DNA of 64,000 bases. Origin: Loxodes magnus (taxonomy: Eukaryota; Ciliophora; Karyorelictea; Loxodida; Loxodidae). Location of the stretch: positions 80,245-144,244 of the forward strand of contig CAMPDV010001094.1 in NCBI GenBank assembly GCA_946699065.1. The letters are read 5' to 3'. The position numbers and the translations under genes are program-made. The notes below the pieces were generated by a model that saw nothing but the letters and a program-made list of their open reading frames with translations, was not told the origin of the DNA and searched no databases. Below are positions 1 through 64,000 of the stretch, piece by piece (position 1 is the first letter of the stretch; each line of letters opens with the position of its first letter).

Positions 1-180
1 TCCTCTAAAAAATATCGATGAATGATCCAATGGATGTCGAACAGCAAACTACAACAACTTCTATTCCCTATCAAAAATTATGACATGCTGATTTTGCAAG
101 GATAGGGACATAAAGTACGGAATTGCTTTCAATTTAGACTTAAAGAAAAAAGAATTATAGAAAATAATGGGAAAATATTT
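1..180. repeat. Diverged fragment of the long repeat
   Basis: Bases about 20-175 resemble 17.76-17.94 kb and 53.15-53.31 kb. Shared words include TGATCCAA, GACATAAAGTACG and AGAAAATTAATGGG-like strings. This is a third, more diverged relative of the right end of the long unit, cut by the window edge. The bases after it, 181-574, are AT-rich and show nothing I can name. Confidence 0.6.
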
Positions 181-574
181 TTAGAATCTATTGTACTCAA
201 TTCATATTATATATTTAATATCCTTAACTGAATTGATTGTAAAAAATATTTCTGAGATCATTTTTCTTTTTCTTATTAAGGTAATTAATCAATTAAATAA
301 GATCTTTATTCTTATTCAAAGGTATTTTATTGAGAGAGATCTGGTATTTCTTAGGGACCATTTTAAATTAAATATATATTAATGATAATAATATAAGATT
401 CTAAATAAAAAGTCTATAAGATTAAAAATAATAATATACTAAAAGTATATTTGAAATAAAGTATAAGTTATTTAATTAAGTATGATTCAAATATTTATTA
501 TATAAAACATGTAAATGAAAGTACTAATTTAATTTATAGATTTCCCTTTTCATTTTGGATTTAGAAATATATAA

Positions 575-1302
575 TATCAATAATATAAAATTTGAATTAA
601 GTATCTAAATTATATTTCTAAAATATTAAAAAGTTATGTTTATATTATATTTATTAAAAGCTAGAAAATAATAAAATTTATAATAGATAAACAAATTTAA
701 AATTGTAGTATTTATTTATTTTTAATATTTAAATAACTTTTGAAATATCTTAAATATGCATATATAAGTTTACATTTTAAATTAATCTATTAGTAAAATT
801 AATTTTATTAATAATTTATAATTTAAACATGTATAATTTTATTTATTTTAATAAATAGTCAATCAATATTTACTTAATACTTTAATTTAAAACATTTCTT
901 TTTATTTATTTCATTAGCTTTATTTAAGTTTTTTCAAATTATATATTCAATTAAAATAGTTAATATATCTTTAAAATTAATTTTACTTACAGGCATTTTT
1001 TATGTATACAATTTAACTAAAAATTACATCTATTAATAGTTTAAAATTAAACTATATCATTTTTATGTTATTTTTAGATATTTAAAGTTAATGTTATCTA
1101 TTTATGTCTTTTATACTCAATATATTATTTGAAGGCTTTAAATTAACTTGCAAAAAACTAGCACTACTCTAGTAAATTTTTAGGCAATGTTGTTAAGTTA
1201 TTTTACATATAGAAGATATCTTAACTCTATAAATAGATTAGTAATATTTGTAAATAAAGCATTAAATATTTATTAAAAAGTTTATAAATTAATACGATTA
1301 TT
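575..1302 (+). repeat. Left extension shared by copies 1 and 2 only
   Basis: This matches 20086-20754 closely, apart from a roughly 60-bp stretch (about 859-917) missing from copy 2. Copy 3 lacks the block because its homology starts later, inside the family A head. AT-rich with no gene recognised. Confidence 0.8.
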
Positions 1303-1606
1303 GAGCGAGTAGCACCTCAGGCGGGTGCAGCTCTTTGATAAAGATTTTTAAAGTTAATAAAATTCCTTGCTGAAGTCTTCCACAGTGCTAACATTCCCTT
1401 GTGAGTTTATTATAGGGCCGCTATCGGAATGCTTCTCTAAGACCTTAGTATCTGGTATCTTTCATCATTAATACTACTTGATGCCTCTTCGATCTTGTCT
1501 TCTCTTCTCTTGGCTCCTAACAAGATTTTTGATTGGTTCTTCACCTATGGATACTTCCTAGTACCAGAGTTCAAGTAAGTTTGAATTGGATCATTGGTGC
1601 GTATTG
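1300..1606 (+). ncRNA. Family A structured element, copy A1
   Basis: A 300-nt stretch of higher GC than its surroundings. It opens with a nested hairpin: GAGC (1303-1306) pairs GCTC (1330-1333), and inside it GCACC (1312-1316) pairs GGTGC (1324-1328). Further hairpins follow: CTTG..CAAG around TTGGCTCCTAACAAG, and TACT..AGTA around TACTTCCTAGTA. The 3' part has GAGTTCAAGT and a box related to TTGGAGGATTG. The same order of boxes recurs at 20.76, 31.23, 35.63 and 59.81 kb, and stems keep pairing where bases change. The product is unknown; it could be a pol III RNA or a SINE. No database family could be assigned from sequence alone. Confidence 0.6.
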
Positions 1607-3404
1607 ATTTATACATAATAGTTTGAAAATATAAAACTAATAAGTAGTAAGGATTATTATTTGGCTTAATTATAATATATAATTTGATTAATATTTTAGA
1701 ATTATATTTTTATAAAGCGAAAGATTTAATAAAGAAATATTAAAATTAATTATTTTTGTATCATTAAATTAAATGATTGTAAAAAATTAAAAATGTTACA
1801 TTTTAACATAAATTTATTAAATTTTATAAATAATTTACAAAATGGATTGAGTGGTAAATTTGATTTGAACTGAATAATATCTTAATTTTGGATTATTTAT
1901 TGTTATCCTTAACTTATTTAGTTTGATATTAGATTTTTAGGATTTTATTGATTAGCATAGTTTTAATTTAACATCTTTAATTTATTTTCTGTATCTTATT
2001 CTATTTAAATAACAGTTTAAATTTGATAAAAGTTTTTACAATGAAGATACATTTCCTTTAATTAGATTAAAATATACAATTAATTTATTTAAATTATTAA
2101 TCTTTCCTATTTTATTATTGTAGATCAACATTCATAGATTATTCTCATAGTTATAAAGAATATTTACCAAAAAGAGAATATTAAATAAAAAAATATGTAA
2201 ATAGTTTTAATATATAAAAACTAAATTTTGCTAATTAAATATCTCAAATTATTATTTAAATTAAATAATATTATCAAAATTAAATCACTATTTACATTAC
2301 AAAATAACTAGTTCAACTAACACTATTATACACTACATTATCAACATATCAATAACATATCAAATATCCAAATTACTAATTCCAAAAATACTATAAACAT
2401 TTAATATACTATCTATATATACTTAAACTTATTTTACATCTATTTACTTTATTTTTAAATATTCTAATATTAATTATCAAATTTAATATATTATATTATA
2501 AACATAATTAGTTAATATATTACAATTCTTAAATTATTTACATAATTCATTTACTTTTATATATTTTAATAATTAAATAAGTTATTTAAGGATTTTAATT
2601 TTGTCTTAATATTAGATTATTTATTTGTAATAATTTTTTAATTTATCTTTTTATTAAGTTATCTAAAGACTCTTTATAATTTCTCTTTTATAATTTCTAT
2701 TTAATATTAGTTATATATAAAATAGATAAAAAGAGAATATAAGGTAATAGATGATAATATTTAAAGTAAGTAATAAATTATAAATAGATTAGTTACATTA
2801 GTATTAGAGGTAATATTAATAAGCTAGTTTATCATAGTAATAGTAATAATCTAATCTAAACTGTTATATTTACACTTTTAGCTTTTACATTTATTAACTT
2901 TATAATAAAATGTAAGTCATCTACCTATGCTAATACTGCTCTTATCCTTTTAACCTAACTAACGCTATTCCTACTGTCTTACCTTGTTCTCATACTTTCT
3001 GTAGCTTATGCTTAAAGACTTAGTACTATTTATAGAATCAAATCAGCTGCTGCATTTGTTATAAGGTATTTCACTTTAGATTTGAAGATTTACCTATAAA
3101 TGATGAATGGGTAGAGATATTACAATAATAATAGGAGTAGATTAATATTAGAAAGTAATGCTAATAGAAATTAAATTAAATGAAGAAGTAAATAGATTAG
3201 AAGCAAAATAAAATTACTTAGATATAGCAAAGAGTTAGCTACTAATATTTGAATTTAATACCTTCATAACATATTACATTACTAAAATAATAGAAACTAA
3301 AGAATGACTAGAAATATAATGTCCATCTGTAAGCCTTTGTCTCTATCACCTAAAAATATTCCTCAAATACAATAAAATAAATATATTAGCAGATAAAACT
3401 TAAC
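1607..3404. other. AT-rich stretch upstream of kelch-1
   Basis: No gene is supported. The sequence is nearly unchanged in copies 2 and 3. A slightly less AT-rich patch at 2930-3060 has no recognisable product. The last 170 bases before the ATG are where divergence between copies begins. Confidence 0.5.
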
Positions 3405-4274
3405 ATGATTGATTAGAGAAATATATAGCAAGAATAAAAATTAATAATTTAAGCTGAGTAGAATATAAAGGAAAGTAAATATATTCATTTCTTTTAATGG
3501 GATACTTATATTCTTCGATTATTTAATATAGAAACAGAATAAATTTAAAAAGTTTAAATAAATACTTAGGTTCCTAGTTTTAGTAGAAGTATTGAATATA
3601 GAAATAAATTATATTTAGTTGGAGGATAAATAAATAAATAAGGAGTAAAAGATACTTGATAATTTGACTTTTAAGGAAATAGTAGAAAACTATCTAGTCT
3701 TAACTAAGGAAGATTTGGGTTTGGATTAGCAGCAGCTTAAGATTATATATATGTAGTAGGAGGAAATTTTGATTTAAGTAAAACTTTAAGAACAGTAGAA
3801 AAATTAAAGATAGGAAATTAAAATAAATGATAATATTGTTCTTAGTTTCCTTTTGGAATAGCATGTTAGACATTGGTAGCAGATAAGAATGAATAAAATA
3901 TTTATTCGTTTGGAGGATCAAACTAAAATGCATAAATTTTAAATGACATATGAAAATATAATATATAGAACGATATATGAAATAAATATCATTTAAATCT
4001 TCCTGAAGCTGTTTCATTTCCTTTAGTATTACTTGAACCTCTAATTATAGTTGGAGGAGTAAAAAATCCATATAAAAATTAATATTTAAGAAAGATATAT
4101 AAAAGAAACAATCAATAATGATAATAAATAGAATTTAAGCATAATTCTATTAATTTATCAGCATTTAAAACAAGAGATAGATTTGCTTATTCTTTTATTC
4201 CTGATAAACCTAACCTTTTATTGTTGAGAGTCGATATAGTGAACTTGAGTTACAAGACTATTAGAATAGTGTGA
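3405..4274 (+). CDS. Kelch-repeat protein, copy 1 (intact in reassigned code)
   Basis: Read with UAA/UAG as Gln and UGA as Trp, this is a 289-residue frame ending in tandem TGA TGA. The N-terminal ~75 residues are Gln-rich and helical-looking. Kelch blades then follow with Gly-Gly doublets in the contexts YLVGG, YVVGG, YSFGG and IIVGG, each followed by an aromatic/Trp region. In-frame UGA codons at 3657, 3828, 3951, 3978 and 4119 sit at Trp positions, two of them in DTW and NDIWKY kelch contexts. Kelch blades build beta-propellers that bind proteins; about four blades are visible, fewer than the usual five to seven. The ATG is aligned in all three paralogues, which decides the start. Length matches copy 3 except for one codon. 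The cellular role is unknown. Confidence 0.82.
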
Positions 4275-4277
4275 TGA

Positions 4278-6469
4278 ATGAAGTTAAATAAAATATAATA
4301 AATTTAAAGTATTTTTAATAATAAATATTATATTATAGTATTTTATAAGTTTGAATGATTTAGGTATAATAAGAAGTAATGATTATGTAGTAATATTTTT
4401 AGAATGTTATATATTGTAAGTTGATTTAATGTTAGTCTGATAGTTAGACAGTGATGGTGTTGATTGTAAGGGTTGATATAAATATATTTGATATAATTAA
4501 ATATTGTGTAATTAGTAGAGACATATTAATATTAAGTAATGATGCACATAATGATGTGCATAATGAATTTGAAAGTATGTTTTAATTTAGTATAAAATAA
4601 AAATATTTGAGTTTTAAAGTTGATGCTATCTACTTATGATTTAGTTATTATATTATAGTTTAAAAGAATTATTTAAATAATAAAAATTTATAAAAAAGTG
4701 ATCTAATAAACAGTTAGCTAAATTATTATCTTAAAAAGTTTATTATCTAAATAATACTAAAAATAAGCAAAAAGAATCTAATAATACATATAGATATAAA
4801 TATTTATAGCTATTATATTACTTTAATAATTAAAGGTAAAAGTAAGTTTTAGTGATAAAATAATTCTTTATTGGATTAACAAAGATTAAAGTTAGAAAAT
4901 ATTTTATCTAAAACATATTAAATGTTGCTTTTGTCTAAATAGCTATTTAAATTCATTTTACTTATATCTTTTTTACTTAAGAAAAAGTAAAGACGAGTAT
5001 TTTAAAAAGAGCATGAACAATGAAGTTATATAAATGCTCACAAAAAAGAAAATTTATAAGTGAAAATATTATGATTACTACTATATTGAGTGCTCTAAAG
5101 TTATATAATATATTATTAAGAAGCTTCTTTTTTAATAGATAGATAAACTTCTTGATAGTTTAATGAATTTCTTGGTGGATATTACGATAATTTAATTATA
5201 ATTTAAATATCATTTATATGAAGTGTTATTAGCAATAATATTTCCTAAGCAGTATATAAAATTGTTTATAATTTCCCTAAAATAAAAGTTATTACGTGCA
5301 CATAAAGATTCTATATTGATTACAATAAAGATTAAAATTAGCTCTGTTTTATAGTTAGAAAGAAATTAGTTGATAAGAAATTTGAATATGTTGATAAACA
5401 TAAATGGTAACATTAAGCTATCTATTTATACATTAATATAAAGTAATTTTGTTGATGCTAATTGTATTATCTGAATATGATTAGATTTTTTGATAATAAT
5501 AGGTTTATTTGAATATAAAAGGAATTAAAAAATAAACTAATTTAAATTAGTTAAAATATTTAATTTCTTAATTTATATCTAATTAAATAAATTAAACCAT
5601 TATATACTCTTAAGTTTAAAACTTATATAATTATAAATTTTGGTTACAGATAAGTTTTATTTAAATTATATAATATTATTTCTATTTATAGAGTATAAAT
5701 TGAAGTAAGTAAAAAGGAACAATATTATTGATATTTAAATATATTTTAAATTAGAATAAATGATTAAACTTTTAATTAAATAAATATAAATATCAGATAT
5801 TTACAACACTATATCAAATTAATTATTTTAAGTAAATATACTATTTTAACTTATATCTACTATTTTTTAATCAATCCAAATAATCATATAATAATAATCA
5901 AATTATCAAATTATAATATACTCAAATTATATCCAAATTACATATAATTCATCATTATTCAAATATATTATTACACTTAAATCAAACCATTTATTTTATA
6001 CATTTTTTCCATATCAAATAGTCATCAATTCTAAAAAACATACTAATTTCAAATATTATATCAACTCATTTTATTAATACCTCCAAATTATAATCATAGA
6101 TATAATTATAACCAAATTAATGCTTCATTATTTTAATATTAGAACCTACTTTTAAATATCATTCTTATACATATATAAATATAGTTATTATTTTTATTTA
6201 AATATGTATATTGCCATTTAATTTTAATAACAATACTAATTTATTTTTTAGTTTAAATATTTTTAATTTATATCATCTATTTTATTTATGCTTTTACTAA
6301 TAGTTTTTTAATTTAATTTTAGTTTATATTTCTTTAAATTAAATTACACTTACAGTCATTTTATATATCTTAATTAAAATTTATATTTTATAGCAATTTA
6401 AAATTAAATAGTATCATTTTTTTATTATTATTTTAGATATTTAAAGTTAATATTATCTAATTTTTTAAA
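4278..6469. other. AT-rich stretch after kelch-1
   Basis: No gene supported. It is almost base-for-base the same in copies 2 and 3 (from 23733 and 38581). It contains GATGCACATAATGATGTGCA at about 4540, an imperfect palindrome, and otherwise only A/T-rich sequence. Confidence 0.5.
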
Positions 6470-8146
6470 GGAAAAAAGCATAGTTTTTGAAGTGTTTTGA
6501 AGTGAGAGTACGAAATTTTAATATCAGAGTCATTAAATTGGTAAGTTTAGAGTGTTGAATTCGATGAAATTTCATTATCTTGTTAAAACTAATACTTTTA
6601 GTAAATTAGATTGATATCCTGGTGTGATTCGGTTGAAAAAACGATTTAAGGAAAAAATGTTTTAGTTTTTTAGATTGGCTTGCGGAAAATTCTAATGAGA
6701 ATTATTTTTAAGTGAAAGAAGAATCATATTCTTGCTGTTGTCTAAATTAAAATTTTCTTAGGAAGTACGTTAAGGCAGATTTAGTGTTTCATTAATAAAG
6801 TTTGCCATTTTATTTTATTAATTAGTAAAGAATTTTTAAATTAAAGAAAGCTTTAAGCCATAGGTAATTAAATGTAAATAGCTTGATAAAATTAAGCGAA
6901 AGTAATCATGACCAATTCTTTTCAATTTTCAGGATACCTCTATATTCTACTCTTATGTAATAAAGATAAAATCTGACCATTACAATTTTAAGTTATTTAT
7001 CTGGAAAAGCAATTTATAGATAATTTTATGATATCTTTGAACTTTCGTATTTATAGATTAGTTAATTTTTTTATAATCTAAATAAGGATAAATTAAATAA
7101 TAATATGAATTAGCTTTATAATTTTAATTATTTTTAAAGATATTAGCAAACAATTTCAATCAGATAGAAGCTTTATATTAAAATAAAACTTCTTTTTAAT
7201 TATTATATCATAATTTTCTATCAAATAACTATTTATAAATAAAAGTTAGTCTATGAAGAAATTAATAAAAGCTACTAGTAATAAAACTTAAATTACTAGA
7301 TCTAAGGAAACTAAATTTAGATATTCTTAAGATTAGATAAAATAAAAATTTTGTTTATTAAAATTTAGCTCCTTAAAGAGTATAATAATCTATTGAATGA
7401 TTTTTAGAAAGTTAAATTTTAAATAGATAGAAATATTAGGAATTAAAAATTAATAATAGTAATTATATAATAATAAATTAACCTCTTTTATATACTTCAT
7501 CGATTAGATAAAAATAATAAAAACCTAAAAGTTTAGAATAACAATTTCTATTTATAGAAAACATAATATTAAAAGACTCATTTAATAAATTATTTTTCAT
7601 TTATTTGTTTAATTTAGATTTAATATTAGGGAATAAATTCCTTCTTTTTTCTTTGATAGCAATAAGAATTAAATTATGCAACAATAACTATTAATAATTA
7701 TTAGAAATAAAGTTAATTTAAATTTTTAATTTCATAATCTTTTAAATCAAAAAATAGGAAAAAATGCCAATCTATAGAAGAACACAATTTAAATATTTAG
7801 AAAGATAGATAGGAAATATTTTTTAGACATAAAATAAAAAAAGAATAAAAACCATAAATGAATCATCAGATAATCCATTTAGTAAAATTTAAACTGATAA
7901 AGATATTAAAATTTCTAATTTGAAAAAAAAGTTTTACATTTTCAATAGCTTGGCGTAGAATCTTATTTAAAATATTCTAAGATATTTATGAATTAAATAG
8001 CTAATAGCCTTTGCTAAAGTGTGAAATAAATATAAGAAAAATTAATCTCTTTATATAAAAATCATATAAATTTATTTCTTAATTGCAATTCATAGTAATT
8101 TTACTATGTTTCTTTATCCTTGAAAACTAGTAATTTCAAATTTTAA
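6470..8146 (+). other. Coding-like stretch, frame undecided
   Basis: Somewhat less AT-rich from 6470 to 6960. Two overlapping frames read as plausible protein. One runs through the ATG at 7764 (a basic, hydrophobic reading). The other starts at ATG 7253 and reaches TGA 7859 with the same 609-nt length in copy 3. Because no codon is a strict stop, openness proves nothing, and copies are too alike here to show selection. In copy 2 the homology ends inside this stretch (about 27025) and the reading runs on into unrelated sequence. I make no functional call. Confidence 0.25.
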
Positions 8147-8487
8147 TTTTTTTGCATTAATTAATTAATTTTAAACTAAAAGAGTTTTTGGACTGCAACT
8201 TCTTGAATTTAACGACCCCAACACTCCCTTCATGGGATAACGGGGATATCCTGTTGCTTTCGAAAAGCAGCTGCCAGGGAGCTCCATCGCTATGGGCAGC
8301 CAGGCTTCAAGCCCCTACCAGGAGTGGATAATCAAGAGGAAGATGTTCCCTTGCAAAAGTTGACTTTGACCAGGGACTTTCTCAGCGACAGGAAAGGAAC
8401 TTGTTCCTAGCCATAAAACCAGAAAGTATGATTCAGAAGGTCAATCTCAGCTCCCACCATCTTTTTAATTATCATTTTTTTGCATTA
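8147..8487 (+). mobile_element. SINE-like element S1 with 13-bp target duplication
   Basis: A GC-rich 315-bp element (8160-8474) is flanked by perfect direct repeats TTTTTTTGCATTA at 8147-8159 and 8475-8487, as left by target-primed insertion. On the plus strand it contains GCTTCAAGCCC (8304-8314), 10 of 11 matches to the pol III B-box consensus, and ends with a T5 run after CCACCATC. I see no convincing A box. A hairpin TGCTT-TCGAA-AAGCA (8255-8269) has a counterpart in S2 with three compensating base-pair changes. There is no RT-type ORF, so it would be non-autonomous. It is shared with copy 3, so insertion predates that duplication. Confidence 0.75.
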
Positions 8488-10893
8488 TATTCTGTTTTAT
8501 ATATATGATTAAGGCATAACCTTTAGATATTAATGTTATTGTGAATCTAAATTTCTTTTGACATTATAAATATTTTTATTCTTTATTATTTCAATAAATA
8601 AAGTGTTTTAAAGTGAAATTCTTTCATTTTTTACTCTAAGCAATTGAATAAAATTTGTTTATTTATCTATAATTTATCTTTAAGTTTTCTCAAGCATTAA
8701 ATATCCCCAAATTTTTATAAAATTTCCAATATTTAGACAAATCAAAATATAGATCTCAGATTATTCCTTAATTTTCATTGATTAATTTTAAAATTTTTAT
8801 TCTATCATATGAATAAAATGAATTTTAAGAAAAAAAATTTAATTTTTTCTTTTTAAAGTTTTGAAACTTCAGACCATAATTATAAAATTTAATCTTAAAT
8901 GATCAAAATACGTTTTCTAATTAAAGTCCTAAATTTAATATAGTTATCTATTTATTTTTTATAACAATTTAGAGTTTCTCTTTTATTTTCTTTATGCTAT
9001 GTCTTTTTTTACCTTATAAAAAACTAAAAATCAAATAATAAACTTGATCAAGCAATTTAATAAAAATAATTATTATTTTCTAAAGCTAAGAAAAATTATT
9101 TTAGCATTTGATTAACGAAATTAGTTAGTAGTTACTTTTTCTCTTGATAAAGTTATATAATAGAGAAAAAGATTTTAAATATGCTTGTATTTACCATGAA
9201 TATAACTTAGATAAAATTAAATTATATTTCCATTACAGTAAGTTTTAGCCTTTCTACTTTAGAAATCTAAAAAACTAAGATTAATGCTAGCTAAATTTAT
9301 ATAATATATCTATAGTTAATATTTGTTTTAGAACAATAATTTGGACTCTTAAAATTAAAAAAGATTATGAGCCTTTCTAGTTCTCTAGCGAGCAAAGATT
9401 AAATATTCTTAGTTATCTTAGAAAATAAACTAACTCGTCCAGAAAAATAAAAGATGATATTTAAATTTTCTGATAGAAAGGATACTAACTAGTTTTTAGT
9501 TTCTTCAAAGAAGAAAATAATAAATTCTATTTCATTGATGAGTACAAAACTTATTCTATTATCTTAAATCTCATTTTAAAATTATCTAATTTTTCTAGTA
9601 GTAAGAATCACAAAGAAATTGAATGCTAAAACAAAAATAAAAATAAAGCATAAAATATTTAAAATAGTAACTATTAGATAAAATAACTTATTAGCAAAAT
9701 AAAGCTGATTGAATACAAGTTTCTTAAAAATAAATAAATCTCTTAGGAAATCTCTAAATCCAATTTTATAAATTTATGAATTTTGAAATATATAAAAAAT
9801 TTTATTTTATTAAATCTACTAATGCAATTATAGATTCTTTATTTATTTAAATTTTTTAACCTAATAAATAAATTTTACGGATAGCTTATAAAAAAATTGA
9901 ATATAAGAATATTAGATGTCATAAAAGAATAGAATTATTAAATATCTTTAGTTTTTCTTAAATTTTATTAAATCTTTGGATTATGATTTCTAAAAATTAG
10001 CTCAAAATCTATAAAAATAAATTTAGCTGTGCAAGAAAATAAAAATTTGCTCTATATTTACTTACTTAAATTGCTAATTAATACTCAAACAAGGTTAAAT
10101 AGATTTAATATAAGAAACATTTATAAAAAAGCCTTAGGATTTATAATTTGAAAGTAATGCTATAAATTTTCACGATTTATCCTAACTCTTAATTTCCTAA
10201 AATACAATTTTTATCTAAATATTTAGAAAAAATTTATAAAGATAGAATCAGCTCTAAAATAATAGTGCTAAATTTATAACTAATAAAAACTAAATTCTTC
10301 CAATTATAATAAACATATCATTAACTTTATAAATAATTATTTCCTAAAAAAGGATAGAATCTTCTACTAAGTAAAGCATATGGAAAATTAAAAAAAAATT
10401 ATCTAGTAAAAACAAAGAATAGCTAAATAAATATTTATTATGCAATTAATAATAAATTAATTAATAAACTAAAACTTAATTATCATAGCTTTCTTTATAG
10501 AAAGAAGCAAATTAGTAAAAAAGATAATGAATAGTTAGTTTAATTATATATTCTAAAGAAAATATAAAACTTAATAACTCTCCGTAATTAGCGAATTTAT
10601 CTCAGAGTATTTTAAAAATAAGCATTGTTCTCTTGATAAATTACTTAGGATCCTTTATCTTAAACAAAAATTAAATTTTAGTTTATTATATCTAAACTTC
10701 TTCAAATATTTTTGATTTCAAATTAATTAAATAATTTAAAGTAGTGACATATCTACCATTAGCATATTGTAGGCTATTTAGAGGAATAAATTAATAATTC
10801 TAAGATAAATGAGGTAATTAAATTTTAAATTAATTCTCAAAATTAAAGTTAGAAATATCTATTTAAGGGAATTATTCTAAAATTATTATAAAT
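8488..10893. other. AT-rich stretch, no supported gene
   Basis: A long reading with plausible composition exists in one frame. Comparison with copy 3 (42779-45171) shows many isolated one-base indels between about 8760 and 9250, and another near 10350. That argues against coding constraint, at least in the first kilobase. Confidence 0.5.
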
Positions 10894-11533
10894 ATGTCAG
10901 GTCGAGGAGAACTAGCTGCTATAAATAAATTTCAATTCATTTTACTTGGACTGCTATCTGACTTATTGAGAGAATATCAAGACTTCTGCTTTAAATGGGT
11001 TGACTTAGGGAGAAGAGTTTTATAGTCAATTTTTGTGCTTCAATAAAATCTTTCTAAGTTCATATAGCATTAATGAATTACCTGGATTTCAAACAGCTAG
11101 AAATAAAATTTTAGGTAAAGTTTTTTCTTCAAAACGTAAAGCGCTAAGAAAACACAAAAACTGGATGCTCGCACTATAATTAAATAAGCGGAACTTGATA
11201 GAAAATTTACGAAAGCTAAATATCATATTATAAAAGTTAAAATCTTGATTTTATTTTTAAGATAAATTATATTCAAAGTGAGAAGGAGAGATAAAGCGTA
11301 AAAATTAAATTCATATCCCAAAAATGCTACAATATTTCAGTGATTTCATTACTGCAAAAAGAATATACGAATTATAGATTTAAAATCTATAAAATTTATA
11401 ATAAATTTTTAACTTAGGAAAATAAATAAAACTAACAATTTTTAATAAATTGACCATTTGAGAAATAAGAGAGTGATATGCATCATGTATAGATTCATTA
11501 AGTAGATTAAATTTTTAATTTTCATTATAATGA
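10894..11533 (+). pseudogene. Hypothetical gene X, copy 1 (one-base frameshift)
   Basis: Starts ATG TCA GGT CGA GGA, an N-terminus MSGRGELAAINKF. The first ~50 residues are shared with the 212-residue frame of copy 3 (45172-45810). Here a CAATAAAATC run has one extra A relative to copy 3, giving 640 nt instead of 639 and breaking the frame. Both end at the same TGA. No domain is recognised; the first four residues resemble histone H4 but the rest does not. The extra base lies in an A-run and could be an assembly error. Confidence 0.35.
11353..11411 (+). repeat. Motif shared by genes X and Y, copy a
   Basis: GCAAAAAGAATATACGAATT followed by ATAGATTTAA and ATCTAT recurs at 13281-13320, and in copy 3 near 45630 and 47559. 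If translated in the X and Y frames, both give A-K-R-I-Y-E-L-Q-I-Q near the C-terminus. The ATAGATTTAAATCTAT core is palindromic. Confidence 0.6.
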
Positions 11534-12657
11534 TAGATTTACCTTTTAAATTTTAATGTATAACTCAAATTAATTTATTTTTATTTTATACCTTTAATTA
11601 TTTATTTTATTAATTAAGCTAGAAATATTTACACTTTAATATAAAACTAAAACTTAATAAGGGAAAATATAATTAAAGTTAACTTGGCTATTATGAAAGT
11701 GAATTAGAGGGCAAGTTAAAAATGAAGACAATTATAGTTATTTATTAGTCCCGATTTATCTTTTCATTATTTATAAAATAAAGCTATATATTTATCCTTT
11801 TTTTATGAGGATAACACATATTATTATCATTTATATGAACAAACACATCCACATATAGTTGTTCTATTAATTGTGATGTATACTTGATATTTTCTAATCT
11901 TAGTTATTTTAAATTATTATATTTAGAGAAAAAGAATCTAAAATAGATTGTTATTATTAAATTTCATTAAATATAAAACAGTAACTAAATTAAATTAAGC
12001 TTTAACTACCCCCTATTATTATGATTATTTATTATTATATTCTGTATTAAAGTAGGTATCTTTATATATTTATTTAGATTTAAGCTATTACTTACTAACT
12101 AAAATAAAAAGCATTTACATTTTATCAATGTTTGATTGATGTCTTTAGTTATATTTTTATGAAAATAATTTCCTTATAAAAATACTAAATCAAAGTCACT
12201 ATAAAATATTGGTGATTTATGATTATTATTCTTCTTTTTTTATTATGAATCTATTTGTTATCTTTCACTCTAACTAGAAAAGATAAGCTAGATAGAATAT
12301 ATACGAATGCACTTAGATTAGATACGGATATATGCATAATTCAAACTATAAAAAGAATAATCATATTTTGCTTTTAGCTTCTATCACAAAAAATAAATTT
12401 AAATTTAACCTTTCAGCAGTATAAAAATTGTATAACTTATCTATTTAGAGAATGATCTAAGTCTATAATAATAAAACAATTAATTTAATAGGTAAATGAA
12501 AAAATATTTTAGACTGAAAAACCTACTTTTTACATTAGATAAAAATAGAATTTTATTTTATAAGATTTAAATAAATAATTTAGGTATTTTTTCAAAGTAA
12601 ACGTTAAAGTTCTTATTTATATGCATATGCTTTAGTTTATTTTATAATTTAATAGAA
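11534..12657. other. AT-rich stretch between X and Y
   Basis: No gene supported. It differs from copy 3 by scattered substitutions and small indels (for example AAATTTAAATTTAAC versus AAATTTAATTTAAC, and a 2-base difference at ATTTATATGC near 12620). Confidence 0.45.
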
Positions 12658-13374
12658 ATGAGTCAAGAGAAAATCATAATCTAATTTAATTGGTTATATT
12701 CAGGCTTTAAAGAATATGGACCAGATTACTTCCATACGTATGTTTTTTTGATACAGGATAGCTAGCTAAGTAATACGGCTTAAAGAAGACAATTAAACTA
12801 CAATTTTAAATAACTAGGGCTGAAACAAATAAATTGTGGACAAAAGGCAAGATTAATTAAAAATAAAATTAATTTTAGTATTAAAACAATTCTTTGGTAT
12901 GAAAGAAAGCACATTCAATTCTAAATTTTCTATTACCTCTACTATCAAGACTTATTTAGACTGAAAAAAAGATAACGATGTAATAATCCCACAATTAAGG
13001 ACAATTAAAGACGCTTATGCTGAATTAGTTTCATAAAACTTTTAAATGATCAGCGAATAAAAAACTAAAGAATTCTCTTTAAATATGCAAATAAATTCTC
13101 GCCAAAAATAATGAAAGCTAGCAAGATCCGAGAGAAAAATTTGATTTAATTTCCGGTTTAGAAAATATAATGAGTCTAAATAATAAAGTATCTTTTAAAG
13201 GAATCAAATTAACTAATAAAGACTTAAATAGCTAACTTATTATTTAGACAAAACATAGATAATCGTAGTGATAAAATTATGGCAAAAAGAATATACGAAT
13301 TATAGATTTAATCTATGAATATTTTATAGAATTAACTTTGGAAAGAAAAGATGTAAATAAAATATAAGTAATGA
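12658..13374 (+). CDS. Hypothetical gene Y, copy 1
   Basis: A 238-residue reading from ATG to TGA (13372-13374) in the reassigned code. The product is basic and Gln/Lys/Ile-rich, with a tract EYGPDYFHTY near residues 20-30 and no signal peptide. Copy 3 (46933-47649) has exactly the same 717-nt length with no internal indel, while its flanks carry several. One difference is CAA versus TAA in the same codon, which is silent if UAA is Gln. Other changes are replacements, including CGA to TGA and TGG to TAG, so constraint looks weak. The C-terminus shares AKRIYELQIQ with gene X, suggesting the two are related or share an inserted motif. Function unknown. Confidence 0.45.
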
Positions 13375-14055
13375 AAGTATCTAAACAAGAATAGAGACTT
13401 TTATTTCTTTGTGCTAGCATTAATTAGATTTTTTGATGAAGAAAGTTTTATATATTTTTAATTCAAGAAATTTCTTTCCCTTTCAAAAAGTATAAAAGCA
13501 CTTAATAAATTTTGTTTTGAAAATAAAGAAGTTTTTTAGCCAGAGTATTTGCAGAGGTTAGCATCAATCAAAAATAAATTCTTCTTGTAAAGATCGAATA
13601 AATGAAATTATTTGCTTTATTTTTTGTATTTTTATATTATATTTATTTTTAAGAATTTAATAATTTTGATAAAGTTTTTAAGTATTTTATCATTTGAATT
13701 ATTTTCAAGCTATGTGCTTATAATTTTTTAGCTTCTTTATTTTAGTTGTTAATTCTTTCAAATATTTTATCATAATTTCTCTAATTAAAAAAATATTAAA
13801 AGAAATGCATTTCGATTTTAAAAGTTCTTCTTATTCTTATAACTTCTTTATTCTTTTACTATTTTCATTTAATTGAAGATATATTTAATTAATTTTTTAT
13901 AATAAATTAAATTAAAATTCTTATTTTATCTTATTATTTAGAGGTTTCGCTTTTTTATAAATTATTTTGTAAGAATTGATTCATTTTAATTTGCCTTTGT
14001 AAATCTAAAATTGTTTATATATATATCATTCAAAATATTTTAATATCTTAAAAAG
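13375..14055. other. AT-rich stretch after gene Y
   Basis: No gene recognised. It is collinear with 47650-48334 with small indels. Confidence 0.45.
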
Positions 14056-14127
14056 GGGCTGCTACGGGAATTGAACCCGTGACCTCTCGCACCCAAAGCG
14101 AGAATCATACCACTAGACCAAGCAGCC
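14056..14127 (-). tRNA. tRNA-Pro (UGG)
   Basis: A 72-nt cloverleaf on the minus strand. Acceptor GGCTGCT pairs AGCAGCC, the D arm carries TCTAGTGGTATGA, the anticodon loop reads TTTGGGT with anticodon TGG, and the T arm contains GGGTTCAATTCCC. It is identical to the copies at 29065 and 48335. The bases just upstream (14128-14150, minus sense AAACAAGAGTAATATAGAG) are also shared with both. Confidence 0.97.
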
Positions 14128-15580
14128 TCTATATTACTCTTGTTTACTATCCTTTAAATATCTTAAAACAACAATAAAATTTATTTAGCAACTATTTTTT
14201 ATTTTAAGAATAGTCATATTTAAAATACTGTAACTTTATTTTTAATATAGGAAACAATTAAAATATTAAAATATTTTTTAAAATAGAGATTTGTTTAATA
14301 ATTTTATCGAAATAATTATCTGAATTGTAAATATTTTACCTTTTTTGTAGTAACTTATTTTTTAGATTAGATTTAAAAATATTTATTCAAAGATACTTTC
14401 CAACTTGTTGGATTAATAATTAAAGTTAACTTTTATTTATTTAAACTTAGAAGTATTTTTAAACTTTGTTATTCTTTATATTACTTATTAATTTCATATA
14501 GGCTACTAGCTATATTTTGATTTATTTTTTAGAAGTTTGATATCTTTTAAATTAAATAATTATATACTTTTAAATATGCTTAAGAAGTTAATTTTTCCAC
14601 TACCTAATAAAATCTTTAAGAAATATCCCTAAATTTAATTTAGTTAAAAAATATTTTATATAAATTAAGGAAGTCAGAGTTAACTTTTATTTAATGAAAA
14701 TGTTATATCTAGTTTGGACACGATTGATAAATTAATTTTCAAAACTTAGATTTTTATTCATTTTTACTACAATTTTAAGTTAATTATAAATCCTATTTTT
14801 AAATTTTAAATAATCTATACATAATATTTGATTTTTTAATTAAAAAATCTAAACTTACTATAATTTTTAGTTTTATATATTCCTTTAATTGAGACTAAAA
14901 CTTCTAATTAAAATTAAAATTTATTAAATAGAAATATTTTATATTTGGATTAAATTCTCTATTATAATAGATTAACTATTAATTTCTCATTTCAGATATT
15001 TATAAAATTTAACATTAAACAATAGTTGTGTTGATGTATGCAGCTTTCTATTATTATTTTATATAAATTTAGTTATTTTTGATTTATATTTATAAATTAT
15101 TAATATTTAAATTACTTATATCCAAAGTTCTCGATAGATATTACTAATTTATTTATAGACAGTCTAAAAAACTAAATTATGTATAATGTAGATATTTATT
15201 ATTATATCTCTTTGACATACTTCTATTGCTGGTAAAATATATTATTTATTTAATTAATTAGTTAGATATTCTTACTTATATATTCGAGATGGAGATATTT
15301 AAATCATTATAAGATTGATAGATGCCTATTAATCATGATGAAATATTATGTTCTTTAAAATGCTTTAAATCAGCTTTAATTTAATTTATGGATTGTTATA
15401 ATCATACATTTAGAATAAAGTTTCTATCAACTAATTTTATTGCTTATTATATTATTAAGCATTTTCAAATTCAATATAAGTTATATTACTTTAAATTCCT
15501 TTATTTAGATTCAAGTGATTTATTTAACGAAAAGTCATTGCTTGTCTTAAATTTTTTAAATTAATGATAAAGTTAAAAAG
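14128..15580. other. AT-rich stretch between tRNA genes; homology break
   Basis: About 14155-14395 has no counterpart in copy 3. From CAACTTGTTGGATTAATAAT at 14402 homology to copy 3 resumes (49783). No gene recognised. Confidence 0.5.
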
Positions 15581-15651
15581 TGCACAATCCGGGAATCGAA
15601 CCCGGGTCTCACGAATGGGAATCTTGAATTCTACCACTGAAATAATTGTGC
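15581..15651 (-). tRNA. tRNA-Gly (CCC)
   Basis: A 71-nt cloverleaf on the minus strand. GCACAAT pairs ATTGTGC, the D arm is TTTCAGTGGTAGAAT, the anticodon loop TTCCCAT gives CCC, and the T arm CCGGGTTCGATTCCCGG is canonical. The anticodon stem CAAGA/TCGTG has one A-G mismatch, so activity is not certain. The homologue in copy 3 (50947-51010) is damaged. Confidence 0.85.
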
Positions 15652-16149
15652 TGTTAATGAAATTATTTGCATTAAATTAAATAATCTACTATCATTTATT
15701 AATTAGATTTAGTAGCATTTATTAATTTATAAATATACCTTTTTGGTAGAACTAATCTCTTCCTACTTTTGTTGACTAAATTGGTCAAAATATTTTGACA
15801 TAAATAATGGAATGGAAGAGGTAATTTTTAAGCTCTTTAAGCTTTTATGTCTCTACTTCAGTTGAAATTTATCGCTTGACTTTTTACTCGAGTAAGATGA
15901 TTTATTTTGACTAAACAAAATCCAAGTAGTATTGAGTATAACTTTGGAAATATCTTGTAAACTAGCCGGAATGGAAGCTTGGAATTATTTAAAAAATATA
16001 AATTAAAACCTGATTAGAAGATTTTAAAGGTAAAAAATGGAATATTAATATTTAGAAATAGAAGATCAATGCCTAAGCTTATTAAAGCAAAAAATTAAGT
16101 GAAAGTAGTTTAATTTTTTATTAATAAAATATTAAAATGGAGATTCTCA
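15652..16149. other. AT-rich stretch
   Basis: Collinear with 51011-51495. No gene recognised. Confidence 0.4.
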
Positions 16150-16430
16150 AGCTTTAGCAAGTGAAACCTCCACAGGAACTTAAGCCATGAATCAAGGGAC
16201 GAAGAAAAGAATAGTCTCATCAGAGATTTGGGAATTAAATACAATAATCAATTATGTCTTTCTCTGATTTGGCTGAATCTTGGAATCTGGAACGGAATAA
16301 CCTTCAGCTGTGGTTATTATTTGTCTAGGAATCTGAATTTTGGTGATATGTGAGCTCTGCCTTGGTAGTCCTTAGAGATGCAACCTATTATAGCTCCATT
16401 TTTCAAGATGTATCCTATTTCTCGAAATTA
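16150..16430 (-). ncRNA. Family B structured element, copy B3
   Basis: A less AT-rich patch. On the minus strand the core (16218-16273) reads CCAAATCAGAGAAAGACAT, then GATTAT, TTTAATTCCC and AATCTCTGATGAGAC. The same order of words is found at 60489, 60647 and (minus) 51574-51631. The ends CAGAGA and TCTCTG pair here, where B1/B2 have CAGAGG and CCTCTG, a compensating change. A further hairpin AATAACC..GGTTATT lies upstream of the core. TGATGA resembles a snoRNA C box, but no D box or guide could be placed. Candidate non-coding RNA of unknown role. Confidence 0.45.
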
Positions 16431-18849
16431 AACTAATAAAGGTGAAGCCAAGTTAATTTAATTAATTTACACAAAGAAAAAGCAATTACAAACCTTATAA
16501 AAGTGAATCTCTATATTTAATTATTTTTATTTTTAAACTTATTTATGAATAAAATCGCCCCTAAGAATTAAAAGAACTCTCTCTCAATTAATACATAAAG
16601 AAGAAAATAATCCAATTTAGATGAATAATCACCTTATAAAGATAAAATATAATACTCTAAAGAATTTTTTTGCATAATAAATGAATTAGGGAATATTAAA
16701 CCTACAATAGAATCAAAAAAACAAAGATGAAAATTAAAAAAATTAGAATATAAACTAGAAAATATAGGCAAATAATTAAACCTTTAGTTCCCATCTATAG
16801 AGGAAGCAAATAAAGCATACAATCATAAATGGGATATAAGTTATTTAAAAAATAAGTGAATAATAGAAGAGTATACCTTATGTATTGAGATAAATGATCA
16901 ATAAGAAGGTATAAGAAGAAAAATGGTTTTTATATATTTCAAAAGCAGCATTATTATAAAAGATACTGATGAAGATTGTAAATTTATATAGAAAATTAAT
17001 AAAAGACCTATTTTAAATATGATCAACTTAATCGGGCTTAATATATAGGAAAAAATTATAATAGTAAATTTAGCAATTTTAAGCGTCATTTTAATGTAGC
17101 ATGCTTAGCTATAATGCACGAAGTATAAATAAGGATGGCAAATTAATGAAATCCTAAACTAATCTTTAAAAGAGACGTTCTCGATGTATGATTGTATTGA
17201 CTAACTATTGAACTATAAATTTATTTTATTTTTATAACTATTTTTTTTTAAATTTTGAAATAGATAATAGATTAAATAAAGTAGATTTTAATTAAATATT
17301 CTTCTTAAATAATAAATTAAAAGTTACAACTAATATAAAAATATTTTAAGTAAAAAAAGAATTATCAAATACAAAAATCTTAATTATTATACAATCTTTT
17401 AAATATACATCTCAATATATCTTAAAATCAAAAAAATATAAGCTTATATTATAAATAAAATTACACCTAAAAAATATTAGACCTCTTCAACAAAACCTAT
17501 AACCCTTAGCAGGATGTGGTCAAAAATTTTTCCTTCTTTAAATGGAAAATTGAAAATTAAAATGGTTATTAGTGATCTATATTAATAAAACTTAAGCTTT
17601 AATAAACTCAATAAAAATTTTAAAATCTGAAAAATCAATTTTAAGATACCAATCAGCTCTGAATTCATTATTATAACAAATTAAAATATGATTTTATGGA
17701 CAGAATAGATCTTAAGAGAAATTTAAATCACTAGAAATTATAACCCAGAGCAATCCCCCCAAAATACTAAATGATCCAAAGGAAATGGAAAAATAGCATA
17801 TAGAAAAATAAATTCCCTTCTGAAGAGTTACGAAATGTCATATTTCGCGCTTCGGAGACATAAAGTACGAAATTGCTACCGATTTAAACAAAAAGATAAA
17901 AGAATAATAGAAAATTAATGGGTTCATTCTTCGGGATAAGCTACTATTAAGGAGATTTTTTTAATAGAAAAAATAATTCAAGAAATAATGAATCACCCTC
18001 TATATAATAAGCAATTAATAAATTAAATAGAAAATGGTTGGAATCTGACCAATTGGAAAAAATCTAGAAAAATAACTTAAGTCAAGACTCTTTACTGTGA
18101 AGATGCAAGCAAGTTTAAAGCGACTATTTTCAAACAAAAACTATTACTTTAAGAGCAAATAAAGGCGATGCTATAATAAACTATGTCATGTTATTTAATT
18201 TTTTATTCTTCTTTGAATTTAAAGAAAATTAGAATATTTTAAATAAGACCATGCTAGTAAATAATTATAAAAAATCAAGATAAATATTTTTATTTATATT
18301 ATATAATTTTTTGACTATTTCATCAAAATTTATGTAATATAATGATAATTTTATTATTTATAGTGATTCTACCTTTAAAATGGTTTATGATTTTATTATA
18401 GTTTAATTTTTTTGATAAATCTTAAATTTCTGGTTGTTCATCGAAATATTTTAATGAATTAAGCTTTCTGTCAACTCTTCTAATTAGTTGAAATTAGTTT
18501 CTAATTAATTGAAATTAGTTTCTAATTACTCGATTATCACATCTCCTGGATATTTATTGTCAATTTTTTATTCTTAGATATTATAAATCAGGTTTGTAAT
18601 TTTTTCTTTGAGTTCTTATTTGTATATTAAAAATTTATTATTTTTTCTTTCACTTTTTTGAGTTCTTTAAGTATAAGATAATTTAGTCTAGCTGAGATGA
18701 ATTCTTTTTAAAAGATACTTGTTGCAAGAAATGTTTAATTTTTATATTTAATAATTTGATAATTATAAGAGATATTCATACACCTGCTTTAGCTCTAAAG
18801 AAATGCATGAAAAAAGATAGAAGAGTTAAATAACAATATCTGATTTAAG
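16431..18849. other. AT-rich right arm of copy 1
   Basis: Collinear with 51791-54748 with many indels, including a roughly 95-bp segment present only in copy 3 (about 52143-52235). At 17820-18180 one frame gives a plausible basic protein, but the frame shifts in copy 3 near 53410, so I do not call a gene. A 21-nt unit (AATTAGTTGAAATTAGTTTCT) occurs twice at about 18481-18523 and once in copy 3. The 510 bases at 54146-54655 of copy 3 are missing here at about 18770. Confidence 0.5.
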
Positions 18850-19197
18850 ATTAATTAGAGTTTTAAAAATAATTGAAAAGATGGTGGGAGCTGAGAATGA
18901 CCTTCGTGACTAAAATTTCTGATTTATGGTTAGATACAAGTTCCTTTCCTGTCGCTGAGAAAGTCCCTGGTCAGAGTCATTTTCTGAAGAGAACGCTGTC
19001 TTTGAGATTATCCGCTCTTGGTAGGGGCTTGAAGCCTGGCTGCTCATAGCGATGGAGCTCCCTAGCAGCTGTGCCTGGAGCACAACAGGATATCCCCGTT
19101 TTTCCATAAAAAGAGAGCATCGGGTCGTCAATCGAAAAGAAGTTTCCGGTCCAAAAACTCTTTTAGTTGAAATTAATTAATTAATTAGAGTTTTAAA
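18850..19197 (-). mobile_element. SINE-like element S2 with 18-bp target duplication
   Basis: The 312-bp element 18868-19179 lies between direct repeats ATTAATTAGAGTTTTAAA at 18850-18867 and 19180-19197. It is the reverse complement of S1/S3 and keeps their length and B-box-like GCTTCAAGCC. Copy 3 of the host repeat holds the empty site (54748-54765, one near-identical target copy and no insert), so insertion came after copies 1 and 3 separated or was lost cleanly. The hairpin at 19070-19084 is TGTGC-CTGGA-GCACA, against TGCTT-TCGAA-AAGCA in S1. A 73-codon standard-code ORF on the minus strand at 18910-19131 is a by-product of the higher GC. Confidence 0.8.
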
Positions 19198-19260
19198 GAA
19201 ATTCTAAATCATTAAATCATTAAATCATTAAAATAACTGTTCGCCAAATCTATAAAAAAA

Positions 19261-20100
19261 ATGGATTAATCTCTTCGACTCTCAAAAAATTAACTTAGAA
19301 ACCTGAAGAGAAAAGCGGCAAAAGAAATTTAGAAAAAATAATAACAATAGGAGGAGTCAAGCTCTTTTTCAGAAGGTAAAGTTATGGTAGGATAAATAGA
19401 GATAAGTTAACCTAAAAACGAAACTAATCAAAAACTTTAAATTTAATTAGACCAAATGTAAAAAGTAATCTCAAATTATGAAGAAACAACTTACAACTTA
19501 GGCGAAAAAATACGGGAACTAATGAGTAACATAGAAGATTAGAACAACGAATTACTAATACTTAGAAGATAACTTATTTGTAGCAAATTAATAACGGAAG
19601 AATAACTCTGAACTTAATCATAATAAAATTTTAAATACGACACAAAAATGGAAATAGAAAAAATACCAATAGAATTAAAAACAGAATTGAATACAGAAAA
19701 AGAAATGATTGCTACAAGTTTCATTAAAAGATTAGAAAATATAGAAAATAAATTATCATAAAAAAGAACGAAATAAAGACAATAATACAAACTTTGTTGA
19801 TGTTGCAAATCAAATCAACATATTTTAAAAAACTGTTGATAATGAAAGAAAATAAACGAATAAGAGCAGAAAAGAACATGGAGACAACTCAATAAACTAT
19901 GAATAACTCCAACAGGGATCTACAAATAAAAGCTTTTTGCAAGACCACTTGAACGGTTACAGTGGTAACCTTCCACTTAATAAAAAGGTCGTGGATCACA
20001 CCCACGTTAAAAAAATTGTCCGTAGGAACTGGTTGCAATTCCAGAGAATGCAAAACTCTACTAACTTTAAGTATATTATTATTATTATTATAAAATTTGA
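19261..20100 (+). CDS. Gag/ORF1-like protein with CCHC zinc knuckle
   Basis: From ATG 19261 the reassigned code gives 279 residues to TGA at 20098. The first ~180 residues are Lys/Glu/Gln-rich and coiled-coil-like, starting MDQSLRLSKNQLRNLKRKAA. A perfect CX2CX4HX4C knuckle, CWCCKSNQHILKNC, lies at 19795-19836, with UGA read as Trp inside it. Such knuckles bind nucleic acid in retroelement Gag/ORF1 proteins. The related ORF at 29817 has CYYCKSKWHLYKNC and a similar N-terminus. The last codons run into the left edge of repeat copy 2 (about 20086), so the element is probably truncated there and no RT follows. Three strong hairpins in 19942-20035 may instead belong to a 3' non-coding part. Confidence 0.62.
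19938..20040 (+). other. Hairpin-rich segment at 3' end of gag-like ORF
   Basis: GGTTAC-AGTG-GTAACC, CGTGG..CCACG and GGAA..TTCC (in GGAACTGGTTGCAATTCC) follow each other within 100 nt. This is unusual for the AT-rich surroundings. It could be an element 3' end or a structured RNA. It lies just before the (TAT)n tract at the edge of repeat copy 2. Confidence 0.35.
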
Positions 20101-20754
20101 ATTAAGTATCTAAATTATTTTTCTAAAATATTAAAAAATTATGTTTATATTATATTTATTAAAAGCTAGAAAATAATAAAATTTATAATAAATAAACAAA
20201 TTTAAAATTGTAGTATTTATTTATTTTTAATATTTAAATAACTTTTGAAATATCTTAAATATACATATATAAGTTTACATTTTAAATTAATCTATTAGTA
20301 AAATTAATTTTATTAATAATTTATAATTTAAACATGTATAATTTTATTTATTTTAATAAATAGATTTCATTAGCTTTATTTAAGCTTTTCAAATTATATA
20401 TTCAATTAAAATAGTTGATATATCTTTCAAATTAATTCTACTTACAGGCATTTTTTATGTATATAATTTAACTAAAAATTACATCTATTAATAATTAAAA
20501 ATTAAACTATATCATTTTTATGTTATTTTTAGATATTTAAAGTTAATGTTACCTATTTATGTCTTTTATACTCAATATATTATTTGAAGGTTTTAAATTA
20601 GCTTGCAAAAAACTAGCACTACTCTAGTAAATTTTTAGGTAATGTTGTTAAGTTATTTTGCATATAGAAGATATCTTAACTTTATAAAAGATTAATAATA
20701 TTTATAAATAAAGCATTAAATATTTATTAAAAAGTTTATAAATTAATACGATTA

Positions 20755-21062
20755 TTGAGCGCGTAGCACCTCAGGCGGGTGCAGCTCTTTGATAAAGATT
20801 TCTAAAGTTAATAAAATTCCTTGCTGAAGTCTTCCACAGTGCTAGTATTCCCTTGTGAGTTTATTATAGGGCCGCTATCGGAATGCTTCTCTAAGACCTT
20901 AGTATCTGGTATCTTTCATCATTAATACTACTTGATGCCTCTTCGATCTTGTCTTCTCTTCTCTTGGCTCCTGACAAGATTTTTGATTGGTTCTTCGTCT
21001 ATGGATACTTGCTGGTACCAGAGTTCAAGTTAGTTTGAGTTGGAGGATTGGTGCGTATTGAT
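20755..21062 (+). ncRNA. Family A structured element, copy A2
   Basis: Same element as A1. The head hairpin is GAGCGCGTAGCACC...GGGTGCAGCTC, and the 3' box here is the fuller AGTTTGAGTTGGAGGATTGG. The small hairpin near 21010 is TAC..GTA with altered loop bases. Confidence 0.6.
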
Positions 21063-22857
21063 TTATACATAATAGTTTGAAAATATAAAACTAATAAGTA
21101 GTAAGGATTATTATTTGGCTTAATTATAATATATAATTTGATTAATATTTTAGAATTATATTTTGATAAAGCGAAAGATTTAATAAAGAAATATTAAAAT
21201 TAATTATTTTTGTATCATTAAATTAAATGATTGTAAAAAATTAAAAATGTTACATTTTAACATAAATTTATTAAATTTTATAAATAATTTACAAAATGGA
21301 TTGAGTGGTAAATTTGATTTGAACTGAATAATATCTTAATTTTGGATTATTTATTGTTATCCTTAACTTATTTAGTTTGATATTAGATTTTTAGGATTTT
21401 ATTGATTAGCATAGTTTTAATTTAACATCTTTAATTTATTTTCTGTATCTTATTCTATTTAAATAACAGTTTAAATTTGATAAAAGTTTTTACAATGAAG
21501 ATACATTTCCTTTAATTAGATTAAAATATACAATTAATTTATTTAAATTATTAATCTTTCCTATTTTATTATTGTAGATCAACATTCATAGATTATTCTC
21601 ATAGTTATAAAGAATATTTACCAAAAAGAGAATATTAAATAAAAAAATATGTAAATAGTTTTAATATATAAAAACTAAATTTTGCTAATTAAATATCTCA
21701 AATTATTATTTAAATTAAATAATATTATCAAAATTAAATCACTATTTACATTACAAAATAACTAGTTCAACTAACACTATTATACACTAGATTATCAACA
21801 TATCAATAACATATCAAATATCCAAATTACTAATTCCAAAAATACTATAAACATTTAATATACTATCTATATATACTTAAACTTATTTTACATCTATTTA
21901 CTTTATTTTTAAATATTCTAATATTAATTATCAAATTTAATATATTATATTATAAACATAATTAGTTAATATATTACAATTCTTAAATTATTGATATAAT
22001 TCATTTACTTTTATATATTTTAATAATTAAATAAGTTATTTAAGGATTTTAATTTTGTCTTAATATTAGATTATTTATTTGTAATAATTTTTTAATTTAT
22101 CTTTTTATTAAGTTATCTAAAGACTCTTTATAATTTCTCTTTTATAATTTCTATTTAATATTAGTTATATATAAAATAGATAAAAAGAGAATATAAGGTA
22201 ATAGATGATAATATTTAAAGTAAGTAATAAATTATAAATAGATTAGTTACATTAGTATTAGAGGTAATATTAATAAGCTAGTTTATCATAGTAATAGTAA
22301 TAATCTAATCTAAACTGTTATATTTACACTTTTAGCTTTTACATTTATTAACTTTATAATAAAATGTAAGTCATCTACCTATGCTAATACTGCTCTTATC
22401 CTTTTAACCTAACTAACGCTATTCCTACTGTCTTACCTTGTTCTCATACTTTCTGTAGCTTATGCTTAAAGACTTAGTACTATTTATAGAATCAAATCAG
22501 CTGCTGCATTTGTTATAAGGTATTTCACTTTAGATTTGAAGATTTACCTATAAATGATGAATGGGTAGAGATATTACAATAATAATAGGAGTAGATTAAT
22601 ATTAGAAAGTAATGCTAATAGAAATTAAATTAAATGAAGAAGTAAATAGATTAGAAGCAAAATAAAATTACTTAGATATAGCAAAGATTAGCTACTAATT
22701 TTAAATTTAATACCTTCATAACATATTAAATTACTTATCGTAATAGGAACTAAAGAATAATTAGCAATATAATGTCCATCTATAATCCTTAATTTCTGTC
22801 ATTAAATAATACTCCTCAAATAAAATCAAATATATAAATTACCAACTAAAATCTAAA
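21063..22857. other. AT-rich stretch, copy 2
   Basis: Counterpart of 1607-3404; nothing further seen. Confidence 0.45.
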
Positions 22858-23729
22858 ATGATTGATTAAGGAAGTATTAAGCAAGATATAAAATAAATAA
22901 TTTAAGCTAAGTAGAATATAAAGGAAAGTAAATATATTCATTGATTTATATGAGGATCATCTTAATTCTTATATTATTTAATATAGAAACAGAATAAATT
23001 AAAAAAGTTTATTTAAATACTTAAGTTCCTAGTTTTAGTAGAAGTATTGAATATAGAAATAAATTATATTTAGTTGGAGGATAAATAAATAAATAAGGAG
23101 TAAAAGATACTTGATAATTTGACTTTTAAGGAAATAGTAAAAAACTATCTAGTCTTAACTAAGGAAGATGTTAATTTGGAATAGCAGCAGCTTAAGATTA
23201 TATTTATGTAGTAGGAGGAACTTTTGACTATAGTAAATTTTTAAGAACAATAGAAAAATTAAAGATAGGAAGTTAGAGTAAATGATAATACTGTTCATAG
23301 TTTCCTTTAGGAATAGCATATTAGACATTAGTAGTAGAAAAAAATGAATAAAATATTTATTCGTTTGGAGGAATGAACTAAAACGGATAAATTTTAAATG
23401 ACATTTGAAAATATAATATATAGAACGATATATGAAATAAATATCATTTAAATCTTCCTGAAACTGTTTATGATTCTTTAGTATTACTTGATCCTCTAAT
23501 TATAGTTGGAGGAGTAATAAATCCATATAAAAAAGAATACTTAAGAAAGATATATAAAAGAAGCAATCAATAATGATAATAAATAGAATTTGAGCATAAC
23601 TCTTATAATTTATCAGCATTTAAAACAAGAGATAGATTTGCTTATACTTTTATTCCTGATAACTCTAATCTTTTATTATTGAGAGTGAATATAGTAAACT
23701 TGGGCTACAAGACCATAAGAATAAAGTGA
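22858..23729 (+). pseudogene. Kelch-repeat gene, copy 2 (frameshifted)
   Basis: The ATG and the terminal TGA TGA align with copies 1 and 3, but the length is 872 nt. A net +2 change near 22947-22980 breaks the frame ahead of the kelch part. The kelch part itself stays in one frame with the same Gly-Gly doublets and UGA-coded Trp positions. About 30 of some 187 aligned residues differ from copy 1. A downstream ATG (in ATGAGGATCATC, about 22954) is in the kelch frame and could give a shorter protein, so inactivity is not proven. Confidence 0.7.
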
Positions 23730-23732
23730 TGA

Positions 23733-26700
23733 ATGAAGTTAAATAAAATATAATAAATTTAAAGTATTTTTTAATAATAAATATTATATTATAGTATTTT
23801 ATAAGTTTGAATGATTTAGGTATAATAAGAAGTAATGATTATGTAGTAATATTTTTAGAATGTTATATATTGTAAGTTGATTTAATGTTAGTCTGATAGT
23901 TAGACAGTGATGGTGTTGATTGTAAGGGTTGATATAAATATATTTGATATAATTAAATATTGTGTAATTAGTAGAGACATATTAATATTAAGTAATGATG
24001 CACATAATGATGTGCATAATGAATTTGAAAGTATGTTTTAATTTAGTATAAAATAAAAATATTTGAGTTTTAAAGTTGATGCTATCTACTTATGATTTAG
24101 TTATTATATTATAGTTTAAAAGAATTATTTAAATAATAAAAATTTATAAAAAAGTGATCTAATAAACAGTTAGCTAAATTATTATCTTAAAAAGTTTATT
24201 ATCTAAATAATACTAAAAATAAGCAAAAAGAATCTAATAATACATATAGATATAAATATTTATAGCTATTATATTACTTTAATAATTAAAGGTAAAAGTA
24301 AGTTTTAGTGATAAAATAATTCTTTATTGGATTAACAAAGATTAAAGTTAGAAAATATTTTATCTAAAACATATTAAATGTTGCTTTTGTCTAAATAGCT
24401 ATTTAAATTCATTTTACTTATATCTTTTTTACTTAAGAAAAAGTAAAGACGAGTATTTTAAAAAGAGCATGAACAATGAAGTTATATAAATGCTCACAAA
24501 AAAGAAAATTTATAAGTGAAAATATTATGATTACTACTATATTGAGTGCTCTAAAGTTATATAATATATTATTAAGAAGCTTCTTTTTTAATAGATAGAT
24601 AAACTTCTTGATAGTTTAATGAATTTCTTGGTGGATATTACGATAATTTAATTATAATTTAAATATCATTGATATGAAGTGTTATTAGCAATAATATTTC
24701 CTAAGCAGTATATAAAATTGTTTATAATTTCCCTAAAATAAAAGTTATTACGTGCACATAAAGATTCTATATTGATTACAATAAAGATTAAAATTAGCTC
24801 TGTTTTATAGTTAGAAAGAAATTAGTTGATAAGAAATTTGAATATGTTGATAAACATAAATGGTAACATTAAGCTATCTATTTATACATTAATATAAAGT
24901 AATTTTGTTGATGCTAATTGTATTATCTGAATATGATTAGATTTTTTGATAATAATAGGTTTATTTGAATATAAAAGGAATTAAAAAATAAACTAATTTA
25001 AATTAGTTAAAATATTTAATTTCTTAATTTATATCTAATTAAATAAATTAAACCATTATATACTCTTAAGTTTAAAACTTATATAATTATAAATTTTGGT
25101 TACAGATAAGTTTTATTTAAATTATATAATATTATTTCTATTTATAGAGTATAAATTGAAGTAAGTAAAAAGGAACAATATTATTGATATTTAAATATAT
25201 TTTAAATTAGAATAAATGATTAAACTTTTAATTAAATAAATATAAATATCAGATATTTACAACACTATATCAAATTAATTATTTTAAGTAAATATACTAT
25301 TTTAACTTATATCTACTATTTTTTAATCAATCCAAATAATCATATAATAATAATCAAATTATCAAATTATAATATACTCAAATTATATCCAAATTACATA
25401 TAATTCATCATTATTCAAATATATTATTACACTTAAATCAAACCATTTATTTTATACATTTTTTCCATATCAAATAGTCATCAATTCTAAAAAACATACT
25501 AATTTCAAATATTATATCAACTCATTTTATTAATACCTCCAAATTATAATCATAGATATAATTATAACCAAATTAATGCTTCATTATTTTAATATTAGAA
25601 CCTACTTTTAAATATCATTCTTATACATATATAAATATAGTTATTATTTTTATTTAAATATGTATATTGCCATTTAATTTTAATAACAATACTAATTTAT
25701 TTTTTAGTTTAAATATTTTTAATTTATATCATCTATTTTATTTATGCTTTTACTAATAGTTTTTTAATTTAATTTTAGTTTATATTTCTTTAAATTAAAT
25801 TACACTTACAGTCATTTTATATATCTTAATTAAAATTTATATTTTATAGCAATTTAAAATTAAATAGTATCATTTTTTTATTATTATTTTAGATATTTAA
25901 AGTTAATATTATCTAATTTTTTAAAGGAAAAAAGCATAGTTTTTGAAGTGTTTTGAAGTGAGAGTACGAAATTTTAATATCAGAGTCATTAAATTGGTAA
26001 GTTTAGAGTGTTGAATTCGATGAAATTTCATTATCTTGTTAAAACTAATACTTTTAGTAAATTAGATTGATATCCTGGTGTGATTCGGTTGAAAAAACGA
26101 TTTAAGGAAAAAATGTTTTAGTTTTTTAGATTGGCTTGCGGAAAATTCTAATGAGAATTATTTTTAAGTGAAAGAAGAATCATATTCTTGCTGTTGTCTA
26201 AATTAAAATTTTCTTAGGAAGTACGTTAAGGCAGATTTAGTGTTTCATTAATAAAGTTTGCCATTTTATTTTATTAATTAGTAAAGAATTTTTAAATTAA
26301 AGAAAGCTTTAAGCCATAGGTAATTAAATGTAAATAGCTTGATAAAATTAAGCGAAAGTAATCATGACCAATTCTTTTCAATTTTCAGGATACCTCTATA
26401 TTCTACTCTTATGTAATAAAGATAAAATCTGACCATTACAATTTTAAGTTATTTATCTGGAAAAGCAATTTATAGATAATTTTATGATATCTTTGAACTT
26501 TCGTATTTATAGATTAGTTAATTTTTTTATAATCTAAATAAGGATAAATTAAATAATAATATGAATTAGCTTTATAATTTTAATTATTTTTAAAGATATT
26601 AGCAAACAATTTCAATCAGATAGAAGCTTTATATTAAAATAAAACTTCTTTTTAATTATTATATCATAATTTTCTATCAAATAACTATTTATAAATAAAA

Positions 26701-27025
26701 GTTAGTCTATGAAGAAATTAATAAAAGCTACTAGTAATAAAACTTAAATTACTAGATCTAAGGAAACTAAATTTAGATATTCTTAAGATTAGATAAAATA
26801 AAAATTTTGTTTATTAAAATTTAGCTCCTTAAAGAGTATAATAATCTATTGAATGATTTTTAGAAAGTTAAATTTTAAATAGATAGAAATATTAGGAATT
26901 AAAAATTAATAATAGTAATTATATAATAATAAATTAACCTCTTTTATATACTTCATCGATTAGATAAAAATAATAAAAACCTAAAAGTTAAGAATAACAA
27001 TTTCTATTTATAGAAAATATAATAT
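23733..27025. other. AT-rich remainder of copy 2
   Basis: Matches 4278-7572 of copy 1, including the coding-like stretch (ATG at 26709). Past about 27025 the sequence is unrelated to copies 1 and 3. Confidence 0.45.
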
Positions 27026-27887
27026 TAAAGATTTTCCTAATTTTAGAGCTTCGTTATCCTTAAAAGAAAGTTTAGAAATTATACTGTAAATTTAATTTTG
27101 GTTTAGTTATAAATATTTATTCTTACAAGCAAACTAAAGTTAAAAAACTTTAAGTCTCTTAAGCAAATAAAAGTCATATTTAAAAATTTAAAATTATCAA
27201 AAATTTCAGATTTCTTCAAGCTCAGTAAAAGAAAGAATATTTAGCAATAAAAGTTTCTAATGTTATTAGATAAATACCTGAGTTTACTCAAATTGAAGCT
27301 TGATAAAATCAAAATAATAAAGTATTTGAATTTAAATTTGAATAAGCTATTTAAAAAAGTTCAAAATAATACACTAAAAATAAATTAAGACTTAAGCTTG
27401 AGAAAAATTATGAGCTTACAACGAAATATTTAATTCAATTAAATATTCTTTTAAAAAATAAGAAATTTCAAAGTACAACACCAATATTAAATTTTGAAAA
27501 TAGAACTTGTAAGAATTAAAGCTATATTAAAATTTAAAATAAGCAGTTTAAAAATATTTTAAAACAGAATTTATATTAAATAAATTTTGAGATTGATAAC
27601 ACATTCATCTCCTTTAAAAAGGTTTTAAATGTATTTTAATTTGTGCAAAATAAATAAAAGATATGACTTTAATGAAAACTAAAAATAGAAAAATAGAAAA
27701 ATAGAAAAATCTAAGCAATGAATTAATAATAATCATTATATAGGTATAAAAAATATTGCTTTTTTTAAATCTGAAGTTTTTATCTCTTTTCTTTATATTT
27801 TAAGGCATAAGTAACAGCGAATACAATTATTCTATATGGTTTTAGATTTAATTATAAATTTAATAATTATTTAACATTTAATAAAAA
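27026..27887. other. AT-rich single-copy stretch
   Basis: No gene supported. It holds a short tandem repeat of AATAGAAA at about 27683-27710. A plausible-looking peptide reading crosses from copy 2 into the first 250 bases, but nothing independent supports it. Confidence 0.4.
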
Positions 27888-27959
27888 GGGCTGCTACGGG
27901 AATTGAACCCGTGACCTCTCGCACCCGAAGCGAGAATCATACTACTAGACCAAGCAGCC
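27888..27959 (-). tRNA. tRNA-Pro (CGG)
   Basis: 72 nt, minus strand. It differs from the UGG genes only at the anticodon wobble base (CTTCGGG loop) and at one D-loop base (TAGTAGTAT instead of TAGTGGTAT). Its flanks are unrelated to those of the UGG copies. All stems pair. Confidence 0.95.
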
Positions 27960-29064
27960 TTGCTATAATTATTATTAAAAGCTAATAAATACTAATTTAA
28001 TATATTAACTTTACTTGAAATTTTTCATTCAAAAAGAAAATTTATAAATATAAACTAAATCTCTTTTATACTTAAAAAAGTTATTTAGATTAAGAGAAAA
28101 GATATTAAGCTAGTTCTGCTTTTTAGAAAATTAATTTGTATTAAAAAGCATAAAAATAAAGAAAAAAGCATAATTAGATTTTTTATTATGTACAAATAGC
28201 TCTGTATTCTAATAATGGGAAAAAGCTCTTAATATTTTTAATAATTATAATGTTTAGAGAAAAATGTTTTGTATGTTACTATTTATTATAAACATTTTAT
28301 TTTCATCTTTTGTAAGAAAAAATTATTTTGTAATTATTTCAAAAATGATATGGCTCTTATACTTCTAAGATAAATGATTAACAAAATCTATTTGAAACAA
28401 TATTCATAATATTTTTATAAATATAGATTACTTAGAGTTTTTTGTCTTTTCTTTAGAAATATAAATTTTAAATAAATTTAAAATGATATATCAATAATTA
28501 TAAAATGCTCAATTTTTCAAATTTATTTAGAAATAATAGGTAATTTTTATATTATTTTAACGTAAAAAATCATAAACATTTTTATATTATGCTTACCAAT
28601 TAAAAATTTGATTCTAAAAAAAAATGAAAAAAGCATATTACAAAAGTGAAAGAAAATAAATTTGTCTTTTGGAAGGATAAAGGATAATTTAGATTTTTTT
28701 GTTATGCTTTATACTCTGAATGAATATTCTTAATATAAGTATTTTTCAAACTCTTAATGCAAATAAACAATCTAAAAGATTCAATAAATTATATTGAAAT
28801 AAGTTAATTTTATTGTAAAAGAGTAGATGGTTATGTTTTATTTATTTGAATTTTTAAGTATTATTTTCGCAAAATTTTATTAAAAGACTGACATAACTAA
28901 ATCATTTTTATTATACTTCATATACACTTTGCTTAAACTTAATTAGATCAATTTTTTCAAATAATACAACTATAAAAATAAATTTTTTAATTTTTGTTTA
29001 ATTCTAAGAATAAATTATAGAATATTTAAAGTATATAAGATAAGGGAAACAAGAGTAATATAGA
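27960..29064. other. AT-rich spacer between tRNA-Pro genes
   Basis: No gene recognised. Confidence 0.4.
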
Positions 29065-29136
29065 GGCTGCTTGGTCTAGTGGTATGATTCTCGCTTTGGG
29101 TGCGAGAGGTCACGGGTTCAATTCCCGTAGCAGCCC
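29065..29136 (+). tRNA. tRNA-Pro (UGG)
   Basis: Identical in sequence to the tRNA at 14056-14127 but on the plus strand. It is followed directly by a T4 terminator. The 20 bases upstream (AAACAAGAGTAATATAGA at about 29047) match the upstream bases of the other two UGG genes, although the surrounding DNA is not shared. Confidence 0.97.
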
Positions 29137-29785
29137 TTTTTATTTTTTAATTTAATAGGAATTTATATAATTTTTAACTTTTTATTTAAGTTTTATTTAT
29201 AAAAAGATAACTCAAGCTTCTTTATTCAAATACGACTCTTCATTTATCAAATTATTAGATTCATTCTTTACATTTCCTTATAGATCAACCAAGATCTCAT
29301 TTAAATACGTTTTTCTATTTCTGTACTTATTTTTCATTTCTGCTACAAAATTTCCTTAATATGAATATGTATCAAACAAGAAATTCTAAAACTTTATTTA
29401 GAAAGTTAAATGTCTTGAATCCATTCATTACTTGTATAGATAAATTTTACTAACACTCAAGATCTTTTTTCTTAATTTTAGCTTTACTTAAGAATACCTG
29501 CTAGTTAAATTGCTAATCTAGTGATATCAGAGAAGTAAATAATAATCTTAAGAAATGGAATTCATTTCCTCTTTTAAAATATGATGATCGCTTCTTATAG
29601 TTCTAGTGAGATGTTGGAAATCACTTGAGTATAAATTTTTAGAAGTTTGCTTAAGATTTGAAATGTTATTTATAGGGAAAATATTGTAGGTAACCAAAAT
29701 AAAATAATACAGAATGAATTTATTGCTACTAATAATTAAATCTTACACTCATCATCTAATCAGCTTCATATAAATTCTTCAATAC
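29137..29785. other. AT-rich stretch
   Basis: No gene recognised. Confidence 0.4.
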
Positions 29786-30702
29786 TTATATAGGAAGAAT
29801 TCAAATAAAAAAATAAATGGAATCTTAAAATCTTGTTCCCGACTTTTTCTTGAGCAAAGAAGATAAAAAAGCTCTAGAAAAAAAGCAGGCATAAAAAAAG
29901 TATCAAAATCTTCAACTCCCCACTTACAAAACTAATAAAGAACCTAATAACTATAATAAAAACCTCCTAAAGTAATAAAAAGAAAGGATTCTAATATAAT
30001 AACAGGAAAAGAACTTCCATCAAAGATAATTAAAAAGGAAATCAATATTTAAAAGTTAGTATTTGAAATATCCAATCTCTAGGAAGAGATTAAAGTGCTT
30101 AAGTAGGAAAATTAAGAAATAAGAAACTTATTATCGCTTGGAAAAGATAACTTAGAGATTAGAATTATTAACTAAGAAAGGGAACTCAAAGCATATTGGA
30201 ACATTTAAACTGAACATAGGTAAGAAACAGCAAGGCTTGGAAATATCGTATAAAAACAAGAGTTGGAGTTTATTAAGCAAAAGAATATTAGCACAAACAT
30301 AACTAATTAGACAAATTAGATGGAGATAGAATAAAAAGAGGTTATAAATCGAAAACCAATCAGATAAGTAAGGAAGAAATGCTACTACTGTAAGAGTAAG
30401 TGACATTTGTACAAAAATTGCTAAAAAATTTAAGAATTTCAAGAAAAAATTTTGGCGTAAAGAATAAGAAAAATACTAGAGGCTCTATTGGAACTAGTAT
30501 AGAGATATTTGCAGAAGAAAATGATGTGAAGTACCTTTTGAAATAATAAGAACAAGAAATCAAAGAAACTGAGAAGACCTTAGTGAAGATAATTTCATTA
30601 GATCAAGAATGATGAGAAGTGTTGCTGATAAAACAACTTATTTTAAACGGTGTCCAGATTGGCATTGTTGGACATTTTAATTTCATTATATAGGAAGAAT
30701 TC
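29786..30702 (+). mobile_element. Retroelement fragment with 17-bp target duplication
   Basis: Perfect direct repeats TTATATAGGAAGAATTC at 29786-29802 and 30686-30702 enclose 883 bp that hold the gag-like ORF. The repeats lie exactly 900 bases apart. A short remnant near 30645-30680 can be read as G-I-V-G-H-F-N-F, loosely like the GDFN motif of APE endonucleases, but this is weak. No poly-A tail is clear. Confidence 0.65.
29817..30529 (+). pseudogene. Gag/ORF1-like protein, CCHC knuckle, one frameshift
   Basis: ATG 29817 opens a Lys-rich N-terminus (LSKEDKKALEKKQAQKK) like that of the ORF at 19261. After about 50-60 codons the protein-like reading moves to the next frame (net 2 mod 3). It runs through a Glu/Gln/Asn-rich coiled-coil-like stretch to a perfect CX2CX4HX4C knuckle, CYYCKSKWHLYKNC (30380-30421), with UGA as Trp, then to TGA at 30527. 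Role by family: nucleic-acid-binding structural or ORF1 protein of a retroelement. Being frameshifted and short, it is probably a dead copy. Confidence 0.6.
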
Positions 30703-31225
30703 TTAATATTATAAAGGAAACTTAATAAAAGATTTTTATTATTTATTTGAAGTTATTTACAGTCTTAAGAAATGTTTTTTAATCACAAGTGTCAATACAG
30801 AATACTCAATGATAAAGAAATCTCAAAAAATAAAGATTCTTTTCATCGAGCGACGGGAAGAACTGAAGGAAGAAAAAAGAATTACAAGTAGGAGAAGAAG
30901 AAATTCTTAGAGAAAGGAGAATTTTCAAGATATATAAACTTTTAAAATTTCTAGTCTAATGGTAAATTATATTTGAATTAAATGTTTTTAATTAATTTTT
31001 TGATTATAAAATAAACTAAAAATAAATAATGAATGCTAATATTACTTATATTTATTTTTAATTATTTATTTTGTCTAAATCTAATTTGTTTTTAATATTT
31101 TTAGCATTTAAGTTAATAATAGATTTAATAGTATATAATAACTTCTTTATAAAATTAAATATTTAAATTTAATAAATGATTAAATCAATCTTTTTATCAT
31201 TTTATATAGATATAAATAAATAAAC
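30703..31225. other. AT-rich stretch
   Basis: A purine-rich patch at 30840-30930 gives a Lys/Glu-rich reading. No gene supported. Confidence 0.35.
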
Positions 31226-31535
31226 TTTATTATAGATTGCGTAGCACTCTCGATGGTGCGGAGATATTTAAATTAATTTTATTTAAAGTGATTAAATTTC
31301 TCTTTGTAAGTTTCCTCAAGTGCTTCACATCTTTAGGAGATCTGACTTCAGGGTATGGTCGGCGTGATGCACCAAGAGACCTAATCGTCTGGCATCTTTC
31401 AGTAACCGTTATTCAATGCCTCCAGTTCTTTCGTCTTGGCTCCTGCAAGATTCTTGTTCAGTTGGTTGCTCCTGAAGTACTTCTCTGTGAGTTAAGTTAA
31501 TCTCAGCTGGAGGATTGTTGCTCCCTATTTAAAAT
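31226..31535 (+). ncRNA. Family A structured element, copy A5 (diverged)
   Basis: Head GATTGCGTAGCACTCTCGATGGTGCGGAGA: the inner stem GCAC/GTGC is kept, the outer stem is altered. Later boxes align with A1/A4: GGCATCTTTCAG, then CTTGGCTCCTGCAAG (stem CTTG/CAAG), then GTTAATCTCAGCTGGAGGAT and CTCCCTATTTAAA. An 87-codon standard-code ORF at 31237-31500 is an accident of higher GC and is not conserved in the other copies. Confidence 0.55.
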
Positions 31536-33261
31536 ATAGATAATAAATTTTAAATAATGCTAAAAATAATTTAAAATTAAAGAAACTAAAAGAGTTAATA
31601 GTTATGCTACTATAAAGCTATAAAATTAGATTTATTGATATAGATTAATTTTAATTTTGCTTATATTTGATTTTAATATTTAGAACTTTCAAAAAATATT
31701 AGTTGATAAATATCAAAAATTTTGGTTAATAGTTTTATTATTATAATATTTGATTTAAAAGATGGTGATTAGTTTTGCTAAAGATAATTATAAATAAGTT
31801 GAAAAACTAGAATGATATTGAAATAATGTATTATTAAATATATTTAACTATAGTATTCTTATATTTTAGCTTTATTTTTAGAAATATCCATTTCTTTATT
31901 GTTATTTCATCACTATTTTAAAAATAATTAAATAGCAATTCTAGTATTTTAAGCTGAACTAGAAAGCATTTTAATCGTAATATTATAGCTTATTTTAATA
32001 TGATTTAAATTTATAAGATCTAAAGCTAAAATTAGAAAATTAACTATAAATTTTAAATAAATAGAGATAAGATAGTATAGAATTATATACTTAATATAAT
32101 AATTAAAATCTATATAAAATAAGTAAAAAATAATACTTTACTCATAAATAAAATAAAAGAGTTTCAATATTTAGAAATATTGGGACATACTTGTAATACT
32201 TATAACCTAGGCTATAAATATTGCAAATATGTTAAATATAAAAGTTTTATATTTGTCTATCAATTTTCTCTCTCTTTCTCTTGCTCTGATTTTATCAAAT
32301 TTCTATTTTTCCAGCCTTTTTCTTGATTTTTATAAATATGATTAAAGTCGTTGGTTTCTTTAAGCACATCATCTTGTTCTTAAAACATTTCAACTCGCTT
32401 CTTTTACATTTTTTAATGAAATATTTTGATTAACTTGTCAATAATTTACTCATTAAATAAAATATAATATTATGAATGTATATTTCAATTAACATTTATT
32501 TAAAAGTTTAAATTTACTATTAATTATCTAAAATATTTAGCTGATTAAGAGAAACATTTAGTTTGTGTAATTAATTTTTAAATAATTTACAATAAAATAA
32601 AAACTAATCTTATGTTACTGAAAATTTAAATAATTAGAACTTATTATTTTGCAAATTTTAAATTGCTATTAAAACAAGTTATTTTTGTAATTTATTATAA
32701 TTTTTAATTTTCTGGATATCATATTATAAACTTTATAATTTGTATAATTATCGTTTTTACTCCTTTTTATCAAAGTTATAATTATTTACATTTATCTTTA
32801 TACTTACTATATTTTGATGGTTTAATAAAAATTATTATTCTATTATATTAACACTAAACTTTTCTAATTATAAAGATTTCTAATAACTTACTTAAAAGAA
32901 TTATATTAATGTTTTAAGAGTAATTATCTTTATCTTTATTTTTTATTTATTAAGATAATTTCATCTTTAAATCGATTTTAAGACATTTTATTTAATTTAA
33001 TTATCAATAATCACTTATCTCAAAGGTTAATTTTCTACTTATCAGATTTTTTAGTTATGGAATTATTATAATTTTCATTTTTTCATATAGATCTAAAACT
33101 TTTATGCGTGAAATAGTTAATTTATGCTTTTAAAGATTTTTATCATTTTATCTATAAAATTTTTTTCTAAAGAAATAACTTAATTTAATTTAATTTTTAA
33201 ATTAATCCTTTTTATTTAAATTTAATTTTAATAAAAAAACTTTTTACTTAAAAGCCTAAAA
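31536..33261. other. AT-rich stretch
   Basis: No gene, tRNA or clear repeat seen. Confidence 0.4.
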
Positions 33262-33530
33262 ATAAGGACATGTTCATGCACTAATTGTCATACAGATGGT
33301 AATCACAGTTAACTCTGTTGAAGGATTAATCTTCACTGCCCAATCCCATGAACAACAAATCCAGTGATACTCTGTAGTTTAATACAGACCGAGTATGGAT
33401 TAAGCTTCGAGCATCCTTATCAAAGCCTTTACCGACCGAAAAATTAAATACTTCACTCCAGGTAAGATTACCATACTATTAGCCAATGAACCTAAATTTC
33501 GAAGAACACTTGAATCCTATCAGCTCCATA
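33262..33530. ncRNA. Candidate structured RNA, strand uncertain
   Basis: A 270-bp island of much higher GC. It contains a long hairpin in which AATCC, ATACTC and CTGTA (33358-33376) pair TACAG, GAGTAT and GGATT (33385-33403), with only short internal loops. On the plus strand GTTAACTCTGTTGAAGGATT resembles the family A 3' box. On the minus strand ATCTTACCTGG followed by AATTTTTCGG is reminiscent of a U1-like 5' end and an Sm site, but the U1 70K loop is absent. It is single copy in the window and its function is unknown. Confidence 0.4.
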
Positions 33531-34184
33531 TTTATTAATTAATCATTTTGATAACTATAAATTTTTATTCTTTATATTTAATTTATAAAAAAGGTAAAAT
33601 AAATAAATTAAATTCACTATTTTTCGGTACTTATTTTTAAGATTAAATTATTTATTTATCTTATTTGATAAATTAGCTCCAAACTTCCTAGAAGATAAAT
33701 TTAAAATATTTATTTCTTTTATTCTTAATTTTGAAGGATTATTTCAACAACAATTAGTTTTTTTTGAAATTTTGCTTTTTTCATATCACTTATTAACATA
33801 ACTATTTCTAAAAATAAAATAATTCTCACTTAATGTCATTTTTTCAATCTTTATGGCTTAGGAAATTTGCAAGATAGAAGATTCAAAGCAATAAATTTCA
33901 GCTAATTTTCAAATATTTCTCATTTAGAAGTAAAATAGGATAAATTTTCTAAATTAAATAAATTGCATCAAATGAAAGCAAATAAAATCAGATGCTATTT
34001 TCGCACTATGATTTCAGATGATTAAAGAAATATTGAAAAATATAAAAAATTACTGATTTAATGCAAATTTATCTAATTTGCTAGAAAAAGATTCTATGCT
34101 TTTGAAATAAAAATTACATCCCTTTGATCGATTATAAACTAGGATTCTTTAAGGAATAAAATATAATGAATACAAGATTTTGAA
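33531..34184. other. AT-rich stretch upstream of 34.2-kb gene
   Basis: No feature recognised. Confidence 0.35.
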
Positions 34185-35279
34185 ATGAAACAAATATAGG
34201 AAAAAAAGGTTCGATATACTTCAGGGTTTCATGATCGATGATATTATATTGAGAAAAAATAAACAAAAGATGAAATTAATTTCAAACAAGATGATTTAAG
34301 ACTCTCACCTATGAGAGAAATTTTTAAAATAGGTTAAAAGTATGAAGCACTAAAAGATTTCTGATTGCAACTCATAGCAGTTAATAAGCTATGATTGGCT
34401 GAATAAAGAGGTGCTTGGCCTCCAGTAAGATGTTTAAAGCTGAAAAAATATAACAGTAAATTAATGGAAAAACTTGAAATAGCAGAGGAAATAGAATAGA
34501 AACTCATGATCTATGAAAGAAACCTTAGCACCTTCTAAAATATTTCAAAAAATCCAGAATAGCTATTTACAAAAAAAAACAATAGAAAAGAAAGAAATAA
34601 GATGTAGGATAGAAAAAATAGAAGAAAATAATTAAAAAATTCAGCATTAAATGGAACAAAGTGAGTAATTAAGTAGTTCACAGATTTTATGAAGAAGAAG
34701 AATAAATATTAGATTTAATGCTAAATATAAATGCAAAGATATTACTCTGCAACTTTCTAACGCCTCTATGAATAAGAGCTAGAAATTTCACAACTTAAAT
34801 AAAAGTTTTGAAATTACTAGAAGAAATGGAGAATAAAAAGGAGAGAAAACATCAACTAAAACTAAAAAGAAAAAAATTTTTATTGCAACTAATTATGGAA
34901 TATTTAAAAGAAAAAATAAAGTCCTATCTAGGCAAACGAATGAATCAAGAACCAATTGATTAGCAAGGAGATAAGTTATAGAGACTTACAAACTTTTTAT
35001 TTAGTCGCTAGATTAATCTAGAGATTTGCTGGAGGGGATGAAATACCTCAAAAAATGTCAGCATTAAAATTATCGTGTCTTGTCAAATAAATTTCGAATA
35101 AATTATAAAAATAAATTATACTTTATGACAATTTTATTTTTGATTTAGTAAAATTAAAATTTTAATAAAGTAAGACAAATAGTTAAAGAAAGTATAAAAT
35201 TTATTAAACTAAAAGTTTAAAAAAATCACAGAAACTTAAAAAAAATTTTGAGGAACTAATAAAATAATAATTTATATGA
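34185..35279 (+). CDS. Hypothetical protein, 364 aa in reassigned code
   Basis: From ATG 34185 to TGA 35277, purine-rich with GC above the surroundings up to about 35060. Residues about 8-40 (RYTSGFHDRWYYIE then INFKQDDLRLSP) faintly resemble a Tudor/Agenet-type beta fold, which is a guess. A tract GAWPPVRCLKLKKY follows, then long Lys/Glu/Gln-rich helical stretches and a final hydrophobic part ending near VARLIQRFAGGDE. The last ~70 codons are very AT-rich, so the true end may be earlier or an intron may be present. There is no second copy to test the frame. Confidence 0.4.
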
Positions 35280-35628
35280 TATTTCAAAAGAAAAAGACTA
35301 AAAGTGAAAATGAAGAAAAAATTGAATTTTTATAAAATTTTTTCTCTAATAAATAATAAATAATAATTTTATCTTTAATCATATTTTTAAATATAAAAAC
35401 AAAAAAAAATTAATTAAAAAAAATTAACGATAAATTGGACTTTATTTCCGAAGCTTGAAACAATTATTAATAAATACTTTTATAATCAAAGGTTAAAAAT
35501 TTTATAGTTGTAAAAAAAAGTTAAAGTTTAAAAGCTTTGTGAAAGCCTTAGTAGTCAGCCATCTGACCTATTCTATCAGCTTGTCTCTATTAGTTTGTCT
35601 TGAATTCCTACTAGGCTTAGTTAGGCGG
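35280..35628. other. Spacer at left edge of copy 3
   Basis: AT-rich up to 35540. A short GC-richer patch follows in which AAGCCTTAGTAG (about 35542) can pair CTACTAGGCTT (about 35611). It replaces the outer part of the family A head seen in copies 1 and 2. Confidence 0.4.
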
Positions 35629-35930
35629 TGTAGCACCTCAGGCGGGCGCAGCTCTTTGATAAAGATTTTTAAAGTTAATAAAATTCCTTGCTGAAGTCTT
35701 CCACAGTGCTAGCATTCCCTTGTGAGTTTATTATAGGTCGCTATCGGAATGCTTCTCTAAGACCTTAGTATCTGGTATCTTTCATCATTAATACTACTTG
35801 ATGCCTCTTCGATCTTGTCTTCTCTTCTCTTGGGTCCTAACAAGATTTTTGATTGGTTCTTCACCTATGGATACCTCCTGGTACCAGAGTTCAAGTTAGT
35901 TTGAGTTGGAGGATTGGCGTCTATTGATTT
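35629..35930 (+). ncRNA. Family A structured element, copy A3 (5' truncated)
   Basis: Keeps GTAGCACC..GGCGGGCGCAGCTC, but the outer GAGC is replaced by AGGCG, so only the inner stem can form. The small hairpin TACC-TCCT-GGTA (about 35872) has a compensating change relative to TACT-TCCT-AGTA in A1. Confidence 0.55.
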
Positions 35931-37710
35931 ATACATAATAGTTTGAAAATATAAAACTAATAAGTAGTAAGGATTATTATTTGGCTTAATTATTATATAT
36001 AATTTGATTAATATTTTAGAATTATATTTGTATAAAGCGAAAGATTTAATAAAGAAATATTAAAATTAATTATTTTTGTATCATTAAATTAAATGATTGT
36101 AAAAAATTAAAAATGTTACATTTTAACATAAATTTATTAAATTTTATAAATAATTTACAAAATGGATTGAGTGGTAAATTTGATTTGAACTGAATAATAT
36201 CTTAATTTTGGATTATTTATTGTTATCCTTAACTTATTTAGTTTGATATTAGATTTTTAGGATTTTATTGATTAGCATAGTTTTAATTTAACATCTTTAA
36301 TTTATTTTCTGTATCTTATTCTATTTAAATAACAGTTTAAATTTGATAAAAGTTTTTACAATGAAGATACATTTCCTTTAATTAGATTAAAATATACAAT
36401 TAATTTATTTAAATTATTAATCTTTCCTATTTTATTATTGTAGATCAACATTCATAGATTATTCTCATAGTTATAAAGAATATTTACCAAAAAGAGAATA
36501 TTAAATAAAAAAATATGTAAATAGTTTTAATATATAAAAACTAAATTTTGCTAATTAAATATCTCAAATTATTATTTAAATTAAATAATATTATCAAAAT
36601 TAAATCACTATTTACATTACAAAATAACTAGTTCAACTAACACTATTATACACTAGATTATCAACATATCAATAACATATCAAATATCCAAATTACTAAT
36701 TCCAAAAATACTATAAACATTTAATATACTATCTATATATACTTAAACTTATTTTACATCTATTTACTTTATTTTTAAATATTATAATATTAATTATCAA
36801 ATTGAATATATTATATTTAAATTTAATTAGTTAATATATTACAATTCTTAAATTATTTACATAATTCATTTACTTTTATATATTTTTAGTGATTAAGTAA
36901 GTTATATAAACATATTAATTTAGTCTTAATATTAGATTATTTATTTGTAATAATTTTTTAATTTATCTTTTTATTAAGTTATCTTAAGACTCTTTATAAT
37001 TTCTATTTAATATTAGTTATATATAAAATAGATTAAAAGAGAATATAAGGTAATAGATGATAATATTTAAAGTAAGTAATAAATTATAAATAGATTAGTT
37101 ACATTAGTATTAGAGGTAATATTAATAAGCTAGTTTATCATAGTAATAGTAATAATCTAATCTAAACTGTTATATTTACACTTTTAGCTTTTACATTTAT
37201 TAACTTTATAATAAAATGTAAGTCATCTACCTATGCTAATACTGCTCTTATCCTTTTAACCTAACTAACGCTATTCCTACTGTCTTACCTTGTTCTCATA
37301 CTTTCTGTAGCTTATGCTTAAAGACTTAGTACTATTTATAGAATCAAATCAGCTGCTGCATTTGTTATAAGGTATTTCACTTTAGATTTTAAGATTTACC
37401 TATAAATGATGAATGGGTAGAGATATTATAATAATAATAGGAGTAGATTAATATTAGAAAGTAATGCTAATAGAAATTAAATTAAATGAAGAAGTAAATA
37501 GATTAGAAGTAAAATAAAATTACTTAGATTCAATAAATAGTTAGCTACTAGTTTATAAATTGCATATCTTCATAACATATTACAATGCTATCGTAATAGG
37601 AACTAAAGAATAACAATCGATATAATATTCAACTATAATCCTTAATTTCTATCACCTAAAAATGTTCCTCAAATACAATACAATAAATATATTAATAGAT
37701 AAAATCTAAA
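35931..37710. other. AT-rich stretch, copy 3
   Basis: Counterpart of 1607-3404; nothing more seen. Confidence 0.45.
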
Positions 37711-38577
37711 ATGACTTATTAGGGAAGTATTAAGCCAGTTATAAAATAAATAAGTTTAGCTGAGTAGAGAATAAAGGAAAGTAAATATATTCATTGATTT
37801 TAATGGGGTACTTAAATTCTTCGATTATTTAATATAGAAACAGAATAAATTTAAAAAGTTTAATTAAATACTAAAGTACCTAGTATTAGTAGAAGTATTG
37901 AATATAGAAATAAATTATATTTAGTTGGAGGAGAAATAAATAAATAAGGATTAAAAGATACTTGATAATTTGACTTTTAAGGAAATAGTAGAAAACTATC
38001 TAGTCTTAACTAAGGAAGATATTGATTTGGATTAGCAGCAGCTTAAGATTATATATATGTAGTAGGAGGAACTTTTGATTAAAGTAAACCTTTAAGAACA
38101 GTGGAAAAATAAAAGATAGGAAGTTAAAGTACATGATAATATTGTTCTTAGTTTCCTTTTGGAATAGTAAATTAGACATTAGCAGCAGATAAAGCAGAAT
38201 AAAATATTTATTCGTTTGGAGGAGCAAACTAAAACGAATTAATTTTAAATGACATATGAAAATATAATATATAGAGCGATATATGAAATAAATGTAATTT
38301 AAATCTTCCTGAAGCTGTTTGTGATCCTTTAGTATTATTTGAACCTCTAATTATAGTTGGAGGAGTAAAAAATCATTATAAAGAATTTTAAAGAAAGATA
38401 TATAAAAGAAGCAATCAATAATGATAATAAATAGAATTTAAACATAACTCTTACAATTTATCAGCATTTAAAACAAGAGATAGATTTGCTTATAATTTTA
38501 TAGTTGATTTACCTAATCTTTTATTGTTGAGAGTTGACGTAGTAAACTTGGATTACAAGACCATAAGAATAGAGTGA
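37711..38577 (+). CDS. Kelch-repeat protein, copy 3 (intact in reassigned code)
   Basis: 288 residues from the conserved ATG to TGA, with a second TGA next to it. It is one codon shorter than copy 1 through an in-frame deletion near 38387 (KEFQRK instead of KNQYLRK). Gly-Gly doublets and UGA-coded Trp residues are conserved, while many surface-type residues differ from copies 1 and 2. In-frame indels and kept motifs show protein-level constraint. Role as for copy 1: a probable protein-binding beta-propeller of unknown partner. Confidence 0.8.
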
Positions 38578-38580
38578 TGA

Positions 38581-41500
38581 ATGAAGTTAAAGAGATAAAT
38601 ATAATAAATTTAAAGTATTTTTTAATAATAAATATTATATTATAGTATTTTATAAGTTTGAATGATTTAGGTATAATAAGAAGTAATGATTATGTAATAA
38701 TATTTTTAGAATGTTATATATTGTAAGTTGATTTAATGTTAGTCTGATAGTTAGACAGTGATGGTGTTGATTGTAAGGGTTGATATAAATATATTTGATA
38801 TAATTAAATATTGTGTAATTAGTAGAGACATATTAATATTAAGTAATGATGCACATAATGATGTGCATAATGAATTTGAAAGTATGTTTTAATTTAGTAT
38901 AAAATAAAAATATTTGAGTTTTAAAGTTGATGCTATCTACTTATGATTTAGTTATTATATTATAGTTTAAAAGAATTATTTAAATAATAAAAATTTATAA
39001 AAAAGTGATCTAATAAACAGTTAGCTAAATTATTATCTTAAAAAGTTTATTATCTAAATAATACTAAAAATAAGCAAAAAGAATCTAATAATACATATAG
39101 ATATAAATATTTATAGCTATTATATTACTTTAATAATTAAAGGTAAAAGTAAGTTTTAGTGATAAAATAATTCTTTATTGGATTAACAAAGATTAAAGTT
39201 AGAAAATATTTTATCTAAAACATATTAAATGTTGCTTTTGTCTAAATAGCTATTTAAATTCATTTTACTTATATCTTTTTTACTTAAGAAAAAGTAAAGA
39301 CGAGTATTTTAAAAAGAGCATGAACAATGAAGTTATATAAATGCTCACAAAAAAGAAAATTTATAAGTGAAAATATTATGATTACTACTATATTGAGTGC
39401 TCTAAAGTTATATAATATATTATTAAGAAGCTTCTTTTTTAATAGATAGATAAACTTCTTGATAGTTTAATGAATTTCTTGGTGGATATTACGATAATTT
39501 AATTATAATTTAAATATCATTGATATGAAGTGTTATTAGCAATAATATTTCCTAAGCAGTATATAAAATTGTTTATAATTTCCCTAAAATAAAAGTTATT
39601 ACGTGCACATAAAGATTCTATATTGATTACAATAAAGATTAAAATTAGCTCTGTTTTATAGTTAGAAAGAAATTAGTTGATAAGAAATTTGAATATGTTG
39701 ATAAACATAAATGGTAACATTAAGCTATCTATTTATACATTAATATAAAGTAATTTTGTTGATGCTAATTGTATTATCTGAATATGATTAGATTTTTTGA
39801 TAATAATAGGTTTATTTGAATATAAAAGGAATTAAAAAATAAACTAATTTAAATTAGTTAAAATATTTAATTTCTTAATTTATATCTAATTAAATAAATT
39901 AAACCATTATATACTCTTAAGTTTAAAACTTATATAATTATAAATTTTGGTTACAGATAAGTTTTATTTAAATTATATAATATTATTTAGAGTATAAATT
40001 GAAGTAAGTAAAAAGGAACAATATTATTGATATTTAAATATATTTTAAATTAGAATAAATGATTAAACTTTTAATTAAATAAATATAAATATCAGATATT
40101 TACAACACTATATCAAATTAATTATTTTAAGTAAATATACTATTTTAACTTATATCTACTATTTTTTAATCAATCCAAATAATCATATAATAATAATCAA
40201 ATTATCAAATTATAATATACTCAAATTATATCCAAATTACATATAATTCATCATTATTCAAATATATTATTACACTTAAATCAAACCATTTATTTTATAC
40301 ATTTTTTCCATATCAAATAGTCATCAATTCTAAAAAACATACTAATTTCAAATATTATATCAACTCATTTTATTAATACCTCCAAATTATAATCATAGAT
40401 CAAATTATAACCAAATTAATGCTTCATTATTTTAATATTAGAACCTACTTTTAAATATCATTCTTATACATATATAAATATAGTTATTATTTTTATTTAA
40501 ATATGTATAGTTACATTTAATTTTAATAACAATACTAATTTATTTTTTAGTTTAAATATTTTTATATCATCTATTTTATTTATGCTTTTTATAATAGTTT
40601 TTTAATTTAATTAGTTTATATATCTTTAACTTAAATTACACTTACAGTCATTTATATATATCTTAATTAAAATTATTCTTTTAGTAATTTAAAATTAAAT
40701 AGTATCATTTTTATATTATTATTTTAGATATTTATAGTTAATATTATCTAATTTTTTAAAGGAAAAAAGCATAGTTTTTGAAGTGTTTTGAAGTGAGAAT
40801 ACGAAACTTTAATATCAGAGTCATTAAATTGGTAAGTTTAGAGTGTTGAATTCGATGAAATTTCATTATCTTGTTAAAACTAATGCTTTTAGTAAATTAG
40901 ATTGCATACTCTGGTGTGCTTCGGTTGAAAAACGATTTAAAGAAAAGATGTTTTAGTTTTTTAGATTTGCTTGCGGAAAATTCTAATGAGAATTATTTTT
41001 AAGTGAAAGAAGAATCATATTCTTGCTGTTGTCTAAATTAAAATTTTCTTAGGAAGTACGTTAAGGCAGATTTAGTGTTTCATTAATAAAGTTTGCCATT
41101 TTATTTTATTAGTTAGTAAAGAATTTTTAAATTAAAGAAAGCTTTAAGCCATAGGTAATTAAATGTAAATAGCTTGATAAAATTAAGCGAAAGTTATCAT
41201 AGCGAATTCTTTTAAATTTTCAGGATACCTCTATATTCTACTCTTATGTAATAAAGATAAAATCTGACCATTACAATTTTAAGTTAATTATCTGGAAAAG
41301 CAATTTATAGATAATTTTATGATATCTTTGAACTTTCGTATTTATAGATTAGTTAATTTTTTTATAATCTAAATAAGGATAAATTAAATAATAATATGAA
41401 TTAGCTTTATAATTTTAATTATTTTTAAAGATATTAGCAAACAATTTCAATCAGATAGAAGCTTTATATTAAAATAAAACTTCTTTTTAATTATTATATC

Positions 41501-42437
41501 ATAATTTTCTATCAAATAACTATTTATAAATAAAAGTTAGTCTATGAAGAAATTAATAAAAGCTACTAGTAATAAAACTTAAATTACTAGATCTAAGGAA
41601 ACTAAATTTAGATATTCTTAAGATTAGATAAAATAAAAATTTTGTTTATTAAAATTTAGCTCCTTAAAGAGTATAATAATCTATTGAATTATTTTTAGAA
41701 AGTTAAATTTTAAATAGATAGAAATATTAGGAATTAAAAATTAATAATAGTAATGATATAATAATAAATTAACCTCTTTTATATACTTCATCGATTAGAT
41801 AAAAATAATAAAAACCTAAAAGTTAAGAATAACAATTTCTATTTATAGAAAACATAATATTAAAAGACTCATTTAATAAATTATTTTTCATTTATTTGTT
41901 TAATTTAGATTTAATATTAGGGAATAAATTCCTTCTTTTTTCTTTGATAGCAATAAGAATTAAATTATGCAACAATAACAATTAATAATTATTAGAAATA
42001 AAGTTAATTTAAATTTTTAATTTCATAATCTTTTAAATCAAAAAATAGGAAAAAATGCCAATCTATAGAAGAACACAATTTAAATATTTAGAAAGATAGA
42101 TAGGAAATATTTTTTAGACATAAAATAAAAAAAGAATAAAAACCATAAATGAATCATCAGATAATCCATTTAGTAAAATTTAAACTGATAAAGATATTAA
42201 AATTTCTAATTTGAAAAAAAAGTTTTACATTTTCAATAGCTTTGCGTAGAATCTTATTTAAAATATTCTAAGATATTTATGAATTAAATAGCTAATAGCC
42301 TTTGCTAAAGTGTGAAATAAATATAAGAAAAATTAATCTCTTTATATAAAAATCATATAAATTTATTTCTTAATTGTAATTCATAGTAATTTTACTATGT
42401 TTCTTTATCCTTGAAAACTAGTAATTTCAAATTTTAA
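38581..42437. other. AT-rich middle of copy 3 incl. coding-like stretch
   Basis: Counterpart of 4278-8146. The 609-nt frame from ATG 41544 to TGA 42150 is the same length as in copy 1; function and reality uncertain. Confidence 0.35.
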
Positions 42438-42778
42438 TTTTTTTGCATTAATTAATTAATTTTAAACTAAAAGAGTTTTTGGATTGCAACTTCTTGAATT
42501 TAACGACCCCAACACTCCCTTCATGGGATAACGGGGATATCCTGTTGCTTTCGAAAAGCAGCTGCCAGGGAGCTCCATCGCTATGGGCAGCCAGGCTTCA
42601 AGCCCCTACCAGGAGTGGATAATCAAGAGGAAGGTGTTCCCTTGCAAAAGTTGACTTTGACCAGGGACTTTCTCAGCGACAGGAAAGGAACTTGTTCCTA
42701 GCCATAAAACCAGAAAGTATAATTCAGAAGGTCAATCTCAGCTCCCACCATCTTTTTAATTATCATTTTTTTGCATTA
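42438..42778 (+). mobile_element. SINE-like element S3 (duplicate of S1)
   Basis: Element 42451-42765 between TTTTTTTGCATTA repeats at 42438-42450 and 42766-42778. It is the same insertion as S1, carried along in the segmental duplication, with only a few base changes. Confidence 0.75.
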
Positions 42779-45171
42779 TATTCTGTTTTATATATATGAT
42801 TAAGGCATAACCTTTAGATATTAATGTTATTGTGAATCTAAATTTATTTTAACATTATAAATATTTTTATTCTTTATTATTTCAATAAATAAAGTGTTTT
42901 AAAGTGAAATTCTTTCATTTTTTACTCTAAGCAATTGAATAAAATTTGTTTATTTATCTATAATTTATCTTTAAGTTTTCTCAAGCATTAAATATCGCCA
43001 AATTTTTATAAAATTTCCAATATTTAGACAAATCAAAATATAGATCTCAGATTATTCCTTATTTTCATTGATAAATTTTAAAATTTTTATTCTATCATAC
43101 GAATAAAATGAATTTCAAGAAAAAAAATTTAATTTTTTCTTTTTAAAGTTTTGAAGCTTCAGACCATAATTATAATAATTTAATCTTAAATGATCAAAAT
43201 ACGTTTTCTAATTAAAGTCCTAAATTTAATATAGTTATCTATTTATTTTTTTAACAATTTAGAGTTTCTCTTTTATTTTCTTTATTCTATGTCTTTTTTA
43301 CCTTATAAAAAGCTAAAAATCAAATAATAAACTTGATCAAGCAATTTAATAAAAATAATTGTTATTTTCTAAAGCTAAGAAAAATTATTTTAGCATTTGA
43401 TTAACGAAATTAGTTAGTAGTTACTTTTTCTCTTGATAAAGTTATTTAATAGAGAAATAGATTTTAAATATGCTTGTATTTACCATGAATATAACTAGAT
43501 AAAATTAAATTATATTTCCATTACAGTAAGTTTTAGTCTTTCTACTTTAGAAATCTAAAAAACTAAGATTAATGCTAGCTAAATTTATAGAATATATCTA
43601 TAGTTAATATTTGCTTTAGAACAATAATTTGGACTCTTAAAATAAAAAAAGATTATGAGCATTTCTAGTTTTCTAACAAGCAAAGATTAAATATTTTTAG
43701 TTATCTTAGAAAATAAACTAACTCGTCCAGAAAAATAAAAGATGATATTTAAATTTTCTGATAGAAAGGATACTAACTAGTTTTTAATTTCTTCAAAGAA
43801 GAAAATAATAAATTCTATTTCATTGATGAGTACAAAACTTATTCTATTATCTTAAATCTCATTTTAAAATTATCTAATTTTTCTAGTAGTAAGAATCACA
43901 AAGAAATTGAATGTTAAAACAAAATAAAAATAAAGCAAACATAAAATATTTAAAATAGTAACTATTAGATAAAATAACTTATTAGCAAAATAAAGCTGAT
44001 TGAATACAAGTTTCTTAAAAATAAATAAATCTCTTAGGAAATCTCTAAATCCAATTTTATAAATTTATAAATTTTGAAATATAAAAAAATATTTAAATCT
44101 ACAAATGCAATTATAGATTCTTTATTTATTTAAACTTTTTAACCTAATAAATAAATTTTACGGATAGTTTATAAAAAAATTGAATATAAGAATAAAAGAT
44201 GTCATAAAAGAATAAAATTATTAAATATCTTTAGTTTTTCTTAAATTTTATTAAATCTTTGGATTATGAGTTCTAAAAATTAGCTCAAAATCTATAGAAA
44301 TAAATTTAGGTGCGCAAGAAAATAAAAATTTGCTATTTACTTACTTAAATTGATAATTAATACTCAAACAAGGTTAAATAGATTTAATATAAGAAACATT
44401 TATAAAAAAGTCTTAGGATTTATAATTTGAAAGTAAGGCTATAAATTTTCACGATTTATCATAACTCTTAATTTCCTAAAATACAATTTTTTTCTAAATA
44501 TTTAGAAAAAATTTATAAAGATAGAATCAGCTCTAAAATAATAGTGCTAAATTGATAACTAATAAAAACTAAATTCTTCCAATTATAATAAACATATCAT
44601 TAACTTTATAAATAATTATTTCCTAAAAAGGATAGAATCTTCTACTAAGTAAAGCATATGGAAAATTAAAAAAAATTTATCTAATAAAAACAAAGAATAG
44701 CTAAATAAATATTTATTATGCAATTAATAATAAATTAATTAATAAACTAAAACTTAATTATCATAGCTTTCTTTATAGAAAGAAGCAAATTAGTAAAAAA
44801 GATAATGAATAGTTAGTTTAATTATATATTCTAAAGAAAATATAAAACTTAATAACTCTCCGTAATTAGCGAATTTATCTCAGAGTATTTTAAAAATCAG
44901 CATTGCTCTCTTGATAAGTTACTTAGGATCCTTTATCTTAAACAAAAATTAAATTTTAGTTTATTATATCTAAACTTCTTAAAATATTTTTGATTTCAAA
45001 TTAATTAAATAATTTAAAGTAGTGGCATATCTACCATTAGGATATTGTAGGCTATTTAGAGGAATAAATTAATAATTCTAAGATAAATGAGGTAATTAAA
45101 TTTTAATTTAATTCTCAAAATTAAAGTTAGAAATATCTATTTAAGGGAATTATTCTAAAATTATTATAAAT
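42779..45171. other. AT-rich stretch, copy 3
   Basis: Counterpart of 8488-10893 with several one-base indels; no gene supported. Confidence 0.45.
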
Positions 45172-45810
45172 ATGTCAGGTCGAGGAGAACTAGCTGCTAT
45201 AAATAAATTTCAATTCATTTTACTTGGACTGCTATCTGACTTATTTAGAGAATATCAAGGCTTCTGCTTTAAATGGGTTGACTTAGGAAGAAGAGTTTTA
45301 TAGTCAATTTGTGTGCTTCAATAAATCTTTCTAAGTTCATATAGCATTAATGAATTATCTGGATTTCAAACAGCTAGAAATAAAATTTTAGGTAAAGTTT
45401 TTTCTTCAAAACGTAAAGCGCTATGAAAACACAAAAACTGGATGCTCGCACTATAATTAAATAAGCGGAACTTGATAGAAAATTTACGAAAGCTAAATAT
45501 CATATTATAAAAGTTAAAATCTTGATTTTATTTTTAAGATAAATGATATTCAAAGTGAGAAGGAGAGATAAAGCGTAAAAATTAAATTCATATCCCAAAA
45601 ATGCTACAATATTTCAGTGATTTCATTACTGCAAAAAGAATATACGAATTATAGATTTAAAATCTATAAAATTTATAATAAATTTTTAACTTAGGAAAAT
45701 AAATAAAACTAATAATTTTTAATAAATTGACCATTTGAGAGATAACAGAGTGGTATGCATCATGTATAGATTCATTAAGTAGATTAAATTTTTAATTTTC
45801 ATTATAATGA
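45172..45810 (+). CDS. Hypothetical gene X, copy 3
   Basis: A 212-residue reading from ATG to TGA (45808), 639 nt. It is hydrophobic and basic, with MSGRGELAAINKF at the start, a middle part FQTARNKILGKVFSSKRKAL, and AKRIYELQIQ near the C-terminus as in gene Y. Internal UGA codons (five) are read as Trp. Copy 1 carries one extra base near 11045, and either copy could be the damaged one. No family recognised. Confidence 0.35.
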
Positions 45811-46932
45811 TAGATTTACCTTTTAAATTTTAATGTATAACTCAAATTAATTTATTTTTATTTTATACCTTTAATTATTTATTTTATTAATTAAGTTAGA
45901 AATATTTACAATTTAATATAAAACTAAAACTTAATAAGGGAAAATATAATTAAAGTTAACTTGGTTATTATGAAAGTGAATTAAAGGTCAAGTTAAAAAT
46001 GAAGATAATTATAGTTATTTATTAGTCCCGATTTATCTTTTCATTATTTATAAAATAAAGCTATATATTTATCCTTTTTTTATGAGGATAACACATATTA
46101 TTATCATTTATATGAACAAACACATCCACATATAGTTGTTCTATTAATTGTGATGTATACTTGATATTTTCTAATCTTAGTTATTTTAAATTATTATATT
46201 TAGAGAAAAAGAATCTAAAAGAGATTGTTATTATTAAATTTCATTAAATATAAAATATTAACTTAATTAAATTAAGCTTTAACTACCCCCTATTATTATG
46301 ATTATTTTATTATTATATTCTGTATTAAAGTAGGTATCTTTATATATTTATTTAGATTTAAGCTATTACTTACTAAATAAAATAAAAAGCATTTACATTT
46401 TATCAATGTTTGATTGATGTCTTTAGTTATACTTTTATGAAAATAATTTCCTTATAAAAATACTAAATCAAAGTCACTATAAAATATTGGTGATTTATGA
46501 TTATTATTCTTCTTTTTTTATTATGAATCTATTTGTTATCTTTCACTCTAACTAGAAAAGATAAGCTAGATAGAATATATACGAATGCACTTAGATTAGA
46601 TATGGATATATGCATAATTCAAACTATAAAAAGAATAATCATATTTTGCTTTTAGCTTCTATCACAAAAAATAAATTTAATTTAACCTTTCAGCAGTATA
46701 AAAACTGTATAGCTCACCTATTTAGAAAATGGCCTAAGTCTAAAATGATGGGACAATTAATTTAATAGGTAAATGAAAAAATATTTTAGACTGAAATACC
46801 TACTTTTTACATTAAATAAAAATAGAATTTTATTTAATAAGATTTAAATAAATAATTTAGGTATTTTTTCAAAGTAAACCTTAAAGTTCTTATTTATGCA
46901 TATGCTTTAGTTTATTTTATAATTTATTAGAA
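45811..46932. other. AT-rich stretch, copy 3
   Basis: Counterpart of 11534-12657; nothing recognised. Confidence 0.4.
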
Positions 46933-47649
46933 ATGAGTCAAGAGAAGATCATAATCTAATTTAATTGGTTATATTCAAGCTTTAAAGAATATGGACCAGA
47001 TTACTTGCATACGTATGTTTTTTTGATACAGGATAGCTAGCTAAGTAGTATGGCTTAAAGAAGACAATTAAATTACAATTTTAAATAACTAGGGCTGAAA
47101 CAAATAAATTGTGGATAAAAGGCAAGATTAATTAAAAATAAAATTAATTTTAGTATTAAAACAATTCTTTGGTATGAAAGAAAGCACATTCAATTCTAAA
47201 TTTTCTATTACCTCTACTATCAAGACTTATTTAGACTGAAAAAAAGATACCGATGTAATAATCCCACAATTAAGGACAATTAAAGACGCTTATGCTGAAT
47301 TAGTTTCATAAAACTTTTAAATGATCAGCGAATAAAAAACTAAAGAATTCTCTTTAAATATGCAAATAAATCCTCGCCAAAAATAATGAAAGCTAGCAAG
47401 ATCTGAGAGAAAAATTTGATTTAATTTCCGGTTTAGAAAATATAATGAGTCTAAATAATAAAGTATCTTATAAAGGAATTAAATTAACTAATAAAGACTT
47501 AAATAGCTAATTTATTATTTAGAAAAAACATAGATAATCGTAGTGATAAAATTACGGCAAAAAGAATATACGAATTATAGATTTAATCTATGAATATTTT
47601 ATAGAATTAACTTTAGAAAGAAAAGATGTAAATAAAATATAAGTAATGA
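46933..47649 (+). CDS. Hypothetical gene Y, copy 3
   Basis: Same 717-nt frame as 12658-13374 with substitutions only. One codon is TAA here and CAA in copy 1, silent under UAA = Gln. Another is TGA here and CGA there, which is Trp for Arg if UGA is sense and a nonsense change if not. Ends at TGA. Function unknown. Confidence 0.45.
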
Positions 47650-48334
47650 AAGTATCTAAACAAGAATAGAGACTTTTATTTCTTTGTGCTAGCATTAATT
47701 ATATTTTTTTATGAAGAAAGCTTTATAAATTTTAAATTCAAGAAATTTCTTCCCCTTTAAAAAAGTATAAAAGTACTTAATAAATTTTGTTTTGAAAATA
47801 AAGAAGTTTTTTAGCCAGAGTATTTGCAGAGTTTAGCATCAATAAAAAATAAATTCTTTTTGAAAAGATCGAATGAATGAAATTATTTGCTTTATTTTTA
47901 TTTTTTGTATTTTTATATTATATTTATTTTTAAGAATTTAATAATTTTGATAAAGTTTTTAAGTATTTTATCATTTGAATTATTTTCAAGCTATGTGCTT
48001 ATAATTTTTTAGCTTCTTTATTTTAGTTGTTAATTCTTTCAAATATTTTATCATAATTTCTCTAATTAAAAAAATATTAAAAGAAATGCATTTCGATTTT
48101 AAAAGTTCTTCTTATTCTTATAACTTCTTTATTCTTTTACTATTTTCATTTAATTGAAGATATATTTAATTAATTTTTTATAATAAATTAAATAAAAATT
48201 CTTATTTTATCTTATTATTTAGAGGTTTCACTTTTTTATAAATTATTTTGTAAGAATTGATAAATTTTAATTTGCCTTTGTAAATCTAAAATTGTTTATA
48301 TATATCATTCAAAATATTTTAATATCTTAAAAAG
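47650..48334. other. AT-rich stretch after gene Y, copy 3
   Basis: Counterpart of 13375-14055; no gene recognised. Confidence 0.4.
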
Positions 48335-48406
48335 GGGCTGCTACGGGAATTGAACCCGTGACCTCTCGCACCCAAAGCGAGAATCATACCACTAGACCAA
48401 GCAGCC
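48335..48406 (-). tRNA. tRNA-Pro (UGG)
   Basis: Identical to 14056-14127, including the upstream 20 bases. Homology between copies 1 and 3 fails within about 30 bases beyond the 5' end of this gene. Confidence 0.97.
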
Positions 48407-48439
48407 TCTATATTACTCTTGTTTACTCTCCATTAAATA

Positions 48440-49780
48440 CAATAAAATTATTGGGAAAATTTATCTTAAAAATTGTCATAAAATGCTGTATTTTTTTAAT
48501 ATAAGAAATAAATATTCCAATATTTTATAGTGATTTTAATAATTCTATCCAAATATTTATCTAAAAAGTTTACATTTTTTTAGACATGTTGATATTTAGA
48601 TATAGACTTTTAAGACAATTACATGATACTAATTTTATTTCGTATAAAGCAAAAAAAAATTTTATTTTATTAATTATTACCTTAAACATTTTACTAAACA
48701 TATTTAGATCCCTAAACTTTCTTCAGAGTCATTTTTGTTAAAAAAAATAACAAATAACACAAGACACTATGGCCGAGTGGCTAAGGCGACAGACTTGAAA
48801 TTTGTTGGGAGTTTTTTGCGCAGGTTCAAATCCTGGTGGTGTCGTTTTATTTGGTAAGAATCTTGTCTTAGTAAATCTAAAATTGTTTATATATCATTCG
48901 AAATATTTTAATATCTTAAAATGGGCTGCTAATGGTGTTATTTATATTTTACACTTCATAAGTAAAATATTAAGAGAAAATTTAATTTCATGCTTTATAG
49001 GTAAAAAATAGAAGAAACAATGAAACATGTAATATAATTATTACTAGTTAAAAATAAAAATGTTGATAGTTCTAAAGCTAGATTTTAACTAAATGATTAT
49101 ACTTAATATTTCCTTTATAATATTTATATTTAACTACTAAGATTTTATAAGAAGTTTAAGATTTATATTAAATTTACCTCATTTTACAACTTTAAATCTA
49201 TATAATTTACCTTTATTTTTAAAGATTGAACTTGATTATTACATAATTTTAAATTTCTTTTGCTTTAAGTCTGAATAATAAAATCTATTTAATGGAAAAG
49301 TTTAATAATATATATATAGGAAACATTAAAGATTATAAGATAAATAAATAAAATGCTTCTCAGTTTATAATAATAATACCTAATTGAAAAAGTAAGCAAC
49401 TATTTATATTCTTAGATTAAATTACTTTTTTAATAATGGTTTTTAATTTAAAGTTTGAATAAAGAAAAATAAATATAAGAAAAAACCTAAATTTTATAAT
49501 TTATGTGAAGTTTTCAACAAAAATTATTAGATAGATTGTAAGAATCTTATAAGCTAATTATTAATATAATAAAATTATAAAAAAATTAAAAATTGAAAAT
49601 GAAGTAAATAAAAACTAAATAAGTCTATTTTTTCATGGAATTTGGGAAGCATAGTTATCTAAAGCAAGTAAAAATTTTTAATCTAAAATCTAACTAAATC
49701 ATTTTTTTTAATTTTTTCTTTAATTAATTATTAAGCTTGATATAGCTTAAACTTAAAATTATTTAAATTAATTTACTTCC
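48440..49780. other. Block unique to copy 3, with tRNA-Ser
   Basis: Replaces about 240 bases of copy 1. Apart from tRNA-Ser it holds, at about 48869-48934, a partial second copy of the sequence that flanks the 3' end of tRNA-Pro (GTAAATCTAAAATTGTTTAT ... TATCTTAAAA) running into GGGCTGCTA, the first bases of the tRNA-Pro complement. The rest is AT-rich with no gene. Confidence 0.6.
48763..48844 (+). tRNA. tRNA-Ser (UGA)
   Basis: An 82-nt class II tRNA. GACACTA pairs TGGTGTC, the D arm is GGCCGAGTGGCTAAGGC, anticodon TGA lies in CTTGAAA, the variable arm is long (GGGAGTTTTTTGC), and the T arm is CAGGTTCAAATCCTG with one mismatch at its base. A T4 run follows directly. It decodes UCA, not the reassigned UGA codon. 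Confidence 0.9.
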
Positions 49781-49784
49781 CAAC

Positions 49785-50946
49785 TTGTTGGATTAATAAT
49801 TAAAGTTAACTTTTATTTATTTAAACTTAGAAACATTTTTAAACTTTGTTATTCTTTATTTTACCTATTAATTTCAAATAGGCTACTAGCTATACTTTGA
49901 TTTATATTTTTTAGAATTTTGATATCTTTTAACTTAGATAATTATACATTTTTAAATATGATTAAGAAGTTAATTTTTCCACTACCTAATAAAATCTTTA
50001 AGAAATATCCCTAAATTTAATTTAGTTAAAAAATATTTTATATAAATTAAAGAAGTCAAAGTTAACTTTTATTTAATGAAAATGTTATATCTAGTTTGGA
50101 AATGCTTGATAAATTAATTTTCAAAACTTAGATTTTTATTTATTTTTACTACAATTTTAAGTTAATTATAAATCTTCTTTTTAAATTTTAAATAATAATA
50201 TTAGATTTTTTAATTAAAAAATCTAAACTTGTTATAAGTTTAGTTTTATATATTCCTTTAATTGAGACTAAAACTTCTAATTAAAATTTTAAATTAATTA
50301 AATAGTAACATTTTATATTTGGATTAAATTCTCTATTATAATAGATTAACTATTAATTTCTCATTTCAGATATTTATAAAATTAAACATAAAATAATAGT
50401 TATGTTGATGTATGCAGCTTTCTATTATTATTTTATATAAATTTATTTATATTTGATTTATATTTATAAATTATTAATATTTAAATTACTTATATCCAAA
50501 ATTTTCGATATATATTACTTATTTATTTATAGACAGTCTAAATAACTATTATGTATAATGTAGATACTTATTATTATATCTCCTTGAATAACTTCTATTG
50601 TTGGTAAAATATATTCTTTATTTAATTAGTATTTAGATATTATTACTTATATATTTGAGATGGAGGTATTTATTATAAGATTGGTTACTGCTTATTAAAT
50701 ATGATGAAAAAGTATGTTATTAAAATGTTTTAAATCAGCTATAATTTAATTTATGGATTATTATAATCATACATTTAGAATAAAGTTTCTATCAACTAAA
50801 TTTTATTGCTTATTATATTATTAAGCATTTTCAAATTTGATATAACTTATATTACTTTAAATTCCTTTATTTAGATTCAAGTGATTTATTTAACGAAAAG
50901 TAATTGCTTGTCTTAAATTTTTTAATTTAATAATAAAGTTAAAAAG
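49785..50946. other. AT-rich stretch, copy 3
   Basis: Counterpart of 14402-15580; no gene recognised. Confidence 0.4.
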
Positions 50947-51010
50947 TGCACAATCTGGGAATCGGTCTCACGAATGGAAATTTTGAATTCTAGCACTGAA
51001 ATAATTGTGC
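50947..51010 (-). pseudogene. tRNA-Gly pseudogene
   Basis: Homologue of 15581-15651 lacking seven bases (GAACCCG in plus sense) from the T arm, so the TTCGATT loop is gone. It also carries changes in the D arm and anticodon stem. The anticodon would be TCC. Acceptor stem GCACAAT/ATTGTGC is intact. Confidence 0.88.
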
Positions 51011-51495
51011 TGTTAATGAAATTATTTGCATTAAATTAAATAATCTACTATTATCTATTAATTAGATTTAATAGCATTTATTAATTTATAAATATACCTT
51101 TTTGGTAGGAACTAATCACTTCCTACTTTTGTTGACTAAATTGGTCAAAATATTTCGACATAAATAATGGAATGGAAGAGCTAATTTTTAAGTTCTTTAA
51201 GCTTTTTATGTCTCTATTCAGTTGAAATTTATCGCTTGACTTTTACTTGAGTAAGTGGATTTATTTTGACTAAACAAAATCCAAGTAGTATTGTATAACA
51301 TTGGAAATATCTTGTAAACTAGCCGGAATGGAGGCGTGGAATTATATAAAAAATATAAATTAAAGCATGATTAGAAGATTTTAAAGGTAAAAATATGGAA
51401 TATTAATATTTAGAAATAAAAGATCAAGGCCTAAGCACATTAAAGTAAAAAAATTAAGTGAAAGTAGTTTAAGTTTTTATTAATAAAATATTAAA
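51011..51495. other. AT-rich stretch, copy 3
   Basis: Counterpart of 15652-16149. Confidence 0.35.
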
Positions 51496-51790
51496 ATGGA
51501 GATTCCCAAGCTTTAGCAGGTAAAACCTCCACAGGAACTTAAACCATGAATCAAGGGACGAAGAAAAGAATAGTCTCATCAGAGATTTGCGAATTAAATA
51601 CAATAATCAATTATATCTTCCTCTGCTCTGGCTGACTCTCGAAATCTGGAACGGAATAAACTTCGGTTGTGGTTATTATTTGTCTTTGAATCTGAATTTT
51701 GATAATATGTGAGCACTGCCTTAGTAGTCCTTAGAGATGTGGCCTCCATGGCTCCATTTTTCAAGATATATCCTATTTCTCGAAATTAAC
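51496..51790 (-). ncRNA. Family B structured element, copy B4
   Basis: Minus-strand core 51574-51631: GCAGAGGAAGATATAATTGA, TTATTG, TTTAATTC, AATCTCTGATGAGAC. This copy is closer to B2 than B3 is. The upstream hairpin AATAACC..GTTTATT is partly weakened. Confidence 0.45.
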
Positions 51791-54220
51791 CTAATAAAGG
51801 TGAAGTAACGTTAAATTAATTAATTTACACAAAGAAAAAGCAATTACGAACCTTATAAAATCGTCCCTAAGAAATAAAAGAACTCTCTCAATGAATACGT
51901 AAAGAAGAAAATAATCTAATCTAGATGAATAATCCCTTTATAAAGATAAAATATAATACTCTAAATAATTTTTTTGCATAATCAGTGAATTAGGGATTTT
52001 TAACCTACAATAGAATTAAAAAAGCAAAGACACAAATTTGAAAAATTAGAATATATACTAGAAAAAATAGGCAAATAATTAAACCTTTAATTCCAATCTA
52101 TAGAGGAAACAAATAAAACTTACAATCGTAAATGGGATATAAATTAGATGAGATTGAAAAATAATTTAATTAAATCCATCAAATGTTTTAATTTTATTTT
52201 CCTTAGCTTCAGTATTAAATAAAAGTATTTAAGAAAAATAAGTGGATAACAGAGAAGTATACCTTAGATATTGAGACATATGATCAATTAGAAGGAATAA
52301 GAAGAAAAATTATTTATATATATTTAAAAAGCAGTATTATTATAAAAGCCGTTGATGAGGATTATAAATTATATAAAAAATTAATAAAAGACCTATTTTA
52401 AATATGATCAACTTAATCAGGATTAATATATAGAAAAAAATTATAATAGTAAATTTAGCAATTTTAAGCGTATTTTTAAATGTAGCATGCTTAGCTATAA
52501 TGCACGAAGTATAAATAAGGATGGTAGATTAATGAAATCCTAAACTAATCTTTAGAAGAGACATTCTCGATGTATGATTGTATTGACTAACTATTGAACT
52601 ATAAATTTCTGTTATTTTTTATAACTATTTTTATTTAAATTTTGAAATAGATAATAGACTAAATAAAGTAGATTTTAATTAATTATTCTTCTTAAATAAT
52701 AAATTAAAAGTTACAACTAATATAAAATATTTTAAAGTTTAAAAAGAAATATCAAATACAACAATCTTAATTATTATACAATCTTTTAAAAATACATCTC
52801 AATATATCTTAAAATCAAAAAAATATAAACTTATATTATAAACAAAATTACACCTAAAAAATAAAAAACCTCTTCAACAAAAATTAATAACATTTAACAG
52901 GATGTGGCCAACAATTTTTTCCTTCTTTAAATGGAAAATTTAAAATTAAAAATGGTTATTAGTGATCTATATTAATAAACTTAAGCTGAATAAACTCAAT
53001 AAAAATTTTAAAATCTAAAAAATCAAATTTAAGATAGGAATTAGCTCTGAATATATCATTATAGCAATTAAGGAAGGATTTTATAGACAGAATAGAATTA
53101 AGAGAAGATTACATCACTAGAAATTATAAGCAAAAACAATCCCCCAAAAAAACTAAACGATCCAATGAAAATGGAACAATAACATGTAAAAAAATAAAAT
53201 TCTCTTCTAAAAAGTTACGAAATGCTGATATTTCAAGCTATAAAGACATAAGTACGAAATTGCAGCCAAATTAGACAAAAGATAAAAGAATAATAGAAAA
53301 TTAATGGGTTCATATATTCAGGATATACTACTATTAAGATGAATTTTTTGAAAGGAAAAAAATAATTAAAGTAAAAAATAAACACCCTCTATATAATAAG
53401 CAATTAATGAATCAATAGAAAATGGTTGGGATCTGCCCATTGGAAAAAATCTAGAAAAATAACCTTAAATCAAGACTCTTTACTGTGAAGATGCAAGAAA
53501 GTTTAAAGCGACTATTTTCAAACAAAAAAATATTACTTGAAAGAGCAAATAAAGGTGATGTTATATTAAAATTATGTCATTTTATTTAATTTTTTATTCT
53601 TCTTTGAATTTAAAGAAAATTAGAAATATTTTAAGTAAGATCAAGCTAGTAAATAAGTACAAAATATCTAGAAAAATATTTTTATTTATATTATATAATT
53701 TTTTTGACTATTTTATCAAAAATTATGTAATATAGCAATAATTTTTATTAATTATAGTGATTCACCTTTAAAATGGTTCATCACTTTATTATAGTTTGGT
53801 TTTTTGATAAATCTTAAATTTCTGGTTGTTCATTGAATTATTTTAATGAATTAAGCTTTCCATCAGCTCTACTAATTAGTTAAACTTAGTTTCTAATTGC
53901 TCGATTCTCACATCTCCTGGATATTAATTGTAAATTTTTTATCTTAGATGTTATAAATCAGGTTTGTAATTTTTCTTCGAGTTCTTATTTGTATATTTAA
54001 AATTTATAATTTTTTTCTTTCACATTTTTGAGTTTTTTAATTATAAGATAACTAAGTCTGACTGAGATGAATCCTTTTAAAAAGATACTTGTTGCAAGAA
54101 ATTTATAAGTTTTATATTTAATAATTTGATAATTATAAGAAGTTTATTACCTTTACTTATTAATTTTGGAAAAAATATAGTTAATATAATAAAAAATTAG
54201 TGTATAGTAAAGCATAAAAA
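51791..54220. other. AT-rich right arm of copy 3
   Basis: Counterpart of 16431-18770. Contains a peptide-like reading near 53380-53600 that is frameshifted relative to copy 1. No gene supported. Confidence 0.4.
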
Positions 54221-54748
54221 ATGGTACAAAATTCAAGAATTGTTTTTATAACACCTCCTCATAATATTGAGCAAATCATATATATCCTTTCTTACTAACA
54301 CGTCTTAGCTTTAACTATCTCAACCTACTTAAGACCTTCTACTAAATAATAGAGAGGAGAATTAGAAATTAAGAAACAACATCACAAACTTTCCTTTTCC
54401 TAAACTACTTCAAAATAGGCAAACAAATCCCAACATTGCTCTATTACCGAGATTGAAATAGTTCAAAAAAATAACGTTTAAAAGGGTCCGCTGTCAGAAT
54501 ATTTGCAGGAGATATTATTATTTAAGGCTAACTAAAGAGCAAAGCTTTGAAATAGACTGAAAATAAACGTTCTAACTAACTTCCAGATTAGTAAGAACTA
54601 TTGTTAACTTGGAATAAACGTTAGAATTACTTTAAAATGATATCGAATTTCATACTACTTATGGAAGATATACATACACCTTGCTTTAGCTCCAAAGAAA
54701 TGCATGAAAAAAAGATAGAAGAGTTAAATGATGATATCTGATTTATGA
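54221..54748 (+). CDS. Hypothetical ORF, 175 aa, mostly missing from copy 1
   Basis: ATG 54221 to TGA 54746, with two internal UGA codons read as Trp. It begins MVQNSRIVFITPPHNIEQII and is basic towards the C-terminus (APKKCMKKRQKS). GC is higher than in the neighbours. The last ~90 bases match copy 1 (18775-18850), but the 510 bases before them are absent there, as if copy 1 had lost the body of this ORF. No family recognised; it may be a retroelement remnant. Confidence 0.35.
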
Positions 54749-54765
54749 TTAATTAGAGTTTAAAA

Positions 54766-56035
54766 GAAATTCTAATAAGACTAAAAGTTTAGAATAAGAA
54801 AAATAGATAAAAATGGCACCAAATTTGTATCGAAATATGCGATAACATAAAGTCTATTGGTAGATTAGTTATTTTAATGGAAATTTACCTTAGGAAATAA
54901 AATGAGGTAAATAAACATGAATTAAGAAGAGATGTCACATTTTTATTCGGAAAAGTTTCTAGTTAGAAATTGATATTATTTTGGAGAGTATAAGATAAAA
55001 CAAGACAATATAAATTCGGAGCAGCTGTCAAATCCCTGACCAAAATTTCAAGTTCTGGCTTACAAGCAAAAGATTCAATAGGAAGAAGATAATTGAAATC
55101 AATTAATCGTACTCTTTTACAATAGATCTACACTTTTAAGCGAATTTAATAATCTAATTCCATTTAATTAGTTAGCAGATAACAAATTTTAAATTTTAAA
55201 GCTATTATATTTAATATTAAAGCTAGCCAATTTATCATTTTAAAACATAAAAATAATTGATCTTTAGTTTATTTCATAATAACTGATAAATATAATATAA
55301 TTTTTAGCTTTATTAAAATACTAGATGTTTTTAATCTTAAATTTAAAAAAAATAGTAAGAATTTACATTTTTTATAAACTTACAAAATCTCCATTTATAC
55401 ACTAAATTTATCTTAAATATTTTCTAGATTATTTATTTTAAATAAATAATAATAATAAACTTTTATTTTAGCTTTGATTGACAATAATTAAACATTTTTT
55501 TTTAATTTGCTATTAAATTATAAAAATAAGTTAATTTAACTTGAAGTAAATATATTATTACTTAAGTTTAAGCAACATATTAACAGTTTTAATTTTTAGA
55601 TAAAATCTATAAATTAATGCTTAAATACTGAATTTATTATTTATTAAGTTATAAGAAGCTACATTTGATTCAATTATAAGAGTTTAAAATAAAATAAACA
55701 TTTAAATATCTCGAAAATAACTAAAGCATTAAACTTATAAGAACAATCTTTTTTCTTATTAGCCTTTTTATTTTGAATAGATAAAGAGCGATAAACGATA
55801 TAATTTTGTTTAAAATTTTTATAAGATTTTGTGATTTCTTTGAAAAGTGAAAACCATTAGTAATAATTTGCTCATATAATTTGATTAATTAAGATAAATA
55901 TTTAAAATTATCATAGCAAATAATTAAAAAATAAAAATGTCTATAATAATAATATCATTTAATATGTCTTTACTATATTTTCATATAGATAATAAAGCTG
56001 TTTATTTTACATCTAATTCATCATTCCTATTTTAT
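54766..56035. other. Stretch after copy 3
   Basis: At 54815-55140 the sequence is less AT-rich and all three plus-strand frames give protein-like readings, so I cannot choose one. The rest to 56035 is AT-rich. A 60-codon plus-strand ORF at 55937-56119 is the antisense of the LINE C-terminus. Confidence 0.35.
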
Positions 56036-57905
56036 TCATTGCTCATGTTCTTTTTCTTCTTGTTCTTGTTTTTCTCCTTCTACTGCTACAACTTTATCCA
56101 AATCGTTCTGCCACTGTAGTATTTCCTCATTCCACTATAGGATTTCAATTCTTCTCTTCAACAATTGTTAATGGAAGCTTTTAATTCTAAAATCTATTTC
56201 TCTTAGCTGTTTTTAAGTAGGGAAATTAAGAGTAAGATAACTTTAATTATATGTTAACATTTTTATTAGGTCGTAATTTTTAAAATCTTTAAATTCCTAA
56301 ATAAGATCTTGCAGAGCTTCACATGATTCAATATGAACAAAGCTATCTAATTCTCCACATATGCAAATCTCAGAGTATTTGATTTTGAAGTGTCTTTGTT
56401 ATAAGTCGTATTAGAAATTATAGCGAAAGGTTCTAAATTTATAAATAGAAATTATTTCTCTAATCATAAATTTATTTAGTTTCGTATATGTATAAAATGG
56501 AAACTATCTTGTTTCTTTATTAATATCTTCAAAGTAAAAGAATGCAGTTTACATTGATCTCATCTTTTCTGTAGCATCTTAAAAGAACTTCTCTTAGATT
56601 TTGTTATAAGCTTTACTCAAAAATAATTTGCTGTCTTCAATATTCTATACATCTATTTCAAAAAGTTAAGTTAATTTATCCAAGTTTTAAAATATTTCAG
56701 ATTAGCTATTTTTGTTTTGTTAAATAAAAAGGTAATATCAGAGTCAGGATTTGTTTATGTTTCTTATCATAATTTTACGTAAAACTTTAAATATCTCATT
56801 GCTATGTAGTACTCAAAAGGTAGTCAGTTCAAATCAATAAAGCATGATTCATTAAACGTTGAATTTGGACTTTAGAATGCATATCTTGCTACTTTTCTTT
56901 AACTAGTATGTATGTCTTTCTTTATTTTTCCAATGCCCCTTAAAATCGTCCATGGAATAACTTCTGAGCCATATTCTGTTTTAGGGAGTAAAAAGACTTG
57001 AAAAATCTACTTAAAGTTGTAAGGAGTGATATTCTAATATTTGGACAATTATATCAAGAACCCATTAACAGATTTCTTATATTTTTACACTATTTCTTTG
57101 CAATGGACTTTATAATATTAGTTTTCATGGAAAGTATATCCTAAATAAGTTATCCTCTTAGATCTTTTAATTTCTAAATTATTCAAACTTATGTTAACAT
57201 TAATGTCTTCTTGTTTTTAATTCTTAGTTTTAAAGCATATAAACTCACACTTACTAACATTTATGCTCAGTTTTACTCATCCAAATACTTTACACGTTGC
57301 TTTAATCAATAGATTCATATTATCTTCATTAAAAATCAATAATAAATCATCTGCCCAAGCTTTAGTAACAAATATGCGTCCACAGATTTCAAAGCCAAAT
57401 CGTTTTTAATAAGTTTCTAAGTACCTGATAACAATATCGTAGAATATAATAGCTAGAACTGGACCATGGGAACTTCCTTACAATACTCCATTACTATATT
57501 ATAAATTTCTTGAAAGAGTACCATCTAAAATGAATCTAATATCTAGATTAAGATAAAATGATTCGAAGCAGTTTATTAGGGCAAGAGGTAGTTTTATTCT
57601 GCGTAAATGATGAAACAATAGTCTTCTGTTAATAGTGTCAAACATCTTTTCTACATCTATAAGAGTTGTAAGTAAGTGCTTTTATTTCCCCCATCTTTTG
57701 TGTAAATCAATAATTGATTATAAAGTTCAGACATGATGCATTGTTTATCTACTCTCTAGAAATCCTTATTAAGAGGGGTGTATAATTTTACGCTAATAAA
57801 TATACCCATAGAGTCTTTAAGTTAGTACTTTATCATATATTTTTAAAATTACATTTATGAGCGCAATTGGTCTTCAATTTTTTCAATCAGTAAAATTTTA
57901 GTTGA
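56036..57905 (-). pseudogene. 5'-truncated non-LTR (LINE) reverse transcriptase
   Basis: Minus-strand reading in the reassigned code, in order: NWRPIALINV, then QGF..R.T (motif 1), IDVEKMFDTIN (the A-motif region), NGVLQGSSHGPVLA (B), WADD (C; GCA GAT GAT at 57354-57346), an ITYLGYTF strand, the conserved LNWLP context (UGA Trp at 56826-56824), and a C-terminal Cys/His motif C-x-C-x7-H-x3-C (56365-56321). It ends at TGA 56038-56036. Gln in the QGS motif is TAA (57480). A net one-step frame change near 56780 separates RT from the C-terminal part. The palm starts abruptly at about 57905 and no endonuclease or ORF1 lies upstream, so the copy is truncated and probably inactive. Confidence 0.9.
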
Positions 57906-59811
57906 TATTAATTGATATTAATATAAATTAATAAATTAAATATAAACTACAATATAGAGAAAATATGGAAACTAAAATTCAAACGATAGTAAAATAATAT
58001 TTCAATGAGAAGCATAAAGCAAGATGTAAATAGGATAATAATATAAAAGATAAAGAACATTATATTTTTTTAAATAAAAATTATTAAAATACAGGATATG
58101 TTGAAAATAAAAATGTATTGTTGGATTAATTATTTATAGCAAGAAGTGATATAAAAATCTGAAAGATATCAACACATATTCAATAACAAATGAATTAAAA
58201 AATTTCAATGAAAAGTTTATTTAATCATTCGAAAATAATTTATAAATAACTTTGTAGGCAAAAAAATTTAATTGGTTTTATAATAAAATATTAATAAATA
58301 AAATTTAAAAAGATTTCTGTAAGAATTTAATAGTTTTTTAATTCCAAAAAAGGATTAAAAAATGTTTTAAAAATTTTATAAAAAATAAACTGAGTAGCAA
58401 CACATTAAATTTAAACTAACTTTATAAAACCGAAAAAATAGACTTAGTAGTATAAATTTTAAATGATCACTAAATTTTTCACAACTTAACGAAAAATCTT
58501 AAGAAATATATTAAAATAATATTAATCTTACAAAAATTTGCCTGAAAACAGAAGAAGAACAAAAAAATAATGGAAAAATTTTGATAATTATAAAGAAATT
58601 TATTTATAAATTGAGCTACGAAATCTAAATTTCTTTTGAACTATATAATAATAATAAAATAGAAAATTCCTTCGTTAATAGAATCGTCACGGTTTTAGTT
58701 AATTCTAATTGAATTATCTTTGCTACTTCTAAAAATGTTGATAGCTTTATTCCTGATATTTTTCTTCAGCTCAGTTCTCTTCTTGTTCTTTTAGGATTAT
58801 AAATCCAAAGGCCCTTTAAACATTTTCATAATTATTTTAATATTTTATTCTATTATTTCTTCACGTAATTCCATTCCTTAGTTATCTTTCCTATAAATCT
58901 TGCCTTCTACTAGCAACATAGATAGCTCATTTTGTTCCAAAGTATTTAACATTGTCTTAACAGATATCCTATCTTTTTTCAGTATTAACTCTTAAGATTT
59001 TCTCTAATTATAGGTATAAAACCTTTACTCTTTCTAAATATCTATAGTGCCTCCATTTATTTATTTTTATTTAATTATTGATTGTGAAAAAAAAAAACTG
59101 ACTAATATTCTCTTTTATTTGATCTTCATATTATCTCTTAAATTTCAAGTTGCTAATAATTTCCATTTTTAATTAATAATTTCCTTTTAGAATTTTCCCC
59201 TTGTTTAATAATTAGATAACAATATTTTCATTTAATTTCGTGATTTAAGATTTTAGGGTCTGATTCTCCAAAAAAGACATGTTTAGGTTGCTTATTTTTC
59301 TTTTAGAAGAGTTATAATAATTTTTTTATATAATAAGATTTTCAATTCCAATTTTATTATTTTCACTTTCTATTACTTAATAATTATTTTGAGTATATAT
59401 AATTTACATTTTTTAGGAAATTAAATATTAAAATCTTTTATACCAAATTTTTACAGAATATTGATAAAATAAAGAAACATTAAATGTATATTTTTATTAG
59501 TTAATCTAAAATAAAATAGCAAGTATCTTCATCTAAATTAAAAAATAGTAATTATTCGTAAAATATTAATAATAAAACTATTAAATGTAGTAATATACCT
59601 ATTATCATATTTAGACCTATTTTAAATATTTAATTTAAGAAAGCAACCATAAAATTAAATATTATATTTGATTGTATTTACTTATAATCAGTTTTATTAC
59701 AAATATTAAATAAAATTAAGTTTTTTTAATTTATAGCATAAAAGTAAATAAAAGATATATTAAGTATATAAATATTTATTAAAAAGTTATAAAAATAACT
59801 AAGATATTAGA
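57906..59811. other. AT-rich stretch
   Basis: No gene, tRNA or recognised repeat. GC rises slightly at 58680-59300 with pyrimidine-rich plus strand, but no motif is seen on either strand. Confidence 0.4.
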
Positions 59812-60117
59812 GAGCGTTGAATCTCAATGGTTTAGCTATTTAATAAAGATTTTTAAAGTTAAAAGCATTTTTTGCTGAAGTCTTCCCCAGTATTAGCATT
59901 CCCTTGTGAGTTTTGTTTTCTATAGAGCCATAATCGGAATGCTACCCTAAGTGATCCTAAAGCCTAAGCACCTTTCAACCTATTTTTACTCGATGTCAAG
60001 AGTCCTTAATACTCTCTTGGTTCCTACCAAGACTCTCGCTTGGATTTTCACAATGAAATACCTTCAGGTAGCAGAGTTTAAGTAAATCTCAGCTAGAGGA
60101 TTGCTCCTTCCTATTTA
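59812..60117 (+). ncRNA. Family A structured element, copy A4
   Basis: The body aligns with A1 over its length (CTGAAGTCTTCC, GCATTCCCTTGTGAGTTT, CGGAATGCT, ACCTTTCA). It keeps the hairpins CTTGG-TTCCTA-CCAAG and TACC-TTCA-GGTA, with base-pair changes against A1. The head hairpin is degraded (GAGCGTTGAATCTCAATGG). It ends AATCTCAGCTAGAGGATTGC and CCTATTTAAA as in A5. Confidence 0.6.
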
Positions 60118-60304
60118 AATTAAATTGTTTATATAATAGGGTTTAAAATAAAAAAATGAGGTGGGAGCAAATATTTACCATTATTTAAAAATGTAACAAC
60201 AATTTAGATGATTTTTATAAATTTTAATAAATAAAATAAATAAATTAATTAATTTGATTATAGAGCACGTAGCACTCGTTGGTGCGCAGCTCTTTAAAAA
60301 AATG

Positions 60305-60430
60305 TTTCATACTGACAAGAATGTTTGTTACTGATAAAATTATCAGATACTGATAAACCTTGTTCAATACTGGTATAATTATTCAGTACTGATAAAAATG
60401 TTCAATACTGATATAATTTTAGAATACTCG
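60305..60430 (+). repeat. Imperfect 20-nt tandem repeats
   Basis: About six units around TACTGATA(A/T)AAT with variable spacers, between the head hairpin and the first B unit. Confidence 0.65.
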
Positions 60431-60488
60431 TAATCTTTAATACTTGCTGGGGTCTAAGGACATGGCAGGATTGTGTCTCATTGCATCA

Positions 60489-60548
60489 CCAAAGCAGAGG
60501 ACGACATGTGTCAATTATGGGTACTTAAATTCCCCACCTCTGATAAAG
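60489..60548 (+). ncRNA. Family B unit B1
   Basis: CCAAAGCAGAGGACGACATG, TGTCAATTATGGGTACTTAA, ATTCCCCACCTCTGATAAAG. The outer CAGAGG/CCTCTG stem encloses GACA/TGTC and GGG/CCC hairpins, a three-way-junction-like fold. GGTCTAAG lies about 50 bases upstream, as it does for B2. Confidence 0.55.
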
Positions 60549-60646
60549 CTCTCAATATTATTTCTTTTTCGTTCCAGTATTAAAAATAAACGAAGCCAAG
60601 TCAAGCCAACGTCGAAGGTCTAAGAATCTTATGTCTCGAGGCCAAA

Positions 60647-60708
60647 CCAAAGCAGAGGAAGACATAAAGTCGATTATGGGTACTTAACTTCCCCAACCTC
60701 TGATGAAG
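60647..60708 (+). ncRNA. Family B unit B2
   Basis: Same fold as B1 with changed bases: GAC-ATAAA-GTC replaces GACA-TG-TGTC. It ends CCTCTGATGAAG. A strong hairpin GTTGTTC-ACCTTC-GAACAAC follows at about 60719. Confidence 0.55.
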
Positions 60709-60740
60709 ATGACCTTGTTGTTCACCTTCGAACAACTATA

Positions 60741-61129
60741 ATAATAAATTACTTTTCATTCTTAAATTATTTACAGTATGAGTGCAATTATCTATGAAGT
60801 ATACTAAATTTTGTTTAATTTTTATTTATGTTTATTGGCTAATAATTTTAAATTTTATAGTCAAAAATTGGAATAAAATATAACTTTTATTCTAATAGTT
60901 ACCATATAAGGAAATAATCTAAAAAATTTAAAAACTTTTCATAAATACTAAATTAAAATTAAAACTAAATTTATATGAAAGGAGTTTCTTAACATAAATA
61001 GACATTATTTTGATAGATTTTAACATTAAACATTTAAAATAAATATTAAAATCAAATGAATGATATACTCCTAAATACATTATATAATAAATAAACTTTT
61101 ATTTATAATTATATACAAAATGGGGGTCA
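60741..61129. other. AT-rich stretch inside the inverted pair
   Basis: No feature recognised. Confidence 0.4.
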
Positions 61130-61512
61130 GCTGCAGTCGGGAGAACTAGAAGGTAATCTGATGCAGTGTAAGCTGCATTTCGAGTAATCTTACAATAGAT
61201 GCCACCAGAGGGAAGGGTGGATAAGCTCAGTTGAGACAAATCTAACTTACCCCGAGGATTTTCACAAGCAATATGTAAGTTTGATTGATGGGCCTTCTAA
61301 TTAATGACTTAATAATTAATTCTCATTTGGACCTTATTCAAGAAGATTGAAACATTTGATTCAAGTCTTGTGAATAATGTTTAATAAGTAGATTTCACAT
61401 TTGGAGAAACTGTCTTGACTCATTAGATTAGAAGATTTTTAACAAGAAGCATGAAAACACTTTTTTTCTTAATATTAAAAGAGCTGAGCGCCAACGAGGT
61501 GCTACGCGCTCA
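61130..61512 (-). ncRNA. Family A head with a different body (A6)
   Basis: On the minus strand the head is GAGCGCGTAGCACCTCGTTG with GGCGCTCAGCTCTTTT. Outer stem is GAGC/GCTC (61511-61508 with 61484-61481), inner stem AGCACC/GGCGCT with one G-U pair. An AT-rich part follows, then a GC-rich 3' domain (61120-61290) with hairpin ATGCAG-CTTACA-CTGCAT. The body does not align with A1. The head faces that of A7, 1.25 kb away. Confidence 0.5.
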
Positions 61513-63119
61513 TTAATCATTTTTATTTATTTAATAAGAATAATTTATTATGATTATCAAAAAAATTAAATATCAGTACTCTAATTTTCAAAGCATAGCT
61601 TCAATAAATTAAAAATTTTAATTAAATTTCAAATTTTTTTTGTGTTATATAATCAATTTTTTACGTTAGTATTCTTCCACTTAAACTAGATTTTCATCGA
61701 TTCGCTTATTTTTGAATTTAAATTTAATGATTTTTTCATAATTTTATTGAAAAATTTAAAATTACATTGAAAAATGTAAATTTGAAATTATATTGTAATT
61801 AATATTTTCTTGTATACAAAATAAATTAAATATGCTAGTAGATTTTATTATATTTATTAAAAATACTAAAATTACTATTTATTTCATATTTTATTAGCAC
61901 TTTAATCTTATTTTATATATTTAAATTAAGTAATAATAAATCTATTTTTAAACCATTACCAATTTACTTTTTATTCATTTTTAAATATATTGCTTTTATT
62001 AAATTAAAAACAAAACGAAATAAAAATTATAGTTTAGCGAATTAAACAGATAAGTAATATTTTAATTATATTTATTAGCTTTAATTTTAAACCTAAATTT
62101 CTCTTTATTTTAAGTAATTTATACAATTAGGATTTTAAATAAACTTTTAAAGTAAAAAATTATATCAATAAAAATATAGAATTGCTACCATTTTTAAATT
62201 AAGCAATTATTGAAATAAAAAAGTTATCTATTTTTGCTTTTTAAAATACTTAAATTCTTCGTAATACTTTAAATTGACTATTGATGAATCTTTTAGAAAA
62301 TTACATAATAGAATTAAAAAAATTTAAAACTGTAATAAGAATTAAATTATAAGGTAATTATTAATTATTTATTGCTAAAAGAATTAAAAAGTTAATATTA
62401 AATTTTAATTAAACATTTCTAAATGTCGTTCTAGATTATTAATATCTATAAATCAAAGTAACTAAAAAAATGAGATCTTAAGGAAAAATAATATTTAATA
62501 ATTTAAATAAATTATTTTTTTATTTTTTTGACTAAAGATAGTAGTAATAATAATAAAATATAATGATTATCTCCTAATTAAGTTAATAATTGATTTGTTT
62601 AAAGTTCCTGAAAATAATTTCCTTAAAAGACAATTCAACAGTCTTTCTCTACTTTTTTACTACATGATAGAGAATCTAGTTTGCTCTTTCAAACTGTCAT
62701 GATTTTGATATTGAATCGAAATTTAAATAATTGCCAAATATTTTTTGATGCTGACATTTTTAGATTGCTTCAAATTTCGTAATAAAATATTTTCTATTAA
62801 TTATTTTAAATATATAGATGCTACCCTAAGAATTAACAATCATCTTACTAATTTTACTAAAGATTTTATAATTTTAAACCTTATACTTGATATGAAATTT
62901 TAACAGAATCTTATGAAATGTCCAGGCTTTATACAATACCAGCATTTAGGTCTTTTTTACTTCTTTATTGTCTTTGATAGCTGTAAATCTCGCTCAAATT
63001 CCATAAAATAATTATTGGAAAAGCTTTAAAAATACTTTCTTTGATTTCGGCAAATCGACTTATCTTTTTTTCTGTTTGTTCAATTTTAATAAAAATAGTA
63101 ATACAAAGAATTTTAATTA
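61513..63119. other. AT-rich stretch
   Basis: No gene, RNA or repeat recognised. Confidence 0.4.
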
Positions 63120-63129
63120 TTTAGATAGT

Positions 63130-63720
63130 TAGCCTCGTTAGAGACCCCTTTTTACGTCCGAGTCTACATTGGATAGCTTTTTCCTCCGGGAAAGTTCGGC
63201 GAGCAGATTTGTCGTTGGTATGCTCGTAATGTAGAAATTCTTGATTTTAAATTTTGTTGGGACCAATTCGTTCTGAAAAAATTGCTTTAATTCAAGGTGA
63301 TTCTCTTCCTCTGTTGACTCCTATCATTCTCTGGAATATTTTCTCAATGTGGAGGGCTGTGGAAAGGGACAAAGTGGCACAAAAAGACTTTTCATAACTT
63401 ATGCACTTGACTGGTCTGAATTTACAGTTTGTGAGTATTATGAGAGTAAATCGCTATGTACCAACAGGAATTCCATTTACTCTATTGTCCTATTGCTACC
63501 ATAGTTCCTTTTCTCTTGATCGAATTCATATTATCTCTGTGAGAACTTTTTTCCATTTCTGACTAATTCGAAGCTTTTTCCGCCTTTTCGGGCTTCCTAA
63601 TTGTAGAAGCTCCGATCTAGAATACAATAGGAATATGCCCTTCACCAGATCCATGGCCAATCCAAAGAGGCCTTCCACGTCTATTTTGTAGTTTGGCCTC
63701 TTAAACAATGGCATGGTTTG
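63130..63720 (-). CDS. Possible gene in GC-rich island, partial and uncertain
   Basis: The minus strand is purine-rich. From ATG 63714 it has 62 codons without any standard stop, with a basic tract GSPKRRKKLRISQKWKK, and it reads on as Lys/Arg-rich sequence to about 63130 if UGA and UAG are sense. Plus-strand frames are also readable but give Phe/Leu/Tyr-rich products typical of antisense. No domain recognised. A multibranched fold at 63164-63234 raises the alternative of a structured RNA. Confidence 0.3.
63164..63234 (+). other. Nested hairpin in GC-rich island
   Basis: CTACATT (63164-63170) pairs AATGTAG (63228-63234). Inside it TTTCC/GGAAA (63180-63184 with 63189-63193) and CGAGCA/TGCTCG (63200-63205 with 63221-63226) form two arms, all without mismatch. 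Confidence 0.45.
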
Positions 63721-64000
63721 ACAAAACCCGAGTCTGTGTGAAAATATTATAAAGGAGGAAGGTATTACAACTACATACTTTCCCCTAGATATTCAAACAC
63801 TCTCTAAATATTGATCAAAGAAATCTGCACTCCAAGAGGCTTAAAAACCATTTTTCTGAGATATGGTTTGATCTAAATTCCTTCGAATTTCAGTTATGGA
63901 TGCCTTGCAGGTCCCACACAAAATCGAGCATTTTTAACAGACCTTTTTTATTGCTCAAATTGTATATTAATCCCTTTCATATAAATATAATTACTAAATT

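Follow-up and report, generated by a model that had tools for sequence, protein, structure and literature searches.

How do three neighbouring copies of one gene come to differ throughout a single block when the DNA on either side of that block is almost unchanged? The question arises in a window of 64,000 bases from Loxodes magnus (the whole stretch of DNA analysed, in whose coordinates all positions are given; G+C, 21%). The window contains three repeat units, A (565-18770), B (20069-27029), and C (35630-54140). Unit A pairs with both B and C, and each unit carries one copy of a gene encoding a RING finger and kelch repeats. The original prediction described a divergence hotspot centred on the gene, with sharp boundaries at about 3230 and 4275, and attributed it to diversifying selection or to cassette replacement in an otherwise homogenised repeat.

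We compare the copies by sliding windows along a three-way alignment and by three-state segmentation of the pairwise alignments, counting substitutions plus indel events as differences. Divergence is not uniform across the repeat. A block of ~1,050 bases (3224/3234 to 4270/4311 in copy A) differs by ~12% in every pair of copies, while most blocks beside it differ by 0.1-0.3%, in agreement with the predicted hotspot. By segmentation, this island occupies 3224-4311 of the plus strand in copy A (edges 3234-4270 against B and 3224-4311 against C), 22678-23745 in copy B, and 37530-38618 in copy C, both also on the plus strand. The left edges agree across pairs within ~10 bases (3224 and 3234) and the right edges within ~40 (4270-4311), so the boundaries are as sharp as predicted. 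The A-B right edge lies at 4270, and the stop codon is at 4272-4274. Pairwise divergence of the island is near-equal (11.7-12.5%).

The counts on either side are far lower. Between A and B, differences number 4/1641 in the left near-identical block (1593-3233) and 4/3304 to the right of the island (4271-7573); inside the island they are 61/338 (3234-3569), 0/115 (3570-3684), and 61/586 (3685-4270). Between A and C, the values are 1/753 (1711-2463), 20/748 (2464-3223), 129/1088 (3224-4311), and 3/1783 (4312-6101). Between B and C, in B coordinates, they are 0/752 (21166-21917), 16/140 (21918-22056), 6/608 (22057-22677), 133/1068 in the island (22678-23745), and 2/1805 (23746-25557). The near-identical block to the right, 4271-6101 in A, is common to all three copies.

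The flanks had been described as almost unchanged, which holds for most blocks and not for all. At 21918-22056 (about 2464-2600 in A and 36784-36922 in C), copy C is the odd copy in a noncoding patch that differs by 11% between B and C. Units A and B have small high patches at 565-583 (6/20) and 1543-1592 (8/50), and differ by 3% at 584-1542. Units A and C differ by 4% at 1309-1710 and 6102-6996, by 2.5% at 8343-14100, and by 9.3% (403/4319) at 14386-18770. The far block of unit A, 16256-18770, is 11.3% from unit C (278/2461), compared with 11.9% for the A-C island. Along this one duplication, divergence is thus patchy, at 0.1-0.5%, 2.5-5%, or 10-13% depending on the block. Since small noncoding patches of the repeat stayed divergent too, the gene is not alone in escaping homogenisation; the escape around it is the largest and is common to all three pairs.

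The gene extends well upstream of the island. In copy A it occupies 2910-4271 of the plus strand, with 454 codons from the ATG followed by TGATGA at 4272-4277. Copy C (37216-38574, plus strand) has 453 codons, is open throughout, and also ends in TGATGA. Copy B (22364-23726, plus strand) has a RING frame from 22364, a kelch frame at 23019-23726 that differs from it, and TGATGA at 23727. From N- to C-terminus, the domain order is RING finger, coiled coil, linker, and kelch. The predicted RING-type zinc finger of copy A (2928-3050, plus strand) matches Pfam zf-RING_UBOX at residues 76-116 of translated ORF P0003 (E 7.7e-5; 23.0 bits, just under the cut-off of 25.2), and the Cys/His spacing is readable in the copy A translation. 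We read the Gln-rich stretch after the RING finger as a coiled coil. The kelch part (3516-4271, plus strand) matches Kelch_4 (2.9e-17, 62.8 bits) and Kelch_1 (2.6e-16, 59.3 bits), both over the cut-off, which identifies it as kelch repeats, and a match to PF24981 spans residues 272-485 of P0003. Among solved structures, KLHL20 chains are the closest by sequence (E 6.4e-13), with other kelch structures also matched. AlphaFold2 models are poor, with a mean pLDDT of 33.5 for the whole protein and 45.1 for the kelch part. We take the protein to be a probable E3 ubiquitin ligase.

Across the codons for RING and coiled coil (2910-3202), A and C show 2 differences, and A and B show none. The gene is therefore split, with its RING half in the near-identical DNA and its linker and kelch part in the island. 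About 170 bases that the original prediction placed before the gene are read here as coding, and the part that it described is the kelch end. Its figure for protein change, about 30 of 187 residues between the first two copies, is close to the 33 of 236 kelch residues that differ between A and B.

The gene can be read through only if TAA and TAG are Gln and TGA is Trp; a table 11 translation lists no closed ORF with 120 or more codons. In copy A, TGA stands at the kelch Trp positions 250, 307, 348, 357, and 404. TGA also encodes the Trp of an NWRP motif, which we take to be a reverse transcriptase motif, in a reverse transcriptase gene at 55.6-58.1 kb. The reading of TGA as Trp is therefore supported by two unrelated genes, while that of TAA and TAG as Gln comes from the fit of the frame. 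The second gene (55601-58101, minus strand; RVT_1, E 6.9e-26) is read through with TGA as Trp and is, by our reading, of the non-LTR type. Excerpts of earlier reports describe nuclear codes in which all three stop codons serve as sense codons, in the ciliates Condylostoma and Parduczia (PMC4967479), in Loxodes (PMC11441545), and in Amoebophrya, a dinoflagellate relative (PMC12005148). The present gene shares with these codes TAA and TAG as Gln, TGA as Trp, and TGATGA at the apparent gene end. Its G+C content is 24%, compared with 33.5% given for Loxodes magnus coding sequence in an excerpt of PMC11441545. An exact search with 37 bases of the RING part gave 0 matches in viral contigs and 0 in prokaryote genome contigs.

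Is the island a region of accelerated change? In the kelch part, dS (NG86) is 0.16 for AB, 0.14 for AC, and 0.13 for BC, and in the linker it is 0.25 for A-C, compared with 0-0.02 in the RING part. The prediction would have failed on a dN/dS far below 1 with silent divergence equal to that of the flanks; silent divergence in the kelch part is instead well above that of the RING part. Kelch dN/dS by NG86 is 0.47 (AB), 0.62 (AC), and 0.74 (BC). Measured against the noncoding spectrum (reference, 14.4-18.8 kb versus 49.8-54.1 kb of the same A-C duplication), it is 0.49 (AB), 0.66 (AC), and 0.76 (BC), with the kelch part of copy B about as constrained as those of A and C. For A-C, 46.8 nonsynonymous and 12.2 silent changes are expected in the kelch part at the noncoding rate, and 46.5 and 18.5 are observed. 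The A-C linker gives 1.54 by the noncoding spectrum (p 0.14) and 0.70 by NG86. The ratio is nowhere clearly above 1. Silent sites are raised too, and the far block of the duplication is equally diverged; therefore, the island is not an acceleration. The flanks are the odd part, and their near identity looks like the work of gene conversion. The raised silent divergence rules out positive selection that acts solely on new mutations. Of the two forms that the originally proposed diversifying selection could take, one that keeps the copies different while conversion homogenises other parts fits better than one that acts on new mutations.

Targeted hypermutation of the linker and kelch part in otherwise young repeats would also give star-like divergence confined to one segment. 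The spectrum is ordinary, however, and we reject this explanation as extremely improbable. Over 3200-4280, A and C differ by 126 substitutions and one indel of 3 bases, while the noncoding A-C comparison has 350 substitutions and 53 indels; transitions and transversions number 56 and 70 in the A-C island and 181 and 169 in the noncoding comparison, so that substitution types resemble those of ordinary noncoding divergence. In addition, copies A and C retain the reading frame, and the far noncoding block is equally diverged.

The near identity of the flanks is not explained by coding constraint, because codon scoring of the near-identical flanks gives no coding signal and the six-frame translations of 1-2908 and 4280-9002 match no Pfam family at its cut-off. 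The six-frame scans also covered 9000-13902, 14800-19702, 29000-33902, and 58900-63802. Among the 36 translations scanned, none matches a Pfam family at the cut-off, including those of 14800-19702, where the far block lies, and two matches fall below it (PF06393, E 0.033; PF24361, E 0.092). The patchy A-C divergence fits conversion tracts; one recent duplication would probably not leave it. A largely homogenised repeat, as originally suggested, is consistent with this pattern.

The flanks might also be made to look alike by the assembly, if the assembler or polisher had given one consensus to flanks with a true difference of 1-3% and had kept the divergent linker-kelch segments as separate paths. 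Stretches of 1.6-3.3 kb with just 2-4 differences would agree with such an effect. However, the same units retain 2-13% differences elsewhere in the assembly, and a 12% island is beyond what a consensus step can make; such a step would do no more than sharpen the contrast. We regard this effect as very unlikely to be the explanation.

Could random conversion leave such an island? We simulate random conversion among three copies without selection or a mismatch barrier, at four mean tract lengths with 400 runs each. An island like the observed one (0.8-1.3 kb, clean flanks, shared edges) appears in 0 of 400 runs at each tract length under five criteria, two of which permit an identical stretch inside the island, as in the data. 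Under a sixth, very loose criterion, it appears in 1, 1, 1, and 0 runs per 400 (3/1600). A leftover of random conversion is thus rejected, within this simple model. The model contains no heterology barrier, so it does not separate selection from a barrier.

Shared edges could arise from selection or from a mismatch barrier, and we examine the amino-acid changes to distinguish the two. Loops are assigned through a phmmer alignment to KLHL20 and the general kelch topology; four GG-bearing blades are placed, and perhaps a fifth. The test covers residues 226-430 (205 residues), with 64 in presumed ligand-face loops (2-3 and 4-1) and 141 elsewhere; kelch residues 219-225 and 431-453, with two (433 and 447) of the 11 three-way sites, lie outside it. 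Strand limits in the kelch model roughly match the hand-drawn loops and were kept out of the tests. Changed residues number 43, with 21 on the face and 22 elsewhere (Fisher 0.005). Sites that differ three ways fall in the face loops in 8 of 9 cases (Fisher 4e-4), and radical sites in 13 of 19 (Fisher 5e-4). Conservative changes show no such bias (8 on the face and 16 elsewhere, 0.49), nor do silent sites (4 of 15 in face loops, p 0.75). Summed over pairs that are not independent of one another, dN/dS is 1.08 for the face and 0.58 for the framework.

The hand-drawn mask is matched or exceeded by few of its 205 circular shifts: 3 for changed, 4 for radical, and 4 for three-way sites. This mask was drawn after the alignment was seen, so a mask placed by a fixed rule is the fairer test; there, the shifts that do as well number 23, 7, and 8 of 205, respectively. 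For the 2-3 loops alone, 6, 3, and 15 of 205 shifts do as well. The 4-1 loops alone are weak (41, 26, and 13 of 205). The pattern of replacements moderately supports selection keeping the copies different.

A heterology barrier could act without any selection, if the linker and kelch part diverged for whatever reason, their mismatches then blocked strand exchange, and the rest was homogenised. Such a barrier is as good as selection at explaining the sharp edges common to the pairs, and it agrees with the dN/dS near or below 1, the broken frame of copy B, and the noncoding patches that stayed divergent. However, it gives no reason for the largest island to fall on the gene's recognition half, or for three-way and radical replacements to lean to the ligand-face loops. 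A barrier as the sole cause is, in our judgement, improbable, more so than the import of cassettes discussed below.

We consider it somewhat more probable than not that the three RING-kelch paralogs undergo gene conversion and that selection maintains the island in their recognition half. Here we infer conversion as the homogeniser, selection as the protector of the island, ligase activity, and three binding specificities. Three RING-coiled coil-kelch paralogs would sit in segmental duplications that had once diverged by ~11%. Recurrent non-allelic conversion would then have made most of the surrounding DNA, together with the 5′ RING and coiled-coil part, nearly identical. The linker and kelch part would be spared, because tracts overwriting it would lose one of the three specificities and be selected against, and the mismatches of the island would themselves hinder strand exchange and aid its protection. 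The outcome would be a shared effector half with three recognition halves. Several observations weigh against this explanation: dN/dS is not clearly above 1 anywhere; copy B is frame-broken and so may be a pseudogene needing no protection; noncoding DNA also escaped homogenisation, as in copy C at about 2464-2600 of A; and the loop bias is weaker under the fixed mask, with the 4-1 loops weak alone.

Copy B has four indel events relative to A between 3200 and 3510. These indels, at 22687-22960 of copy B, put the RING and kelch parts in different frames. Copy B may be a pseudogene, may have an unseen intron, or may be misassembled. According to an excerpt of PMC3924837, nonfunctional copies can persist as conversion donors. 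The 115-base stretch at 3570-3684 (plus strand), identical between A and B, may be such a transfer with B as the donor. This identity is longer than in any of 5,000 shuffles. The stretch is possibly an intragenic conversion tract, or else it reflects constraint, as A and C also have just 4 differences over it (4/115). Site classes in the island are clustered as well, forming 89 runs against a mean of 117, with 0 of 5,000 shuffles as low.

The clustered site classes and the 115-base identity allow that pieces have moved, as would be expected if a larger RING-kelch family existed at other places in the genome and each linker-kelch segment had been imported from a different member of it, by ectopic conversion, into units recently multiplied or homogenised. 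The sharp edges and the near-equal divergence of the three islands (11.7-12.5%) are also in line with this cassette replacement, the other half of the original proposal. However, it does not predict the equal divergence of the far block in the same duplication, and a six-frame BLASTP search of the 64 kb finds no kelch copy other than A, B, and C (next best match, E 0.074). We consider cassette replacement unlikely.

The selection-maintained island that we favour has precedents in kind. Excerpts of PMC3924837 describe duplicated genes that undergo gene conversion and show a peak of divergence, namely the human red and green opsins and, in a model by Innan, RHCE/RHD. As there, the present paralogs lie near each other, with very low divergence in the noncoding flanks and a local peak where difference would be useful. 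In contrast to those pairs, three copies are involved here, the ~1-kb island runs over the linker and kelch as far as the stop codon, and the case for conversion comes from comparing paralogs. The signature is thus known in kind from the opsins, going by the excerpts of PMC3924837, and the three-copy RING-kelch case is new to us. A light literature search with RING finger, kelch, and ciliate returned no such family in titles or the beginnings of abstracts.

The division of the protein also has parallels. The nematode MATH-BTB and F-box families and TRIM5 combine a conserved recruiting part with a fast-evolving substrate-binding part. The present gene likewise has a constant ligase-type half and a variable recognition half; it differs in that a single chain carries both RING and kelch, no dN/dS clearly exceeds 1, and the ligase role is predicted. 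It shares kelch repeats with KLHL20 and Keap1. KLHL proteins carry a BTB domain where the present protein has a RING finger. In the phmmer alignment, residues 269-270 align with the pair that follows the Arg in a KLHL20 blade, positions that we take to match the Ser/Gly contacts of Keap1. The Keap1 contacts are those given in excerpts of PMC6891428 and PMC12266349.

If the proposed explanation is correct, the half of a probable ubiquitin ligase that is pressed to stay different can be told from sequence alone, in a little-studied lineage. A three-copy island with edges mapped within ~40 bases would also allow selection to be weighed against a mismatch barrier. More speculatively, and with little confidence, the locus might belong to a clustered recognition system, in which copies share the RING ligase half, their kelch specificities are kept apart and partly shuffled by conversion with the frame-broken copy B as a donor, and more copies exist elsewhere in the genome. 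By analogy, its logic would be like that of disease-resistance, self-incompatibility, or MHC clusters, in a eukaryote in which TAA, TAG, and TGA all encode amino acids. The likeness to recognition or mating-type genes drawn in the original prediction is likewise conjecture.

The repeat units carry further elements. Direct repeats of ~300 bases, 70-72% alike, flank the gene in unit A (800-1103 and 6176-6462) and in unit B (20225-20558 and 25587-25918), and are possible sites of unequal exchange. A dispersed element lies at 1251-1441, 20684-20895, 35650-35916, and 59738-60103, with the other copies 71-76% alike to that at ~59.8 kb; its G+C content is above that of the surroundings, and the A-C homology starts there. 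A G+C-rich element of ~320 bases, 82% alike, is present at 8156-8472, 18869-19185, and 42447-42763, with the copy at 18869 in the opposite orientation to the others. Four tRNA-Pro genes (three TGG and one CGG) fall within 35 kb, at 14055-14127, 27888-27959, 29065-29136, and 48334-48406, and the window also contains a tRNA-Gly(CCC) at 15580 and a tRNA-Ser(TGA) at 48763.
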